Assembly: GCF_963678975.1 (NCBI RefSeq)
Contig: NC_089274.1
Coordinates: 32,593,090 to 32,657,089 of the forward strand
Origin: Dysidea avara
Lineage: Eukaryota; Porifera; Demospongiae; Dictyoceratida; Dysideidae
Direction: 5' to 3'
DNA length: 64,000 nt
Each line of letters opens with the position of its first letter. Position 1 is the first letter of the stretch. A program made the position numbers and the translations under genes. The notes below the pieces were generated by a model. The model was not told the DNA's origin. It ran no database searches and was given only the letters and a program-made list of their open reading frames with translations. Positions 1-64,000 of this stretch are shown here, one piece after another.

Positions 1-21
1 ATTTGGCTATATATATATATG

Positions 22-160
22 CTACCTCACTCACTCACTCACTCACTCACTCACTCACTCACTCACTCACTCACTCACTCACTCACTCACTCACTCACTC
101 ACTCACTCACTCACTCACTCACTCACTCACTCACACACACAAACACACACACACATATAA
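22..160. repeat. (TCAC)n microsatellite with (CA)n tail
   Basis: About 28 copies of a tetranucleotide ctca/actc unit, followed by a short ca-rich run to about position 156. The open frame across it only reads the repeat (Ser-Leu-Thr-His) and is not a gene. Confidence 0.97.
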
Positions 161-165
161 ATTAG

Positions 166-2182
166 TATTGTTCTCTGAAGAATAAATATAACCAGGTTTT
201 ATTTATGTAGTACTTTACCAAAGTGTTTTTGGTGCATCATACATAGTTTCGTAAATTCATAATAAAACTTGAAAATGGAATCTACAACAATAACGTTATA
301 TTCTAAATGACCTCTTGTGGATGTGCTAGATGATATAACAATATTGTTTCTCTACTATTGAAACACATTTTTAGGTGAGAAGCATATTCATTAGCTTACA
401 GATTCTGTTATTTTGAAAATGAAACATTCTTTACTGATATCAGTTTTGCTAGCATATGCTACATAGTCCAACAATAGAGTATAAGGCAAACATGCAGCCA
501 CAAAATGTCTACAAATATCCACATACAGCAATATGAGCATTTGATAAGAATTGATATACTACTACGTGTATGTAGTGTACAACATAATAATTTTGAATGA
601 AACATTACATGCATTTAATGTGAGAAGCAGTCAAAAAATTTAGAGGTCATGTACTTGTACCAATTTATGCATTCCTGTATTTAATTTTGGTCAGTGAAAA
701 CATCCTGCTTATTATGTTGTTAGGTAAACATTATTATATCATTGTATATGTAGACTGTCACCTTTGCTGTGAATGTCTATAGTAGTGTGACATGAATTAT
801 GTACATACTTTTGATCTGTTTCTTATGGTACTTTGAATTCTGTGCCATTGTATGTATTATTTTCTGATAGATATATGTTCAACAGTTGTATACAAGGCTG
901 TACAATCAACTAATGAACTGGACAACTGGACTCATTTTTTAATATTCTGGCTAAAGTATACAAGTGGAACTAGTCTCCCATCACCCACATAAAAGAAAGC
1001 AAGACTAAGATGGATCTATAAACTTTTGCTCAGCTGCAGCTGTGCACTAACTACCAATGGGTGGATTAGCAAGATGATCTTCACACTAGAAATTCACTGT
1101 TGATCATACCAAGGCTTTTGACTGTATTAATTAACCTCAATGATATAAGGCTGTAGTTATTTCATTTTGTAGCAAACAATAACTTTCTGCTTAACAAAAT
1201 AACTAAGCAGATAAATGCTCAAAACCCTTGAAAATGAACAGGTAGTAGTTTCACCTACATATTCTATATTTGATGGTACAACCAACTGCTCAAATGTATG
1301 CTTGAAACTGAAAATAAATTGAGTCCAATAGTCCAGCCACCAGCCTAGTTTAGTAATTGTATACAACCTGTATACAAGGTAAAGGTGTACATAAAATTCC
1401 AACACTGCATGAATTAAACAGCAAGGTTTTACCAAAAGGTAACTCTTGGTTTGTATAAACTTATGTATTGCTGTCTGTTTCTGTTATCACAATAATCTAG
1501 AGTACATATCAAGGCCGGAGGAGACGGTCCGGTTGGTCAGGCCTGAGCCGGACCAATAATCTGGAGTTGAACCAACTAGCTGACCAGCTCGAACTAAATT
1601 ACTCTCATATGATCTTAGGACGATCACATCTACATGTAGCTACGTAAAATTTAGATGTTATTGAAAATGAATGACACGAGTAGTTACCTAGTATCTCAGC
1701 CTAACTAAAGCACAGAACTACACGTATAGTACTTCTAATTACCTTACAGTACAGCATAGCATTCGTATCGTTTTGTACAGAAATGATTGTGGGTTCTACA
1801 ACAGTATCACGTGTGCTGACAGTTGGCATTTATCACTTGTAAGGCAGGCGCCTTCTTTGATTCTAAACCAGCACACTTGTATCACAATTCAATCTTCATA
1901 AAATAATCATTAGCATTCCTTGGCTTGTCTCTCTTGGCCTCTTTTACTGGGCGAAGGGCGAAGGGCAGTGACAAACCAGATGACTCATTCCGCGGCAAGA
2001 AGCTGTACACCCATACATTACATGGTGGTCATCTGGATGAGATGTTGAGTAGAAATCACTCCTCTTCAACTACCCACTCGTCCTGTCGAGATACTGAGCA
2101 AACTCTCAATCTCACCCACATCGCGCCATTTTTGAATACTGATTAATCTCGTGACTGTCCACCAGTATATTTACGTGATGAT
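166..2182. other. AT-rich stretch without a supported gene
   Basis: No exon with convincing splice sites or protein motif was found. A GC-richer patch at 1515-1560 holds a small hairpin (GGTCCGG ... CCGGACC). Between 1925 and 2146 there is a GC-richer segment that might be a promoter or exon, but I see no recognisable domain in it. Confidence 0.5.
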
Positions 2183-2192
2183 CCGTTCACTT

Positions 2193-3045
2193 TGGGCGTC
2201 TGGATTCAGTGGAATGGAATGGTGGACTGGACTGGAATGGAATGGTGGAATGGACTGGAATGGAATGGTGGAATGGAATGGAATGGAACGGTACTTAGGT
2301 AATTTCAATTAGTGGTCACCTCTTTTAAAGGACCACCTTCTAACAAAGACCTTGGTACCTTTCTCAATAGTCCAGTGTTGTAGAGGAGAAAAAAGGCAGC
2401 TAGTTCTAAGTCCTTGAATTAGGTTAGGTACTCCTAAGGCTGCAGCACATGTTGCTGTCAGACCTTCAGTGCTGGTCACTGTAAAGTGCTAATGATAGTA
2501 AATTACTAGCCAATTAGAGTTACAGGGAATTAATTAGGAATGCAGCAAGACTGTACGAGTGAATGATGATGGACCAAATTTTTATAAATTATAGCAAGTT
2601 ATTTGTCAGTATTTCTTGGCCTCACCCAAATAATATAGCTACTTTAGTTGTAAGTTACTTTTAGTTTGATGGGGACGTCACTTTATACAGCCAAACTGTT
2701 TTTGCATGGGCATGGGGTATATTGCTGTATTACAAATCAGATATCACCCTGATTTTTCTAGGCATGTGGCGCACAACTGATCAATAAGACCATTCTATGG
2801 GGATACACTCTAAAACAACAAGATAACAGCATTTTAAACATTACAGCAAAACGGTCTTTATAAAGAGGTGGTCTTTGTTAGAAGGTGGTCTTTGTTAGAA
2901 GGTGGTCTTTATAAAGAGGTGACCACCAATTGAAATTACCAAAGTACCGTTCCATTCCACCATTCCATTCCAGTCCACCATTCCAGTCCATTCCACCATT
3001 CCATTCCAGTCCGTTCCACCATTCCAGTCCACTGAATCCAGACAC
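2193..3045. mobile_element. Non-autonomous MULE-like foldback transposon
   Basis: A segment of about 853 bp with long inverted ends. The left end starts TGGGCGTCTGGATTCAGTGG, and the right end is its approximate reverse complement (CCACTGAATCCAGACAC). Both arms continue inward through many TGGAATGG or TGGACTGG units (CCATTCCA on the right). They then share an inner block (GGTAATTTCAATTAGTGGTC on the left, its complement near 2920). Exact 10-bp direct repeats CCGTTCACTT flank it at 2183-2192 and 3046-3055. Long inverted arms with 9-11-bp duplications are typical of Mutator-like elements. There is no transposase frame, so it is non-autonomous. Confidence 0.85.
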
Positions 3046-3189
3046 CCGTTCACTTCATACAAACCAGTATAGTAGTATACTGTATTTTTGTAGCTGTGTA
3101 GCTTTTTATTGTAGCTGTGTGTGAATTCACTGTATAGAAATTATATCCTAGCTACAGGGGGCCATGCTGCATGGGTTCTGTCATGCTAC

Positions 3190-3345
3190 AATCGGTCCCC
3201 CCAAAATCGGTCCCCCCGGACCAGTTGCAGCAACCATACTTGGTCCCCCCGGACTATTTGCAGCACTGCAACTTGTCCCCCCCGGACAACTTACGCCGCC
3301 ACAGTTGGTCCCCCTCTGCCATAAGTGGTCCCCCACTGGCTTTAT
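3190..3345. repeat. GGTCCCCCC-rich degenerate tandem repeat
   Basis: At least six copies of GGTCCCCCC or GTCCCCCCCGGAC are spaced 15-30 bases apart. The G-runs on the minus strand could form G-quadruplexes. Origin unknown. Confidence 0.7.
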
Positions 3346-3384
3346 CATAGACTCGATCATAGATCTTTGAGAAGGCGTATAGGG

Positions 3385-3464
3385 CAGGGCCGCCCAGAGA
3401 AATTAAGGGGCCCAGGGCAAATAGTTAAAGTGGGGCCCTTGACCCAAGTTGTAAGGTGAAGACC

Positions 3465-3495
<31 letters not shown>

Positions 3496-3710
3496 TCACA
3501 ACCTGCTGGCAATGACAATAACTACCCATCACCAACCATATCTCCTTATCTATAAGCTTGCTACACTGCTCCTCTGAAGAATGCTGTGACTGCTCTATTA
3601 GAGTATATCGATCTTTTAAACATTTATTCAGGGGGCCCTTGCTGGGGCCCCTTTCAGGCTGGGGCCCGGGGCAAAATGCCCCAGTTGCCCCCCCCCTGTG
3701 GGCGGCCCTG
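3385..3710. mobile_element. hAT-type MITE
   Basis: A 326-bp element with termini CAGGGCCGCCCAGAG and CTGTGGGCGGCCCTG. It is flanked by exact 8-bp duplications GTATAGGG at 3377-3384 and 3711-3718. The CAGGG terminus and 8-bp target duplication are diagnostic of the hAT superfamily. The interior holds an A-run (about 3465-3493) and one copy of the dispersed TCTATTAGAGTAT motif near 3596. No transposase. Confidence 0.9.
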
Positions 3711-3718
3711 GTATAGGG

Positions 3719-4196
3719 CTAGGCACAAAGTGCCCCACTGTGCCGACCTAGTTTCCCGTTCCACTGTGGCCTTCGAGGTAGCCTTATGATTACTAGTATG
3801 CGTACGTGTTATACTAAAGATCGAGATACTCTAATAGAGCGGTCAGTCAATACTCTAATAGAACAGTCACCTAACATCTACAGTTTCATTTCCTGCTAAG
3901 GATATATTGCAAATGAAATGCATGCGATGCCATTCTTTAGGTCTATAATAATCTGCTAGCATGATTGTCACTTTAATGTCCCTATACAACTCTTGATCAA
4001 TGTAGTCCACAAAAAAAGCAGTATGATCTAAACCATTCAAGATTATTTTGTCCTGAAAAAAAGCTTTAGCTTCTGGGGGTACAGATCCCTACTCCATATA
4101 CTGGTGCATCCCCTTTGATAAACCCTGCTGGGATCAGCTGCTGTAAACATTAGGGGTAAAAACATTATAGGTAGCTATAGCACATGCATATACATG
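3719..4196. other. Intergenic stretch with dispersed CTCTAATAGA motifs
   Basis: No gene seen. At 3820-3872 there are two copies of a motif beginning GATCGAGATACTCTAATAGA and continuing as a C/GGTCA tail. The motif recurs through the window (see 53672, 54708, 55110, 56505 and 58036). Confidence 0.5.
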
Positions 4197-4399
4197 CAGT
4201 GGAATCTCTCTTAACAAACTCCCTGAATTAAGGACACAATAGAAAAACCTCCATAATAAGGACAAATTCTTTTGTCCCAACTGGTCTAGGAAATACATTT
4301 TTATACCTTTAAAAAGGAAAACCTCTATATTACAGCAAAAAGTGGTAAAAAAATTCTGGGTCCCACAATATCTGTAATATATATAGAGAGGTTCCACTG
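4197..4399. mobile_element. pogo/Tigger-like MITE
   Basis: About 203 bp with inverted ends CAGTGGAATCTCTC and GAGAGGTTCCACTG. The right end is followed by TA, while the left flank is TG, so one duplication copy looks mutated. CAGTG(G/A)AACCTC ends are characteristic of pogo/Tigger-type Tc1-mariner elements. An internal block (about 4250-4370) resembles 39480-39630. Confidence 0.75.
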
Positions 4400-4955
4400 T
4401 ACAATTAAACTTGCAACTTAATGCTGACAAGATAAATGACATAATAACAAAACTTTAGCTGATACTATTATTACTATTATTAGTAACTAACTATTATAGT
4501 GTTCACAGTATTGAAGACTGGCACAATCTACTGGCACAGTAAGAGGCTACTGGAGGTTTATTGGCTGTGATGCCTGAGCATATAATAATGTACCCACATC
4601 CACGCATTACAGCTACAGTGCTATCTAAATGATGATGAAAAGTATAATGGCTTAATACACATCATGCACATAAACGAAATTATAAGAGGTTCTTGGAAGG
4701 TAATCTTATGTTGTTGACATGAAGCATGATTAAATTAGGAGCCAGATTTTCATGCAAGTACAGTAACACCACTGATCTCATGTACAACATTATTATGCAG
4801 TCCTCAATAAGCTGATATTGTAGTCATTAAGTCACTAGGAAGGTCAGTGCCATCTGAAGCAATAGCTATGTAGCAGTTGTTAACTGGAACTGCAATTTCA
4901 CCATCTATAATTAAAGTACTTGAGCTCTTTACAGCTATTGACCATATCCTGCACT
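4400..4955. other. AT-rich stretch, no gene seen
   Basis: No open frame with splice support and no recognisable repeat end. Confidence 0.4.
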
Positions 4956-4964
4956 GTCAAGGAG

Positions 4965-7165
4965 GGCCCTCGTTAAAACCCGGAACGGACCGGACCGGAC
5001 CGGACCTGAATTTTATTGTTGAGGAGCGCGTATCCAACTAAAATAAATTTCGGTGCGCTTGCAAGGGATACAGGACGTGGACTCTGTTCTTCATTTGCAC
5101 TCAGGGCACGATTGTCTACTGATATCCAGAGTGGCTGATGGTGATTTCGAAGCAAATATAGTCGTATATAGCTACTGGTATTTATACAAGTTTGCGAAGC
5201 GGAAACGTAGCGTATTACAAGGACTGGATACTCTCACCGTAGCTAACAATGGTGGCGAGATACAAGCTAGCTACTGTAAGACTGGTCACAAATAATATAC
5301 CTGGACTGATCTACATACCGTACGCAAGGAAATTTATACGCGAGAGAATTTGACGAATCGGGTTTGATTAGTCAAAATTTTCTTAAGTCTAAATTTCCTT
5401 GCGTACGGTATGTATACAGATCAGTCCAGTTAGCTATATTATCTATGACCAGTCTTGGCTAGCTTGTATGTCGCCGCCATTGTTAGCTACGGTGAGAGTA
5501 TCCAGTCCTTGTAATACGCTACGTTTCCGCTTCGCAAACTTGTATATATACCAGTATACGACTAGAGTAAAGTATCAATTATCGGATAATATGATGTTCG
5601 GACAGCTGCCACTCACTTCCTGGAAATCCTGCAGCTTAGGTTATTGTACCAAAAGGTAGGCTACAATAAGCAATAATTATCCTACAACAATCAGCTTTGT
5701 GTGATTAAAAGCTTAAGAGTTACATCCAATAGTATGCTTAGTCCGATAAAATCTATGCTCGGATAAAACTATCAGTTGTCGGACTTTGATTTTTACTACC
5801 AGTAAACAATGTCCAATTTATTTCAAATTTGTATGCAATATACCTGTATTCATTAGCTATTAATGGCCAAAAAATGGTTTCGTTATCTTTAGCATAGAGG
5901 GAGTACGAGCCTTCCAATTTTTAGCGGTATTGTCGGACACCCTCCGCTTTTATTTAGCCATGCCCACCAACAGAGTTTGTATGTTTTTGCAACAAATGCA
6001 CCAGTGCTAAACCACAGAAGAAGGTAAATAAATATCTCTCAAGAGTAGAGGTGTGCTTTAAAGTTGATATTCAGGATATTTCCATTGGAACGCAGAATTT
6101 TTGGCTCCTAAATGAAGGAGATGCGCGCAAGGTGGAAAAATGAAGTTATGCAAAACCACCTTCTGACCACCTACATATGCTAGTCTTGGTGTCCTATCAC
6201 AAATACTGTCACGGAAATTGAAAGGCTTTTCTTTCTCTACCTTATATGGGTGAAACAAAAAGGACGAAAATGTTGCTTTGTGCATCCATAGAAGGTAGAA
6301 AATGGAACATCTTTTCATTTCTAGGTGGTATTCGTGATTGAGACACCAAGACTAACAAATGTGGTTGGTCAGAAAGTTGTGCCTCGTAATTTCATTTTTC
6401 CACCTAGCGTGCATCTCCTTCATTTAGAAGCCAAAAATACTGCGTTCCAATAGAAATATCCTGAATATCAACTTTAAAACACACCTCTACTCTCGAAAGA
6501 TATTTATTTACCTTCTTCTGTGGTTTAGCACTGGTAAATTTGTTGCAAAAACCATGAACTCTGTTGGTGGGCATGGCTAAATTAAAGCGGTGGGCATCCG
6601 ACAATACCGCTGAAAAGTGGAAGGCTCGTACTCCCTCTATACTAAAGATAACAAAACCATTTTTTGGCCATTAATAGCTAATGAGTACAGGTATATTGCA
6701 AACAAATTTGAAATAAATTGGACATTGTTTACTGGTAGTAAAAATCAAAGTCCGACAACTGATAGTTTTATCCGAGCATAGATTTTATCGGACTAAGCAT
6801 ACTATTGGCTGTAATTCTTAAGCTTTTAATCATGCAAAGCTGATTATTGGAGGATAATTATTGCTTGGTGTAGCCTACCTTTTGGTACAATAACCAAAGC
6901 TGCAGGATTCCCAGGAAGTGAATGGCAGCTGTCCGAACATCATATTATCCGATAATTGATACTTTACTCTATATTTGCTTCGAAATCACCATCAGTCACT
7001 CTGGATATCAGTAGACAATCGTGCCCTGAGTGCAAATGAAGAACAGAGTCCACGTCCTGTATCCCTTGCAAGCGCACCGAAATTTATTTTAGTTGGATAC
7101 GCGCTCCTCAACAATAAAATTCTGGTCCGGTCCGGTCCAGTCCGTTCCGGGTTTTAACGAAGGCC
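4965..7165. mobile_element. 2.2-kb MULE-like palindromic transposon
   Basis: The element is close to one large inverted repeat. The left end is GGCCCTCGTTAAAACCCGG followed by CGGACCGGACC units. The right end is its complement (CCGGGTTTTAACGAAGGCC). Exact 9-bp duplications GTCAAGGAG occur at 4956-4964 and 7166-7174. The arms are about 0.9-1 kb and the centre lies near 6260. The left arm is interrupted by a nested TA-flanked element (5161-5562) that the right arm lacks. No transposase frame remains. Arm length and duplication size point to a Mutator-like foldback element. Confidence 0.88.
5161..5562. mobile_element. Nested palindromic element, TA target duplication
   Basis: A 402-bp insertion with ends GTCGTATA and TATACGAC, bounded by TA at 5159-5160 and 5563-5564. 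The halves are inverted copies around 5365. The opposite arm of the host element (about 6960-6985, reverse complement) shows the empty site ATATAGAGTAAAG. This proves the insertion limits and that one TA was duplicated. Tc1-mariner-like by target site only. Confidence 0.88.
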
Positions 7166-7174
7166 GTCAAGGAG

Positions 7175-7905
7175 TATAATGCACAAGAAGTGAATGCCAT
7201 AATATCAAGCCTTCAGTGCTGGTCACTGTAAAGTGTTAATAATAAATAATAATAATAAAGCAATAGAGATACCAGATATCATTTTCAAGGATAATTGTTT
7301 GTAATGATCATGTGATCAATAGCTAACTTACTCACACTTTATTAATAATATTATTTTATATTGCATGTATACTCTTTTAGAGTCCTGCAGTGCAACTTTG
7401 AGTGTCCAGTACAATCTTCGCGATGAATTGTGTGCCAGTGCTTTAGTGAAGTGTTGTTGTGAACATGGTGAAACCTTTCTTATATAACCATGTGACACCC
7501 ATGACCCTGTGTAAAATGGTGAAATAGTAACTTAAACAGTTACATGGACATCAAGTGGAGCTTTCAGATTTGGCAATTAATACTTGACTGATTGGTTTAA
7601 TCATCCTAACCTACCATATGTAGCACTAGCCAACAGTGCGGGTGGTCTGGTCATAACACTGATGCTTTCACACATTTATGGGTAAAACAGTGGATATTAT
7701 AGTCTTTTTGAGAATCCACTAGATACAAATTTTGCCAATGCTGGTAGCTATGAATCTCAAGGATTCAAGAAATGGAAAGTGTGAAACTACACAGCACTGA
7801 CTCATTATCACAATAGTTTGAAATAAAATAAAATTCCACCTTTTCATCTCAAAAATTTCTTGTACAACTCATTCAGCTTGTCTTTATCTTCAGTGACTTC
7901 TACTG
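7175..7905. other. AT-rich stretch with a SINE-tail fragment
   Basis: At 7205-7260 there is a CTTCAGTGCTGG ... AATAATAAATAA tail related to the SINE family at 33160-33390; a similar fragment lies at 2455-2510. No gene seen in the rest. Confidence 0.45.
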
Positions 7906-7906
7906 A

Positions 7907-7919
7907 CTCCACACACACA

Positions 7920-7951
<32 letters not shown>
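7907..7951. repeat. (CACG)n microsatellite
   Basis: Roughly nine units of cacg/acgc follow a short ca run. Confidence 0.95.
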
Positions 7952-7952
<1 letters not shown>

Positions 7953-8094
7953 CCTTATATCGTATGAGTTTATAGACGAATAGTCTATAATACACCGTCG
8001 CCCGGTTATGGACTATATGTCTATAAACGCAATTCGCTACATATAGACTATTACTCTATACCCTCGATATAGAGTATTTCTCCATACAAACTAC

Positions 8095-8200
8095 GGGACC
8101 ATTGGAAGCGCGCACAGTGCACTTTCATTGGAAATCCTAACACGAGGCCTGCAGAAGGGGTAGAAGAGGCCTAGAATAATTGTCAACACAGTAAAAGACA
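8095..8200 (+). promoter_or_regulatory. Putative promoter and 5' UTR of the CXXC gene
   Basis: A GC-richer patch immediately upstream of the ATG at 8201, containing CATTGGAAA (an inverted CCAAT-like box near 8120) and a GCGCGC run. No TATA box is obvious. The assignment is positional inference. Confidence 0.35.
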
Positions 8201-8258
8201 ATGGCTGGCGAGGCACTAGACATTCAACCTCAGATGCTGATCGAAGCGACAATAGAAG
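8201..8258 (+). CDS. Exon 1 of the CXXC gene
   Basis: ATG in context GACAATGG, 19 codons plus one base, then donor AAG|GTCAGT. The leftover base joins AA at 9918 to make GAA (Glu), so the phase matches exon 2. The N-terminus MAGEALDIQPQMLIEATIE has no targeting signal. Confidence 0.75.
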
Positions 8259-11200
8259 GTCAGTTTCTACTATGGCGGGGAATTAATATAATATGGTTGT
8301 AGCTGAAGGAAAATATTAAATACGTTAGGCAAAATCAGGGTAGGGAATGTGTGGTAAAACTGATTTCCACCTGTTTGCTTGTGTGTGAGTCTCGTGTTGC
8401 AGTGGTGATCTTTAAATTGAGAGGGTCAAGGCAGAATAAAAATCATACTTAAATAAATTATTCACCACTGCAGAATATTTACTTGTTGGCTGATATTAGG
8501 ACTGCAAAGCAGGAGCTGGAGTGTTTCAGATTGAGAATAAACTCATCATATATAGGATATGTCCTACAGACCTTCAGCACTTGTGCTGTAAAGCATTAAT
8601 AAATAAAATAAATAAATGTGCATATTATTATGTGAACGAAAATGATCAGTATAATAAGATTAGTGGCATGCCAAGAATTTTTGATGGTAAATGACTATCA
8701 TGAATCTCATACAAAAGTACGGGTAACAAATCTAATTTGGACTATAACTCTCCACATGAACTATGGATGGGGCTCCTTCTTCCAGTTACTCTGTTATACA
8801 CATAAAGGAATCAATCCCTCTGGAGAAACTCTTCTAACTGGTCTACTCTGCGATTCACTCTTTCTATGCATACCTACAATACACTGTTCACCATCGTGAC
8901 ATAAGAAAATATCACGTTTTTATGAATTTTTAAACATAATTGTCACTACTAGGCACTTCTCTATACATACAGTTGTAAGTACTGTATGAAACAGAATAGA
9001 GTACCTCTACTACTAGGAAATTACCATGTAATAATGTATCACTCAGTTAAGAAGTCACTCTAACTAGTCTCTGATATCATGAGATGCACCACTCCGTGTC
9101 AAAAGTGCCAAAAATTTGTATATGGCACAGACTGCAGAGAGTCCGTTATACATTATATCACTGCTTGTGGTTTCTTACAACATTACATAAGTACCGGCAA
9201 CCAACACCATTACAACACCTCACTTGACACTTTAAAGTTAGATTGAAAGTGTTATAATGCAAAATTCGATTGTTTAAGGGTATAGAACAGATGTCATAGC
9301 AGTCAATGGCAATCTAAAAAGTAAACACTGTAGCTCTTTAGTCTACATGTATATACGTATGTATATGAATGCATGCGCAGTTAATAGTCTGACTCTATCT
9401 TCACAGTTCACCTTATAATTCATTCCTAAAAGCTAAATAAACCTCACCATTACATTTGATTGCGACAACCAGTTTTTTGGCTTGCCAAGAGTGTAAATGT
9501 TGTCATGTTGTCGCATTAAGACCATGATCAGTATTAGCATTCTACCTTATACAGAAATGTAGCTGTGCAGTCTAATATTGAGTGAGTGGTACAGAATAGG
9601 TATACAATCTTTGTTTTCTGCCTGCACTCTTGCATTTATATCAGGCAGAGTACAAGTGCATGCTAACTACTAGGTATTGTTGCCAAACAACTCAGCTAAA
9701 GCTTAATACAGTAAAGAAACAATTACACTGTTACACATGGAGATGTGAAGTGTCAATTGCTTAATTAAAATATTTTGAATACCAATTGGCCATGGGGCCA
9801 TGAAATTGCATCCATGCATATACAATGACCTATTGTTCTAACTGTATTGAGAAATAGTATAATAGTAGTGCTCCATATATTGTGCTTTGTAATCGTGTCA
9901 TTGTTAATGGCTAATAGAACAAGTTTCAACTGTGCCTACTAAACGGTGTCAGCACTGTGGGCATCAATCTCACATTCGTTGTGAATTCTGTGGTGGCTGC
10001 GAAATGAGATTCCCTGAATCACAGAAGAGGCTAGCTACTGGCCCACCCAGGAAACATGCCACTGATTTGCTATCACAACTGTACAAGAAGGTATGAATCA
10101 ATTGTATAAAAATGTTGCCACATTACAATTTGATGAGCATTAAACAATAGCATTGCACTTGTACTATTTGATACTCTTGCTCAAACAACATGAATGTTGA
10201 TGAAAAAAGAGGTTGATAAATTGAACGAATCAGTTAGATTCAGTATCCATAATTACCTTTAGAAGTGCTGTGTATTTTCTTGATTTATGTCAGTCAGAAA
10301 TTGCTGTCATACGGTAGAGGTTTAATAATGGCTTGGCAGACATTTCATTAAAACTAATATTTTATTATTAAATCCCCTGGCCACAGAGTGACAATGTATG
10401 TATGTAGAACACTACTGTTTTTGTTAACTTTTGTCCAAACTCATGGCTTGTATTTATAATCAGTGGCTTGTACTTGCTTCTTCTATTAGTTTTCATTGAA
10501 AATGCTGTTGAACATATACACTGTAACTAAAAATAGTCAGGATGTGCATTAATTTAGATGAAAATAATTATTTAGCCTGGTGCTTCTCTTTCTTTTGATA
10601 TGACATGCGAGGTTTTGTGAGTCATAATCATGTTACAATAAGTGAGTTAACAAAGGAGTACAAGGAAAATTTTAGAATTTTAAGATCAATTGGTAAAACA
10701 AGATGCCTACATCTCCAAATATACTGTCATGGTTATAAATTGGTAGGGATTAAATGTGTGCTAGTATTTCTTCAAGTGTAGACACTTGCTTGTTTTATTT
10801 CTATGATTCCGAATTAGGCTTTATAAACCGGTGGCCACTAAGACAGGCTCCACAACATAACTATTAGGTATCACTAACAACTACAAAGAGTTAGCTAGGT
10901 TGAACAGGGAGTTCAAGCTAACTTTCCCTGTATCCCTTCATGTGTAAAAAAGAAGGTAATTCTGATGTGATATAATCAAACAACCATAGCTATTTTCTTT
11001 GTACAAACTCTATGAGCAGGTGAACTGATGATGGCAATATCCACAATGACGTTTCTTTACGTTGTGATTACAAAATTTGATGTTATAATTGACTAAATGG
11101 CCATGTTAGTGTAGGGCTTTAAATACTTTGGCGCATAATATTCGAAATAAATGTTGTCTGTAATGTTTTACACATGGAACCACGAGATAATAAAGGTAAG

Positions 11201-14200
11201 AAGTAGTACACGTACCGTAACAGTTCAAAACATGCTCCAACAAGGAAAGCAGACCGAAAATTTTAAATTTGGAGACATCTATGCTTATTTGTATTGCATT
11301 ATATACTATATGCCTCACCTTCGCCCTTTTTCAAATTTGTAAACGTTTTCATAGGGAACATTATCTCGCCCGATACTTCCTTGTACAAAGTCCCACACTA
11401 TGGTGGCCATTTTGTTTTGTGACATCATAGATATACACGAAACGTAATCGAAACGTCATTGTAGATATTGCTCATTTCACTGTGTACAGAAGTGATTAGT
11501 ACACGCATATGTTGTGTCATAGATAATGTACCCCCCTGGATTGGAAACTAGTAAACGCCACTGGTTACAGGCTGGTTTCGCGCCCCCTTCAAGTTTCTCT
11601 GGGCAAAAACAAGACTCACCACTGGTAAAGGGTTCTTCTCAAGGTGTTTTGGAAGCCAACAACGAGTTTCGAGGCAAATTGCCTCTTTATTGTACGAACC
11701 GTAGAAGCGAAACCGAACGTGAGATCAGATGGTTTGGACACATTCAAGGAAAATACTGAAATCCTGTACGCTATGCCCTTCGTACTCTGACCGCTCAAAA
11801 TAACCGGAAAATTATGTTCTGCAGTAATTGCAGACTAAAATGGACTTTGTCCTGCAGTTACTGATTGTTGGCCTGCACTTTGCAATGTTACAATATGATT
11901 GAGGCATTGAGGCAAGCAATTTTGCTTGCCCAAGTTTATTAAGCTTGTTCTTGTAGTTCACACCTTGTTCCTATGTTGATTCTAAGTAGTTCCAGCTGCA
12001 CACACTTGTCACAAGATATGCTATTGTATTCAAATGCCAGGCAGTAATTGCAGATCAAAGCAAATTTTGCTCGGCTATTCGTGGCATTTGTACTGAAAAT
12101 TGCCAACTGCCGACCATTATTTTGAGCTCTGTACCATGGAGCATTATTTGATGACTTCGTAGTATAAATTGTGCAGCGATACTGTTTAGAATCACAAAGA
12201 GAATGTGCTACAGTTTTGCCAAAAATGCCATCCCAAAAACCTGCCAAAGAAGTTATGGGAAGGCATATTGTTTAGCCAAGCTTATTCTTTATAGCATAGT
12301 TAACCTTGTGATACTTTCTTTTTCTACCTACAGCGCTTAGTTTAGCCAAGAATGTGCTTCCAACTAAGCATGTAGTCCGCCATTGTAAGCCTTCTGACCA
12401 ACAGTGACACGAAGTGGTCAAACTAACCAAAACAATTATCATAACAGCACCACAAGTCATTCTCGTAACAAAATAAAGTCATTAATGCCACCGTTCCGCT
12501 GTAATAGGATTAAATTTGTTGAGGCGCGAAACCAGCCTAAGGACACTGGTTCTTGTACAAAGTCTATGGGTGCACGGCACAGTTTCCAATCCAGGGAGGT
12601 ATATTATTTATGGTTATGTATGTAGTACATGTGTGTACTATATGTATTTCAATTCACTGATGAATATATAGCAAAATAGAATTTACAGATTTTTACTCAG
12701 GACACATAGTATTAATGGTTTTACCATAAAATTTTAGGCAAATCAACTTAACCAAGTTGGTTATGACATCGTTATTTTGGGGCACAAGGTCAACCAAAAG
12801 AACCAATCTTACCCCATTATGGGAACCGATGGACCCGCGAAAGGTTTTTTAAGAAGGTTTGAAAATGTTTCAAAGCTCTGGAGGCTCTACTTTGGTGAGG
12901 GTACTGTACATTAAAGATATACTGTATCTACTTACATGCGCATGTATAATATTGATGTAATATTGATATTCCACTGCTGTGAATTGTAGCACAAGACAAA
13001 TACATAGTTATCAATTGAGGAAATCATAGTATACATTACTGACATCATTAGAAGACAGTTATTGTTTATTTGTCCACTGAACATATTATGTTCAGTGAAT
13101 AATAGCAACTACGTAGCTACAGGCAGCCAGGCACATTGTTTACTACTTTGTTGCTAAGGAAGTGCAATTTGAACAAACCATTTTTTCGCCAAAGTATTGA
13201 CTGGAAACCAGCCTCATCTTTATTGCACCTTGGCAGTATTGGTCGGTAGAATCAAGCCCAAAAGTGTCTTCAGAATGGCCAAATATGAGACAATTTTATT
13301 TAAAAGGATTTTTTTCTGACTGATTGGCTATTAACTAACCTACACACTCACTAGTGCTTTCAGACAAGCACAACTCTAATTTTTTTCAAGGTTAGATATT
13401 GATTCAGCCAGACTAGTGCTTTTTGCATACCACAGAACATGCAATACACACGTCATAGACATGCCTTGTGTCCCATTTGTCCTTGCTGACAGTGTAAGGT
13501 GTAAATTCACAGTAGTGTGGATGGATTTCCATCTTTTTCATAGTGACTGTATTGATTACAGAGGGGTTTCTGCTATTCTTCATTAACAACAATGTGTAAT
13601 GGGCTGAACATAACTGAAAATGAAGCAAATTGGGTTATTCATTTACGCTAATTGATATTTTGGGTGTACATTCATACAAAAATATTTAGTGTGGTACTGG
13701 CCACTCCCCTCTTTCTTTTGATGTGGTACACCCATGTATGTGTTGGTTCATCAGACAAAAAGTAAACGAGCAAGTAGAAGGAAAATAGGAAATTTTAAGT
13801 TTGGTAAAAATAAATTAAAGAAACAATAGGAAAGTGACTACACCTTATTTAATTTTAGGAAGGTAGGTGGAAGGGGGGCAGCAGCATTTATTTTGACACT
13901 GTGAATACCACAATTCAAGGTTTGGCATCAGTAGAATGATGTTTAGTGAGCAAGAGAGGGTTGACTAGTGTACTTGATAGTGTTAGTACAGGGTGTATGG
14001 CACCCAAAATTCAACATGGCTATCACTTGTTTTCTCTATTGTAATAAAAGCCCTTAATATATTTTTAGCATTGTGATCTGCACTAAAAAAACTTACTGAA
14101 ATAAATAATTCAGATGATTTCAATGCTTTGATAGACTGCAGAAAGACTTTTCCTTGTACGTGCTTCTCATATGGTCCTCAGTAATGCTGTATAACAGGCA

Positions 14201-17030
14201 GAATGTAGCTGAGATTGAAGTAGAATCGCAGATAATGCATTGCAGTAATTGTTAGTCAGAGGCACATTTGAGGCACTTCTCATTCTGCTCTTCATCATTA
14301 ACACTGTATAATGTGTGGAACATAGCTGAAAACGAAGCAAAATGACCACTCCATATTCCAGTCCAGGCCCGCATTTTTTGAGCCGTATAGAGTAGGGATG
14401 ATAGAAATAAAAAGCAGGTCACAGACACCTGCAGCTATAATAGTGGATGTGTAATCCCTAGACTATTTGAATGTGGTATAACTGCAGCCTCCCTTGTTTC
14501 ATTGCTTTTATTCTTATTCTAATTTGTGAAATTTCTAATTTTATGTTATAGTTATAACTTACAGTTATAGACCACAGATTGACAGTCTTGCTTGGCCTTA
14601 CAAGTCAGTAACTTGGTCCATGTCACACATTTTCATCATGATTGTATATAAACCAAATTAATTATTTGGATCATTTACCATCCCAGAGTTCTACTTGCCC
14701 ACCTTAAATACACATTGGCCAGGTTTATGTGTACCTCCCATGTACCAACATTTTCCATAACACTAATAAAGCTATCACATATATCAATTTTTAGATAATG
14801 ATCAGAGTACAGGTACGTGAGATAGTGATACTAGTCAGTTAACAACAGAGATACTTCTCCACTAGTTGTGAACGGAAGTCAGGAGGGTACAGGTATGTGA
14901 GACAGTGATACTAGTCAGTTAACAACATACATTTTACCCCACTAGTTGTGAACGGAAGTCAGGAGGGTACAGGTATGTGAGACGGTGATAATAGTCAGTT
15001 AACAACAGAGACTTTTCCCCACTAGTTGTGAACGGAAGTCAGCAGGGTACAGGTATGTGAGACGGTGATACTATAGTCAGGTAACAACAGAGATTTTTCC
15101 CCACTAGTTGTGAACGGAAGTCAACAGGGTACAGGTATGTTAGATGGTGATACTAGTCAGTTAAGAACAGATTTTTCCCCACTAGTTGTGAACGGAAGCC
15201 AGCAGGGTACAGGTATGCTAGATGGTGATACTATAGTCAGTTAACAACAGAGATTTTCCCCCACTAGTGTGTGTGAACGGACGTCAGCAGGGTACAGGTA
15301 TGTGAGACGGTGATACTATAGTCAGGTAACAACAGAGATTTTTCCCCACTAGTTGTGAACGGAAATCAGCAGGGTACAGGTATGTGAGACGGTGATACTA
15401 TAGTCAGGTAACAACAGAGACTTTTCCCCACTAGTTGTGAACAGAAGTCAGCAGGGTACAGGTATGTAAGACGGTGATTCTAGTCAGTTAATAACAGATT
15501 TTTCCCCACTAGTTGTGAATGGAAGCCAGCAGGGTACAGGTATGTAAGACGATAATAATAGTCAGTTAACAACAGAGATTTCCCCCCCACTAGTTGTGAA
15601 CGGAAGTCAAGAGGGTACAGGTATGTTTGATGATGATACTAGTCAGTTAACAACAGAGATTTTTGCCCACTAGTTGTGAACGGAAGTCAGCAGGGTACAG
15701 GTATGTGAGACGGTGATACTATAGTCAGGTAACAACAGAGATTTTTCCCCACTAGTTGTGAACGGAAGTCAACAGGGTACTGGTATGTTAGATGGTGATA
15801 CTAGTCAGTTAAGAACAGATTTTTCCCCACTAGTTGTGAACGGAAGCCAGCAGGGTACAGGTATGCTAGATGGTGATACTAGTCAGTTAAAAACAGAGAC
15901 TTTCCCCCACTAGTGTGTGTGAACGGAAGTCAGCAGGGTACAAGTATGTGAGACGGTGATACTATAATCAGGTAACAACAGAGATTTTTCCCCACTAGTT
16001 GTGAACGGAAATCAGGAGGGTACAGGTATGTGAGATGGTGATACTAGTCAGTTAATAACAGATTTTTCCCCACTAGTTGTGAACGGAAGCCAGCAGGTTA
16101 CAGGTATGTGAGACGGTGATAATAGTCAGTTAACAACAGAGATTTTTCCCCACTAGTTGTGAACGGAAGTCAGCAGGGTACAGGTATGTAAGACGGTGAT
16201 ACTAGTCAGTTAATAACAGATTTTTCCCCACTAGTTGTGAACGGAAGCCAGCAGGGTACAGGTATGTGAGACGGTGATAATAGTCAGTTAACAACAGAAA
16301 CTTTCCCCACTAGTTGTGAACGGAAGCCAGCAGGGTACAGGTATGTTAGATGGTGATACTAGTCAGTTAACAACAGAGATTTTCCCCCACTAGTTGTGAA
16401 TGGAAGTCAGGAGGGTACAGGTATGTATGTGAGGATGGTAATACTAGACCATTACAACAGAGATTTTCCAGTTGGTAGCAGAAGTCGGCAGGGTACAGGT
16501 ATGTGAGATAGTTATACTAGACTGTTTACAACAGAGATCTTTCCCCAATAGTTGTGAACGGAAGTCAGCAGGGCACAAGTATGTGAACTGTTAATGCTAG
16601 ACCATTTACAACAGAGATTTTCCACACTAGTTGTGAGCGGAAGTCAGCAGGGTACAGGTACGTATGTGTGGAAATAAACTTGCCTACTGTTTCTTGGGAG
16701 TGATAAGAAGCCCAGATATACATAATACATATTTGTACAATATTCATGATCCCTCAACCCTGAGACATAGACTCATTATTAATTAGTTCTCCTTGTGTTT
16801 CATTGAAGATGCTGTTGCTTTATGTAAATTTCATAACCTATCATAGTAGTGGGTATTGTTCCTACAGTATGTATTATGCGATTACTATGTCTATAGCAAG
16901 AAAAAAAAGAAAACGCCGCTGCGGAACCTGTGCTGGCTGCAGATCAGATAACTGTGGACGCTGCAAGTCCTGCTTAAAACCCACACTTAAGCAAGCGTGT
17001 GTTAAAAGACTATGTCTTTCTATGAAATAA
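8201..17030 (+). CDS. Split gene: zinc-ribbon-like / CXXC zinc-finger protein with microexon array
   Basis: Four main exons join in phase: 8201-8258, 9918-10090, 12738-12894 and 16897-17030 (stop TAA 17028-17030). Without the array this gives 173 residues. Exon 1 supplies a short N-terminus starting MAGEALDIQPQ. Exon 2 has a C-x2-C-x7-C-x2-C-x2-C cluster (zinc-ribbon-like). Exon 3 encodes about 52 residues I do not recognise (IVILGHKVNQKNQSYPIMG). Exon 4 encodes a basic stretch and a CXXC finger (CGTCAGC ... CGRCKSC). CXXC domains bind unmethylated CpG DNA, so a nuclear chromatin role is inferred. Exon 3 ends and exon 4 begins in phase 1, the same phase as 24 candidate microexons between them (14795-16657). 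With all of these included the product would be about 388 residues. The introns carry transposons (11531-12599 and others). A polyadenylation-like AATAAA follows near 17233. Family name unknown. Confidence 0.82.
8540..8618 (+). repeat. SINE 3'-tail fragment in intron 1 of the CXXC gene
   Basis: GTCCTACAGACCTTCAGCAC ... AATAAATAAATAAA, shared with the copies at 32915-33072 and 33160-33390. Confidence 0.75.
9918..10090 (+). CDS. Exon 2 of the CXXC gene: Cys-rich zinc-ribbon-like segment
   Basis: Acceptor CTAATAG at 9911-9917, donor AAG|GTATGA at 10091, 173 nt. It encodes 57 whole codons, including KRCQHCGHQSHIRCEFCGGC, which has five cysteines and two histidines that could bind zinc. A basic, polar helix-like tail follows (PPRKHATDLLSQLYKK). 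The frame is closed to either side beyond the splice sites. Confidence 0.85.
11020..11485. mobile_element. Inverted-repeat MITE in intron 2
   Basis: The left end contains GCAATATCCACAATGACGTT. The right end contains the complement of GCAATATCTACAATGACGTT. The interior is about 400 bp without a credible protein. The target duplication is unclear, so the superfamily is not assigned. Confidence 0.6.
11531..12599. mobile_element. 1.07-kb TIR transposon in intron 2 of the CXXC gene
   Basis: Inverted ends CCCCCCTGGATTGGAAACT (left) and AGTTTCCAATCCAGGGAGG (right), with further inner similarity (GGCTGGTTTCGCGCC on both arms). TA dinucleotides flank it at 11529-11530 and 12600-12601. The short open frames inside show no transposase motif, so it is probably non-autonomous. 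Confidence 0.75.
12738..12894 (+). CDS. Exon 3 of the CXXC gene: unrecognised conserved-looking domain
   Basis: Acceptor AAATTTTAG, donor TTTG|GTGAGG, 157 nt, 52 codons plus one base. It encodes a compact segment rich in hydrophobic and aromatic residues (VGYDIVILGHKVN, PIMGTDGPAKGFLRRF, SKLWRLYF). I cannot name the domain. The phase (0 in, 1 out) fits both exon 2 and either the microexons or exon 4. Confidence 0.83.
14795..16657 (+). CDS. Array of 24 candidate in-frame microexons (VVNGSQQGT repeat)
   Basis: A tandem array of about 80-bp units. Each has a pyrimidine-rich acceptor (TTTTTCCCCACTAG), a short block starting TTGTGAACGG and ending GGGTACAG, then a donor (GTATGTGAG). Block limits: 14795-14812, 14866-14892, 14946-14972, 15026-15052, 15108-15134, 15186-15212, 15268-15297, 15353-15379, 15435-15461, 15513-15539, 15594-15620, 15674-15700, 15756-15782, 15834-15860, 15914-15943, 15999-16025, 16077-16103, 16157-16183, 16235-16261, 16314-16340, 16394-16420, 16472-16498, 16552-16578 and 16631-16657. 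Lengths are 18, 27 or 30 nt, always a multiple of three. The gaps between them vary freely from 51 to 55. All blocks are open in phase 1, the phase of the flanking exons 3 and 4. Each encodes VVNGSQQGT or a close variant (Q/E, S/N, V-C-V). Splicing itself is inferred, not observed. Confidence 0.75.
14795..16680. repeat. 80-bp minisatellite array in intron 3 of the CXXC gene
   Basis: About 23 to 24 units of 78 to 85 bp, diverged by a few percent, oriented with the gene. The first and last three units are the most diverged, as expected for edge copies of an array that grows by unequal exchange. Confidence 0.97.
16897..17030 (+). CDS. Terminal exon of the CXXC gene: CXXC zinc finger
   Basis: The acceptor TGTCTATAG leaves CA, which completes a codon with the phase-1 base of exon 3 or of any microexon. 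The product is ARKKRKRRCGTCAGCRSDN, then CGRCKSC, eight residues, C, four residues, C, and ends LSMK. Eight cysteines in CGxCxxC-x4-CGxCxxC-x8-C-x4-C order define a zf-CXXC. The KFGG motif is absent, as in the short TET/CXXC4/CXXC5 class. An earlier acceptor at 16867 gives a stop in this phase, so 16897 is preferred. Confidence 0.85.
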
Positions 17031-17238
17031 TTTTATTGATCAACATATACTTTATGCACACTAAATGTTTATACCATGCATCAATGGCAATCGGATACCT
17101 GACAGTTGAAAATATCTATGTGCACCTTGTTTGCATTAATAATGCATTGCACATGTGGGTGAAGATTGCATATTGCAAGCATAACCCTGGTGTGGGTGCA
17201 TGTGTGTTTAGTTTATGCAGGTGGTACATGTACAATAA

Positions 17239-18600
17239 AATTATAAAATGATTGTGTGTTGTAATGTGATCACAAGTGGGCTATAATATAATCAGTGTAT
17301 GTGTATTATGGGAGATTGTGCATGTAAATGGATGTGCACAAATTTGGGATGTATAGTGGAGTGTGTTATGGTTAGGTAAGCAATGTTGATAATAACCACA
17401 TGTAGATTAAATATAAAGTTAAGTGCATACAAATAGGTTGGTACGTGTGATTGAATGTGTGCTTGTATAGACATGGTTCAGTAGCATCGTTGAATGCGAT
17501 CAGAAATCCAAAATGGTAGCAGAAATTACAGTGAAATAACATTAACTTGATGACAATGTCATATAACAGTAATAGTATATCACATCCATGTGTGTCAACT
17601 GTAAGGCATGGTCCAACCTGCCCAGGAGGATTTGCTTGCATTGACTCTCAGTACCTGAGTAGTGAACAGGTGTCTTATTGCTGATTCACTGGGTATACGT
17701 AGGTGTAATCATGGTAGCACGTTGGCTGAAAGTTTTGTGTTCATCTATAGCTACTTAGTGTTAGAATGTACAACGCAGCATTCATAGTTTATATAGCATT
17801 GGGTAGCTACATGTGTAGTATGTGAATGGCCCTGCAAAAGCAGAGCATTCATATGTGGCTCATAACCTCTAAACCATGCAATATTTTCAGGTGTGAACAG
17901 AATATCATTCTATTATGGCCGTTGCAATTATATATAGTTATGGTGAATCCAATGGCAACCTTTGTTATTATAAAAAAATAATTTGTTCATTATGCATAAG
18001 TTACAGAACACAAAATTTCGCTGCAATACTGAAATAATCCCTGTGGATTGTGTGGTATGTAGTATATAATACCCAAATGGTCAATTGGTCGCATCATGAT
18101 ATCCAGACTCTTAGAAGAGTTAAAGGTCAAACATAATAATTATGAGCATTTGAATGGATCCACGTACGTAGGTTCTGTGTTCATCTGTTCAAAAAGTTGT
18201 AACCTTGTCAAGCAGTATAATAATTTTGTGTACATGTGCAGGTCAAACATAGAGCATTGATTTATTCCCACAATCGATTTTGGTCTGAGCTTGTATAAAA
18301 CAAACAAAGGGTGGTACCACTACCTCATCTACATGCAAGTTGCTTTGATGAAAGTGGATTGCTCTTTTAGAAGTGCAACCACTTCCCAGGATACATTTCA
18401 ATGTACACCAGTGTACATTTAGATGTCTCCCTAGCCTGTGTTGAGGTATACATGGCAAATGTATCCTCTGGAATTCCTTTGATCTGAGATGTGAAAGTGC
18501 TACACATGCCCACAATTAGTGTCCATACATTTAACCATGCATAATTATGGACTTTGCTTGTTGCCTAAAATTAATGGCCACAGGTGAGACTGCATGACTT
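17239..18600. other. AT-rich stretch downstream of the CXXC gene
   Basis: No exon or repeat boundary that I can support. Several short open frames lack splice or motif evidence. Confidence 0.4.
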
Positions 18601-18612
18601 TTTACTGTAATT

Positions 18613-18745
18613 ATTAGAGTGGAACCTCCCTTATCTGGACCTCTATTATCTGTGCATCTCCATTGTCTGGACAGCCCAAAATAATCTTGTGGCTTGTAAT
18701 CTAGATATGTTGACCATATGAAGTTATATAGTTGATTCTCTGGAT
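18613..18745. mobile_element. pogo/Tigger-like fragment
   Basis: Begins GAGTGGAACCTCCCTTATCT, the AACCTC-type terminus. No matching right end was found. A similar fragment (CAGTGGAACCTCTCTTATCT) lies at 19251. Confidence 0.55.
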
Positions 18746-19057
18746 CAGAATCACACAATGATTTGGAACACTGGATTTATTTCTTTTCCCAACACTTTAC
18801 CACCTAGTGCTAGGAGTGGTGGCAAGGCGGCAAGGGATACTGGCAACCTTGGATAATAAAAACAATTGGAACACTGAAACCTTGTACATCATCAATTTTG
18901 TAATTTAGTTTTTTCCACCTGCTGTTCAGGGTAGATAAATTACGTTGATGAAAGACTTGAAAAACTATCATGGTCTTTATAGCACATGTACGGTCATGCT
19001 GCAAATCTCTATTTTCTCTGTTTCATACTAGTTGATATTATTATGATCGTTCCTACA

Positions 19058-19235
19058 CTGAAACCTCTCTAATCCGACACCTCTGTAATCCAGAATATAT
19101 ATAGCTCTATAATCTGACATTGTCTTGTATACCAAAAAGACTTTTTCTATATAATACTACCTCAATAATCCGACATCCTTGCTAATCCAACACAGTTTGT
19201 CTTACACCATGAGTATCGGATTATAGAAGTTTCAT
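19058..19235 (+). mobile_element. pogo/Tigger-like MITE, copy 1
   Basis: Starts CACTGAAACCTCTCTAATCC and ends ATTATAGAAGTTTCATTGTA. The middle (TTGTATACCAAAAAGACTTT) matches 21753-21925 in direct orientation and 21573-21745 in reverse. TA-type flanks. Confidence 0.75.
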
Positions 19236-19639
19236 TGTAAACTGAATGCAGTGGAACCTCTCTTATCTGGGTAGTCTGGTACATATTACTGTCCGTATCT
19301 CAGAATATCCACAACTAATAATGCTAAATACACTAAAGTAACTGACTTAAATACAAGTAATGTACATTGCTATTGCTATCAGTTAGTGCTAAATGGGCAG
19401 AAGAGGCAGTGGCTATACAGAACATTCATGGCCACTCCCCTGGGCTGTAAGAAATGTATTATCACGTACCTATGTAGCAACCAAGTGGTTATTAGTGGAA
19501 TAAACAAGCCACCTATATCAACCTTTGGGCTCCCTCCTTGTGCTTTCATCTAACCCATGCATCGAATTTGGCAGCTTTAACATTTCTTCCAATGGAGAGA
19601 ATTGCAAATTGTAGAACTTATTGTATACATGATATAGTC

Positions 19640-20480
<841 letters not shown>

Positions 20481-20768
20481 ACCATGCAATATTATTCATA
20501 CACCTAATGTACTACAAATGTTCAACTGCCTTTTACTTTTCACATCTTTTTTGTCATTTTCCTATATACTTTTACTCTGTACTGCAGTTCTCATTAATAT
20601 TATGTACTACAGGTTGATATACATAGTCCAGACAGATGTATAGGTGCAATTATGAAGACAAAATTACGTGTAAATACAGGAATGAATAAAAAATATCAGC
20701 TGACAATGATTATGCAAGTGAACAGTATAGCTGCAGTGTGAAAAGGTGCAAAATGCTGTATACATCCA

Positions 20769-28745
<7,977 letters not shown>

Positions 28746-28940
28746 GTGAGATAATTATAATTTTTTGGTGTACAGAAGTTTGCGGAATGTTTGCAACAAA
28801 ACCGTAAAGCGATGACCGAAAAACGTGATCCATCAACTTTGATAGGTCACGTTTCTGGTGACTTCCTGTATTGCAAAGATTCCGCAATCCTCTGTACTGA
28901 CTACAGCAACCCTATAGATACAGAGGATTGCGGAATCTTT

Positions 28941-31900
28941 TTTTTTTTTTTTTTTACCCGGGCTTGATGGACTGCCCTTGCCTACCACCCCCAGCACATA
29001 AATGGCCTGTGCTGGACAAACCGGGACTTTCTTAGTCCACGGCAAACTGAGACTCTGCCCGAATCAGCTCCACAATTGGGGGAGTCTTAACATAGTGACC
29101 GATGGATGAGCGGGCTCCGCGGATGCATTGTATGGAGGACCGCAAGAGAGAAAAAGATAGACAGCACCTTAACCACCCCATGACAACAGAGTAATCATCG
29201 CCCCACTTGTTTGAAAGTTGATGAGCCAAGCGTTGATAAAAAACAGAAGCCTCATGAGCCAGACCACCAGAGGCAGACATTACCAGGGGGGTAAAAGAGG
29301 CATGCTCCTCCTCACGAATTCTCTGAGCATACGCACGTTTCTTAATGTTCTCGTGCCTCCGATAACAGGAGGCCAGTGATGAGGACGCATTAGAAGCAGC
29401 CAGAGGGTTGAACACCCGCACATCCACAAAACATCTTTCACTTCTTCCACCCCAAAAACCATTCATGGCGATGTCAAGACGGGCACCATCTTGGATATTG
29501 GCAGAAGCAGGGTAGTCCTGCTGTGAAACCGGCTGGAGCTCTGGTTCAACAGCTACCTGAGAGCATACTTCAGTCAACAGGGTAGCAGTTAGATCTCTGA
29601 TCTCATTGTGTCGGATAGAAGGTAAGCCACCCTTGGGACAGGATAAAGCATGCTCCACTGAAAAGGAAGTCCCACATGCACAGTGAGCAGGAGTCCGCTG
29701 AGGAGACCACCCATAACGTAGTGCCACGGCATCGTGAAACGCGGACTTATGCAGTGCAAAGCCATGTTCCTGTAGGGGCCGGGTGGTAAGCCAGTTGGAG
29801 GCCCCTTTGGCTGAGGCTAGATCTAAAGCGCGTTGAGAGGAGGGATCTAAGTGGGTACGCAAACTGGAAGATCTATCCGAATAGTTGGAAGATTTGGAAT
29901 TGCGGATTGCGGACTTGCGAGATAGCTGTTCTGTTTTAACAATAGCCGAATTGATACCCCGGTCCAGAATGAATTGTGAAAGAGGCTCAGCAATGTGACA
30001 CGAGGCTGAATACTCCTCAGCTGCAATAAGAGTTGGGTTTATGATACCCAAACCACCATATCGAGGTGGAAGGGCAAATAATTTACGGATTGTGTCATTT
30101 GGTGGAGAGCAACCCATCAAAGTAGGGATAAGTACCAGCCGGATGTTGTCCTCAAGGGGTTGTAAAGCCTCTGATATGTTTGGAGTAGTGCGACAAAGGT
30201 AGAGCCAATGGCTTGACAAGCCATGAGTGAGAGCGGAATAAGCAGCATGCGGCTGAACTTGTGCGAACTTGGCAAGCCGTGTAATCTCTGCTGACCAACC
30301 AACAACCTTGTCCCTCACAAATTCCTGGACATAAGCGTTTGAACCAATGGCAGCCCCAAGGTAGGGACGGCCCGCAGAAGTAATTTGAACATCAGTATCT
30401 GAGAACAGAGTAGTAGCAATTGAATGGAACCTTTCCTTAGAAACTAACCAAGTTTTAGGAGCATTCACAAAATAGCCAAAAGCAGGTCCCTTAATACAGA
30501 GCTGGTTCCACCAGATGAGCAAGTCCTGTATACTGCCACAAGCACAAGCATCATCAGCATACCAGACCTGGTCCACTGTCCCATGAAGTTGATTGATTAA
30601 AGGCACTGTAGCAAGGGCATACATAGGCATAGCTAGTGGGTCTCCCTGTGTAGTACCCTCCTCTGATAAAATAACCTCCCCAGAAACAAGCAAAGAGGCT
30701 GGAGACCTATAAATATTGATCAGAATAGTGGAAAGTGGCGGGCACAGTTGTCTGATGTTGTGTAGAGCCACCAAACGGTTCAGCGAGTTAAAGGCATTGG
30801 AGGCGTCCACCAGCAACACAGCCTCAGTGCTTCCTTCCTCAAAAACCTTTCGGACAGCATGAACCGCAGCCTCCGCCCCAGAAAGTTGCCCCGCACAAAG
30901 TTGGTGTGAACCAGCTGCCTCCTGAATGTCATCCCGCAGGATGACCAGCACAGCCTTAGCAACAATACGTCTCATAACCTCGCACACACCAATAGGCCGC
31001 ACCCCAGGATTTTTATCCAAAGCAATGAGGCGACACACCAAAAAAGGCGAGAGCAAATCTGGGGAGAGGAAAACAGTACATAAACGACGAGCAAATGAGG
31101 ACATTGCAACACACAATTCACCTGAAGCAGAGTGGAATGAGGTACAAAGTCGACGCCAACCACGAGCGTCGATCCCAGAGGGTCCAGCCGCACCAGATGT
31201 TCGCAAAGCAGCAGACCTGATAACAGCAGCATTAAGAGAAGAGAATATAACAGGGTGTACGGATGGTGGGTCAGCCCAATGCTGTAGAAGACACTTAGGA
31301 TCCAAAGGCTGAGCTGGAGGATGTTTAGCCCGCAGAACATCGCGAACACAATGGCCGGGAGAAGCAGAATCAGCTATCTCATCCAAGTTTAGAACTCCAC
31401 CACGTTGGTAACCTGAGACTAATCGTAAAGCAGCCTTGGTTTTACCCTCAAACATTAGCTTAGAAAAGTTACGTACAAGTTGTGCCTCACTTAGTTTTGG
31501 TAAATGGCTCTTGAGACGACCCTGTATAGCTCCTCCCTCAGTAACCAGTTCAAGTAGATTCCCATCCTTCCACTGTTTCAGCCGCTGCTCCAATAGGAGA
31601 GTGTGATCCTTGTCCTTAGATGTGCGGCTTGGCTTCTGGAGCAGTAATATACAAACCACAACAATTGCCTTAAGGGCGACAGATTCCAGGGAAGAACCCT
31701 CACCTACAGCACGAAACAAACGAGCCAGTTCAAGTACAAAAGCCTTACCAGCTGAACCCCGTGGAACTGCAAAACTGTTTTTCTTCCAATGTATCACTTC
31801 CAAATAAACTTTATCCAATTCTGAGATAAAACAGCTTCCATCAAGATCCCCCCACTGAAAGTTAGGCTGAACCACAGGTTGAAAATCAGGTAGGTCAACA

Positions 31901-32090
31901 CCTGACGAATTGTTCAATAGAATGTCGTTGGAGTTGTTAGAAGTCAAGCAGGGGGCGTTAGGTTCTTCCTCCTCGTCAACCTGCGCGACGGATGAGGGAC
32001 TTTCCTCCCGGAGAATTGAACTCTGCGGATCCAAGCTGGCCCTCGAGCTAGCCTGGAGTGTCGCATTTGGTTCAAAATGGCAACGACGCC
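28941..32090 (-). mobile_element. R2-like (RLE-type) non-LTR retrotransposon
   Basis: About 3.15 kb on the minus strand, ending in a poly-A tail (T-run 28938-28955 on plus). It is flanked by a 12-bp direct repeat TGCGGAATCTTT at 28929-28940 and 32091-32102, and part of the A-tail may belong to it. It lies inside one arm of a palindromic MITE, just upstream of the KDZ gene start. An intact frame and clean duplication indicate recent insertion. Confidence 0.87.
29032..32090 (-). CDS. Reverse transcriptase / restriction-like endonuclease polyprotein
   Basis: One uninterrupted frame of about 1020 codons. RT landmarks in order: GVRPIGVCEVMRRIVAKA, VLLVDASNAFNSLNR (catalytic D), GTTQGDPLAMPMYALA, and VWYADDACACG (the YADD catalytic box). 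The C-terminal quarter has a CxC-x7-H-x4-C knuckle (CACGTSFSVEHALSC), RHNEIRD and DGARLDIAMNGFWGG ... CFVDVRVFNP, matching the PD-(D/E)XK restriction-like endonuclease of R2-type elements. The enzyme nicks DNA and primes reverse transcription at the nick. No N-terminal zinc fingers and no ATG are seen in roughly the first 200 codons. It is either slightly 5'-truncated or uses non-AUG initiation as proposed for R2. The nearest family could be Utopia-like, which I cannot confirm. Confidence 0.9.
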
Positions 32091-32318
32091 TGCGGAATCT
32101 TTGCAATACAAGTCACCAGAAACGTCACCTATCAAAGTTGGGTGACGCATTTCAAAGTTTCTCAGTTGGCGCTTTACAGTTTTGGTGCAAACATTCCGCA
32201 AACCTCACTATCATACAGTAAGAGACCTTGCGCGACAACAAAAACAAGCGAAATCACGTACACAAGATTTCGTCCAATCAAATCAATTCGTTTTTGAAGT
32301 TCAAACTAAGGTCGTAGA

Positions 32319-32447
32319 TTCGCGATTCTTTCTATGTCTTATCTCGGGCCCGAGATAAGGCTATTCTTATCTAGAGCCCAGGATAAGCAAATCACGTGCG
32401 CTTAAACTGGGCCCGAGATAAGAAAGAATAATGTTACGAATCGCGTG
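32319..32447. repeat. Hairpin with a perfect 22-bp palindrome
   Basis: A perfect palindrome at 32338-32359 centred on CGGGCCCG. The outer inverted pair GATTCGCGATTCTTTCT (about 32318) and AGAAAGAATA ... CGAATCGC (about 32411-32446) makes a small foldback, probably a MITE. Confidence 0.65.
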
Positions 32448-32914
32448 CCATACACCTGCCCGCATGGTAATTTTAAAACCGCATGCAAATTTATTATTGC
32501 ATTTGATAGTCGCGTGAACCAAATCAGTGTATTGCTACTGGCAGGGAGTTGTGTGGTCATGTCATTGGGATGAAGACTAGTGTCATTGGATAGGTGGACT
32601 CTGACGCGAGCTTCGGAAGTTATTTAGTGCATGGCTCCGCCTAGCAGTGATTATATAGCATGTGTCACCACGAGCATGACAAATGCCTTTCTGGCTGCGC
32701 ACGCGGAAACACGAGGGGTCTGCAACACTTCGAATCTATAACCTTCTAGAGGTTTGAATCTATACAGTAAAATCTTTCAAATCACAACTAACCTTGAATC
32801 TAGCTCTCCTGAATCTAAGAAATAAGTGACTAGGAGTTAGCTAATGGGCTCCCTTTAATATCCTAGATTTTATCAATAATAGCCGCCCGCCCCGGTGCAT
32901 CATGCATGGTGTTA

Positions 32915-33072
32915 TCTGGGAAAGTTCGAGGCTGCCCAGGTCCAGTCATGGATTTTTTCTCCTTTCTCCACCTTTTCAAACACACTTTATGTAACAACTC
33001 TGGATAGGCTGTAGGACCAAGTGTCCTACAGACCTTCAGCACTTGTGCTGTAAAACCTTAATAAATAAACTA
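32915..33072 (+). repeat. SINE copy (partial)
   Basis: Contains GTTCGAGGCTGCCCAGGTCC, the body CATGGATTTTTTCTCC and the tail CCTACAGACCTTCAGCAC ... AATAAATAAA. Nearly identical to the next copy but with a truncated head. Confidence 0.85.
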
Positions 33073-33159
33073 ATGTCCTGGGCTCCATTTGGTTCCACAA
33101 GGGGTACTTTGGATAATAAGTCACTCTCTAGAGTTCCTATGGATATACGTACTTGAAAT

Positions 33160-33390
33160 TGACAAGGAGAAAACATCCTGACCGCCTGGCAGACTCCTGT
33201 AAGTGTTCGAGCGTTAATCGGATGGCTGCAGGTTCGAGGCTGCCCAGGTCCAGTCATGGATTTTTTTCTCCTTTCTCCACCTTTTCAAACACACTTTATG
33301 TAACAACTCTGGATAGGCTGTAGGACCTAGTGTCCTACAGACCTTCAGCACTTGTGTTGTAAAGCCTTAATAAATAAATAAATAAAATAA
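33160..33390 (+). repeat. tRNA-derived SINE, fullest copy
   Basis: The head has a B-box-like GGTTCGAGGCT (33230-33240) preceded by GTGTTCGAGCGTTAATCGGA. The body is shared with 32915-33072. The 3' end is (AATAAATA)n. Other copies or tails: 8540-8618, 7205-7260, 2455-2510 and 63868-64000 (reverse). RNA polymerase III transcription is inferred from the B box. Confidence 0.8.
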
Positions 33391-33984
33391 ATAAAAGAAG
33401 GAATTAACAATTGTTGGCCTAAAGATACCGCACGTGACGTCTTGTTGTGATGCAAGGTCTCCCTATAGAACTACTGTAAAGACTACTCTATTGAATTGAA
33501 AGTTCATACGTCATTCTGGTACAGAATGTATTCGCTAGGCGAAATAGTGCCGATAATTGGTGACTTACGCTATATACATACACCTATAGCCTAGCATTCG
33601 TGGGTGGTTTGGTATTGTTGATTCTCGGAGATCGAAATTTCACGGTGCGGACCCTAGCTATATAGCTATGTGTGTAGCTATGTTAGGGTCCGCAATCCGA
33701 AAAATCAACTTCTACAAATCAATCCCTCTACCATTGTGGGATATTCATTGTAGTATCCCATTGCTTGATCCACCGTGAAACCGGAGGCACGATTGTTGTC
33801 TTCACAGAAATATCATTTTCAGTATCTCACAAGATGCAAGGTTTATTTTTTAAATTTCGTGCTCCACACAAAGGACCGGATGAAACTTGCTACTTAGCCA
33901 AATCGTATCCAGAGTTGTTGTAGTTGAAAACTACGCACAGAAATAAGTTAATGATTTGCTGGGTGCCCGCACAGTAAAAACAAA

Positions 33985-34392
33985 GTAGTGAACGTCACTA
34001 CTTTATGTAGTGACGTTCACTACTTTTAGATTCACTACAACGTAGTGAATTATCAAAGTAGTGAAGGTCACTACCAATGTAGTGACGTTCACTACATTTT
34101 AATTCACTACGTTGTAGTGAAATCATAATGTAGTGACGTTCACTACAAAAAGTAGTGACGTTCACTACATTTTAATTCACTACATTGTAGTGAAATCATA
34201 ATGTAGTGACGTTCACTACAAAAAGTAGTGACGTTCACTACATTTTAATTCACTACATTGTAGTGAAATCATAATGTAGTGACGTTCACTACAAAAAGTA
34301 GTGACCTTCACTACATTTTAATTCACTACATTGTAGTGAAATCATAATGTAGTGACGGTCACTACAAAAAGTAGTGACCTTCACTACATTAT
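33985..34392. repeat. TAGTGACGTTCACTAC palindromic tandem array (left)
   Basis: More than a dozen copies of the palindromic unit GTAGTGACGTTCACTAC alternate with ATTCACTAC.TTGTAGTGAA. There is an approximately 67-bp higher-order period (for example 34127, 34194, 34261, 34328). Confidence 0.93.
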
Positions 34393-36060
34393 AAATTTTT
34401 ACTATACATCAATATAACAGCATGTTAAGAACACTGTTACTGTCAGTAACATTTAACATTGGTATATAAAGGACAGTTTCTGAGGTATCATAACAGACTA
34501 TAAACCAAAATTGCAGGTTGATAGACTTCTTTAAATAAAATGTTACCTCTGAAAAATGACAACCTCTTTATAACAGTATGGTCACAAAGTGTCCACTAGA
34601 AGTATCATCTGCATATTTCACCACAACTATGTAAACTTGCTGTGTATTCACAGTAGTATAGGCTAAATGTAGCAAAACCAAACAAAATATCCGATTGTAC
34701 ATATGTGGGTGTGTGTGTGTGTGTGTGTGATAACACTGGAAAACAGCAGTCATGTATTGTAGCCTCAGATTTTCTATTGGTAGGGACTATACAGTACATT
34801 TGATAAATTTCTGATTTGAAGATTAAGATTCCCACCTGAAGCCATTTATTGAAGTGAAAAGGATGCTTATAAGAAGATACTATGAGTTTGCACATGCATG
34901 AAAGATCACATGACAACCTTTAGAAATTTGCAGGGGATATGGTATGGGATGCTGCTGTCAATGCTAAGGAGCTAGGATTTACTTCACAAAGGACTTTCAT
35001 TCATTGATTAGGTTCAACATGTACTTCTGCAGGAACGTCAATGAAGTCTTTGCAGACATTCTACTAGGCTGTAGTAAGCCAAGTAAAAAAGTTTTGACTA
35101 CTTTTCTGGACATGGGGAAACTAGGCAAATCTGATGTCAAACTGTACTCATAAATTTTAGTATGTAAATGCTATAAATACCTGCATTTATGAAACCACTA
35201 AACTTTCACGTTCATGTAATCAAAATGGTAAATGTAAAATATTATATAACATCAACTATACGTACTGTTAAGTTTAACAATGGAAATATACGTATAATGT
35301 ACATACGTAACAAAAACACATCTTTGACCAGCTTCTGCATCTTTCATCCAGCAGCGGGCAGAACGAGTCTGTAAATGAAAAACAATATATCATGTACATG
35401 TATCTGGAAACATAGACATTTGTGAAATGTGCCTTGTTCTGTATTTATTAGGGATGAAAAAATTACTCGCTAAGGAAATTCACTCAGACAGTCTTTCTAG
35501 AATCCACTCAAACTAGCTCATTATGTCACACGACCATACAAATCCCCTTCTAGCCTGAGTATTCCTAGGGTTTGCAGGTCGAGACATGGTCGGGGTTTAC
35601 ATTGTCAGTGCTTACCCGGTAGGTGGGAAACTATAATTTTCAGTGATGCAAATCCCCACCTTGGCCAGGCAATAAGAATGTAAAGCTTCTCTAATTGCAA
35701 GTCCTGATTTTGACTTGAAAGGCAAGCCATGCAAATGGTAACCCAGAACCTTTGCATTATGCAATGTTTCAGAGTCTAACTGTTATGCTTTAATTTATAA
35801 TACAAATACTGTATTGCCTTGAGTTATGCACCTATCAGTGTAATCCCTGACTATACCACTGATACGGGATGAGGTGGAGGCAAACAGGCTGTGTGAAATA
35901 GTTCACTTGTGAAGGTGGGTTGATATTTCCCTGGTTGAGAATATGTAGCTGACACAGATAGATAGTCTGGGCATGTGAAACTATGTTGGGTGGAGGTGCA
36001 TGTGTGTAGAGTATTTTCTGTCCAGCTTTAGACTATAGAACAAGTGCCCGCAAACAACAT
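34393..36060. other. AT-rich interior with one candidate exon
   Basis: Contains a short (GT)n at 34706-34730 and the candidate minus-strand exon 35307-35368. Nothing else supported. Confidence 0.4.
35307..35368 (-). CDS. Candidate exon paralogous to secreted-protein exon 2
   Basis: Acceptor ATTTACAG, then TRSARCWMKDAEAGQRCVFV, then donor GTATGT (phase 2). The pattern C-x-MKD...EAG...CVF-V repeats that of the exon at 37407-37547. It looks like a duplicated or alternative exon of the same gene. Expression unknown. Confidence 0.5.
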
Positions 36061-36063
36061 ATA

Positions 36064-37089
36064 TGTGACCAGATTTGCGAAAGGGGGTCTTCCATACATC
36101 TAAATTACCAAATTTAATGACTCATAACCAGACCTCTTAACTATCACAATTTGGTCATGAGACGCATGATTTCAGCCTTCATATCACGACCACTTGTTGA
36201 TCTCACGATTTCCAATAAAATTTTCTAAGGCACGCTAAATCTCCTTGATTTAAGCCCCAAAACGTCTTGTAGCAGGTGTCACGTGATCAGATAATTAGAA
36301 TAGTGGGGTGCCTCTGTATTTTGAGCTGAAAATTTTGGCAGTTTCCCATACTTTTGAATGTGTCACAATCAAGTCACTTTGCTGCCAAACTCAATGAACT
36401 GACCCCTATTTAAAGGTGAAATCCTTTGAGAAAAGACTCAGTACACTGAAGAATTAGGTGAAATCCTACCAGTTGTGTTATTACAAATGTTTATTGCTTA
36501 ATTTCAGTTGTTGTGAGACGTACTTGTGCGGAAAATCTGTGCTGAACACTAAATCCACAGCTGGATACTGATTACTCAAGAGATGGGAGGTGATTTCAAC
36601 AACGAATCACTGGTGAGCCAGTACATCAGCTGAGTTGAAAGACTGATATCACGTGATTCAACGATGGAGCAAAATAGTAGGTTCTTGTCATATAGTAGGC
36701 TACACTATAGTATAGAGATATTATAAGCTGCAGTAAACAGCAGTACTGCGCTCACATAGCTAGCTAGTTGTGCCTTTTAAAACATTTTTTTGTTAAAACA
36801 AGTGTAACTATGTGCATGAGCCCCAGCACAAAGATGGTAGGCTTCACAGCTGCATGGGGATGGGTGGCTGGCTTTCTCACAACCAGATCTGCTTCCAGGT
36901 TGAGAGGTCTGTGATATCTTTAGACTAAAAAGGCTATTGATTAAAAAATTGGACAGTAGTGAGCACTAACATAGTTTAGTGGATGGACAAATTTTCAAGT
37001 TAATACATTCCTTGAGCAATGAGTTATGGACTTCTGAGTTCATAGAATTGGATGTGTGTGGAAGACCCCTTTTCATAAATCCAGTCACA
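36064..37089. mobile_element. TA-flanked transposon, TGTGACCAGATTTGCG ends
   Basis: Left end TGTGACCAGATTTGCGAAAG, right end TTTTCATAAATCCAGTCACA. TA lies on both sides (36062-36063, 37090-37091). Related short copy at 49704-49941 and a single end at 48666. About 1 kb inside without a recognisable protein. Confidence 0.78.
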
Positions 37090-37406
37090 TACCGAGTAAC
37101 CATTAATTATCTATGAAGGAACACACCTAACACTCACACTTAAGTTTCATGATGATTCTGTATAAGGCCACCCCATGTAGTTTCCCATCATCCGTCCAGC
37201 ATCATCATAACTTAATATATGCACTCTCATAGCGTATTCATTTACATGTACTTTTGATATGTACTTTCATAGTGTATTCATATTAGTAATAATGTACAGT
37301 ACTCATGTAAACTTCACACTAACGTATTTTAAGGAATATACAGGATTTTACGCTACATAGTATATACTACGTAAATAAACCACATATAGTCTAAAATTAT
37401 AGTACC

Positions 37407-40400
37407 TTAACATCTAAGATAATAATGCTGATTATCTGGTGATGTTTTTAAATACAACGTAGCCACCCTGAAGACACATCCTTTGCCAGCTTCTTTCCAA
37501 GTTCCAACTTCTTTTTTATCTTTCATCACGCAGTGGCCATTACAGATCTGCAATAGAAAACAATACTTTAAACTGAAAAGATATAATGAAATAATTGCAC
37601 ATATTTTGTGACTTTGCGTATGTGATTGGCTGAGCAAAGACCGGTTATTTTCGCCCATTCCTTGGATTCTATTTTATTGCTTCTCCGTTATCTATAGTAA
37701 CAAAAGGAGTGGACAAAGAAGAAGACCATTCCAACAATGAAGTGACCATGGTAAACTTAATTTTTACCGCATCACCCATAACTCACATGGCTTCTGATGT
37801 ATATACATGAAATAAAGATTGTCTTACTCCCCATGAAAAGGCAAATCTGATGGTTTATATAGGTTTTATTGATTCGTGCTTTGTTTCAGTACATAAAAAC
37901 TAAAACATGCATAATTTTTTATGTATATAGCATGCATATTTTTATACTCAATACTTTTTTACTACAAAATAGAACCATACAAAAACAGCTGGTTTTCGCT
38001 CACTATTATAACTGTGGATAATCGACTCTGCTATATCTGATTACTAGAGATCCATTAGCTACAGTATTAAGTAACTCTTGATACCTCCAAGTTTACCCTT
38101 AAAGCTTCTGAGAAAGCTGGTACGTGTCTCAGTGACACTATCATTTGGCAGTGTTTCATGTAGGGTTGGTGGTGAGAGTATTCATGGCAGCAGGAAATCA
38201 CATCTTATATGCATAATTCAATTATTTGTGAATGGTTATCGCTATCATACAGAAGCGATCACGGAATTGAATTGAATATAAGCCGATGGCATATAACAGG
38301 TTTAGCATCATCCTGTTTCTTGCAGTATTGAAATGTTAAATATTTGCTCAGCACTTGCATTTACTGGAAGTGATACAATACAGACTGGAAATACGGCTGG
38401 TCAAGTATAAACACAGGGGCAGATCCAGGGAGTTCAAAGGGTTCCATGGAACCTCATTCTGGAAATTCCCCATGCTAAATCCGCCATTGCTTTGGTTCCA
38501 TTCCAAGAAGCCAAAATGCTCCACATGGCTCTCTATAAATTCTCTCTTGAAAAGCACCCTAGTGATATGACTATGGTTGACAGTCACACAGTAAACAATG
38601 AAGGTGCAAGATACTCTAATAGAGCATACCAATACTACAAGAACAATGGCTGGTCTCCGTAGTCAAGCGATGAATAGATGTTTGGTTCCCCTTTTGCATT
38701 GGTCCCATCAGCAGCATATGGAGAATATAGTAATTGTTTAAACAGAACGACTTCAGAATTTACTTCTGGGGGCCGCACAATGTAAGGATTCCACCCATAC
38801 CCTACTAGAAAGAGTACTACCCTGGCAGCACCCACTCCTTCACAAAAAGAGGAAGGGTCTGGTCACTCTCACTATAGCATTACAGAGTTGCAACTATGGA
38901 AGATAATTAAACAATGAGATCACAATGGCAGCAAGAATGGCATGTTTAACAACCATACGAAGTAAGCATAGTTATAGGTTAAACAAACTCAACCAAAAAG
39001 CACAACCAAAAAATAGTTTTTATATTGATTAGGCATCACGAGTACATCAGCTCCAACTACATGGCCCTCTACCTCCATCTTTTGTTCTTTTAAAGAACAC
39101 CCTATTGTTGACTACAAGCAGCCATTACATCTTCACAAAACATATTACATAATTCCAAGAGCTATTATTAACTCTTGATAATTCTATAGTATCAATGCAT
39201 GATAACTTAAAAAAAATTGTGAATACCAACAACATAATCTGATTGGCACAGCCTGTTTTCTGTAACATGCTACTGATTTGAATGCTAGAGTAACCGGACC
39301 AGGATGGGTACCGGCACATTATACAGTAACTGAATTAAAATAACTTGACCAGAAATGAAAATCTTCCAGCACTTGCAAAGTCGAGGCTTCATATTCTGGG
39401 AATGGCATTACAAGACCAGTGAGCTCTTTAGGATGTCTTTGGAGTGAGCTCCATAAAAAAAGTTATCACAAAATGATCTCAGTAGTATTTCTGACCCTTT
39501 AAAGAACTCTTAGATAACAAGGGAAGAACAAAAATTTTGGTCTCAACAGTTATGGTTAATACATTTTTTACCTCTGAAAGAGGAAAACCTGCAAAAAATG
39601 GATAAAAATTCTGGGTCCCAAAATGTCCAAAATAGCACATGAATAAATAGTACATGAAATCAGTCAATAGTGAGGACAAACCTTTCCATAAATATTAATT
39701 GAGGTCTGGCTGACATTGACCACAGTTGCAGGTCGCACAGTGGACTGGCAGCTAGTATCCTAATTAATGCCTGCACATCCACAAACTTTGGCACAGTCGC
39801 AATGTGTCATTGGGTTCAGAAAAGAAAAGAATGCCATAAATTCATTTTCCAGGTCAGTAGTCTGGCCATGCAAGTATATATATAATAATAATAGTGAGAG
39901 ACTATTGACCCCGGGCCATCAATAAATAATGTCAGTAGTATATAGACCCTTTGCAGGTGAGCTGCTGCCATAGCAACATTCACCATTTTGGAGTACAACC
40001 TGATTTGCAACCCTGATAGCCAGTGTTGGGCAAGTTACTGTGTAAAAGTAACTAGTTACATATTACATGCAACTGAACTATTTAGTTACAGTTACATATT
40101 ACTCATAAAATAAAGTTACTATAATAATATTACATATTATATTACTTTGTGTCCACAGCCTTAAGCTGTCACGTGTGAAACTACCACTTTATCACGTGAC
40201 ATGATTGCGTTGTTGGAAAATGTGCAAATCTTGGTTTTAAGTAAGAAGCTGGTGAATAAGCTTCATTCAGTAGGCTTCGTTACTTCGTTGTGGCTAGGCA
40301 TTACTCAGAGGACAATGAACGAGATTAGTAACTTCGTTACTTGTAGTAATAATATTACGTAATATTACAGTAACTATATTACATAGGTAACGCGTTACAT

Positions 40401-43400
40401 TTGTAAGCAAAGTAACTTGAGTTATATTACTCGTTTTTATAACGTATTTTGTTATATTTAGTTACCACAAAAGTAATAATATTACGTAACGCGCTACTAA
40501 TGTAACGTGTTACTCCCAACACTGCTGATAGCATAGGGGAGAGTGTACGTTTAATCTACATGGTCAACCTTTGCTGTGGAATGCAGGAGAAGCAGCCCTA
40601 GGTATTGTTTTACTCTTATGAAAAGCAATGCTATCAGGTTTGCAAAACTGGTTGTACTCCAAGATGGCGGATGCTGCTATGGCAGCAGCTCACCTGCGAA
40701 GGGTCTATAGCCATACCAGGGATGGCGATGACCAGGGTTAGAGCCCTGGTAATCAGTCAAAGCACCGGTAATTTGTCAGTGTAAAGTGCTATTAGCCCTG
40801 GTAATAACATCTTAAAACCTTCGTAATTATGAAAGGCTGGCCATAGACAGTATATTGTACGTAGAATATACTATCTATGGGCTGGCTAACGCCCATTAAT
40901 TCAAATGTGTGTTTACAGTTACAGCTTGTTTACTTACGATTTTAAACAGACTAATCAGGAACGGTTGATTACAGACGATAAACACTATAGATCTTCAGAT
41001 ACAGACTGCATAGCACTAAGCAGTAGCACCAGAGGTAGCACCTCGAGTAGCATCATGTCAAGGAAACTCTAAATAATGCCACATAAAATTGATGACGTCA
41101 TCTACTTGGTAACATCGTTGCTCACTTAGTTACGTGCTGTAGAAGTCGTGTAAGTGGAAGACTAATAATTGTTCTTTTACTTCTGTTTTCTATTGACTAG
41201 GGACTGTTTCGTAACTGTGACGTGCGGTCAGGTGGCCGCAGAGTGGTCTCTCGAGTCAACTGAGTAGGCTAGGCAGCTTAGCACTGCGTACCTAGTAGCT
41301 GTTGCATTTAGCAAGTGGTTAACAATTCAGAAAAGTAAGTCTTAAATTGTAATTATTTGTTTTACACTTTTGCACACGTAGACTACCCCAGCCTGCGAAG
41401 TTGGCTGCCCGCCAATTTCCCGGCGCCGGCACTGTAGTACCAGAGCCGAGAGGTGATGAAGTTTGGGGCTTTCATTTTAATATACCATAAGGTATAGCAC
41501 ATAGTAACTGAATTGAGTGATGGAGTACTGACACTTATGGTGTGACTGGCGGTTACTTACAAACTGGATTGTCACAGTGTACACTGACGTATTTTAGCTT
41601 TCTGACATACCTGAGCTTCACGGTTTTACCACTACTAGCTAATCACTTTTTTTTTGTTTTCTGTATGTATGCATGTTTGTCAGTTTTGTTCTTGTATTTA
41701 CCTTGCCGTTCCCACGCAGATCTTTTACTACGATCTGATTGTGGTTGCATGAGACCGAGGTCGCACATACTGTAAGCTAACTCTAATTGTGTTTTCTCAT
41801 TTATAATAATGATGGTTCTCTCTCCATGCAGTAGCCGATTGATATTCATTGCAGTGGTGTATACCTGTGGGGTACTGCTGTGTGTCTGCAAGTGTTTAAG
41901 GTTTGTAGCTTTAAACAACCATTCTGCAGTTAAAATGTTGTTTGGCAGTTTAGGTAATACTGACTTTCCATTGGTAGCAGTTTTAAACAGGTAAATGCTT
42001 TAGCTTATTACATTGGAGATTGTTTACGATCTTTGTTTCTTGATATAGCGAATACTGCAAGACTAGCAAATGAAACAATTTGCTATCACTATACTGTGGT
42101 TACTAATAGGAACTGATCTAATATATCAGATGGTTATACCATGCACCCATCCCTTACGCACAGTTGTGCAATAGTTGGTAAGTGCATATATGTTTATCTC
42201 ATATTACATATCAACAATTATTTTATCACAGCATAAATCATGTACATCTGCTCTATTGTAGCTATGCTGGTAAGATTTATTTAGCTACCATAGTTTGTAT
42301 TATATTGTTATATCTTGCAGTTCAATGAGAAAACTTGCAATATACACTGCACAGTATCTGATGCATCTTTGCTGCTGCAGAATCTTCTCACAAGAAATTT
42401 CTGGACTAACATGTATGCACCTATACAAAAAAACTGACATTTTGTATACATGTATTTTTACTTGTATGCAGTATTGTTTTTAATGGAATTCTATGGTGCA
42501 TGAATGCATAAACTGGATGCAAATGCGATGTAGTGAAATCACCGCAAATAAGTAGTGACGTTCACTGTAAAACAGTAGTGAAGTTCACTACTAATGGCAC
42601 TGCAAGTAGTGACGTTCACTACAGTTGGTAGTGACGTTCACTACAATTAGTAGTGACGTTCACTACTTTTTTGTAGTGACGTTCACTACAAAAAAGTAGT
42701 GAACGTCACTACACAAAAATAGTGAGTATTGTGGCAGAGATTTCACTACTAATTAGTAGTGACGTTCACTACTTTGTTTTTACTGTGCGGCACAGGGTTG
42801 CTTTCTTTGAAAAAACACAGACAAAGAAATACGAAGTTTCGAATTCAAACTGTCCTACCACCCAGGGCAAGAGAAGCCAACTATTCCTCATAGTGTTTCG
42901 ATACGGTTGGGTGCATAGTCTGTTTATGCTGTTAGTTTGGAAAAGATCTGAGACTTCTCACCATCTGGGCGACGAGCGTCAAAATTTTCTGCAGCATCAA
43001 AGAATTGTGTCACTCTTTCTAGCCATTTCCAGCGCTTCTGCAGCCACAACAATCATCAATTATAGACTAAAACTATGGAAAAAGATGTCCCTGAACGTTT
43101 GGTAATAGCGGTTGTCAATTATTGTTTCATCCACAGCTTCCACGCCTCGCTCTAAGCTATGCATCAAGGGAGGCAGCAAAATCGTCCAAATTTGACTTCA
43201 CCTCTCACGCTCCACAACAGCTTCAAGTTTTCACTAGATCACCCTACATCACCATTATGCTTCAAAACATCCCAAAACAAACCGAAAAATGTACAATTTT
43301 TGATTCGAGCTGGGTGGAGCTCCTGGTGAGCTGCTGGTATACTGCATCATATGAAATCACAGAAATACCAACTACTACTACTACCAAACGTTTTGAACCA

Positions 43401-44281
43401 TCTTTTATCATCATTCTAAACAAAACTAAGTGACCAGTGTGGCATCAGAAGTACTGGAAAGCACTTTGGTACCATTGAGAGAATCCCTTGAAATGACGCA
43501 CGAAAATTTTGACGTTCTTCACCCAGATGGTGAGAAGTCTCAGATCCTTTCCAGACTAACAGCATAGACAGACTATGCATCCAACCTTATCACATCACTA
43601 TGAGGAAGAGTTGGCTTTTCTTATCTTGGCTGGTAGGGCAGTTTGAATTTGAAAATTTATGTTTTGTTTTCTGCTTCTTGAGAGAAAGCAACCCTGTGCC
43701 GGTAACCCGGTGAATCATTTGCTTATTACTGTGCGTACTTTTTAACTACATTAACTCTAGATAATATCTAGCTAAGCAGCAAGTTCTATCCTGTTCTTTG
43801 TGTGGAGCACGAAATTTTAAAAATAATTTTTGTATCTCACGAAATACTAAAATCGATAGTTCTGTGAAGACAACAATCGTGCCTCCGGTTTCATGGTGGA
43901 TCTAACAATGGGATACTACAATTAACATCCCACAATGGTAAGGGGATTGATTTGTGAAAGTTGATTTTTCGGATTGCGGACCCTATAGGCTATGTCTATG
44001 CTATATGTACACATATATAAGAACTAGCTTACCCCTACTTCTGAGGCACATCTGTATACCATCTGCAGGACGGTATGAGCGCACGAATCAGCACACAAAG
44101 TGGTTGCATCGGCGTTAGAGATGGTCGATGAATCTAAAAGTGCAGCACGGACTCTGGTCCAGGTCGTGTTGCATGCACTCATACTCCCCAATACTGTTCT
44201 AGCATCAGCGCATGACATTATTGGGCTTTGGCCATGAGCAATACCAACTAGAATTAATGCAAGAACCAATTGTTGGATCAT
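37407..44281 (-). CDS. Small secreted cysteine-rich protein (two exons)
   Basis: Exon 1 (44281-44033) begins with a signal peptide MIQQLVLALILVGIAHGQ and has five cysteines in the mature part, ending at donor GTAGGG|GTAAGC in phase 0. Exon 2 (37547-37407) follows acceptor TCTATTGCAG in phase 0. It adds ICNGHCVMKDKKEVG ... AGKGCVFRVATLYLK ... YYLRC and then TAA, with four more cysteines. The total is about 129 residues. Function unknown; secretion is inferred. The 6.5-kb intron contains the right end of the inverted-repeat segment, a hAT element and other repeats. Another exon with the same pattern lies at 35307-35368. Confidence 0.65.
38000..39930. other. Intronic or intergenic stretch with repeat remnants
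   Basis: 38405-38500 carries a GGGCAGATCCAGG ... AAATCCGCC remnant. 38608 has a CTCTAATAGAGCA motif. 39480-39630 resembles the interior of the pogo-like MITE at 4250-4370. No gene supported. Confidence 0.45.
39940..40712. mobile_element. Foldback element carrying a nested hAT
   Basis: Inverted arms of about 65 bp: AGACCCTTTGCAGGTGAGC at 39945 and GCTCACCTGCGAAGGGTCT at 40687. Both continue through CATAGCA.CAT.C.CCAT and GGAGTACAACC. Flanked by TATA/TA-type sequence. Interrupted by the hAT at 40021-40524. Confidence 0.7.
40021..40524. mobile_element. hAT-type MITE (CAGTGTTGGG family)
   Basis: Ends CAGTGTTGGGCAAGTTACT and AGTAACACGT ... CCCAACACTG. Exact 8-bp duplications CTGATAGC at 40013-40020 and 40525-40532. 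The interior is full of GTTACATATTAC/GTAACG words. The CAGTGTTGGG ends are known from hAT elements in many animals. Confidence 0.93.
40725..42525. other. Stretch without a supported gene
   Basis: 41180-41340 is GC-richer and ends in a good donor-like AAAA|GTAAGTC. It might be an untranslated first exon, but no downstream coding exon could be assigned. The open frames at 41542-41994 show no motif. Confidence 0.4.
42530..42785. repeat. TAGTGACGTTCACTAC palindromic array (right)
   Basis: About eight copies of the same unit as at 33985-34392, in inverted relation to that array. Confidence 0.92.
42789..43700. mobile_element. Nested foldback element
   Basis: Ends GGCACAGGGTTGCTTTCTT and AAGCAACCCTGTGCC. 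Inverted arms of about 200 bp share GAGACTTCTCACCATCTGGG and TAGTCTGT(TT)ATGCTGTTAG. The corresponding site in the left inverted repeat (about 33965) is uninterrupted and shows the empty target. Open frames inside carry no transposase motif. Confidence 0.78.
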
Positions 44282-44289
44282 CCTGGCTA

Positions 44290-46420
44290 GTTAGCTAATA
44301 GACGCAATTAGAACAATTTGTAAGCTGCGATTTTAGCATGACTTTTAGATTCGTAGCTACCTCTATATGTAGGTCAATGCGGTTGCATGCATGCATGCAT
44401 GCATGCCTCTCACATTAAACCTTGGTTGCGTAACAGTAATGAGTTAACATTGAAATGAAAAAAATTTTGGTCTGCAATCCGCAGTATTCAGTATGTACAT
44501 GTTGAGAAATAACTATGTATATGATTAGTTTGTAGCAGTGTAAGACAAAAGCAAATGTTAGCCTCTCACAATATTTTATATTGTGCGCACATATATAATA
44601 TACATATAGTACATGCAGCAATATGTTAACTTTACATATACATATACTTCAACTGGTATTCCATTCTTGGATGGCTATAATCTACATGGTTTTGTATGTG
44701 CATGCGTGCGTGCACATGTGTGTATGCATGCATGTAGTACTATCCCAGTAAAGGCATACTTCAAAAGAATTTACATGGGCAATATGGTATAGTTATTGTC
44801 CAGTAAAATATTAAACACCAAAAAACTATGATGTACAATATTGGCAATTTAAAGGTAATGCGGTATCAGCATAATTATGTTTATGCAAGCTGAATATGAA
44901 CCATATACATCAAAGTGCCTATAGCATATTACTTGGATATAAGCCAGTTATATTACAGCAGTTATAGATATTAATAGTGGTTAATAGTCACGGAGTCCTT
45001 ACCACTATATGAAGCCATATACATCATGCAATGTACTAATAGTCTTTACTTGGATATAAGCCAGTTATATCACAGAAGTTGAAGAATATCTTAATTATTA
45101 ACACTTGTCCTTGGCTTCACCTCAGACTGGTGTCAGTAACAAAGATATTCTGCAATATAACTATAACATCTTGCAGTTTAGAGCATGGATGTTATGTTGC
45201 ATGGAAGTCATCAGGGCATGGCTAGCAGCATGTATAAACAAACATGCTGAACCTATAGTGACCACAAGAATTAATTGAGCTCTAAATCTATTAATAACTT
45301 AATGTTTATTGCTAGGCACATAATGTTGCCATACACCTGTGTACACTCCACAACCACATTCATTAAGTTTTGTGTGGTCTCTTTACACTACACATATATC
45401 ATCATGAGCAATAAATAAGATCTACTTAATACATAAACAGTTAACATGCATGCACACATGATTTAATTGTTAGTTTGTAAACCACAATAGTAAGTCTAAT
45501 TCAAAACATACTTTTAAAGGTGGAATTCCATGCTGCTAAACATAAAGAAGGTAGTTATGGCCTGCAATGATCATAAATTTTATTTTCTCAAGCAAAATCT
45601 AGTGATTGCACAAATAATATGATGTAGAATAGTTGCAGATTGTGAATTGCATGCAATATTAGTAAATATGTAAGAGAAACTACAGTGTAGCTGATGAATT
45701 GTGGATGTCAGCAACATCATACCCAAGTTTTTGTCCACAGTGTAAACGGTGCCACCACAATGATATGTTACTATAAATATTCCATACCTTATACAGTGTA
45801 ACCACAATGAAAGCATCTTATCATTACAGCCACACCCAATCTTTGAGCTAAGTCACACCTTATATTTGGATCCCAGCCACACCCCTATTTGAATATAGTG
45901 ACACCCTATCTTTGGATTGACTGCACTTTCTATAATATACCACCATAAGAATATCTACATCCCATATTAGTAGCTACATTGCGGGGTATACTCCTGCACC
46001 AATTCTCATATATATTGTCAAAAGCTACTAAGCAGTTTGCCACAATTCTCCATGGGATATATATGTAATGATACTATACACATGATGTATTATCAGAATA
46101 CATTACATATAAAAAGTATCATCAACACAATCATGTTGCATTATAGATGAAAACAACTATTGATGTTGGATAAATCCATTATGTTAACAACCTTAATTAT
46201 ATGGGCACACAATTTACAACACTATACTACTCTTCCTTGGTGCATGAAAAGTATGATTATAGTAGCTACAAGGACAAATTAGGAATTTTAAGGTATCATA
46301 AACCAAAAATAATGAAACGCATGCCTACACCTCAGCCAAAAAAATGGCCGCAATGATGTTATAATTTTAATAATGACTGAATTAAGTAGGAATTAAATTT
46401 TCACTAGTATGCGTATCTTC
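44290..46420. other. AT-rich stretch with minor repeats
   Basis: (GCAT)n microsatellite at 44388-44408. An imperfect duplication of about 115 bp shares TTACTTGGATATAAGCCAGT (44930 and 45047). Degenerate TATTTGGAT..CAGCCACACCC units lie at 45828-45930. No gene supported. Confidence 0.5.
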
Positions 46421-46429
46421 TGCAGGCCA

Positions 46430-47990
46430 CCTTTCTTTCACTGCTTGGCTGTGCTTTCTTAAAATGATCAACTGCTGTTGCACAAACTATTTCTTGGAGT
46501 AGGTTATTTATTCCATGGCTCAACAACTCTTGTAAAAAACATTTCCTGGCACCTGTTCTTGTTAAATAGCTTAAATGTATGACCTCTGGTATTGATAATG
46601 GGTGAAAAAGTTAAAAAGTCAGAATAATCTATACTTGTTGTGTATAGCATATTATAGACAGCAATATTGTCACCTCTGTAACGTCTATAATGTATGCAGT
46701 GATGGTAAGTTAAGTACTTTCAATTGTTCCTCATAGTCAAGATAAAATGTCTTGTAGATTTGATCATTCCAGTGGCTTTCTGCTGAATTTTTGGATGTCT
46801 GCTTTATAGTAAAAGGTCCCAAGTTACCATATTCCAAAATAGGACATACTAATGATTTGTATAGATATTAGACAAGTAAATGAATCTGCAGAAATATTCA
46901 AAAAGGTCCATTTAATAAGGCCAAGAAGCCTATTAGCTTTGTTAACCACTAGCTGTCAAACACTGATTATGAAACTTAAGATTGTAATCAGTCAACACCC
47001 CCAAATCCTTTTCCTCTTTTACCTTAAATTAACAATATCCACCCCATCATCTTATAATAATATCTTGGATTAAACTTGGCCTATATGTAGTATTTTACAT
47101 TTAGAAATATTGAAAGGTATGCTGACCATTCAACGCGAGTGTTAATATCTTCTTGCAGGGAAGATATTGGGTTAGCATGACTAATGTTGGAATAAATTTT
47201 TGTGTTGTCTGCAAATAAAAGAACTTCATTCCTTAATAACGATGGCAGATCATTGATGAAAATAGCCAAAGACCCAAGACTGATCCTTGAAGTATTCCAC
47301 TTATTACTTCACTCCAACCATGCAGACAATGAACTATTCACAGAAACTCTTTGTTTGCATCCCTTCAAAAGGTCTTGTATCCAATTAAACAGACCACCTA
47401 TAAAATCATATGCATAAATCTTTTTGGGTAACCTTTCATGAGGTACAAAGTCAAAAGCCTTCTTAAAAAAAGGTACAAAACATCCTTGAAATTGGGATAA
47501 TATAGTTGTTAGCTACTTTCCAGTCCTCATTCCAGTCTAAAAGTAGTTTACTCTCACTTAGCTAATAGCTTCTTAAAAATTATAGAGGTAGAGGTATGCT
47601 TATATCAGCTGTTGCTTCCTCCAACACTCTGGCTCATCAGGTCCAGTTGCTTTACTATAGAATTAAAATCACACAATTTTCCCCTTACAATGTCTACTAC
47701 ATCAATTGATATGCCATCGAGACAAGTTACAAATTCATGGTCTTGAAACTCAGGGATATTATCTGATGACTCTCTGGTGAGTGTACTAGTAAAAAACTTG
47801 CTCAACATTTCTGCTTTATCTTCATCAGTTGCTACTTCAATATCATTAAGTTACTCATAACAGGGTAGGAATGGAGGCTTTAACTTTGACCTTAGAGTTT
47901 ACATATCGCCAAAAAGCTTTAGGGTTGGTCTTCACTTCCTCAACAATTTTCACCGCAAATATAGATCTCAAGTCATGAGTAAGGCTTCTA
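46430..47990 (-). pseudogene. Decayed LINE (non-LTR retrotransposon) reverse transcriptase
   Basis: Minus-strand fragments in order: KTNPKAFWRYVNSKVKV (about 47930-47880), KAEMLSKFFTSTLTRESSDN ... CLDGISIDVVDIVRGKL (47820-47605), IFINDLPSLLRNEVLLFAD (47269-47180, with D-N at the active site where D-D is expected) and the C-terminal region to about 46440. Fragments are in different frames with deletions. The order and motifs fit a Jockey/CR1/L2-type ORF2. Inactive. Confidence 0.85.
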
Positions 47991-48039
47991 AGAGAATTTC
48001 TTACTGTATAGTAGGACAATGAAGGAGTGCGTGCTACAT

Positions 48040-48400
48040 GCAGGCGTGCCTGGATCCAGACTTTTAGAAGGGGAAGCTCAGCTCATAATGGTGGACTCCC
48101 AGCAATGTTTCATTGTTAAATCTTATCATTTAGGCCTGCAACTGAAGCCTTTAACAGTTGCTTTAGAAGATAAAGGCGATAATTATTTTTAGAAGCACTT
48201 ATCACAGAAAGAGCAGTTTCAAGTGACATTTGAAGTATTATTACTGTAAACAAAGGTAGTTTTGTCTTGTGCTGATAATTATAAACTGATTTTAGTATCG
48301 AGAAGAAAAATTTGTCAGCAGCTAGACTCAGTCTAGGTGTCTGCCAATTGGGGGTTCTAACCCTTTGAGCCCAGCAGATATGCCCCTGCACTAGCTGCTT
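48040..48400. repeat. Degenerate repeat remnant
   Basis: GCGTGCCTGGATCCAGACTT at the left and AGCAGATATGCCCCTGCAC at the right look like decayed transposon ends. No duplication found. Confidence 0.35.
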
Positions 48401-48665
48401 CTCTTGTTCGCTTCATCATTATCCAGACTGGTAGCATATTTTCCTTCATGACTTTCTTTGAGTTTCAAGCAAACTGTCACATAGCTAAGTGCTACTATTA
48501 CCATGTAAACAAAGTTAGTAAGATAACTTGACAAACTTCAAAGTGAATACAGTTTAGCAATAATAATTACGTGGTGTGCTATACATTTAGTTAATTGTCA
48601 AAGATTTTTGATTACTTACATATACTCGTATAGTGCTGTCATTAACTATATAATTGTGTAATATT

Positions 48666-48720
48666 GTGACCGGTTTTATGAAAAGGGGTCTTCCCACGTA
48701 CACATCTGATTTACCAACTT
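48666..48720. repeat. Single end of the TGTGACC transposon family
   Basis: TGTGACCGGTTTTATGAAAA then GGGGTCTTCCC, related to 36064 and 49704. No partner end found nearby. Confidence 0.55.
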
Positions 48721-48966
48721 TATTCATAGTGTCAGACAAATTGAAGGAAATTAATGACATCAAATCTGGTCAATAGTTAGCACCAACATTGCTCAGCCTA
48801 AATGGATAAAAAAATTTAGTTCTATATATATAGCTCCTATGGATGAATAGCTCCTATGGATGAGTGTTAAAGACCTGTTTACAAAAGTCAGTTAAATTAA
48901 TTTGTACTTATTTACTATACAGTGTGTTTAGTGGTCATGAACTTACAGAAAAAGTTCACAAACAAT

Positions 48967-49250
48967 CATAAGAAAAATTAGGAATTTTAAACTATAGAGT
49001 AGGGACAATGTAGTACCACGATAAAAAGTACTGAAACAAGCTGGATTGGAGTAGTATGCAATGTCCAATTGCTGTAAACAATTATCCCTACTGTGCTGCG
49101 AAGATTGAAACGCAGTGGGAAATTTGCTTCTTATTGTTTTACAGCAATTGGACATTACATACTACTCCAATCCAGCTTGTTTATGTACTTTTTATCGTGG
49201 TACTATGTTGTCCCTACTCTAGTTTAAAATTCCCAATTTTTCTTATACTT
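48967..49250. mobile_element. Palindromic MITE
   Basis: Arms of about 105 bp: AGAAAAATTAGGAATTTTAA at 48971 and its complement near 49225. They share GTACCACGATAAAAAGTAC and GCTGGATTGGAGTAGTATG. The spacer is about 60 bp. The outer ends are ATAAG/CTTAT. Confidence 0.82.
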
Positions 49251-49506
49251 GTTTGAGTTAACTTAAGATGATCTAAATGATTACCAGTTCTATGGAACCT
49301 TTTCTATAGTGTTTTCTTCTTATGTTTAAGATCAATTACTTTATTATTAATGGTAATTTTCTGCGTTCAGATTTATAGTGCCTTGGGATAGAGCATTCCA
49401 TAGCAGACTTAAGATGTTGCATAAAAAATCCCAGCACTGACATACATTTCTTGTAATTCTGTTGTCCAGGCAGTTTCATTAAGGGTTTAAGCTTCATATA
49501 GTCTCC

Positions 49507-49680
49507 TCAGGGCGGATCTAGGATTTATAAAAGGTAGGGCTAGCTCAAGGTACTAATCACTTGGGTAGAGGTGTGCGAAGCACACTTCCCAGCATGCAAA
49601 GTGGAACTAGGGGGGGTCTGGGGGCATGCCCCCCAGGAAAAATTTGAAAAATAGATGCTAAAATACTGCAATTTGGAGAC
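49507..49680. repeat. GGGCGGATCTAGG repeat remnant
   Basis: Begins CAGGGCGGATCTAGGATTT and contains GGGGGTCTGGGGGCATGCCC, a recurrent transposon sequence type in invertebrates. The right end is not resolved. Confidence 0.5.
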
Positions 49681-49703
49681 AGTTCCACATAAAATTCATA
49701 ATA

Positions 49704-49941
49704 TGTGACCAGATTTGCGAAAAGGGGTCTTCCACACGCATCCAATTCTGTGAACTTGGGAGATTATAACTTGGTGTTCAAGTATCATGAAGTCCTGAAA
49801 TTTCTCCACCCAATCAACCTATGTCGGTGCGTACCACTGACCAAGTTTCAAGTTAATACCCTTTCCAATCTAAAGTTATGAATTGTCAAAGTTTGTAAAT
49901 TGAATGTGTGTGGAAGACCTCTTTTTGCAAATCCAGTCACA
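49704..49941. mobile_element. TA-flanked MITE, TGTGACCAGATTTGCG ends
   Basis: 238 bp, left TGTGACCAGATTTGCGAAAA, right TTTTTGCAAATCCAGTCACA, TA on both sides. Deletion derivative of the 36064-37089 family. Confidence 0.85.
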
Positions 49942-50628
49942 TATTTTCTGCCTGCAGATATTCTATATACTGCCTTTAGATTATAGGTATGGCTCTCTGA
50001 AGCATTTTGTTTATGGAAAAGTGTGGGTAGGTACAGCCAACCAAGTACATGATGCACCCCTCTCACAATTGCACAATGCTGAATAGATGCATGTTAGAAT
50101 AATAATGTTGAAAGTGGAAAATTTTGAGATTTGAACAATACAAGATTGAATCTGAGAGCATTCTCAATGGAAATTGTGTACCTGAATTAAGCATTGCCAT
50201 ACATATTAACTACACAAGTAGATGAATGAAGCCCTTTAAACAGACCAATGCACTTCATTGTATGCATAGGTGCTGGCAGATTTGGAAAAATTCCATAACA
50301 GAACCAACTACATGTTTCCAGTGAATGTTCTATTAGAGTAGTTAGCTGACTGCTCTATCAAGGCACACGGTAGTGTGTCGTGCGGCCCAATTAAGAAGCC
50401 GGCGCGCAACACCCACGAGTATATTGACAGGAAGAAAGAAAACGCAATTTTCACACCTCCGTAGCTCTGTGCTGCCTTGATGAAACAAGCCGATTTTTGC
50501 TGTGGACATGCCCTTCAACTTCAGCACTCCACATTCCAAATTTGAGCGAAATCGCTTCAAGCGTTCCCGAGATATGCAACTTCAAAAATTGGCTTAGTTT
50601 CTTCGTTTTTTTCTTCCTCTTCTTCTTC

Positions 50629-53132
50629 GGTGGGGTCTATTCTACGGAACGGAACGGAATGATGGACTAAACTACGGAACGGAATGCTTTCTCAAATTGA
50701 AGCTTGCAGCTTACCATTGCTGTACAAGTTATCGGTGGCACTTCCAGCTGGTAAACAAACGTATCCCAAGAAAGATAAAACGAACTTAAGTATCGATTGT
50801 GGGTTCTTGCTGTTTATCTTCGGATGTATCAAGTAGGGAACTTAATGCATGACTTGTTTTTGCTAATATGTGAGTTGTTTTTGCTTACTTTGACTTTAGA
50901 ATGTACAATCTGAGGCTCGGCCTTTCTAATAGGCATAAATCCGGAAGTATGTAGCTACACTACAAAGGAAACAAATATGGTGACAAGCTGAATCAACTCT
51001 GTCAGGCTAAACAGAATCTAAAGGAATTTTGTGCAGTGTGTGAGGAGCAAACATTCAGATACCTCAAGGAGGCTATATTGTGTGAACATCAATGATTCAT
51101 TAGCAGAATAGTGGACTACATAATGTCAGATATCTTAGCCTGAGTAGTGAGTTGAATCCAGGATGGGGTCTATTTTACAGAATGGAATGTTTTCTGAATC
51201 AAAACTTACAGCTTGTCTAGCTGCTATCATTGCTGAAGTTGCATTCATCAGTGGAACTTCCAGGAAATGGAATAGGATAATAATAAAATATTAATAGCAG
51301 TTTCATGCAGTACATTGTTCTATTACCTGATATATCAAGCAGTCTCTTCAATTCGCATTTATTGCATGACCAAGGCAAGTTTTGTTACTACAATACAGTA
51401 GCTGATTGGATGTCAGTTGCTTCTGGTGATCTTGAAAAGATAAATAGTTTAGAAGACCACTCAATTTCTTCAGTTTCAGAGCGTAATATCCACAGAGAAA
51501 TTAACTAGAAAGTTACTGGTGACAGGAAAAGTCTAGGTGATCATGACTTTATTCAGTCTAATAAACAGAATATATGGTTGATTGAGTGAGGTATCACTTG
51601 CAGAATGTTCAAACAACCAGCGATGAGATGCATGCATGGATTCATTGAATTTTTGTTACAGTTGGAGACATTAAATATCCAAAAGCAAACTGACTGTATA
51701 ATATTAATTCACTTGCTCTATATTTTCTCAATTTTGAGCCTGTATAGCTACAAATAATTAAATTTTTCTCAGTCCTAGAATAAGATGGGAGAGAAAATTT
51801 ATCATTGTTTACCTATACTGTACAACTTCAAAGGAAATGAAGAATAAAATTAGTAAAACCACAACAAGGTGAATTACAGATTTAAATACTAAATATGAAT
51901 TAGAGCCTTTAGATAATTATTGTTCCAAAGCAAAATTGTAGATGGAAAAAACAAGGACTGGTGAGATCTTGGTTATTTAATGACAGCAGTTGGAGATAAA
52001 AAGGGTGGTAACTTCTTGTTCTTGAATATGTTGCAAAGTGGAGGTACAAATCAAAATGGGATATCAATTTCATTATGAAAAATTTGTATACTTAAATAAT
52101 CTAGCATTACTGTCTTCATTTGTCCTCCACTTAAATATGCTACAGCAGTGTCGGTACATTGGCAGTCTACCTTGAAATCTCAACTCTAGAGTAGATCCAA
52201 CACAGAGCAGCCCACACTGTAACAAATACATGTGATCCCACTGTAATTTCATGGACCATGCAGCTGGACTGGGAATCACTTGAAAATAGATGAACAAATT
52301 TAACCTGTTTTGTTTGAAGTGAAGCATGTGAAATGTTACACTTAAGAAATCCTAGATTCTTAGGTGGTATGTAATTAATGTGAGTGTTCCATTTCCGGTC
52401 TGACTAGATACATTGAAATTACACACACATCTTGGTCCAAATCACATTTGCCTGGTGGCTATGGGCATGGTTTGCATAGCTAGGCTTATAATTGAGATTT
52501 GGTTGATCTTGGAGTTTTGGCATTTGGCCTGATTCAAGGCTAGAAGTCAGACACATCCTTGAATTTGTGCAACAGAAAAAATCAGTTCACTATTGAATAC
52601 AGCATTAGTACACTGCACCAGCTGTTAATAACTCCATGCATACAATTCAGTGATGTTCGTAGAATATAGCCCCTTTGCGATCTGCCAAAATATTTGCTCC
52701 TCTCACACTGCTCAAAATTCTTCAAGTTTTAATTCAGCTGGCTCTTTCCTGTTACTAGTGTCTTCCTGCTTGCTTTATTTGTACACTGACATATGACTTG
52801 AAAAGCCGGTCCAGACTGTTTTCTAAAGTCAAAATGAGCAAACCAGCTCACATAAAGTGCCCTTCTTGGTATATCCGTAGATGAACCAAGGATGAACATC
52901 ACTGATACAGCTCATCCCACAATTAATACTTCGTTACTAATGACAACCAACAAGAACCCACAATCGATCCTTTAATTCTTTTTATCTTATGTTTAATCAC
53001 CCACTGAAGGTGCCACTGATAACTCGTAAGGGCAGTTTCAGCAATGGTAAGTTGCAAGCTTCAATTTGAGAAAGCGTTCCGTTCTGTAGTTTAGTCCATC
53101 GTTCCGTTCCGTTCCGTAGAATAGTCCCCACC
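50629..53132. mobile_element. 2.5-kb MULE-like element in composite repeat copy 1
   Basis: Ends GGTGGGGTCTATTCTACGG and CCGTAGAATAGTCCCCACC. The arms carry ACGGAACGGAACGGAAT units and continue through CTTGCAGCTTACCATTGCTG. The flanks TTCTTCTTC and TTCTTCTTA match at 8 of 9 bases. An internal copy of the arm lies at 51160-51270. No transposase recognised in the interior. Confidence 0.8.
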
Positions 53133-53689
53133 TTCTTCTTATTTTTCTTCCTCTTGTCGCACACTTACAAAAACTGCTATACAAAGCGAACGCCATATCC
53201 GATTGCCTTGAACTTTGACACACAGAAGGGGAGTATAAAGGCGCATCTCGGTACCAACTTTGGCTGGAATACGATAAACAGGCAAAGCGTTATGAGCAAT
53301 TATTCACGAAAAATAACACCAATATGTTGTCACGCCTACAGGGTAAACCGCGTATGGGAAGAAGATGAAAATCGGTAGGTGAATAGGTTAACTATTGAAC
53401 CTCAAACCTTTTGTGGTTTGAAAGAAATCGAGCTAAAACCAGGAAGATACAACGAAAAAACCAACAGTGTGTAACAATTACGCAATCGAGATTAGCTAAT
53501 AAAAAAAAAAGCGACTACTTGTCACGCCTACCAGAAAAACCGCTTGGGGTAATGCTTTGAAAATCACTGTACAGACGGAGTAATCATCTTAGAAAGGCTC
53601 TTCACTGGTGTAGAAGAATCAGACTTAAAGCCACGGAGTTATAACACGAAATCCAACTTGGTGTAGCAAGTGCAAGATCGAGATACTCT

Positions 53690-54519
53690 AATAGAGCAGT
53701 CACCCTAATAGAGCAGTCACCCTGTAGAGAATACAACAGATCAGCTAGAAACAAGTAGCCTGTATAAAGATCAGCTAGAAACAAGTCACCCTGTAGAGAG
53801 ATCAGCCAGAAAAATTCACCCTGTAGAAAGTTCAGCTAAAAGAAGTTACCTTGTAGGGAGTTCAACTATATACGGAAAGAGGTAGTTCAGCTAGAAGAAA
53901 TTACCTTGTAGAGTTCAGATACAAACAAATCTCCCTGTAGAGAGATCAGCTAGAAGCAGTTTGCTCAGCTACAAGCAAATCATCCTGTAGAAAGATCAGC
54001 TAGAAGAAGTAACCTTGTAGAGAGTTCAGTTACAAAGAAACCACCATGTAGAGAGTTCAGCTACAAACTAGTGACCTTGTAGAGACATCAGCTAGTAGAA
54101 GTTACCTTGTAGAGAGTTCAGCTACAAACAATTCACCCTGTAGAGACATCAGCTAGAAGAAGTTACCTTGTAGATCGTTCAGCTACAAACAAATCACCCT
54201 GTAGAGAGATCAGCTAGAAGAAGTTACCTTGTAGAGAGTTTAGCTACAAGGAAACCACCATGTAGAGAGTTCAGCTGCAAAGAAATCACCCTGTATAAAA
54301 TTCTGCCTCAAACAAATTGCCCTGTAGAAAGATCAGTTAGAAGAAGTTACCTTGTAGAGAGTTCAGCTACAAAGAAACCATTCTGTAAAGAGCCCAGCTG
54401 CAAACAAATCGCCTGTACAGAATTCAGCTACAAATAAATCACCCTGTAGAGAGATCAGCTAGAAGAAGTTACCTTGTAGATCGTTCAGCTACAAAGAAAT
54501 CACCCTGTAGAGAGATCAG
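53690..54519. repeat. 31-bp tandem array, block 1a
   Basis: About 26 degenerate units of the type TGTAGAGAGATCAGCTAGAA + GAAGTTACCT, alternating with TTCAGCTACAAACAAATCAC variants. Confidence 0.93.
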
Positions 54520-55326
54520 TAGGGACCCGCCGATTATGCTCATAATTTTACCTATTATGCTATGCTGCACTGCTCAAATATTTACCTATTATGCTTAAAT
54601 TTATGCTCAATACTTACCTATTAGGCCAATGAAACTTGATTAGCAGTTTCGCGTCATCGCCCGCATGCTTTTGATACACCCGCATGGAATTTCATTATTG
54701 GTATTTCAGATCGAAATACTCTAATAGAACAGTCACTTTTACTCTAATAGAGCAATCAGCTATACTCTAATGGAAAAATCACTTGTTATAGATTAGTAAC
54801 GTACTTTAGCTATTTAATGCAAGAATAATCAGTGTAGATCTCACTGTTTTTTGGCAGAAATCTTCATGTTTGGATGTGTGTTGTGCTTTTGGAAAAATAA
54901 TGAATAATGAATAATAACCGCCCGCCCGCATCAAATTTTCAAAAATCTGAGCGAGAAACTGGTAATCAAGTTTCATTGGCCTTATGCTCAAATTATGCCC
55001 AATTATTTATGCCTCAGTTCTCATGCTCTGCTAATAATTTCCAGTTTATGGATAAATAACAAGTGGCTGAAGCACAAACTTACTTGTCAAAATGCATATC
55101 ACAGAAAAGATCGATATATTCTAATAGAACAGTCAGCTATGTGATTGTTCTATTAGAGTTACTGACTGTTCTATTAGAGTATATCGATCTTTCCGTGATA
55201 GCTATTTTGATAAGCAAGAATTCATACTATTATACAAATATTCTGCCTATTATGCTAGCATTATGCTCAATGCTTTCAGGCACCTATTATGCTCATAATT
55301 ATGCCAGCATAATCGGCGGGTCCCTA
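54520..55326. mobile_element. hAT-type element inserted in the 31-bp array
   Basis: Ends TAGGGACCCGCCGATTATGC and GCATAATCGGCGGGTCCCTA. Exact 8-bp duplication GAGATCAG at 54512-54519 and 55327-55334, made from array sequence. The interior repeats ACCTATTATGCT words and holds a small palindrome (55108-55195) of the CTCTAATAGA motif. No transposase. Confidence 0.92.
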
Positions 55327-56000
55327 GAGATCAGCTAGAAGAAGTTACCTTGTAAATAGTTCAGCTACAAACAAATCACCCTGTAGAGAGTTCAGCTACA
55401 AAGAAACCACCATGTAGAGAGTTCAGCTACAAACAAATCATACTGTAGAGAGATCAGCTAGAAGAAGTTACCTCGTAGAGAGTTCAGCTACAAAGAAACC
55501 ATTCTGTAAAGAGCCCAGCTGCAAACAAATCACCTGTACAGAATTCAGCTACAAACAAGTGATCCTGTAGAGAGATCAGCTAGAAGAAGTTACCTTGTAG
55601 AGAGTTCAGCTACAAACAAATCACCCTGTAGAGTGATCAGCTAGAAGAAGTCACCTTGTAGAGAGTTCAGTTACAAAGAAACCACCATGTATAGAGTTCA
55701 GCTAGAAACAATTTACCCTGTAGAGCGATCAGCTAGAAACAGTGATCCTGTAGAGAGATCAGCTAAAAGAAGTTACCTCGCAGAGAATTCAGCTGCAAAC
55801 GAATCACCCTGTAGAAAGATCAGCTAGAAAAAGTTACCTTGTAGATAATTCAGCTACAAACAAATCACTCTGTAGAGAGATCAGCTAGAAGAAATTACCT
55901 TGTAGGTCGTTCAGCTACAAACAATTCACTCTGTAGAGAGAGCAGCTAGAAGAAGTCACGTTGTAGAGTGTTCAGTTACAAATAAACCACCATGTAGAGT
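55327..56000. repeat. 31-bp tandem array, block 1b
   Basis: Continuation of block 1a beyond the hAT insertion, about 21 units, decaying near 56000. Confidence 0.92.
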
Positions 56001-56169
56001 TCTGTAATAAATATATGTATTATATATATAATTTGTACATTTATTGATAAAATCAGAAATATTTAAAGTATTCATCTGCTTCATCTTTTCTTCTTCCTGT
56101 AGAAAAGAAAAAAAATAGGTTTAAAAAGCCCCAAAGCTGGCCATAGGCCGGCTTTGGGGTATACAAATA

Positions 56170-56530
56170 CAAAAAGAAGTGAAATCTAATCCAAAACAGC
56201 CAAGCTGTAAAAAAGTGTGCGGCCTTCAAAAGGCTATGGTGAATAAAGATGTGAAATCCAAGGTGGCGGCCAAGAAATGGCTGTGATGGTAGGTTAATGG
56301 TAAAAATTTTAATAACGACAATTCAGGTGAATTTTGTGCTAAGACCAAGCGGCACAGTAATTCACCTGAATTGTCATTATTAAAATTTTTACCATTAACC
56401 TACCATCACAGCCATTTCTTGGCCACCACCTTGGATTTCACATCTTTTTTCACCATAGCCTTTTTGAGGGCCGCACACTTTTTTTTACAGCTTGGCTGTT
56501 TTGGATTAGATTAGAGTATCTCGATCTTGT
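56170..56530. mobile_element. Palindromic MITE
   Basis: Arms CTAATCCAAAACAGCCAAGC (about 56189) and GCTTGGCTGTTTTGGATTAG (about 56490). They share AAGTGTGCGGCC, GGATTTCACATC and GTAGGTTAATGGTAAAAATT. The right end runs into ATTAGAGTATCTCGATC, the dispersed motif. The spacer is about 30 bp around 56345. Confidence 0.82.
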
Positions 56531-56970
56531 ACACCTCCAATGCTGATCCGGGTCCTTTTTGCATAAACTTTAGCATAAATTCACTGATAATACATTGGAA
56601 AGATGTTTATACGGTGGTTTTATGAGTATTTGTATTATTAGTGATCATATAATTATGCTAAGACAACAATTTCATTATAATACTCAGCATATTGATCAAG
56701 TAAAGCCTAAATATGAAGGGGGGGATCCGCCCCTGCTTACATAGCATTGATTAATTGACTTGGTTGGCTTTGTGTCAATTTTTCTTAACATTTTTTTGCT
56801 ATAAATGGCAGCAGAACGTTTAAACAGTGAACTAGACTGGTGTTTTTTTGGTTTTTAATTTCATTTTAGTTTTCTAGGATTTGTGTATGTATTTAATAAA
56901 AACTTATCCGTCAGGAGTTTTTTTTGTATATTTCATACAGCTTTATAGTTTAAAGGTTCTACTAAGAGTA
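56531..56970. other. AT-rich spacer between composite repeats
   Basis: Contains GGGGGGATCCGCCCCTG at 56720, probably a decayed transposon end. No gene. Confidence 0.4.
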
Positions 56971-56974
56971 ATTA

Positions 56975-57232
56975 ATGGAAGAGAGAGTATCCAACTGCCA
57001 TATACTGCATCAAAAATGAGCACATCAAGTAGAGAAGCCATCCTGTAGTGCTTTCAAAGAAAGTGTTGAATGAAGTAATCAACGCCTTTTAGCTCAGACT
57101 ATTCGAAGTGCACATGCATGATTTAAAACTTCATTCAACACTTTCTTTGAAAGCACTACAGGATGGCTTGTCTACTTGACATTTGATGTAGTATATGGCA
57201 GTTGGATACTCTCTCTTCCATTGGTTCTACTA
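56975..57232. mobile_element. Palindromic MITE
   Basis: Arms of about 105 bp: GAGAGAGTATCCAACTGCCA (56982) and its complement (57205). They share GAAGCCATCCTGTAGTGC and AGAAAGTGTTGAATGAAGT. Spacer about 45 bp. Confidence 0.82.
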
Positions 57233-57274
57233 ACAGGCTTTATAGCCTTCTCACACGTCCCTAGTGGGATCAAG

Positions 57275-60200
57275 ACACACGGTAGTGTGTCGTGCGGCCC
57301 ATGAAGCCGGCGCGCCACACCGTGAGTATACTTACAGGAAGAAAGTAAACGCGATTTTCATACCTTTGTAGCTCCGTGATTCCTTATCCGATTGAAACCA
57401 AAGTTGCTACAGAAGTGCTGGCTAGGTAGGGGAGTCCACATTCCAATTTTGAAGAAAATCGCTCCATCCATTTCCGAGATACGATCGGCCAAAGTTTGGG
57501 TTTTTTCTTCTTCTACTTCTTTTCGCACACTTTGCAAAATCCGCCATAAAACACGAATTCGTGCTCCAATCGGGCTGAAATGTGGCACACGTAAAGGGCT
57601 CATTAAGGCGAATCTCAGTACCAAGTTTGGTAGGAATCCGATGAACATTCACCGAGTTACGACCGATTATTTGCGTAAAATAAGGTCGAAGGTCTGTCAC
57701 GCCCACAGGGTAAACCGCTTGAGGAATGAGCTGAAAATTGCTATGTAGATGGAGTAACTATCGTAGGAGTGCTTTTTTGTGGTTTGAAAGGAATTCAGTT
57801 AAAGGCCATCGAGATATGACACAAAACCCAACCTGTGTCACAATTACGCGATCGATTTTTATGAATAAAAAAACTATTAGTTTTCACGCCTACTAGGCAA
57901 ACCGCTTAGAGCAGTGAGCTGAAAATCGGTGTGTAGCTGGAATAATCATCATAGAAAGTCCTTGCAGTAGTACAGAAGAATTGTATTACAAACCACTGAG
58001 TTATGATTCCAAAGCCAACTACGTGTAACATATGCGAGATCGAGATACTCTAATAGAACAGTCACCCTAAGAGAGCACTGATTCAGCTAATTTATTTACT
58101 CCATTATAGAATTCTATTACATTGCAAGTTATTCTGTAGGGAGTTCAGCTGCAAACAGTTAATCTTATAGACAGTTCAGCAAGAAGCAAGTCACCCTATA
58201 GAGAGTTCAGCTACAGATATATCGCTGTAGTGATTCAGAAGAATCAGAACATTACAAGTCACACTGAAGAGAGTTCAGCTATAAACAAGTCACTGTGGAG
58301 AGAGTTCAGCTACAAAGAAACTACCCTGTAGAGAGTTCATCTATACAAACAAGTTAACCTATAGAGACCAGCTGCAAACAAGTAACCCTGTAGAGATTTC
58401 AGCTACAGACAGGTCACTTTATAGTTTATACAATGTTCAGCTACAAGTAAGTCACTCTGTAGAGAATTCAGCTACATACAAGTCACTCTGTAGAGAATTT
58501 TACTACAAACAAGTCACAGTGTAGAGAGTTCAGCAACCAAAAAACCACCTGTAAAGAGTTCAGCTATACAAACAAGTTACTCTGTAGAGAGAACAGCTAG
58601 AAACAAGAGAGAGCTCAGTTAGAAGAAGTTGCCCTGTAGAGATCTCAGCTGCAAAGAAACCCTGTAGAGAGATCAACTACAAACAAATCACCCTGCAGAG
58701 TGTTCAGCTATAAACAAATCACCCTGTAGAAAGTTCAGGTACAGGCAAATCACCCTATATAGAGTTCAGCTACAAAAAAAAAACACTCTGTAGAGAGTTC
58801 AGCTACAAAGAAACCATACTGTAGAGAGTTCAGCTACAAACAAGTTACCCTACAGTGAAATCAGTTTGAAATAAGAGATTTCAGTTACAAACAAATCAAC
58901 CTGTAGAGAGTTCAGTGACAAAGAAACAATCCTGTAGAGAGTTCAGCTACAAACCAATCACCCTGTAGAGAGTTCAGCTACAATTAAATCAACCTGTAGA
59001 GAGATCAGCTAGAAACTAGACACAATATAGGGAATTCGGTTACAAGCAAATCACCCTGTAAAGAGATCAGCTACAAACAAATCACCTTGCAGTGAGTTCA
59101 GCTACAAACAAATTACCCTGTAGAGAGATCAGCTACAAACAAAACACCATGTAGAGACTACAGCTACAAACAAATCAACCTGTAGAGATTTCAGTTACAA
59201 ACAGATCACCCACTGTAGAGAGATCAGCTACAACCAAATCATCCAGTAGAGAGATCAGCTACAACCAAATCACCCTGTAGAGAGATCAGCTATAACCAAA
59301 TCACCCTGTAGAGAGATCAGCTACAAACAAATCACCCTGTAGAGAGTTCAGCTACAAACAAAACACCATGTAGAGACTACAGCTACAAACAAATCAACCT
59401 GTAGAGATTTCAGTTACAAACAGATCACCCACTGTAGAGAGATCAGCTACAACCAAATCATCCAGTAGAGAGATCAGCTACAACCAAATCACCCTGTAGA
59501 GAGATCAGCTATAACCAAATCACCCTGTAGAGAGATCAGCTACAAACAAATCACCCTGTAGAGAGTTCAGCTACAAACAAATCACCCTGTAGAGAGTTCA
59601 GCTACAAACAATTCACCCTCTGGAGAGTTCAGCTACAACCAAATCACCCTGTAGAGAGTTCAGCTACAAAAAAATCACCTTGTAGAGAGTTAAGCTACAA
59701 ACACATCACTCTGTAGAAAGATCAGCTGGAAACAAATCACCTTGCAGTGAGTTCAGCTACAAACAAATTACCCTGTAGAGAGATCAGTTACAAACAAGAC
59801 ACCATGTAGAGACTTCAGTTACAAACAAATCAACCTGTAGAGATTTCAGTTACAAACAAATCACCCACTGTAGAGAGATCAGCTACAACCAAATCACTCT
59901 GTAGAGAGATCAGCTACAACCAAATCACCCTGTAGAGAGATCAGCTACAAACAAATCACCCTGTAGAGAGATCAGCTACAAACAAATCACCCTGTAGAGA
60001 GTTCAGCTACAAACAATTCACCCTCTGGAGAGTTCAGTTACAACCAAATCACCCTGTAGAGAGTTCAGCTACAAACAAATCACCTTGTAGAGAGTTAAGC
60101 TACAAACACATCACTCTGTAGAGAGATCAGCTAGAAACAAATCACATTGCAGTGAGTTCAGCTACAAACAAATTACCCTGTAGAGAGATCAGCTACAAAC

Positions 60201-62306
60201 AAAACACCGTGTAGAGACTTCAGTTACAAACAAATCAACCTGTAGAGATTTCAGTTACAAACAAATCACCCACTGTAGAGAGATCAGTTACAACCATATC
60301 ACTCTGTAGAGAGATCAGCTACAACCAAATCACTCTGTAGAGAGATCAGCTACAAACAAATCACCCTGTAGAGAGTTCAGCTACAAACAAATCACCCTGT
60401 AGAGAGTTCAGCTACAAACAATCCACCCTCTGGAGAGTTCAGCTACAACCAAATCACCCTATAGAGAGTTCAGCTACAAACAAATCACCTTGTAGAAAGT
60501 TAAGCTACAAACACATCACCCTGTAGAGAGATCAGCTACAAACAAATCACCTTGCAGTGAGTTCAGCTACAAACAAATTACCCTGTAGAGATTTCAGTTA
60601 CAAACAAATCACCCACTGTAGAGAGATCAGCTACAACCAAATCACCCTGTAGAGAGATCAGCTACAAACAATCACCCTGTAGAGAGATCAGCTACAAACA
60701 AATCACTCTGTAGAGAGTTCAGTTACAAACACATCACCCTGTAGAGAGATCAGCTACAAACAAATCACCTTGCAGTGAGTTCAGCTACAAACAAATTACC
60801 CTGTAGAGAGATCAGCTACAAACAAAACACTGTGTAGAGACTTCAGCTACAAACAAATCAACCTGTAGAGATTTCAGTTACAAACACATCACCCTGTAGA
60901 GAGTTCAGCTGCAAACAAATCACCCTGTAGAGAGTTCAGCTGCAAACAAATCACCCTGTAGAGAGTTCAGGTAGAAAAAAATCAACCTGTAGAGAGATCA
61001 GCTATATAGACACTAGATACAATATAGGGAAATCAGTTACAAGCAAATCACCCTGTAGAGACTTCAGTTACAAACACATCACCCTGTAGAGAGATCAGCT
61101 ACAAACAAATCACCTTGCAGTGAGTTCAGCTACAAACAAATTACCCTGTAGAGCGATCAGCTACAAAAAAAATACCTTGCAGTGAGTTCAGCTACAAACA
61201 AATCAACCTGTAGAGATTTCAGTTACAAACAAATCACCCACTGTAGAGAGAGCAGCTACAACCTAAATCACCCTGTAGAAAGATCAGCTACAAACAAATC
61301 ACCCTGTAGAGAGTTCAGCTACAAACAAATCACCTTGTAGAGAGTTAAGATACAAACAAATTACCCAGTAGAGAAATCAGCTACAAACAAATCACCTTGT
61401 AGAGAGTTCACTTACAAACAAATCTACCCGTAGAGATATCAGTTACAAACAAATCACCCCCTGTAGAGAGATCAGATCACCCTGTACAGAGTTCAGCTAC
61501 AAACAAATCACCCTGTAGAGTGTTCGGCAAGATAACAGTCACCCTACAGAGACATCAGGTTACCCTATAGAGAGGTCAGCTAGAAGAAGTCACCTTGTAG
61601 AGAGTTCAGCAACAAAGAACCCACTCTGTAGAGAGTTCAACTAGAAACTAGTTACCCTATACAGAGATCAGCTATATATAGAAACAAGTCATCCTGTAGA
61701 GAATTCAGCTACAAACAAATCACCCTGTAGAGATTTCAGCTACAAACAGATCATCATCCTGTAGATAGTCCAGCTATAGATACAAGTCACCCTGTAGTAG
61801 AAGTCACCTTGTAGAGAGATCAGCTAGAAACAAGTCACCTTGTAGAGACCAGCTACAAAGAAACCATCCTCTAGAGAGTTCAGCTATAAACAAATCACCC
61901 AGAGAGTTCAGCTATGAATAGATCACCCTGTAGAGAGTTCAGCTATACAAGTCACCCTGTAGAGAGATCAGCTAGAAGCAAGTCACCTTGTAGAGAGTTC
62001 AGCTACAAAGAAACCATCCTGTAGAGAGTTCAGCTACAAACAAATCATCCTGCATAGTGTTCAGCTGCAAATAAATTACCCTGTAGAGAGTTCAGCTACA
62101 AAGAAACCATCCTGTAGAGAGTTCAGCTACAAACAAATCATCCTGCATAGTGTTCAGCTGCAAATAAATTACCCTGTAGAGAGTTCAGCTACAAAGAAAC
62201 CATCCTGTAGAGAGTTCAGCTACAAACAAATCATCCTGCATAGTGTTCAGCTGCAAATAAATAACCCTGTAGAGAGTTCAGCTACAAACAAATCACCCTG
62301 TAGAGC
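57275..62306 (+). repeat. Composite repeat copy 2: head plus 31-bp array
   Basis: Head 57275-58060 (CACACGGTAGTGTGTCGTGC, AAGCCGGCGCG, CACGCCCACAGGGTAAACCG). It is followed by GATCGAGATACTCTAATAGA and an uninterrupted array to 62306. Copy 2 shows the head without the MULE-like insertion of copy 1. Confidence 0.82.
58080..62306. repeat. 31-bp tandem array, block 2 (4.2 kb)
   Basis: About 135 units of the type TGTAGAGAGTTCAGCTACAA + ACAAATCACCC, with GAGATCAGCT and CAACCAAATC variants. Higher-order repeats are evident, for example GTAGAGACTACAGC at 59151 and 59370 (219-bp period), with relatives near 59806 and 60211. The last part (62010-62260) shows a 3-unit period of about 93 bp. Confidence 0.96.
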
Positions 62307-62317
62307 AGGTATAGTCA

Positions 62318-63160
62318 AATTCCAAAATCGGATGCTTTTTGACCTCACATTTTCATCCAAATATGGATGATGCTTCACTAAATCATCCATTTTGGATGAT
62401 TATTACTCATCTCTCTTATAGTTACATAAGCAAACATCATCCAAAAGTGGATGATTATTGCTTGATTCTCTATATAGTGAGTGCTTATGTAAGCAAATAT
62501 CATCCAAAAGTGGATGATATTTGCTTGATTCACTATATAGTGAGAGATGTATGCAAGAAGCATCCAAAATCGGATGTTTCTAACCATCCAATATTGGAAT
62601 GTAAACTTAGCCTTCCAAAATCGGATGTTTCTAACCATCCAATATTGGAATGTAAACTTTGCCTTCCAAAATCGGATGTTTCTTGCCATCCAATATTGGA
62701 ATGTAATTTCTGTCGTCCAAAATTGGATGTTTCTTGCCATCCAATATTGGAATGTAACTTCAGCCTTCCAAAATTGGATGTTTCTTGCCATCCAATATTG
62801 GAATGCAATTTCTGTCGTCCAAAATCGGATGTTTCTTGCCATCCTATATTGGAATGTAATTTCTGTCGTCCAAAATTGGATGTTTCTTGCCATCCTATAT
62901 TGGAATGTAATTTCTGCCTTCCAAAATTGGATGTTTCTTGCCATCCAATATTGGAATGTAATTTCTGTCGTCCAAAATTGGATGTTTCTTGCAATCCAAT
63001 ATTGGAATGTAACTTCCGCCTTCCAAAATCGCATGGTTTTTGCCATCCAATATTGAAATATAAGTTTTGCTTTCCAAAAATGGATGTTTCTTACTATCCA
63101 TTATTGGAATGTAAGTTTTGCTTTCCAAAATTAGATGGTTCTTGCCATCCAATATAGACT
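62318..63160. repeat. 51-bp tandem array
   Basis: About 11 regular units of the type CCAAAATTGGATGTTTCTTG + CCATCCAATATTGGAATGT, preceded by more diverged units (62318-62560). Each unit contains two inverted words (TCCAAAATTGGA, TCCAATATTGGA). Because 51 is a multiple of three, several frames on both strands stay open; I do not regard them as genes. Confidence 0.95.
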
Positions 63161-63865
63161 ATTTCCGAAATGACGTCTTGCAAACTCTATTTAGGGGACT
63201 CTTACGTTTTCGAGTACAGCTTCCCACGAAGAATACTTCTAAGGACCTATCATGCGACTTCTAGAGATAATTTCGAAATGAAATCACCAGGTATTGTTAA
63301 AGAAATGCTAATTTACCTCTACTCGGAAAAACAGGCGAAAAATTTAAACCCGAGTAAAAAAAATTGTGTTATTGCCTTATAGCTGTACCTGTTAGTTTTA
63401 GCTCGATATCTTCTTCCTGTAGTACACTAACAAGTCGACCTCCATTTACGGCCCATAGAAACAGTACTCAAAAACATTGGAGTCCCCCAAATAGAGGTTA
63501 TTGAAACCTCAATTATTTTAAGTGAGATTGGTAGCATACAGCTGCAGATGATCAGTTTCTGTGGAATTTTCAGTATGTGTAGGGATCACAATAATAAAAG
63601 CACTGAAACAAGAAGATAGCAACACAGTGCCACTGAGTGCATTCTACTTCAAAATGGCCCAAAAAGCATCCTATGAGTTTCTCCAACTTTTTGGATTAGA
63701 AATTTTTCACCATGAGTAGGGATCACAATAATGAAACAAGAAGATACTGGTAGTAGCACAATGCCACTGAGTGCATACATTTTAGTTCCCATTATAGCCA
63801 CACACACATGTACACAAAATATGGGCGGAATCGTGCTTAACTTTAGTCATACAATGCTGCTGAAT
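63161..63865. other. Stretch with an unsupported 70-codon open frame
   Basis: 63170-63382 (plus) is open for 70 codons (MTSCKLYLGDSYVFEYSFPR ...). It has no recognisable domain or splice context. An approximately 100-bp sequence sharing AGGGATCACAATAAT is duplicated at 63580 and 63716. Confidence 0.35.
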
Positions 63866-63867
63866 CT

Positions 63868-64000
63868 ATTTATTTTAATGCTTTACAGCACTTAACAAGT
63901 GCTGAAGGTCTGTAAGACACCTGGCTCCACAGCCTGGTTAAAGATGTTTTGAAAAAGTACAGAAAGGTGAAAAAGTCCATGATTAGGCCTAGACAGGCAA
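63868..64000 (-). repeat. SINE copy (reverse, cut by window end)
   Basis: Reverse complement of the family at 33160-33390: TAATGCTTTACAGCACTT, GTGCTGAAGGTCTGTA, and GAAAAAGTCCATGATTAGGC toward the end. Confidence 0.8.

Follow-up and report, generated by a model that had tools for sequence, protein, structure and literature searches.

Coding minisatellites (variable-number tandem repeats, VNTRs) such as those of a prawn lectin or of MUC2 consist of tandem units and give rise to proteins of variable length. Tandemly repeated exons encoding 81-base repeats were reportedly the subject of a paper from 1988, as its title states. The micro-exon genes (MEGs) of Schistosoma code for secreted proteins by means of many short exons (6-81 bp, mostly multiples of three), which are separated by introns ranging from 100 to nearly 5000 bp (PMC10526429). 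In the teleost gene piccolo b, a zinc-finger exon has been amplified 8 to 16 times in the same phase, with a copy number that depends on the species; the repeated exons of the zebrafish gene measure 702-1350 bp and are in frame 0 (PMC3484663, in part). Among mobile elements, two fungal Kyakuja families are described that generate 7-bp target-site duplications (TSDs) and possess 5'-CA..TG-3' termini without terminal inverted repeats (TIRs), and some fungal KDZ elements carry TET/JBP accessory genes; the term "CXXC" is absent from the main text of this report (PMC12730594).

The window analyzed here, a stretch of 64,000 nucleotides from Dysidea avara (contig NC_089274.1, positions 32,593,090 to 32,657,089 of the forward strand), contains a tandem array of short blocks in front of the CXXC zinc-finger exon of a gene (Table 1). 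We consider it probable (roughly 80%), judging from the DNA, that these blocks are real, translated, phase-1 symmetric microexons encoding a variable linker ahead of a TET3-like CXXC finger. Like the exons of the Schistosoma MEGs, the predicted exons of the array are many, short and mostly multiples of three; the predicted introns, however, measure 51-55 nt in the window, and the MEGs, as portrayed in the source cited above, are neither transposon genes nor built as a minisatellite of exon plus short intron. With piccolo b the array shares the amplification of exon copies, here predicted ones, in a common phase and in variable number, whereas the piccolo b exons, in the portion of that report used here, are long frame-0 exons of a host gene and do not form a minisatellite. 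In contrast to coding minisatellites, each unit of the array holds a whole predicted intron, its 80 bp are not a multiple of three, and the reading frame is predicted to be kept by the spliced part only. The original prediction had called this a system without any described counterpart, which is too strong since tandem in-frame exons are known from schistosome MEGs and teleost piccolo b, to the extent that these sources describe them; a hyper-amplified exon array inside a transposon gene was not found in the literature searched.

Table 1. Features of the D. avara window (positions within the 64,000-nt stretch).
Feature	Position	Strand	Remarks
Giant KDZ transposon, copy in the window	7950..28500	.	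Spans 7950 to at least 28500; left end up to assembly gap, right end outside the window
Left terminal inverted repeat	7950..8102	+	Begins CAACCTTATATCG..., about 152 bp
Cys-rich (zinc-ribbon-like) exon of the CXXC gene	9923..10090	+	Exon ends approximate; homologues at 44-69% identity
Exon 3	12738..12894	+	Ends in phase 1 ahead of GTGAGG; start is the open-frame start, not a proven acceptor
24 predicted microexons in tandem (18, 27 or 30 nt)	14795..16657	+	Predicted introns of 51-55 nt
Final intron, between array and CXXC exon	16658..16896	+	98.7-100% identity in six other copies
CXXC zinc-finger exon including stop codon	16897..17030	+	Phase-1 acceptor
KDZ transposase domain segment	25059..25358	-	PF18758 match; convergent with the CXXC gene
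Assembly gap, 200 N	28501..28700	.	Interrupts the element

The array-bearing gene is part of a giant DNA transposon and not an ordinary host gene. The element in the window matches seven other loci with a DNA identity of mostly 94-99%, and at least eight copies are present in the 551-Mb genome. In the four loci fetched with their left end, the match starts at 7949-7953 and the flanks beyond are unrelated; bases 1-152 of the element recur in inverted orientation at the opposite end of other copies. Each of the five copies with both ends located carries the array between the terminal repeats. When these ends were compared by eye, a 7-bp target duplication proved exact in three copies (C5, C12, C4) and matched in 6 of 7 positions in C13; none was found in C11a, the left end of which is altered. 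The element termini read CAACC...GGTTG, i.e., 5'-CA..TG-3'. The transposase domain (PF18758) scores 28.5 bits in the window copy, above the cut-off, with three internal stops when read across introns, and 67.9 bits (1.3e-18; cut-off 26.6) in copy C5 when its open pieces are joined with X spacers. Of the seven window-family copies that retain the CXXC exon, five have a match above the cut-off no more than 30 kb away from it. Across all 31 CXXC hits, ten have a KDZ match within 30 kb, nine of them convergent and downstream, while about 0.4% per locus would be expected by chance.

In its PF18758 transposase, its 7-bp TSD, its 5'-CA..TG-3' termini and an accessory gene with a connection to CpG biology, the element resembles Kyakuja as described in the part of PMC12730594 used here. 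It differs from the fungal Kyakuja of that account by its size of about 24 kb or more and by its TIRs of about 152 bp, and because of these TIRs we call it Kyakuja-like rather than filing it as Kyakuja. Unlike the fungal KDZ cargo reported there, a TET/JBP enzyme, its accessory gene encodes a CXXC finger preceded by an array of predicted microexons. The 7-bp TSD also sets the element apart from Zisupton (8-bp TSD).

Several exons of the CXXC gene recur in diverged elements. In three diverged copies, the Cys-rich exon is found 9-14.5 kb upstream of the CXXC exon and shares its strand, and its match to Pfam DZR (E=0.0065) is under the DZR cut-off. Exon 3, for which no Pfam match was obtained up to E = 1, has homologues with 42-79% identity across most of its length. 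The CXXC exon matches zf-CXXC (PF02008) with E=7.7e-6 and 26.3 bits, 0.2 below the curated cut-off of 26.5 (22.4 bits in a diverged copy); TET3 is the best solved relative (E=1.1e-4), and the finger can be aligned to the TET3 and HRX fingers over nearly the full length. Six of the 31 hits, the window included, are 100% identical in the amino acid sequence of this exon; these six loci reside on six contigs. Copy C5 is without the CXXC exon, yet it retains 57 array units.

Parsing of the window array reproduced the predicted 24 units, comprising one block of 18 nt, twenty-one of 27 nt and two of 30 nt, with the spacer lengths given in Table 1. GTATG or GTACG follows directly 3' of all 24 blocks, none of which contains a phase-1 stop, and an independent analysis with TRF returned a period of 80 bp and 23.2 copies. 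The most diverged unit (16472-16498), with its acceptor TTTTCCAG, agrees with the earlier description, and phase 1 at the end of exon 3 (12894) and at the start of the CXXC exon (16897) was read by eye. Unspliced coding across the array was ruled out because the unit is 80 bp long and the reading frames close.

Among the window-family copies the array size ranges from 20 to 117 units. In the 348 units counted from nine arrays, both splice sites (AG and GT) are present in 345, and 343 of these have a block of 27 or 30 nt. Over the eight copies, frame preservation in the array exceeds chance: the frame is shifted in 2/345 blocks, whereas 166/342 spacers have a length whose difference from 53 is not divisible by 3. 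Eight of the 348 units are defective (three lack a splice site, two measure 20 nt and three contain a stop), and some of these have been duplicated. The four columns of GT..AG vary less than four intron columns taken at random (P = 0.0024). Diversity amounts to 0.047 at the second, 0.089 at the first and 0.119 at the third codon position, to 0.106 in the core intron and to 0.008 at the acceptor. Many differences had been described as silent, a statement that finds weak support. Synonymous variants do occur (10 of the 19 possible distinct variants), but nonsynonymous ones are equally common per opportunity (30/59), and the third-position excess in the window family is not significant (p = 0.13); ongoing amino-acid selection in this family hence appears weak or absent.

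Diverged relatives, the CXXC exons of which are 41-56% identical to that of the window, carry arrays at the same place in the gene, with unit sequences that are unrelated as judged by eye and typical block sizes of 42, 30, 30, 60, 30, 75, 24 and 57 nt. These arrays were parsed with family-specific patterns needing recognizable ends, so that units without both ends are excluded from the 104 blocks obtained; the second F8b block (43 nt, without an AG acceptor) was counted as a failure. Homologous arrays with frame-breaking blocks or stops would speak against phase-1 symmetric microexons; 101 of the 104 blocks are multiples of three and 99 are open in phase 1, and the prediction survives. What changes is its setting, as the gene belongs to a transposon and the array is dispersed. 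At one locus (L042), some units that have lost both ends are visible. Phase 0 would meet stops in nearly all units of families F2, F3 and F4b, and F3 (30/24/18) and F5 (60/63) vary in block length without leaving the frame, apart from a lone 29-nt block in F3. Blind splice scoring yielded an open block divisible by three in 8/8 families versus 432/2384 shuffles (18%); the best pair uses an acceptor other than that of the parsed block in four of the eight families, and for F7 the scored consensus comprised 120 of 131 bases, the missing ones all from the spacer. Reading by eye put the acceptor of the CXXC exon in phase 1 at each of the 16 diverged loci retrieved. Eleven of them have an array or short repeated blocks upstream of this exon, and five show no array within the roughly 1.2 kb examined. 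Likewise, no array was seen in the 4 kb examined at the C15 relics, which are at an intermediate distance (exon 3 64-79% identical).

Under the reading we favor, each microexon of 27 nt (rarely 30) would begin and end in phase 1, with an intron of about 53 nt between neighbors. Each would add nine residues and, because both of its ends are in phase 1, any number of microexons would be tolerated with the frame intact. The resulting linker, rich in Ser, Gln, Asn and Gly, would join a conserved exon to the C-terminal TET3-like finger of an accessory gene that, within a giant KDZ transposon of Kyakuja-like type, is arranged tail-to-tail with the transposase. Unequal exchange would multiply and homogenize the units, and may thereby cause the several-fold differences in unit number between copies; a unit with a broken splice site or a disrupted frame would cost the downstream finger and be eliminated for that reason. 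As a tentative extension, KDZ elements of this animal-like lineage might carry a self-renewing linker generator, a minisatellite whose units each comprise a full phase-1 microexon and a minimal intron and in which new repeat peptides and lengths are invented per element family with the frame held; the choice or number of exons might then govern the distance that the CXXC finger can span, or yield many isoforms per copy against host silencing.

A stronger form of the favored reading holds that microexon number or choice is regulated, through alternative splicing or array length, for these same ends, so that the array is selected for and not merely tolerated. Its recurrence in 11/16 diverged loci, the spread from 20 to 117 units among copies that mostly share 94-99% identity where they match, and the harmlessness of skipping symmetric exons are compatible with such tuning, but tolerance combined with unequal exchange predicts the same pattern and amino-acid constraint is weak; we regard it as possible but doubtful. 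Equal rates of nonsynonymous and synonymous variants, and defective units that persist and are even duplicated, would also fit a relic, namely an ancestral phase-1 symmetric exon that was duplicated by minisatellite growth and is now skipped as intron, its open blocks divisible by three being inherited and not maintained. Against this stand the unrelated block sequences of the families, which nevertheless keep length, phase and open frame, the invariance of the splice-site columns, and the contrast between blocks and spacers in frame shifts; we therefore judge a relic improbable.

Arrays of binding sites are known in mobile elements, and an internal tandem repeat in a transposon might act at the DNA or RNA level, as binding sites for the transposase or the CXXC protein, as a source of small RNAs or by boosting expression through splicing, the frame being incidental. 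What the families share, however, are splice sites, lengths divisible by three and an open phase, and since their unit sequences are unrelated a shared binding site is unlikely; such a role seems very remote. A conventional host gene in which an exon has expanded, with the transposon as a bystander, would suit a finger whose closest solved relative, TET3, is a host protein. It is contradicted by the dispersed copies, among them the six loci with an identical CXXC exon protein, and by the position of the array between the TIRs of five copies, and we give it practically no weight.

If confirmed, the minisatellite would be a DNA repeat, a splicing substrate and a protein repeat simultaneously, with 20 to over 100 exons within a single young transposon family. 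It would provide a natural test of how the spliceosome copes with dozens of 27-nt exons that are nearly identical and separated by introns of around 53 nt. It would likewise test whether usefulness drives the growth of exon arrays or whether they expand only because symmetric phase makes growth harmless. A CXXC finger gene would also join the cargo of KDZ transposons and, together with the TET/JBP cargo of fungal elements reported in the part of PMC12730594 used here, would extend the connection of KDZ elements with CpG biology to another lineage. In practical terms, such genes may escape both gene finders and repeat maskers.

A junction-pattern search in families F1, F3 and F5 revealed no spliced retrocopies, a result uninformative on splicing either way. 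As to whether introns of about 50 nt are usual in the host, one clean CCT-gene gap measures 76 nt; the shorter gaps (41-59 nt) may stem from frameshifted copies and are not counted as support.

Parsing of the sequence placed the predicted 24-unit microexon array just where it was first described, at positions 14795-16657, between exon 3 and the CXXC exon. The predicted exons of these units (blocks) measure 27 nt in 21 cases, 30 nt in two and 18 nt in one; the predicted introns (spacers) are 51-55 nt long with GTATG or GTACG donors, and phase-1 stops are absent from all 24 blocks. TRF reported 23.2 copies with a period of 80. The further claim that exon 3 ends (at 12894; TTT G/GTGAGG) and the CXXC exon begins (at 16897) in phase 1 held when both boundaries were read by eye.

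Positions of gene and transposase features within the window
Feature	Position	Strand	Evidence
Cys-rich exon	9923-10090	plus	relatives upstream, on the same strand, of three diverged CXXC exons
Exon 3	12738-12894	plus	relatives in diverged elements, 42-79% identity
KDZ match	25059-25358	minus	genome search for KDZ

The genome holding the window (551 Mb, 108 contigs) carries the 80-bp array in at least seven other places (contigs C12, C13, C4, C5 and C7, and two on C11). The CXXC exon protein is 100% identical in six of 31 matches, the window's own included, and 97% identical in a seventh; in these the exon sits about 240 bp past the array. From window position 7949 onward, DNA identity to the other array loci is mostly 94-99%, and where the left end of a copy was retrieved too (four copies), the match starts at 7949-7953, beyond which the flanks are unrelated. 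Copies carry the first 152 bases again, in inverted orientation, at their opposite end, and the termini read CAACC...GGTTG. The two ends are separated by 24.2 kb in C5, 25.9 kb in C12, 33.3 kb in C13, 34.4 kb in C4 and 52 kb in C11, the longer copies being those with insertions or longer arrays. Among five copies with both ends read by eye, target duplications of 7 bp are exact in three and match at 6/7 positions in one; C11a, whose left end is altered, has no 7-bp duplication.

Antisense to the CXXC gene, open pieces from the C5 copy's right half match the Pfam KDZ (Kyakuja-Dileera-Zisupton) family (PF18758; 67.9 bits, cut-off 26.6). At least 39 KDZ matches are spread across the genome, and one lies within 30 kb of ten of the 31 CXXC matches (chance expectation about 0.4% per locus), always downstream of CXXC, with nine convergent and one on the same strand. 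The KDZ match, the 7-bp target duplications (TSDs) and termini of the CA..TG type mark the element as a KDZ transposon with Kyakuja-like termini. Fungal Kyakuja are described with 7-bp TSDs and CA..TG termini but without TIRs, and Zisupton with 8-bp TSDs (PMC12730594); another source describes Zisupton elements as multi-exonic (PMC9297572). Compared by description, the window-family element (the window's copy and its close array-bearing copies) differs from fungal Kyakuja in its long TIRs.

The window copy is interrupted by a 200-N gap (28501-28700), left of which the sequence is transposon. Its right terminal repeat was sought on its contig and not found, so the two sides of the gap may not be true neighbours. 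Directly past the gap, a 1026-residue open frame (29032-32112, minus strand) has a C-terminal Cys/His cluster and motifs resembling those of reverse transcriptases (YADD), and may be a non-LTR retroelement. Tracts of (CACG)n adjoin the window copy (7910-7949) and two further transposon ends on contig C2 (C2:42833896 and C2:43031434); either the insertions favour the same kind of site, or parts of a single insertion have been joined wrongly. Nested inverted repeats within the transposon (21940-23295; arms of 327 bp and 290 bp) are matched in other copies too.

The frame was followed through nine arrays in eight copies, the array of C4 being interrupted. With end units counted, they hold 24 (window), 33 (C12), 60 (C11a), 27 (C13), 101+16 (C4), 57 (C5), 21 (C11b) and 20 (C7) units, of which the final parse takes in 348. 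Both splice sites are present in 345 of these, with blocks of 27 nt (334), 30 nt (9) or 20 nt (2, an identical pair); three units contain a stop, and 340/348 are intact. Spacers depart from 53 nt by a non-multiple of three in 166/342 units. The four GT..AG columns are less variable than random intron columns (P = 0.0024). Diversity by codon position runs 2 < 1 < 3, with position 3 near intron level. Against this, nonsynonymous and synonymous changes, counted as distinct variants per opportunity, are equally frequent, and the excess at third positions is not significant (p = 0.13). Frame and splice sites look guarded in the window family, and the amino acids only loosely so.

Arrays with other unit sequences stand at diverged CXXC loci. 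Of the 24 diverged matches listed (41-56% identity), 16 were examined in stretches of about 1.4 kb, and TRF found like repeats upstream of CXXC in ten (L040, L041, L042, L043, L045, L047, L048, L050, L051 and L052), that of L050 having 1.9 copies only and lying more than 1 kb upstream. Five loci (L039, L044, L046, L049 and L054) showed no array or repeat within this span. L053 has no tandem array; ahead of its CXXC exon, a pair of short blocks that resemble exons (24 and 57 nt) occurs twice, the two pairs set apart and the second 57-nt copy decayed, which may show an array beginning to grow. The diverged units are unrelated in sequence to the window's, and the order is still acceptor, short block, donor. 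Among 104 blocks found with family-specific end patterns, which leave out units without recognisable ends, 101 are multiples of three and five contain a phase-1 stop. Typical lengths are 42 nt in family F2, 30 in F4, F4b and F6, and 24 and 57 in F8; F3 typically has 30 (in-frame variants 24 and 18, one 29), F5 60 and also 63, and F7 75 with one 74. By eye, the CXXC acceptor is in phase 1 at 16/16 diverged loci. To curb hindsight in the choice of splice sites, every AG/GT pair of each repeat consensus was scored with a generic splice model; the best pair enclosed a phase-1-open block of a multiple of three in 8/8 families, F4 and F4b being related, and shuffled units did so in 432/2384 cases (18%). 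In F3, F4, F4b and F7 (4/8) the best pair uses an acceptor other than that of the parsed block, which scores second.

In the simplest account, every unit would be a symmetric microexon plus a minimal intron. Such exons have phase 1 at both ends, and unequal exchange could therefore add or remove any number of units and leave the CXXC finger unharmed; this would yield 20 to 117 units among copies differing by a few per cent in matching stretches, and the same process would let new unit sequences arise in each family. We infer splicing, translation and any alternative inclusion of the blocks from sequence. The linker may tether the finger, may be tuned in length, or may simply be tolerated. As a guide to whether introns near 50 nt are usual in the host, one clean 76-nt gap separates adjoining exon matches in a CCT gene; shorter host-gene gaps elsewhere (41-59 nt) may represent frameshifted copies.

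Precedents for tandem in-frame exons come from schistosome micro-exon genes (PMC10526429, which cites a 1988 paper reportedly on tandemly repeated exons) and from teleost piccolo b, with 8-16 repeated exons (PMC3484663). Titles and abstract openings among the matches listed, a set outside which most subscription papers lie, mention neither such arrays in a transposon nor a CXXC gene in KDZ elements.

Among solved proteins the finger is closest to TET3 (E = 1.1e-4), and it scores 26.3 bits against Pfam zf-CXXC, slightly below the 26.5 cut-off; exon 3 has no Pfam match. At L048, read by eye, an exon with a phase-1 donor is followed by a 55-nt gap, another array and the CXXC exon. We took it for a putative distant exon 3 because it has two genome matches (C4 33.6 Mb, C14 2.0 Mb) in common with exon 3 of the window. 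The window family itself was not among the matches in a genome search with the L048 exon, which also matches 3.5 kb upstream of the F2 CXXC exon.

The window holds further repeats. Large minisatellites of 31-bp period (TCACCCTGTAGAGAGTTCAGCTACAAACAAA) occupy 58254-62305 and 53738-55999, with relatives within or adjoining transposon copies C11a, C5 and C7. Palindromic tandem units (GTAGTGACGTTCACTAC) occur at two separate sites (33985-34394 and 42604-42725), and a 51-bp tandem array of 11.6 copies (62563-63155) has several open frames.
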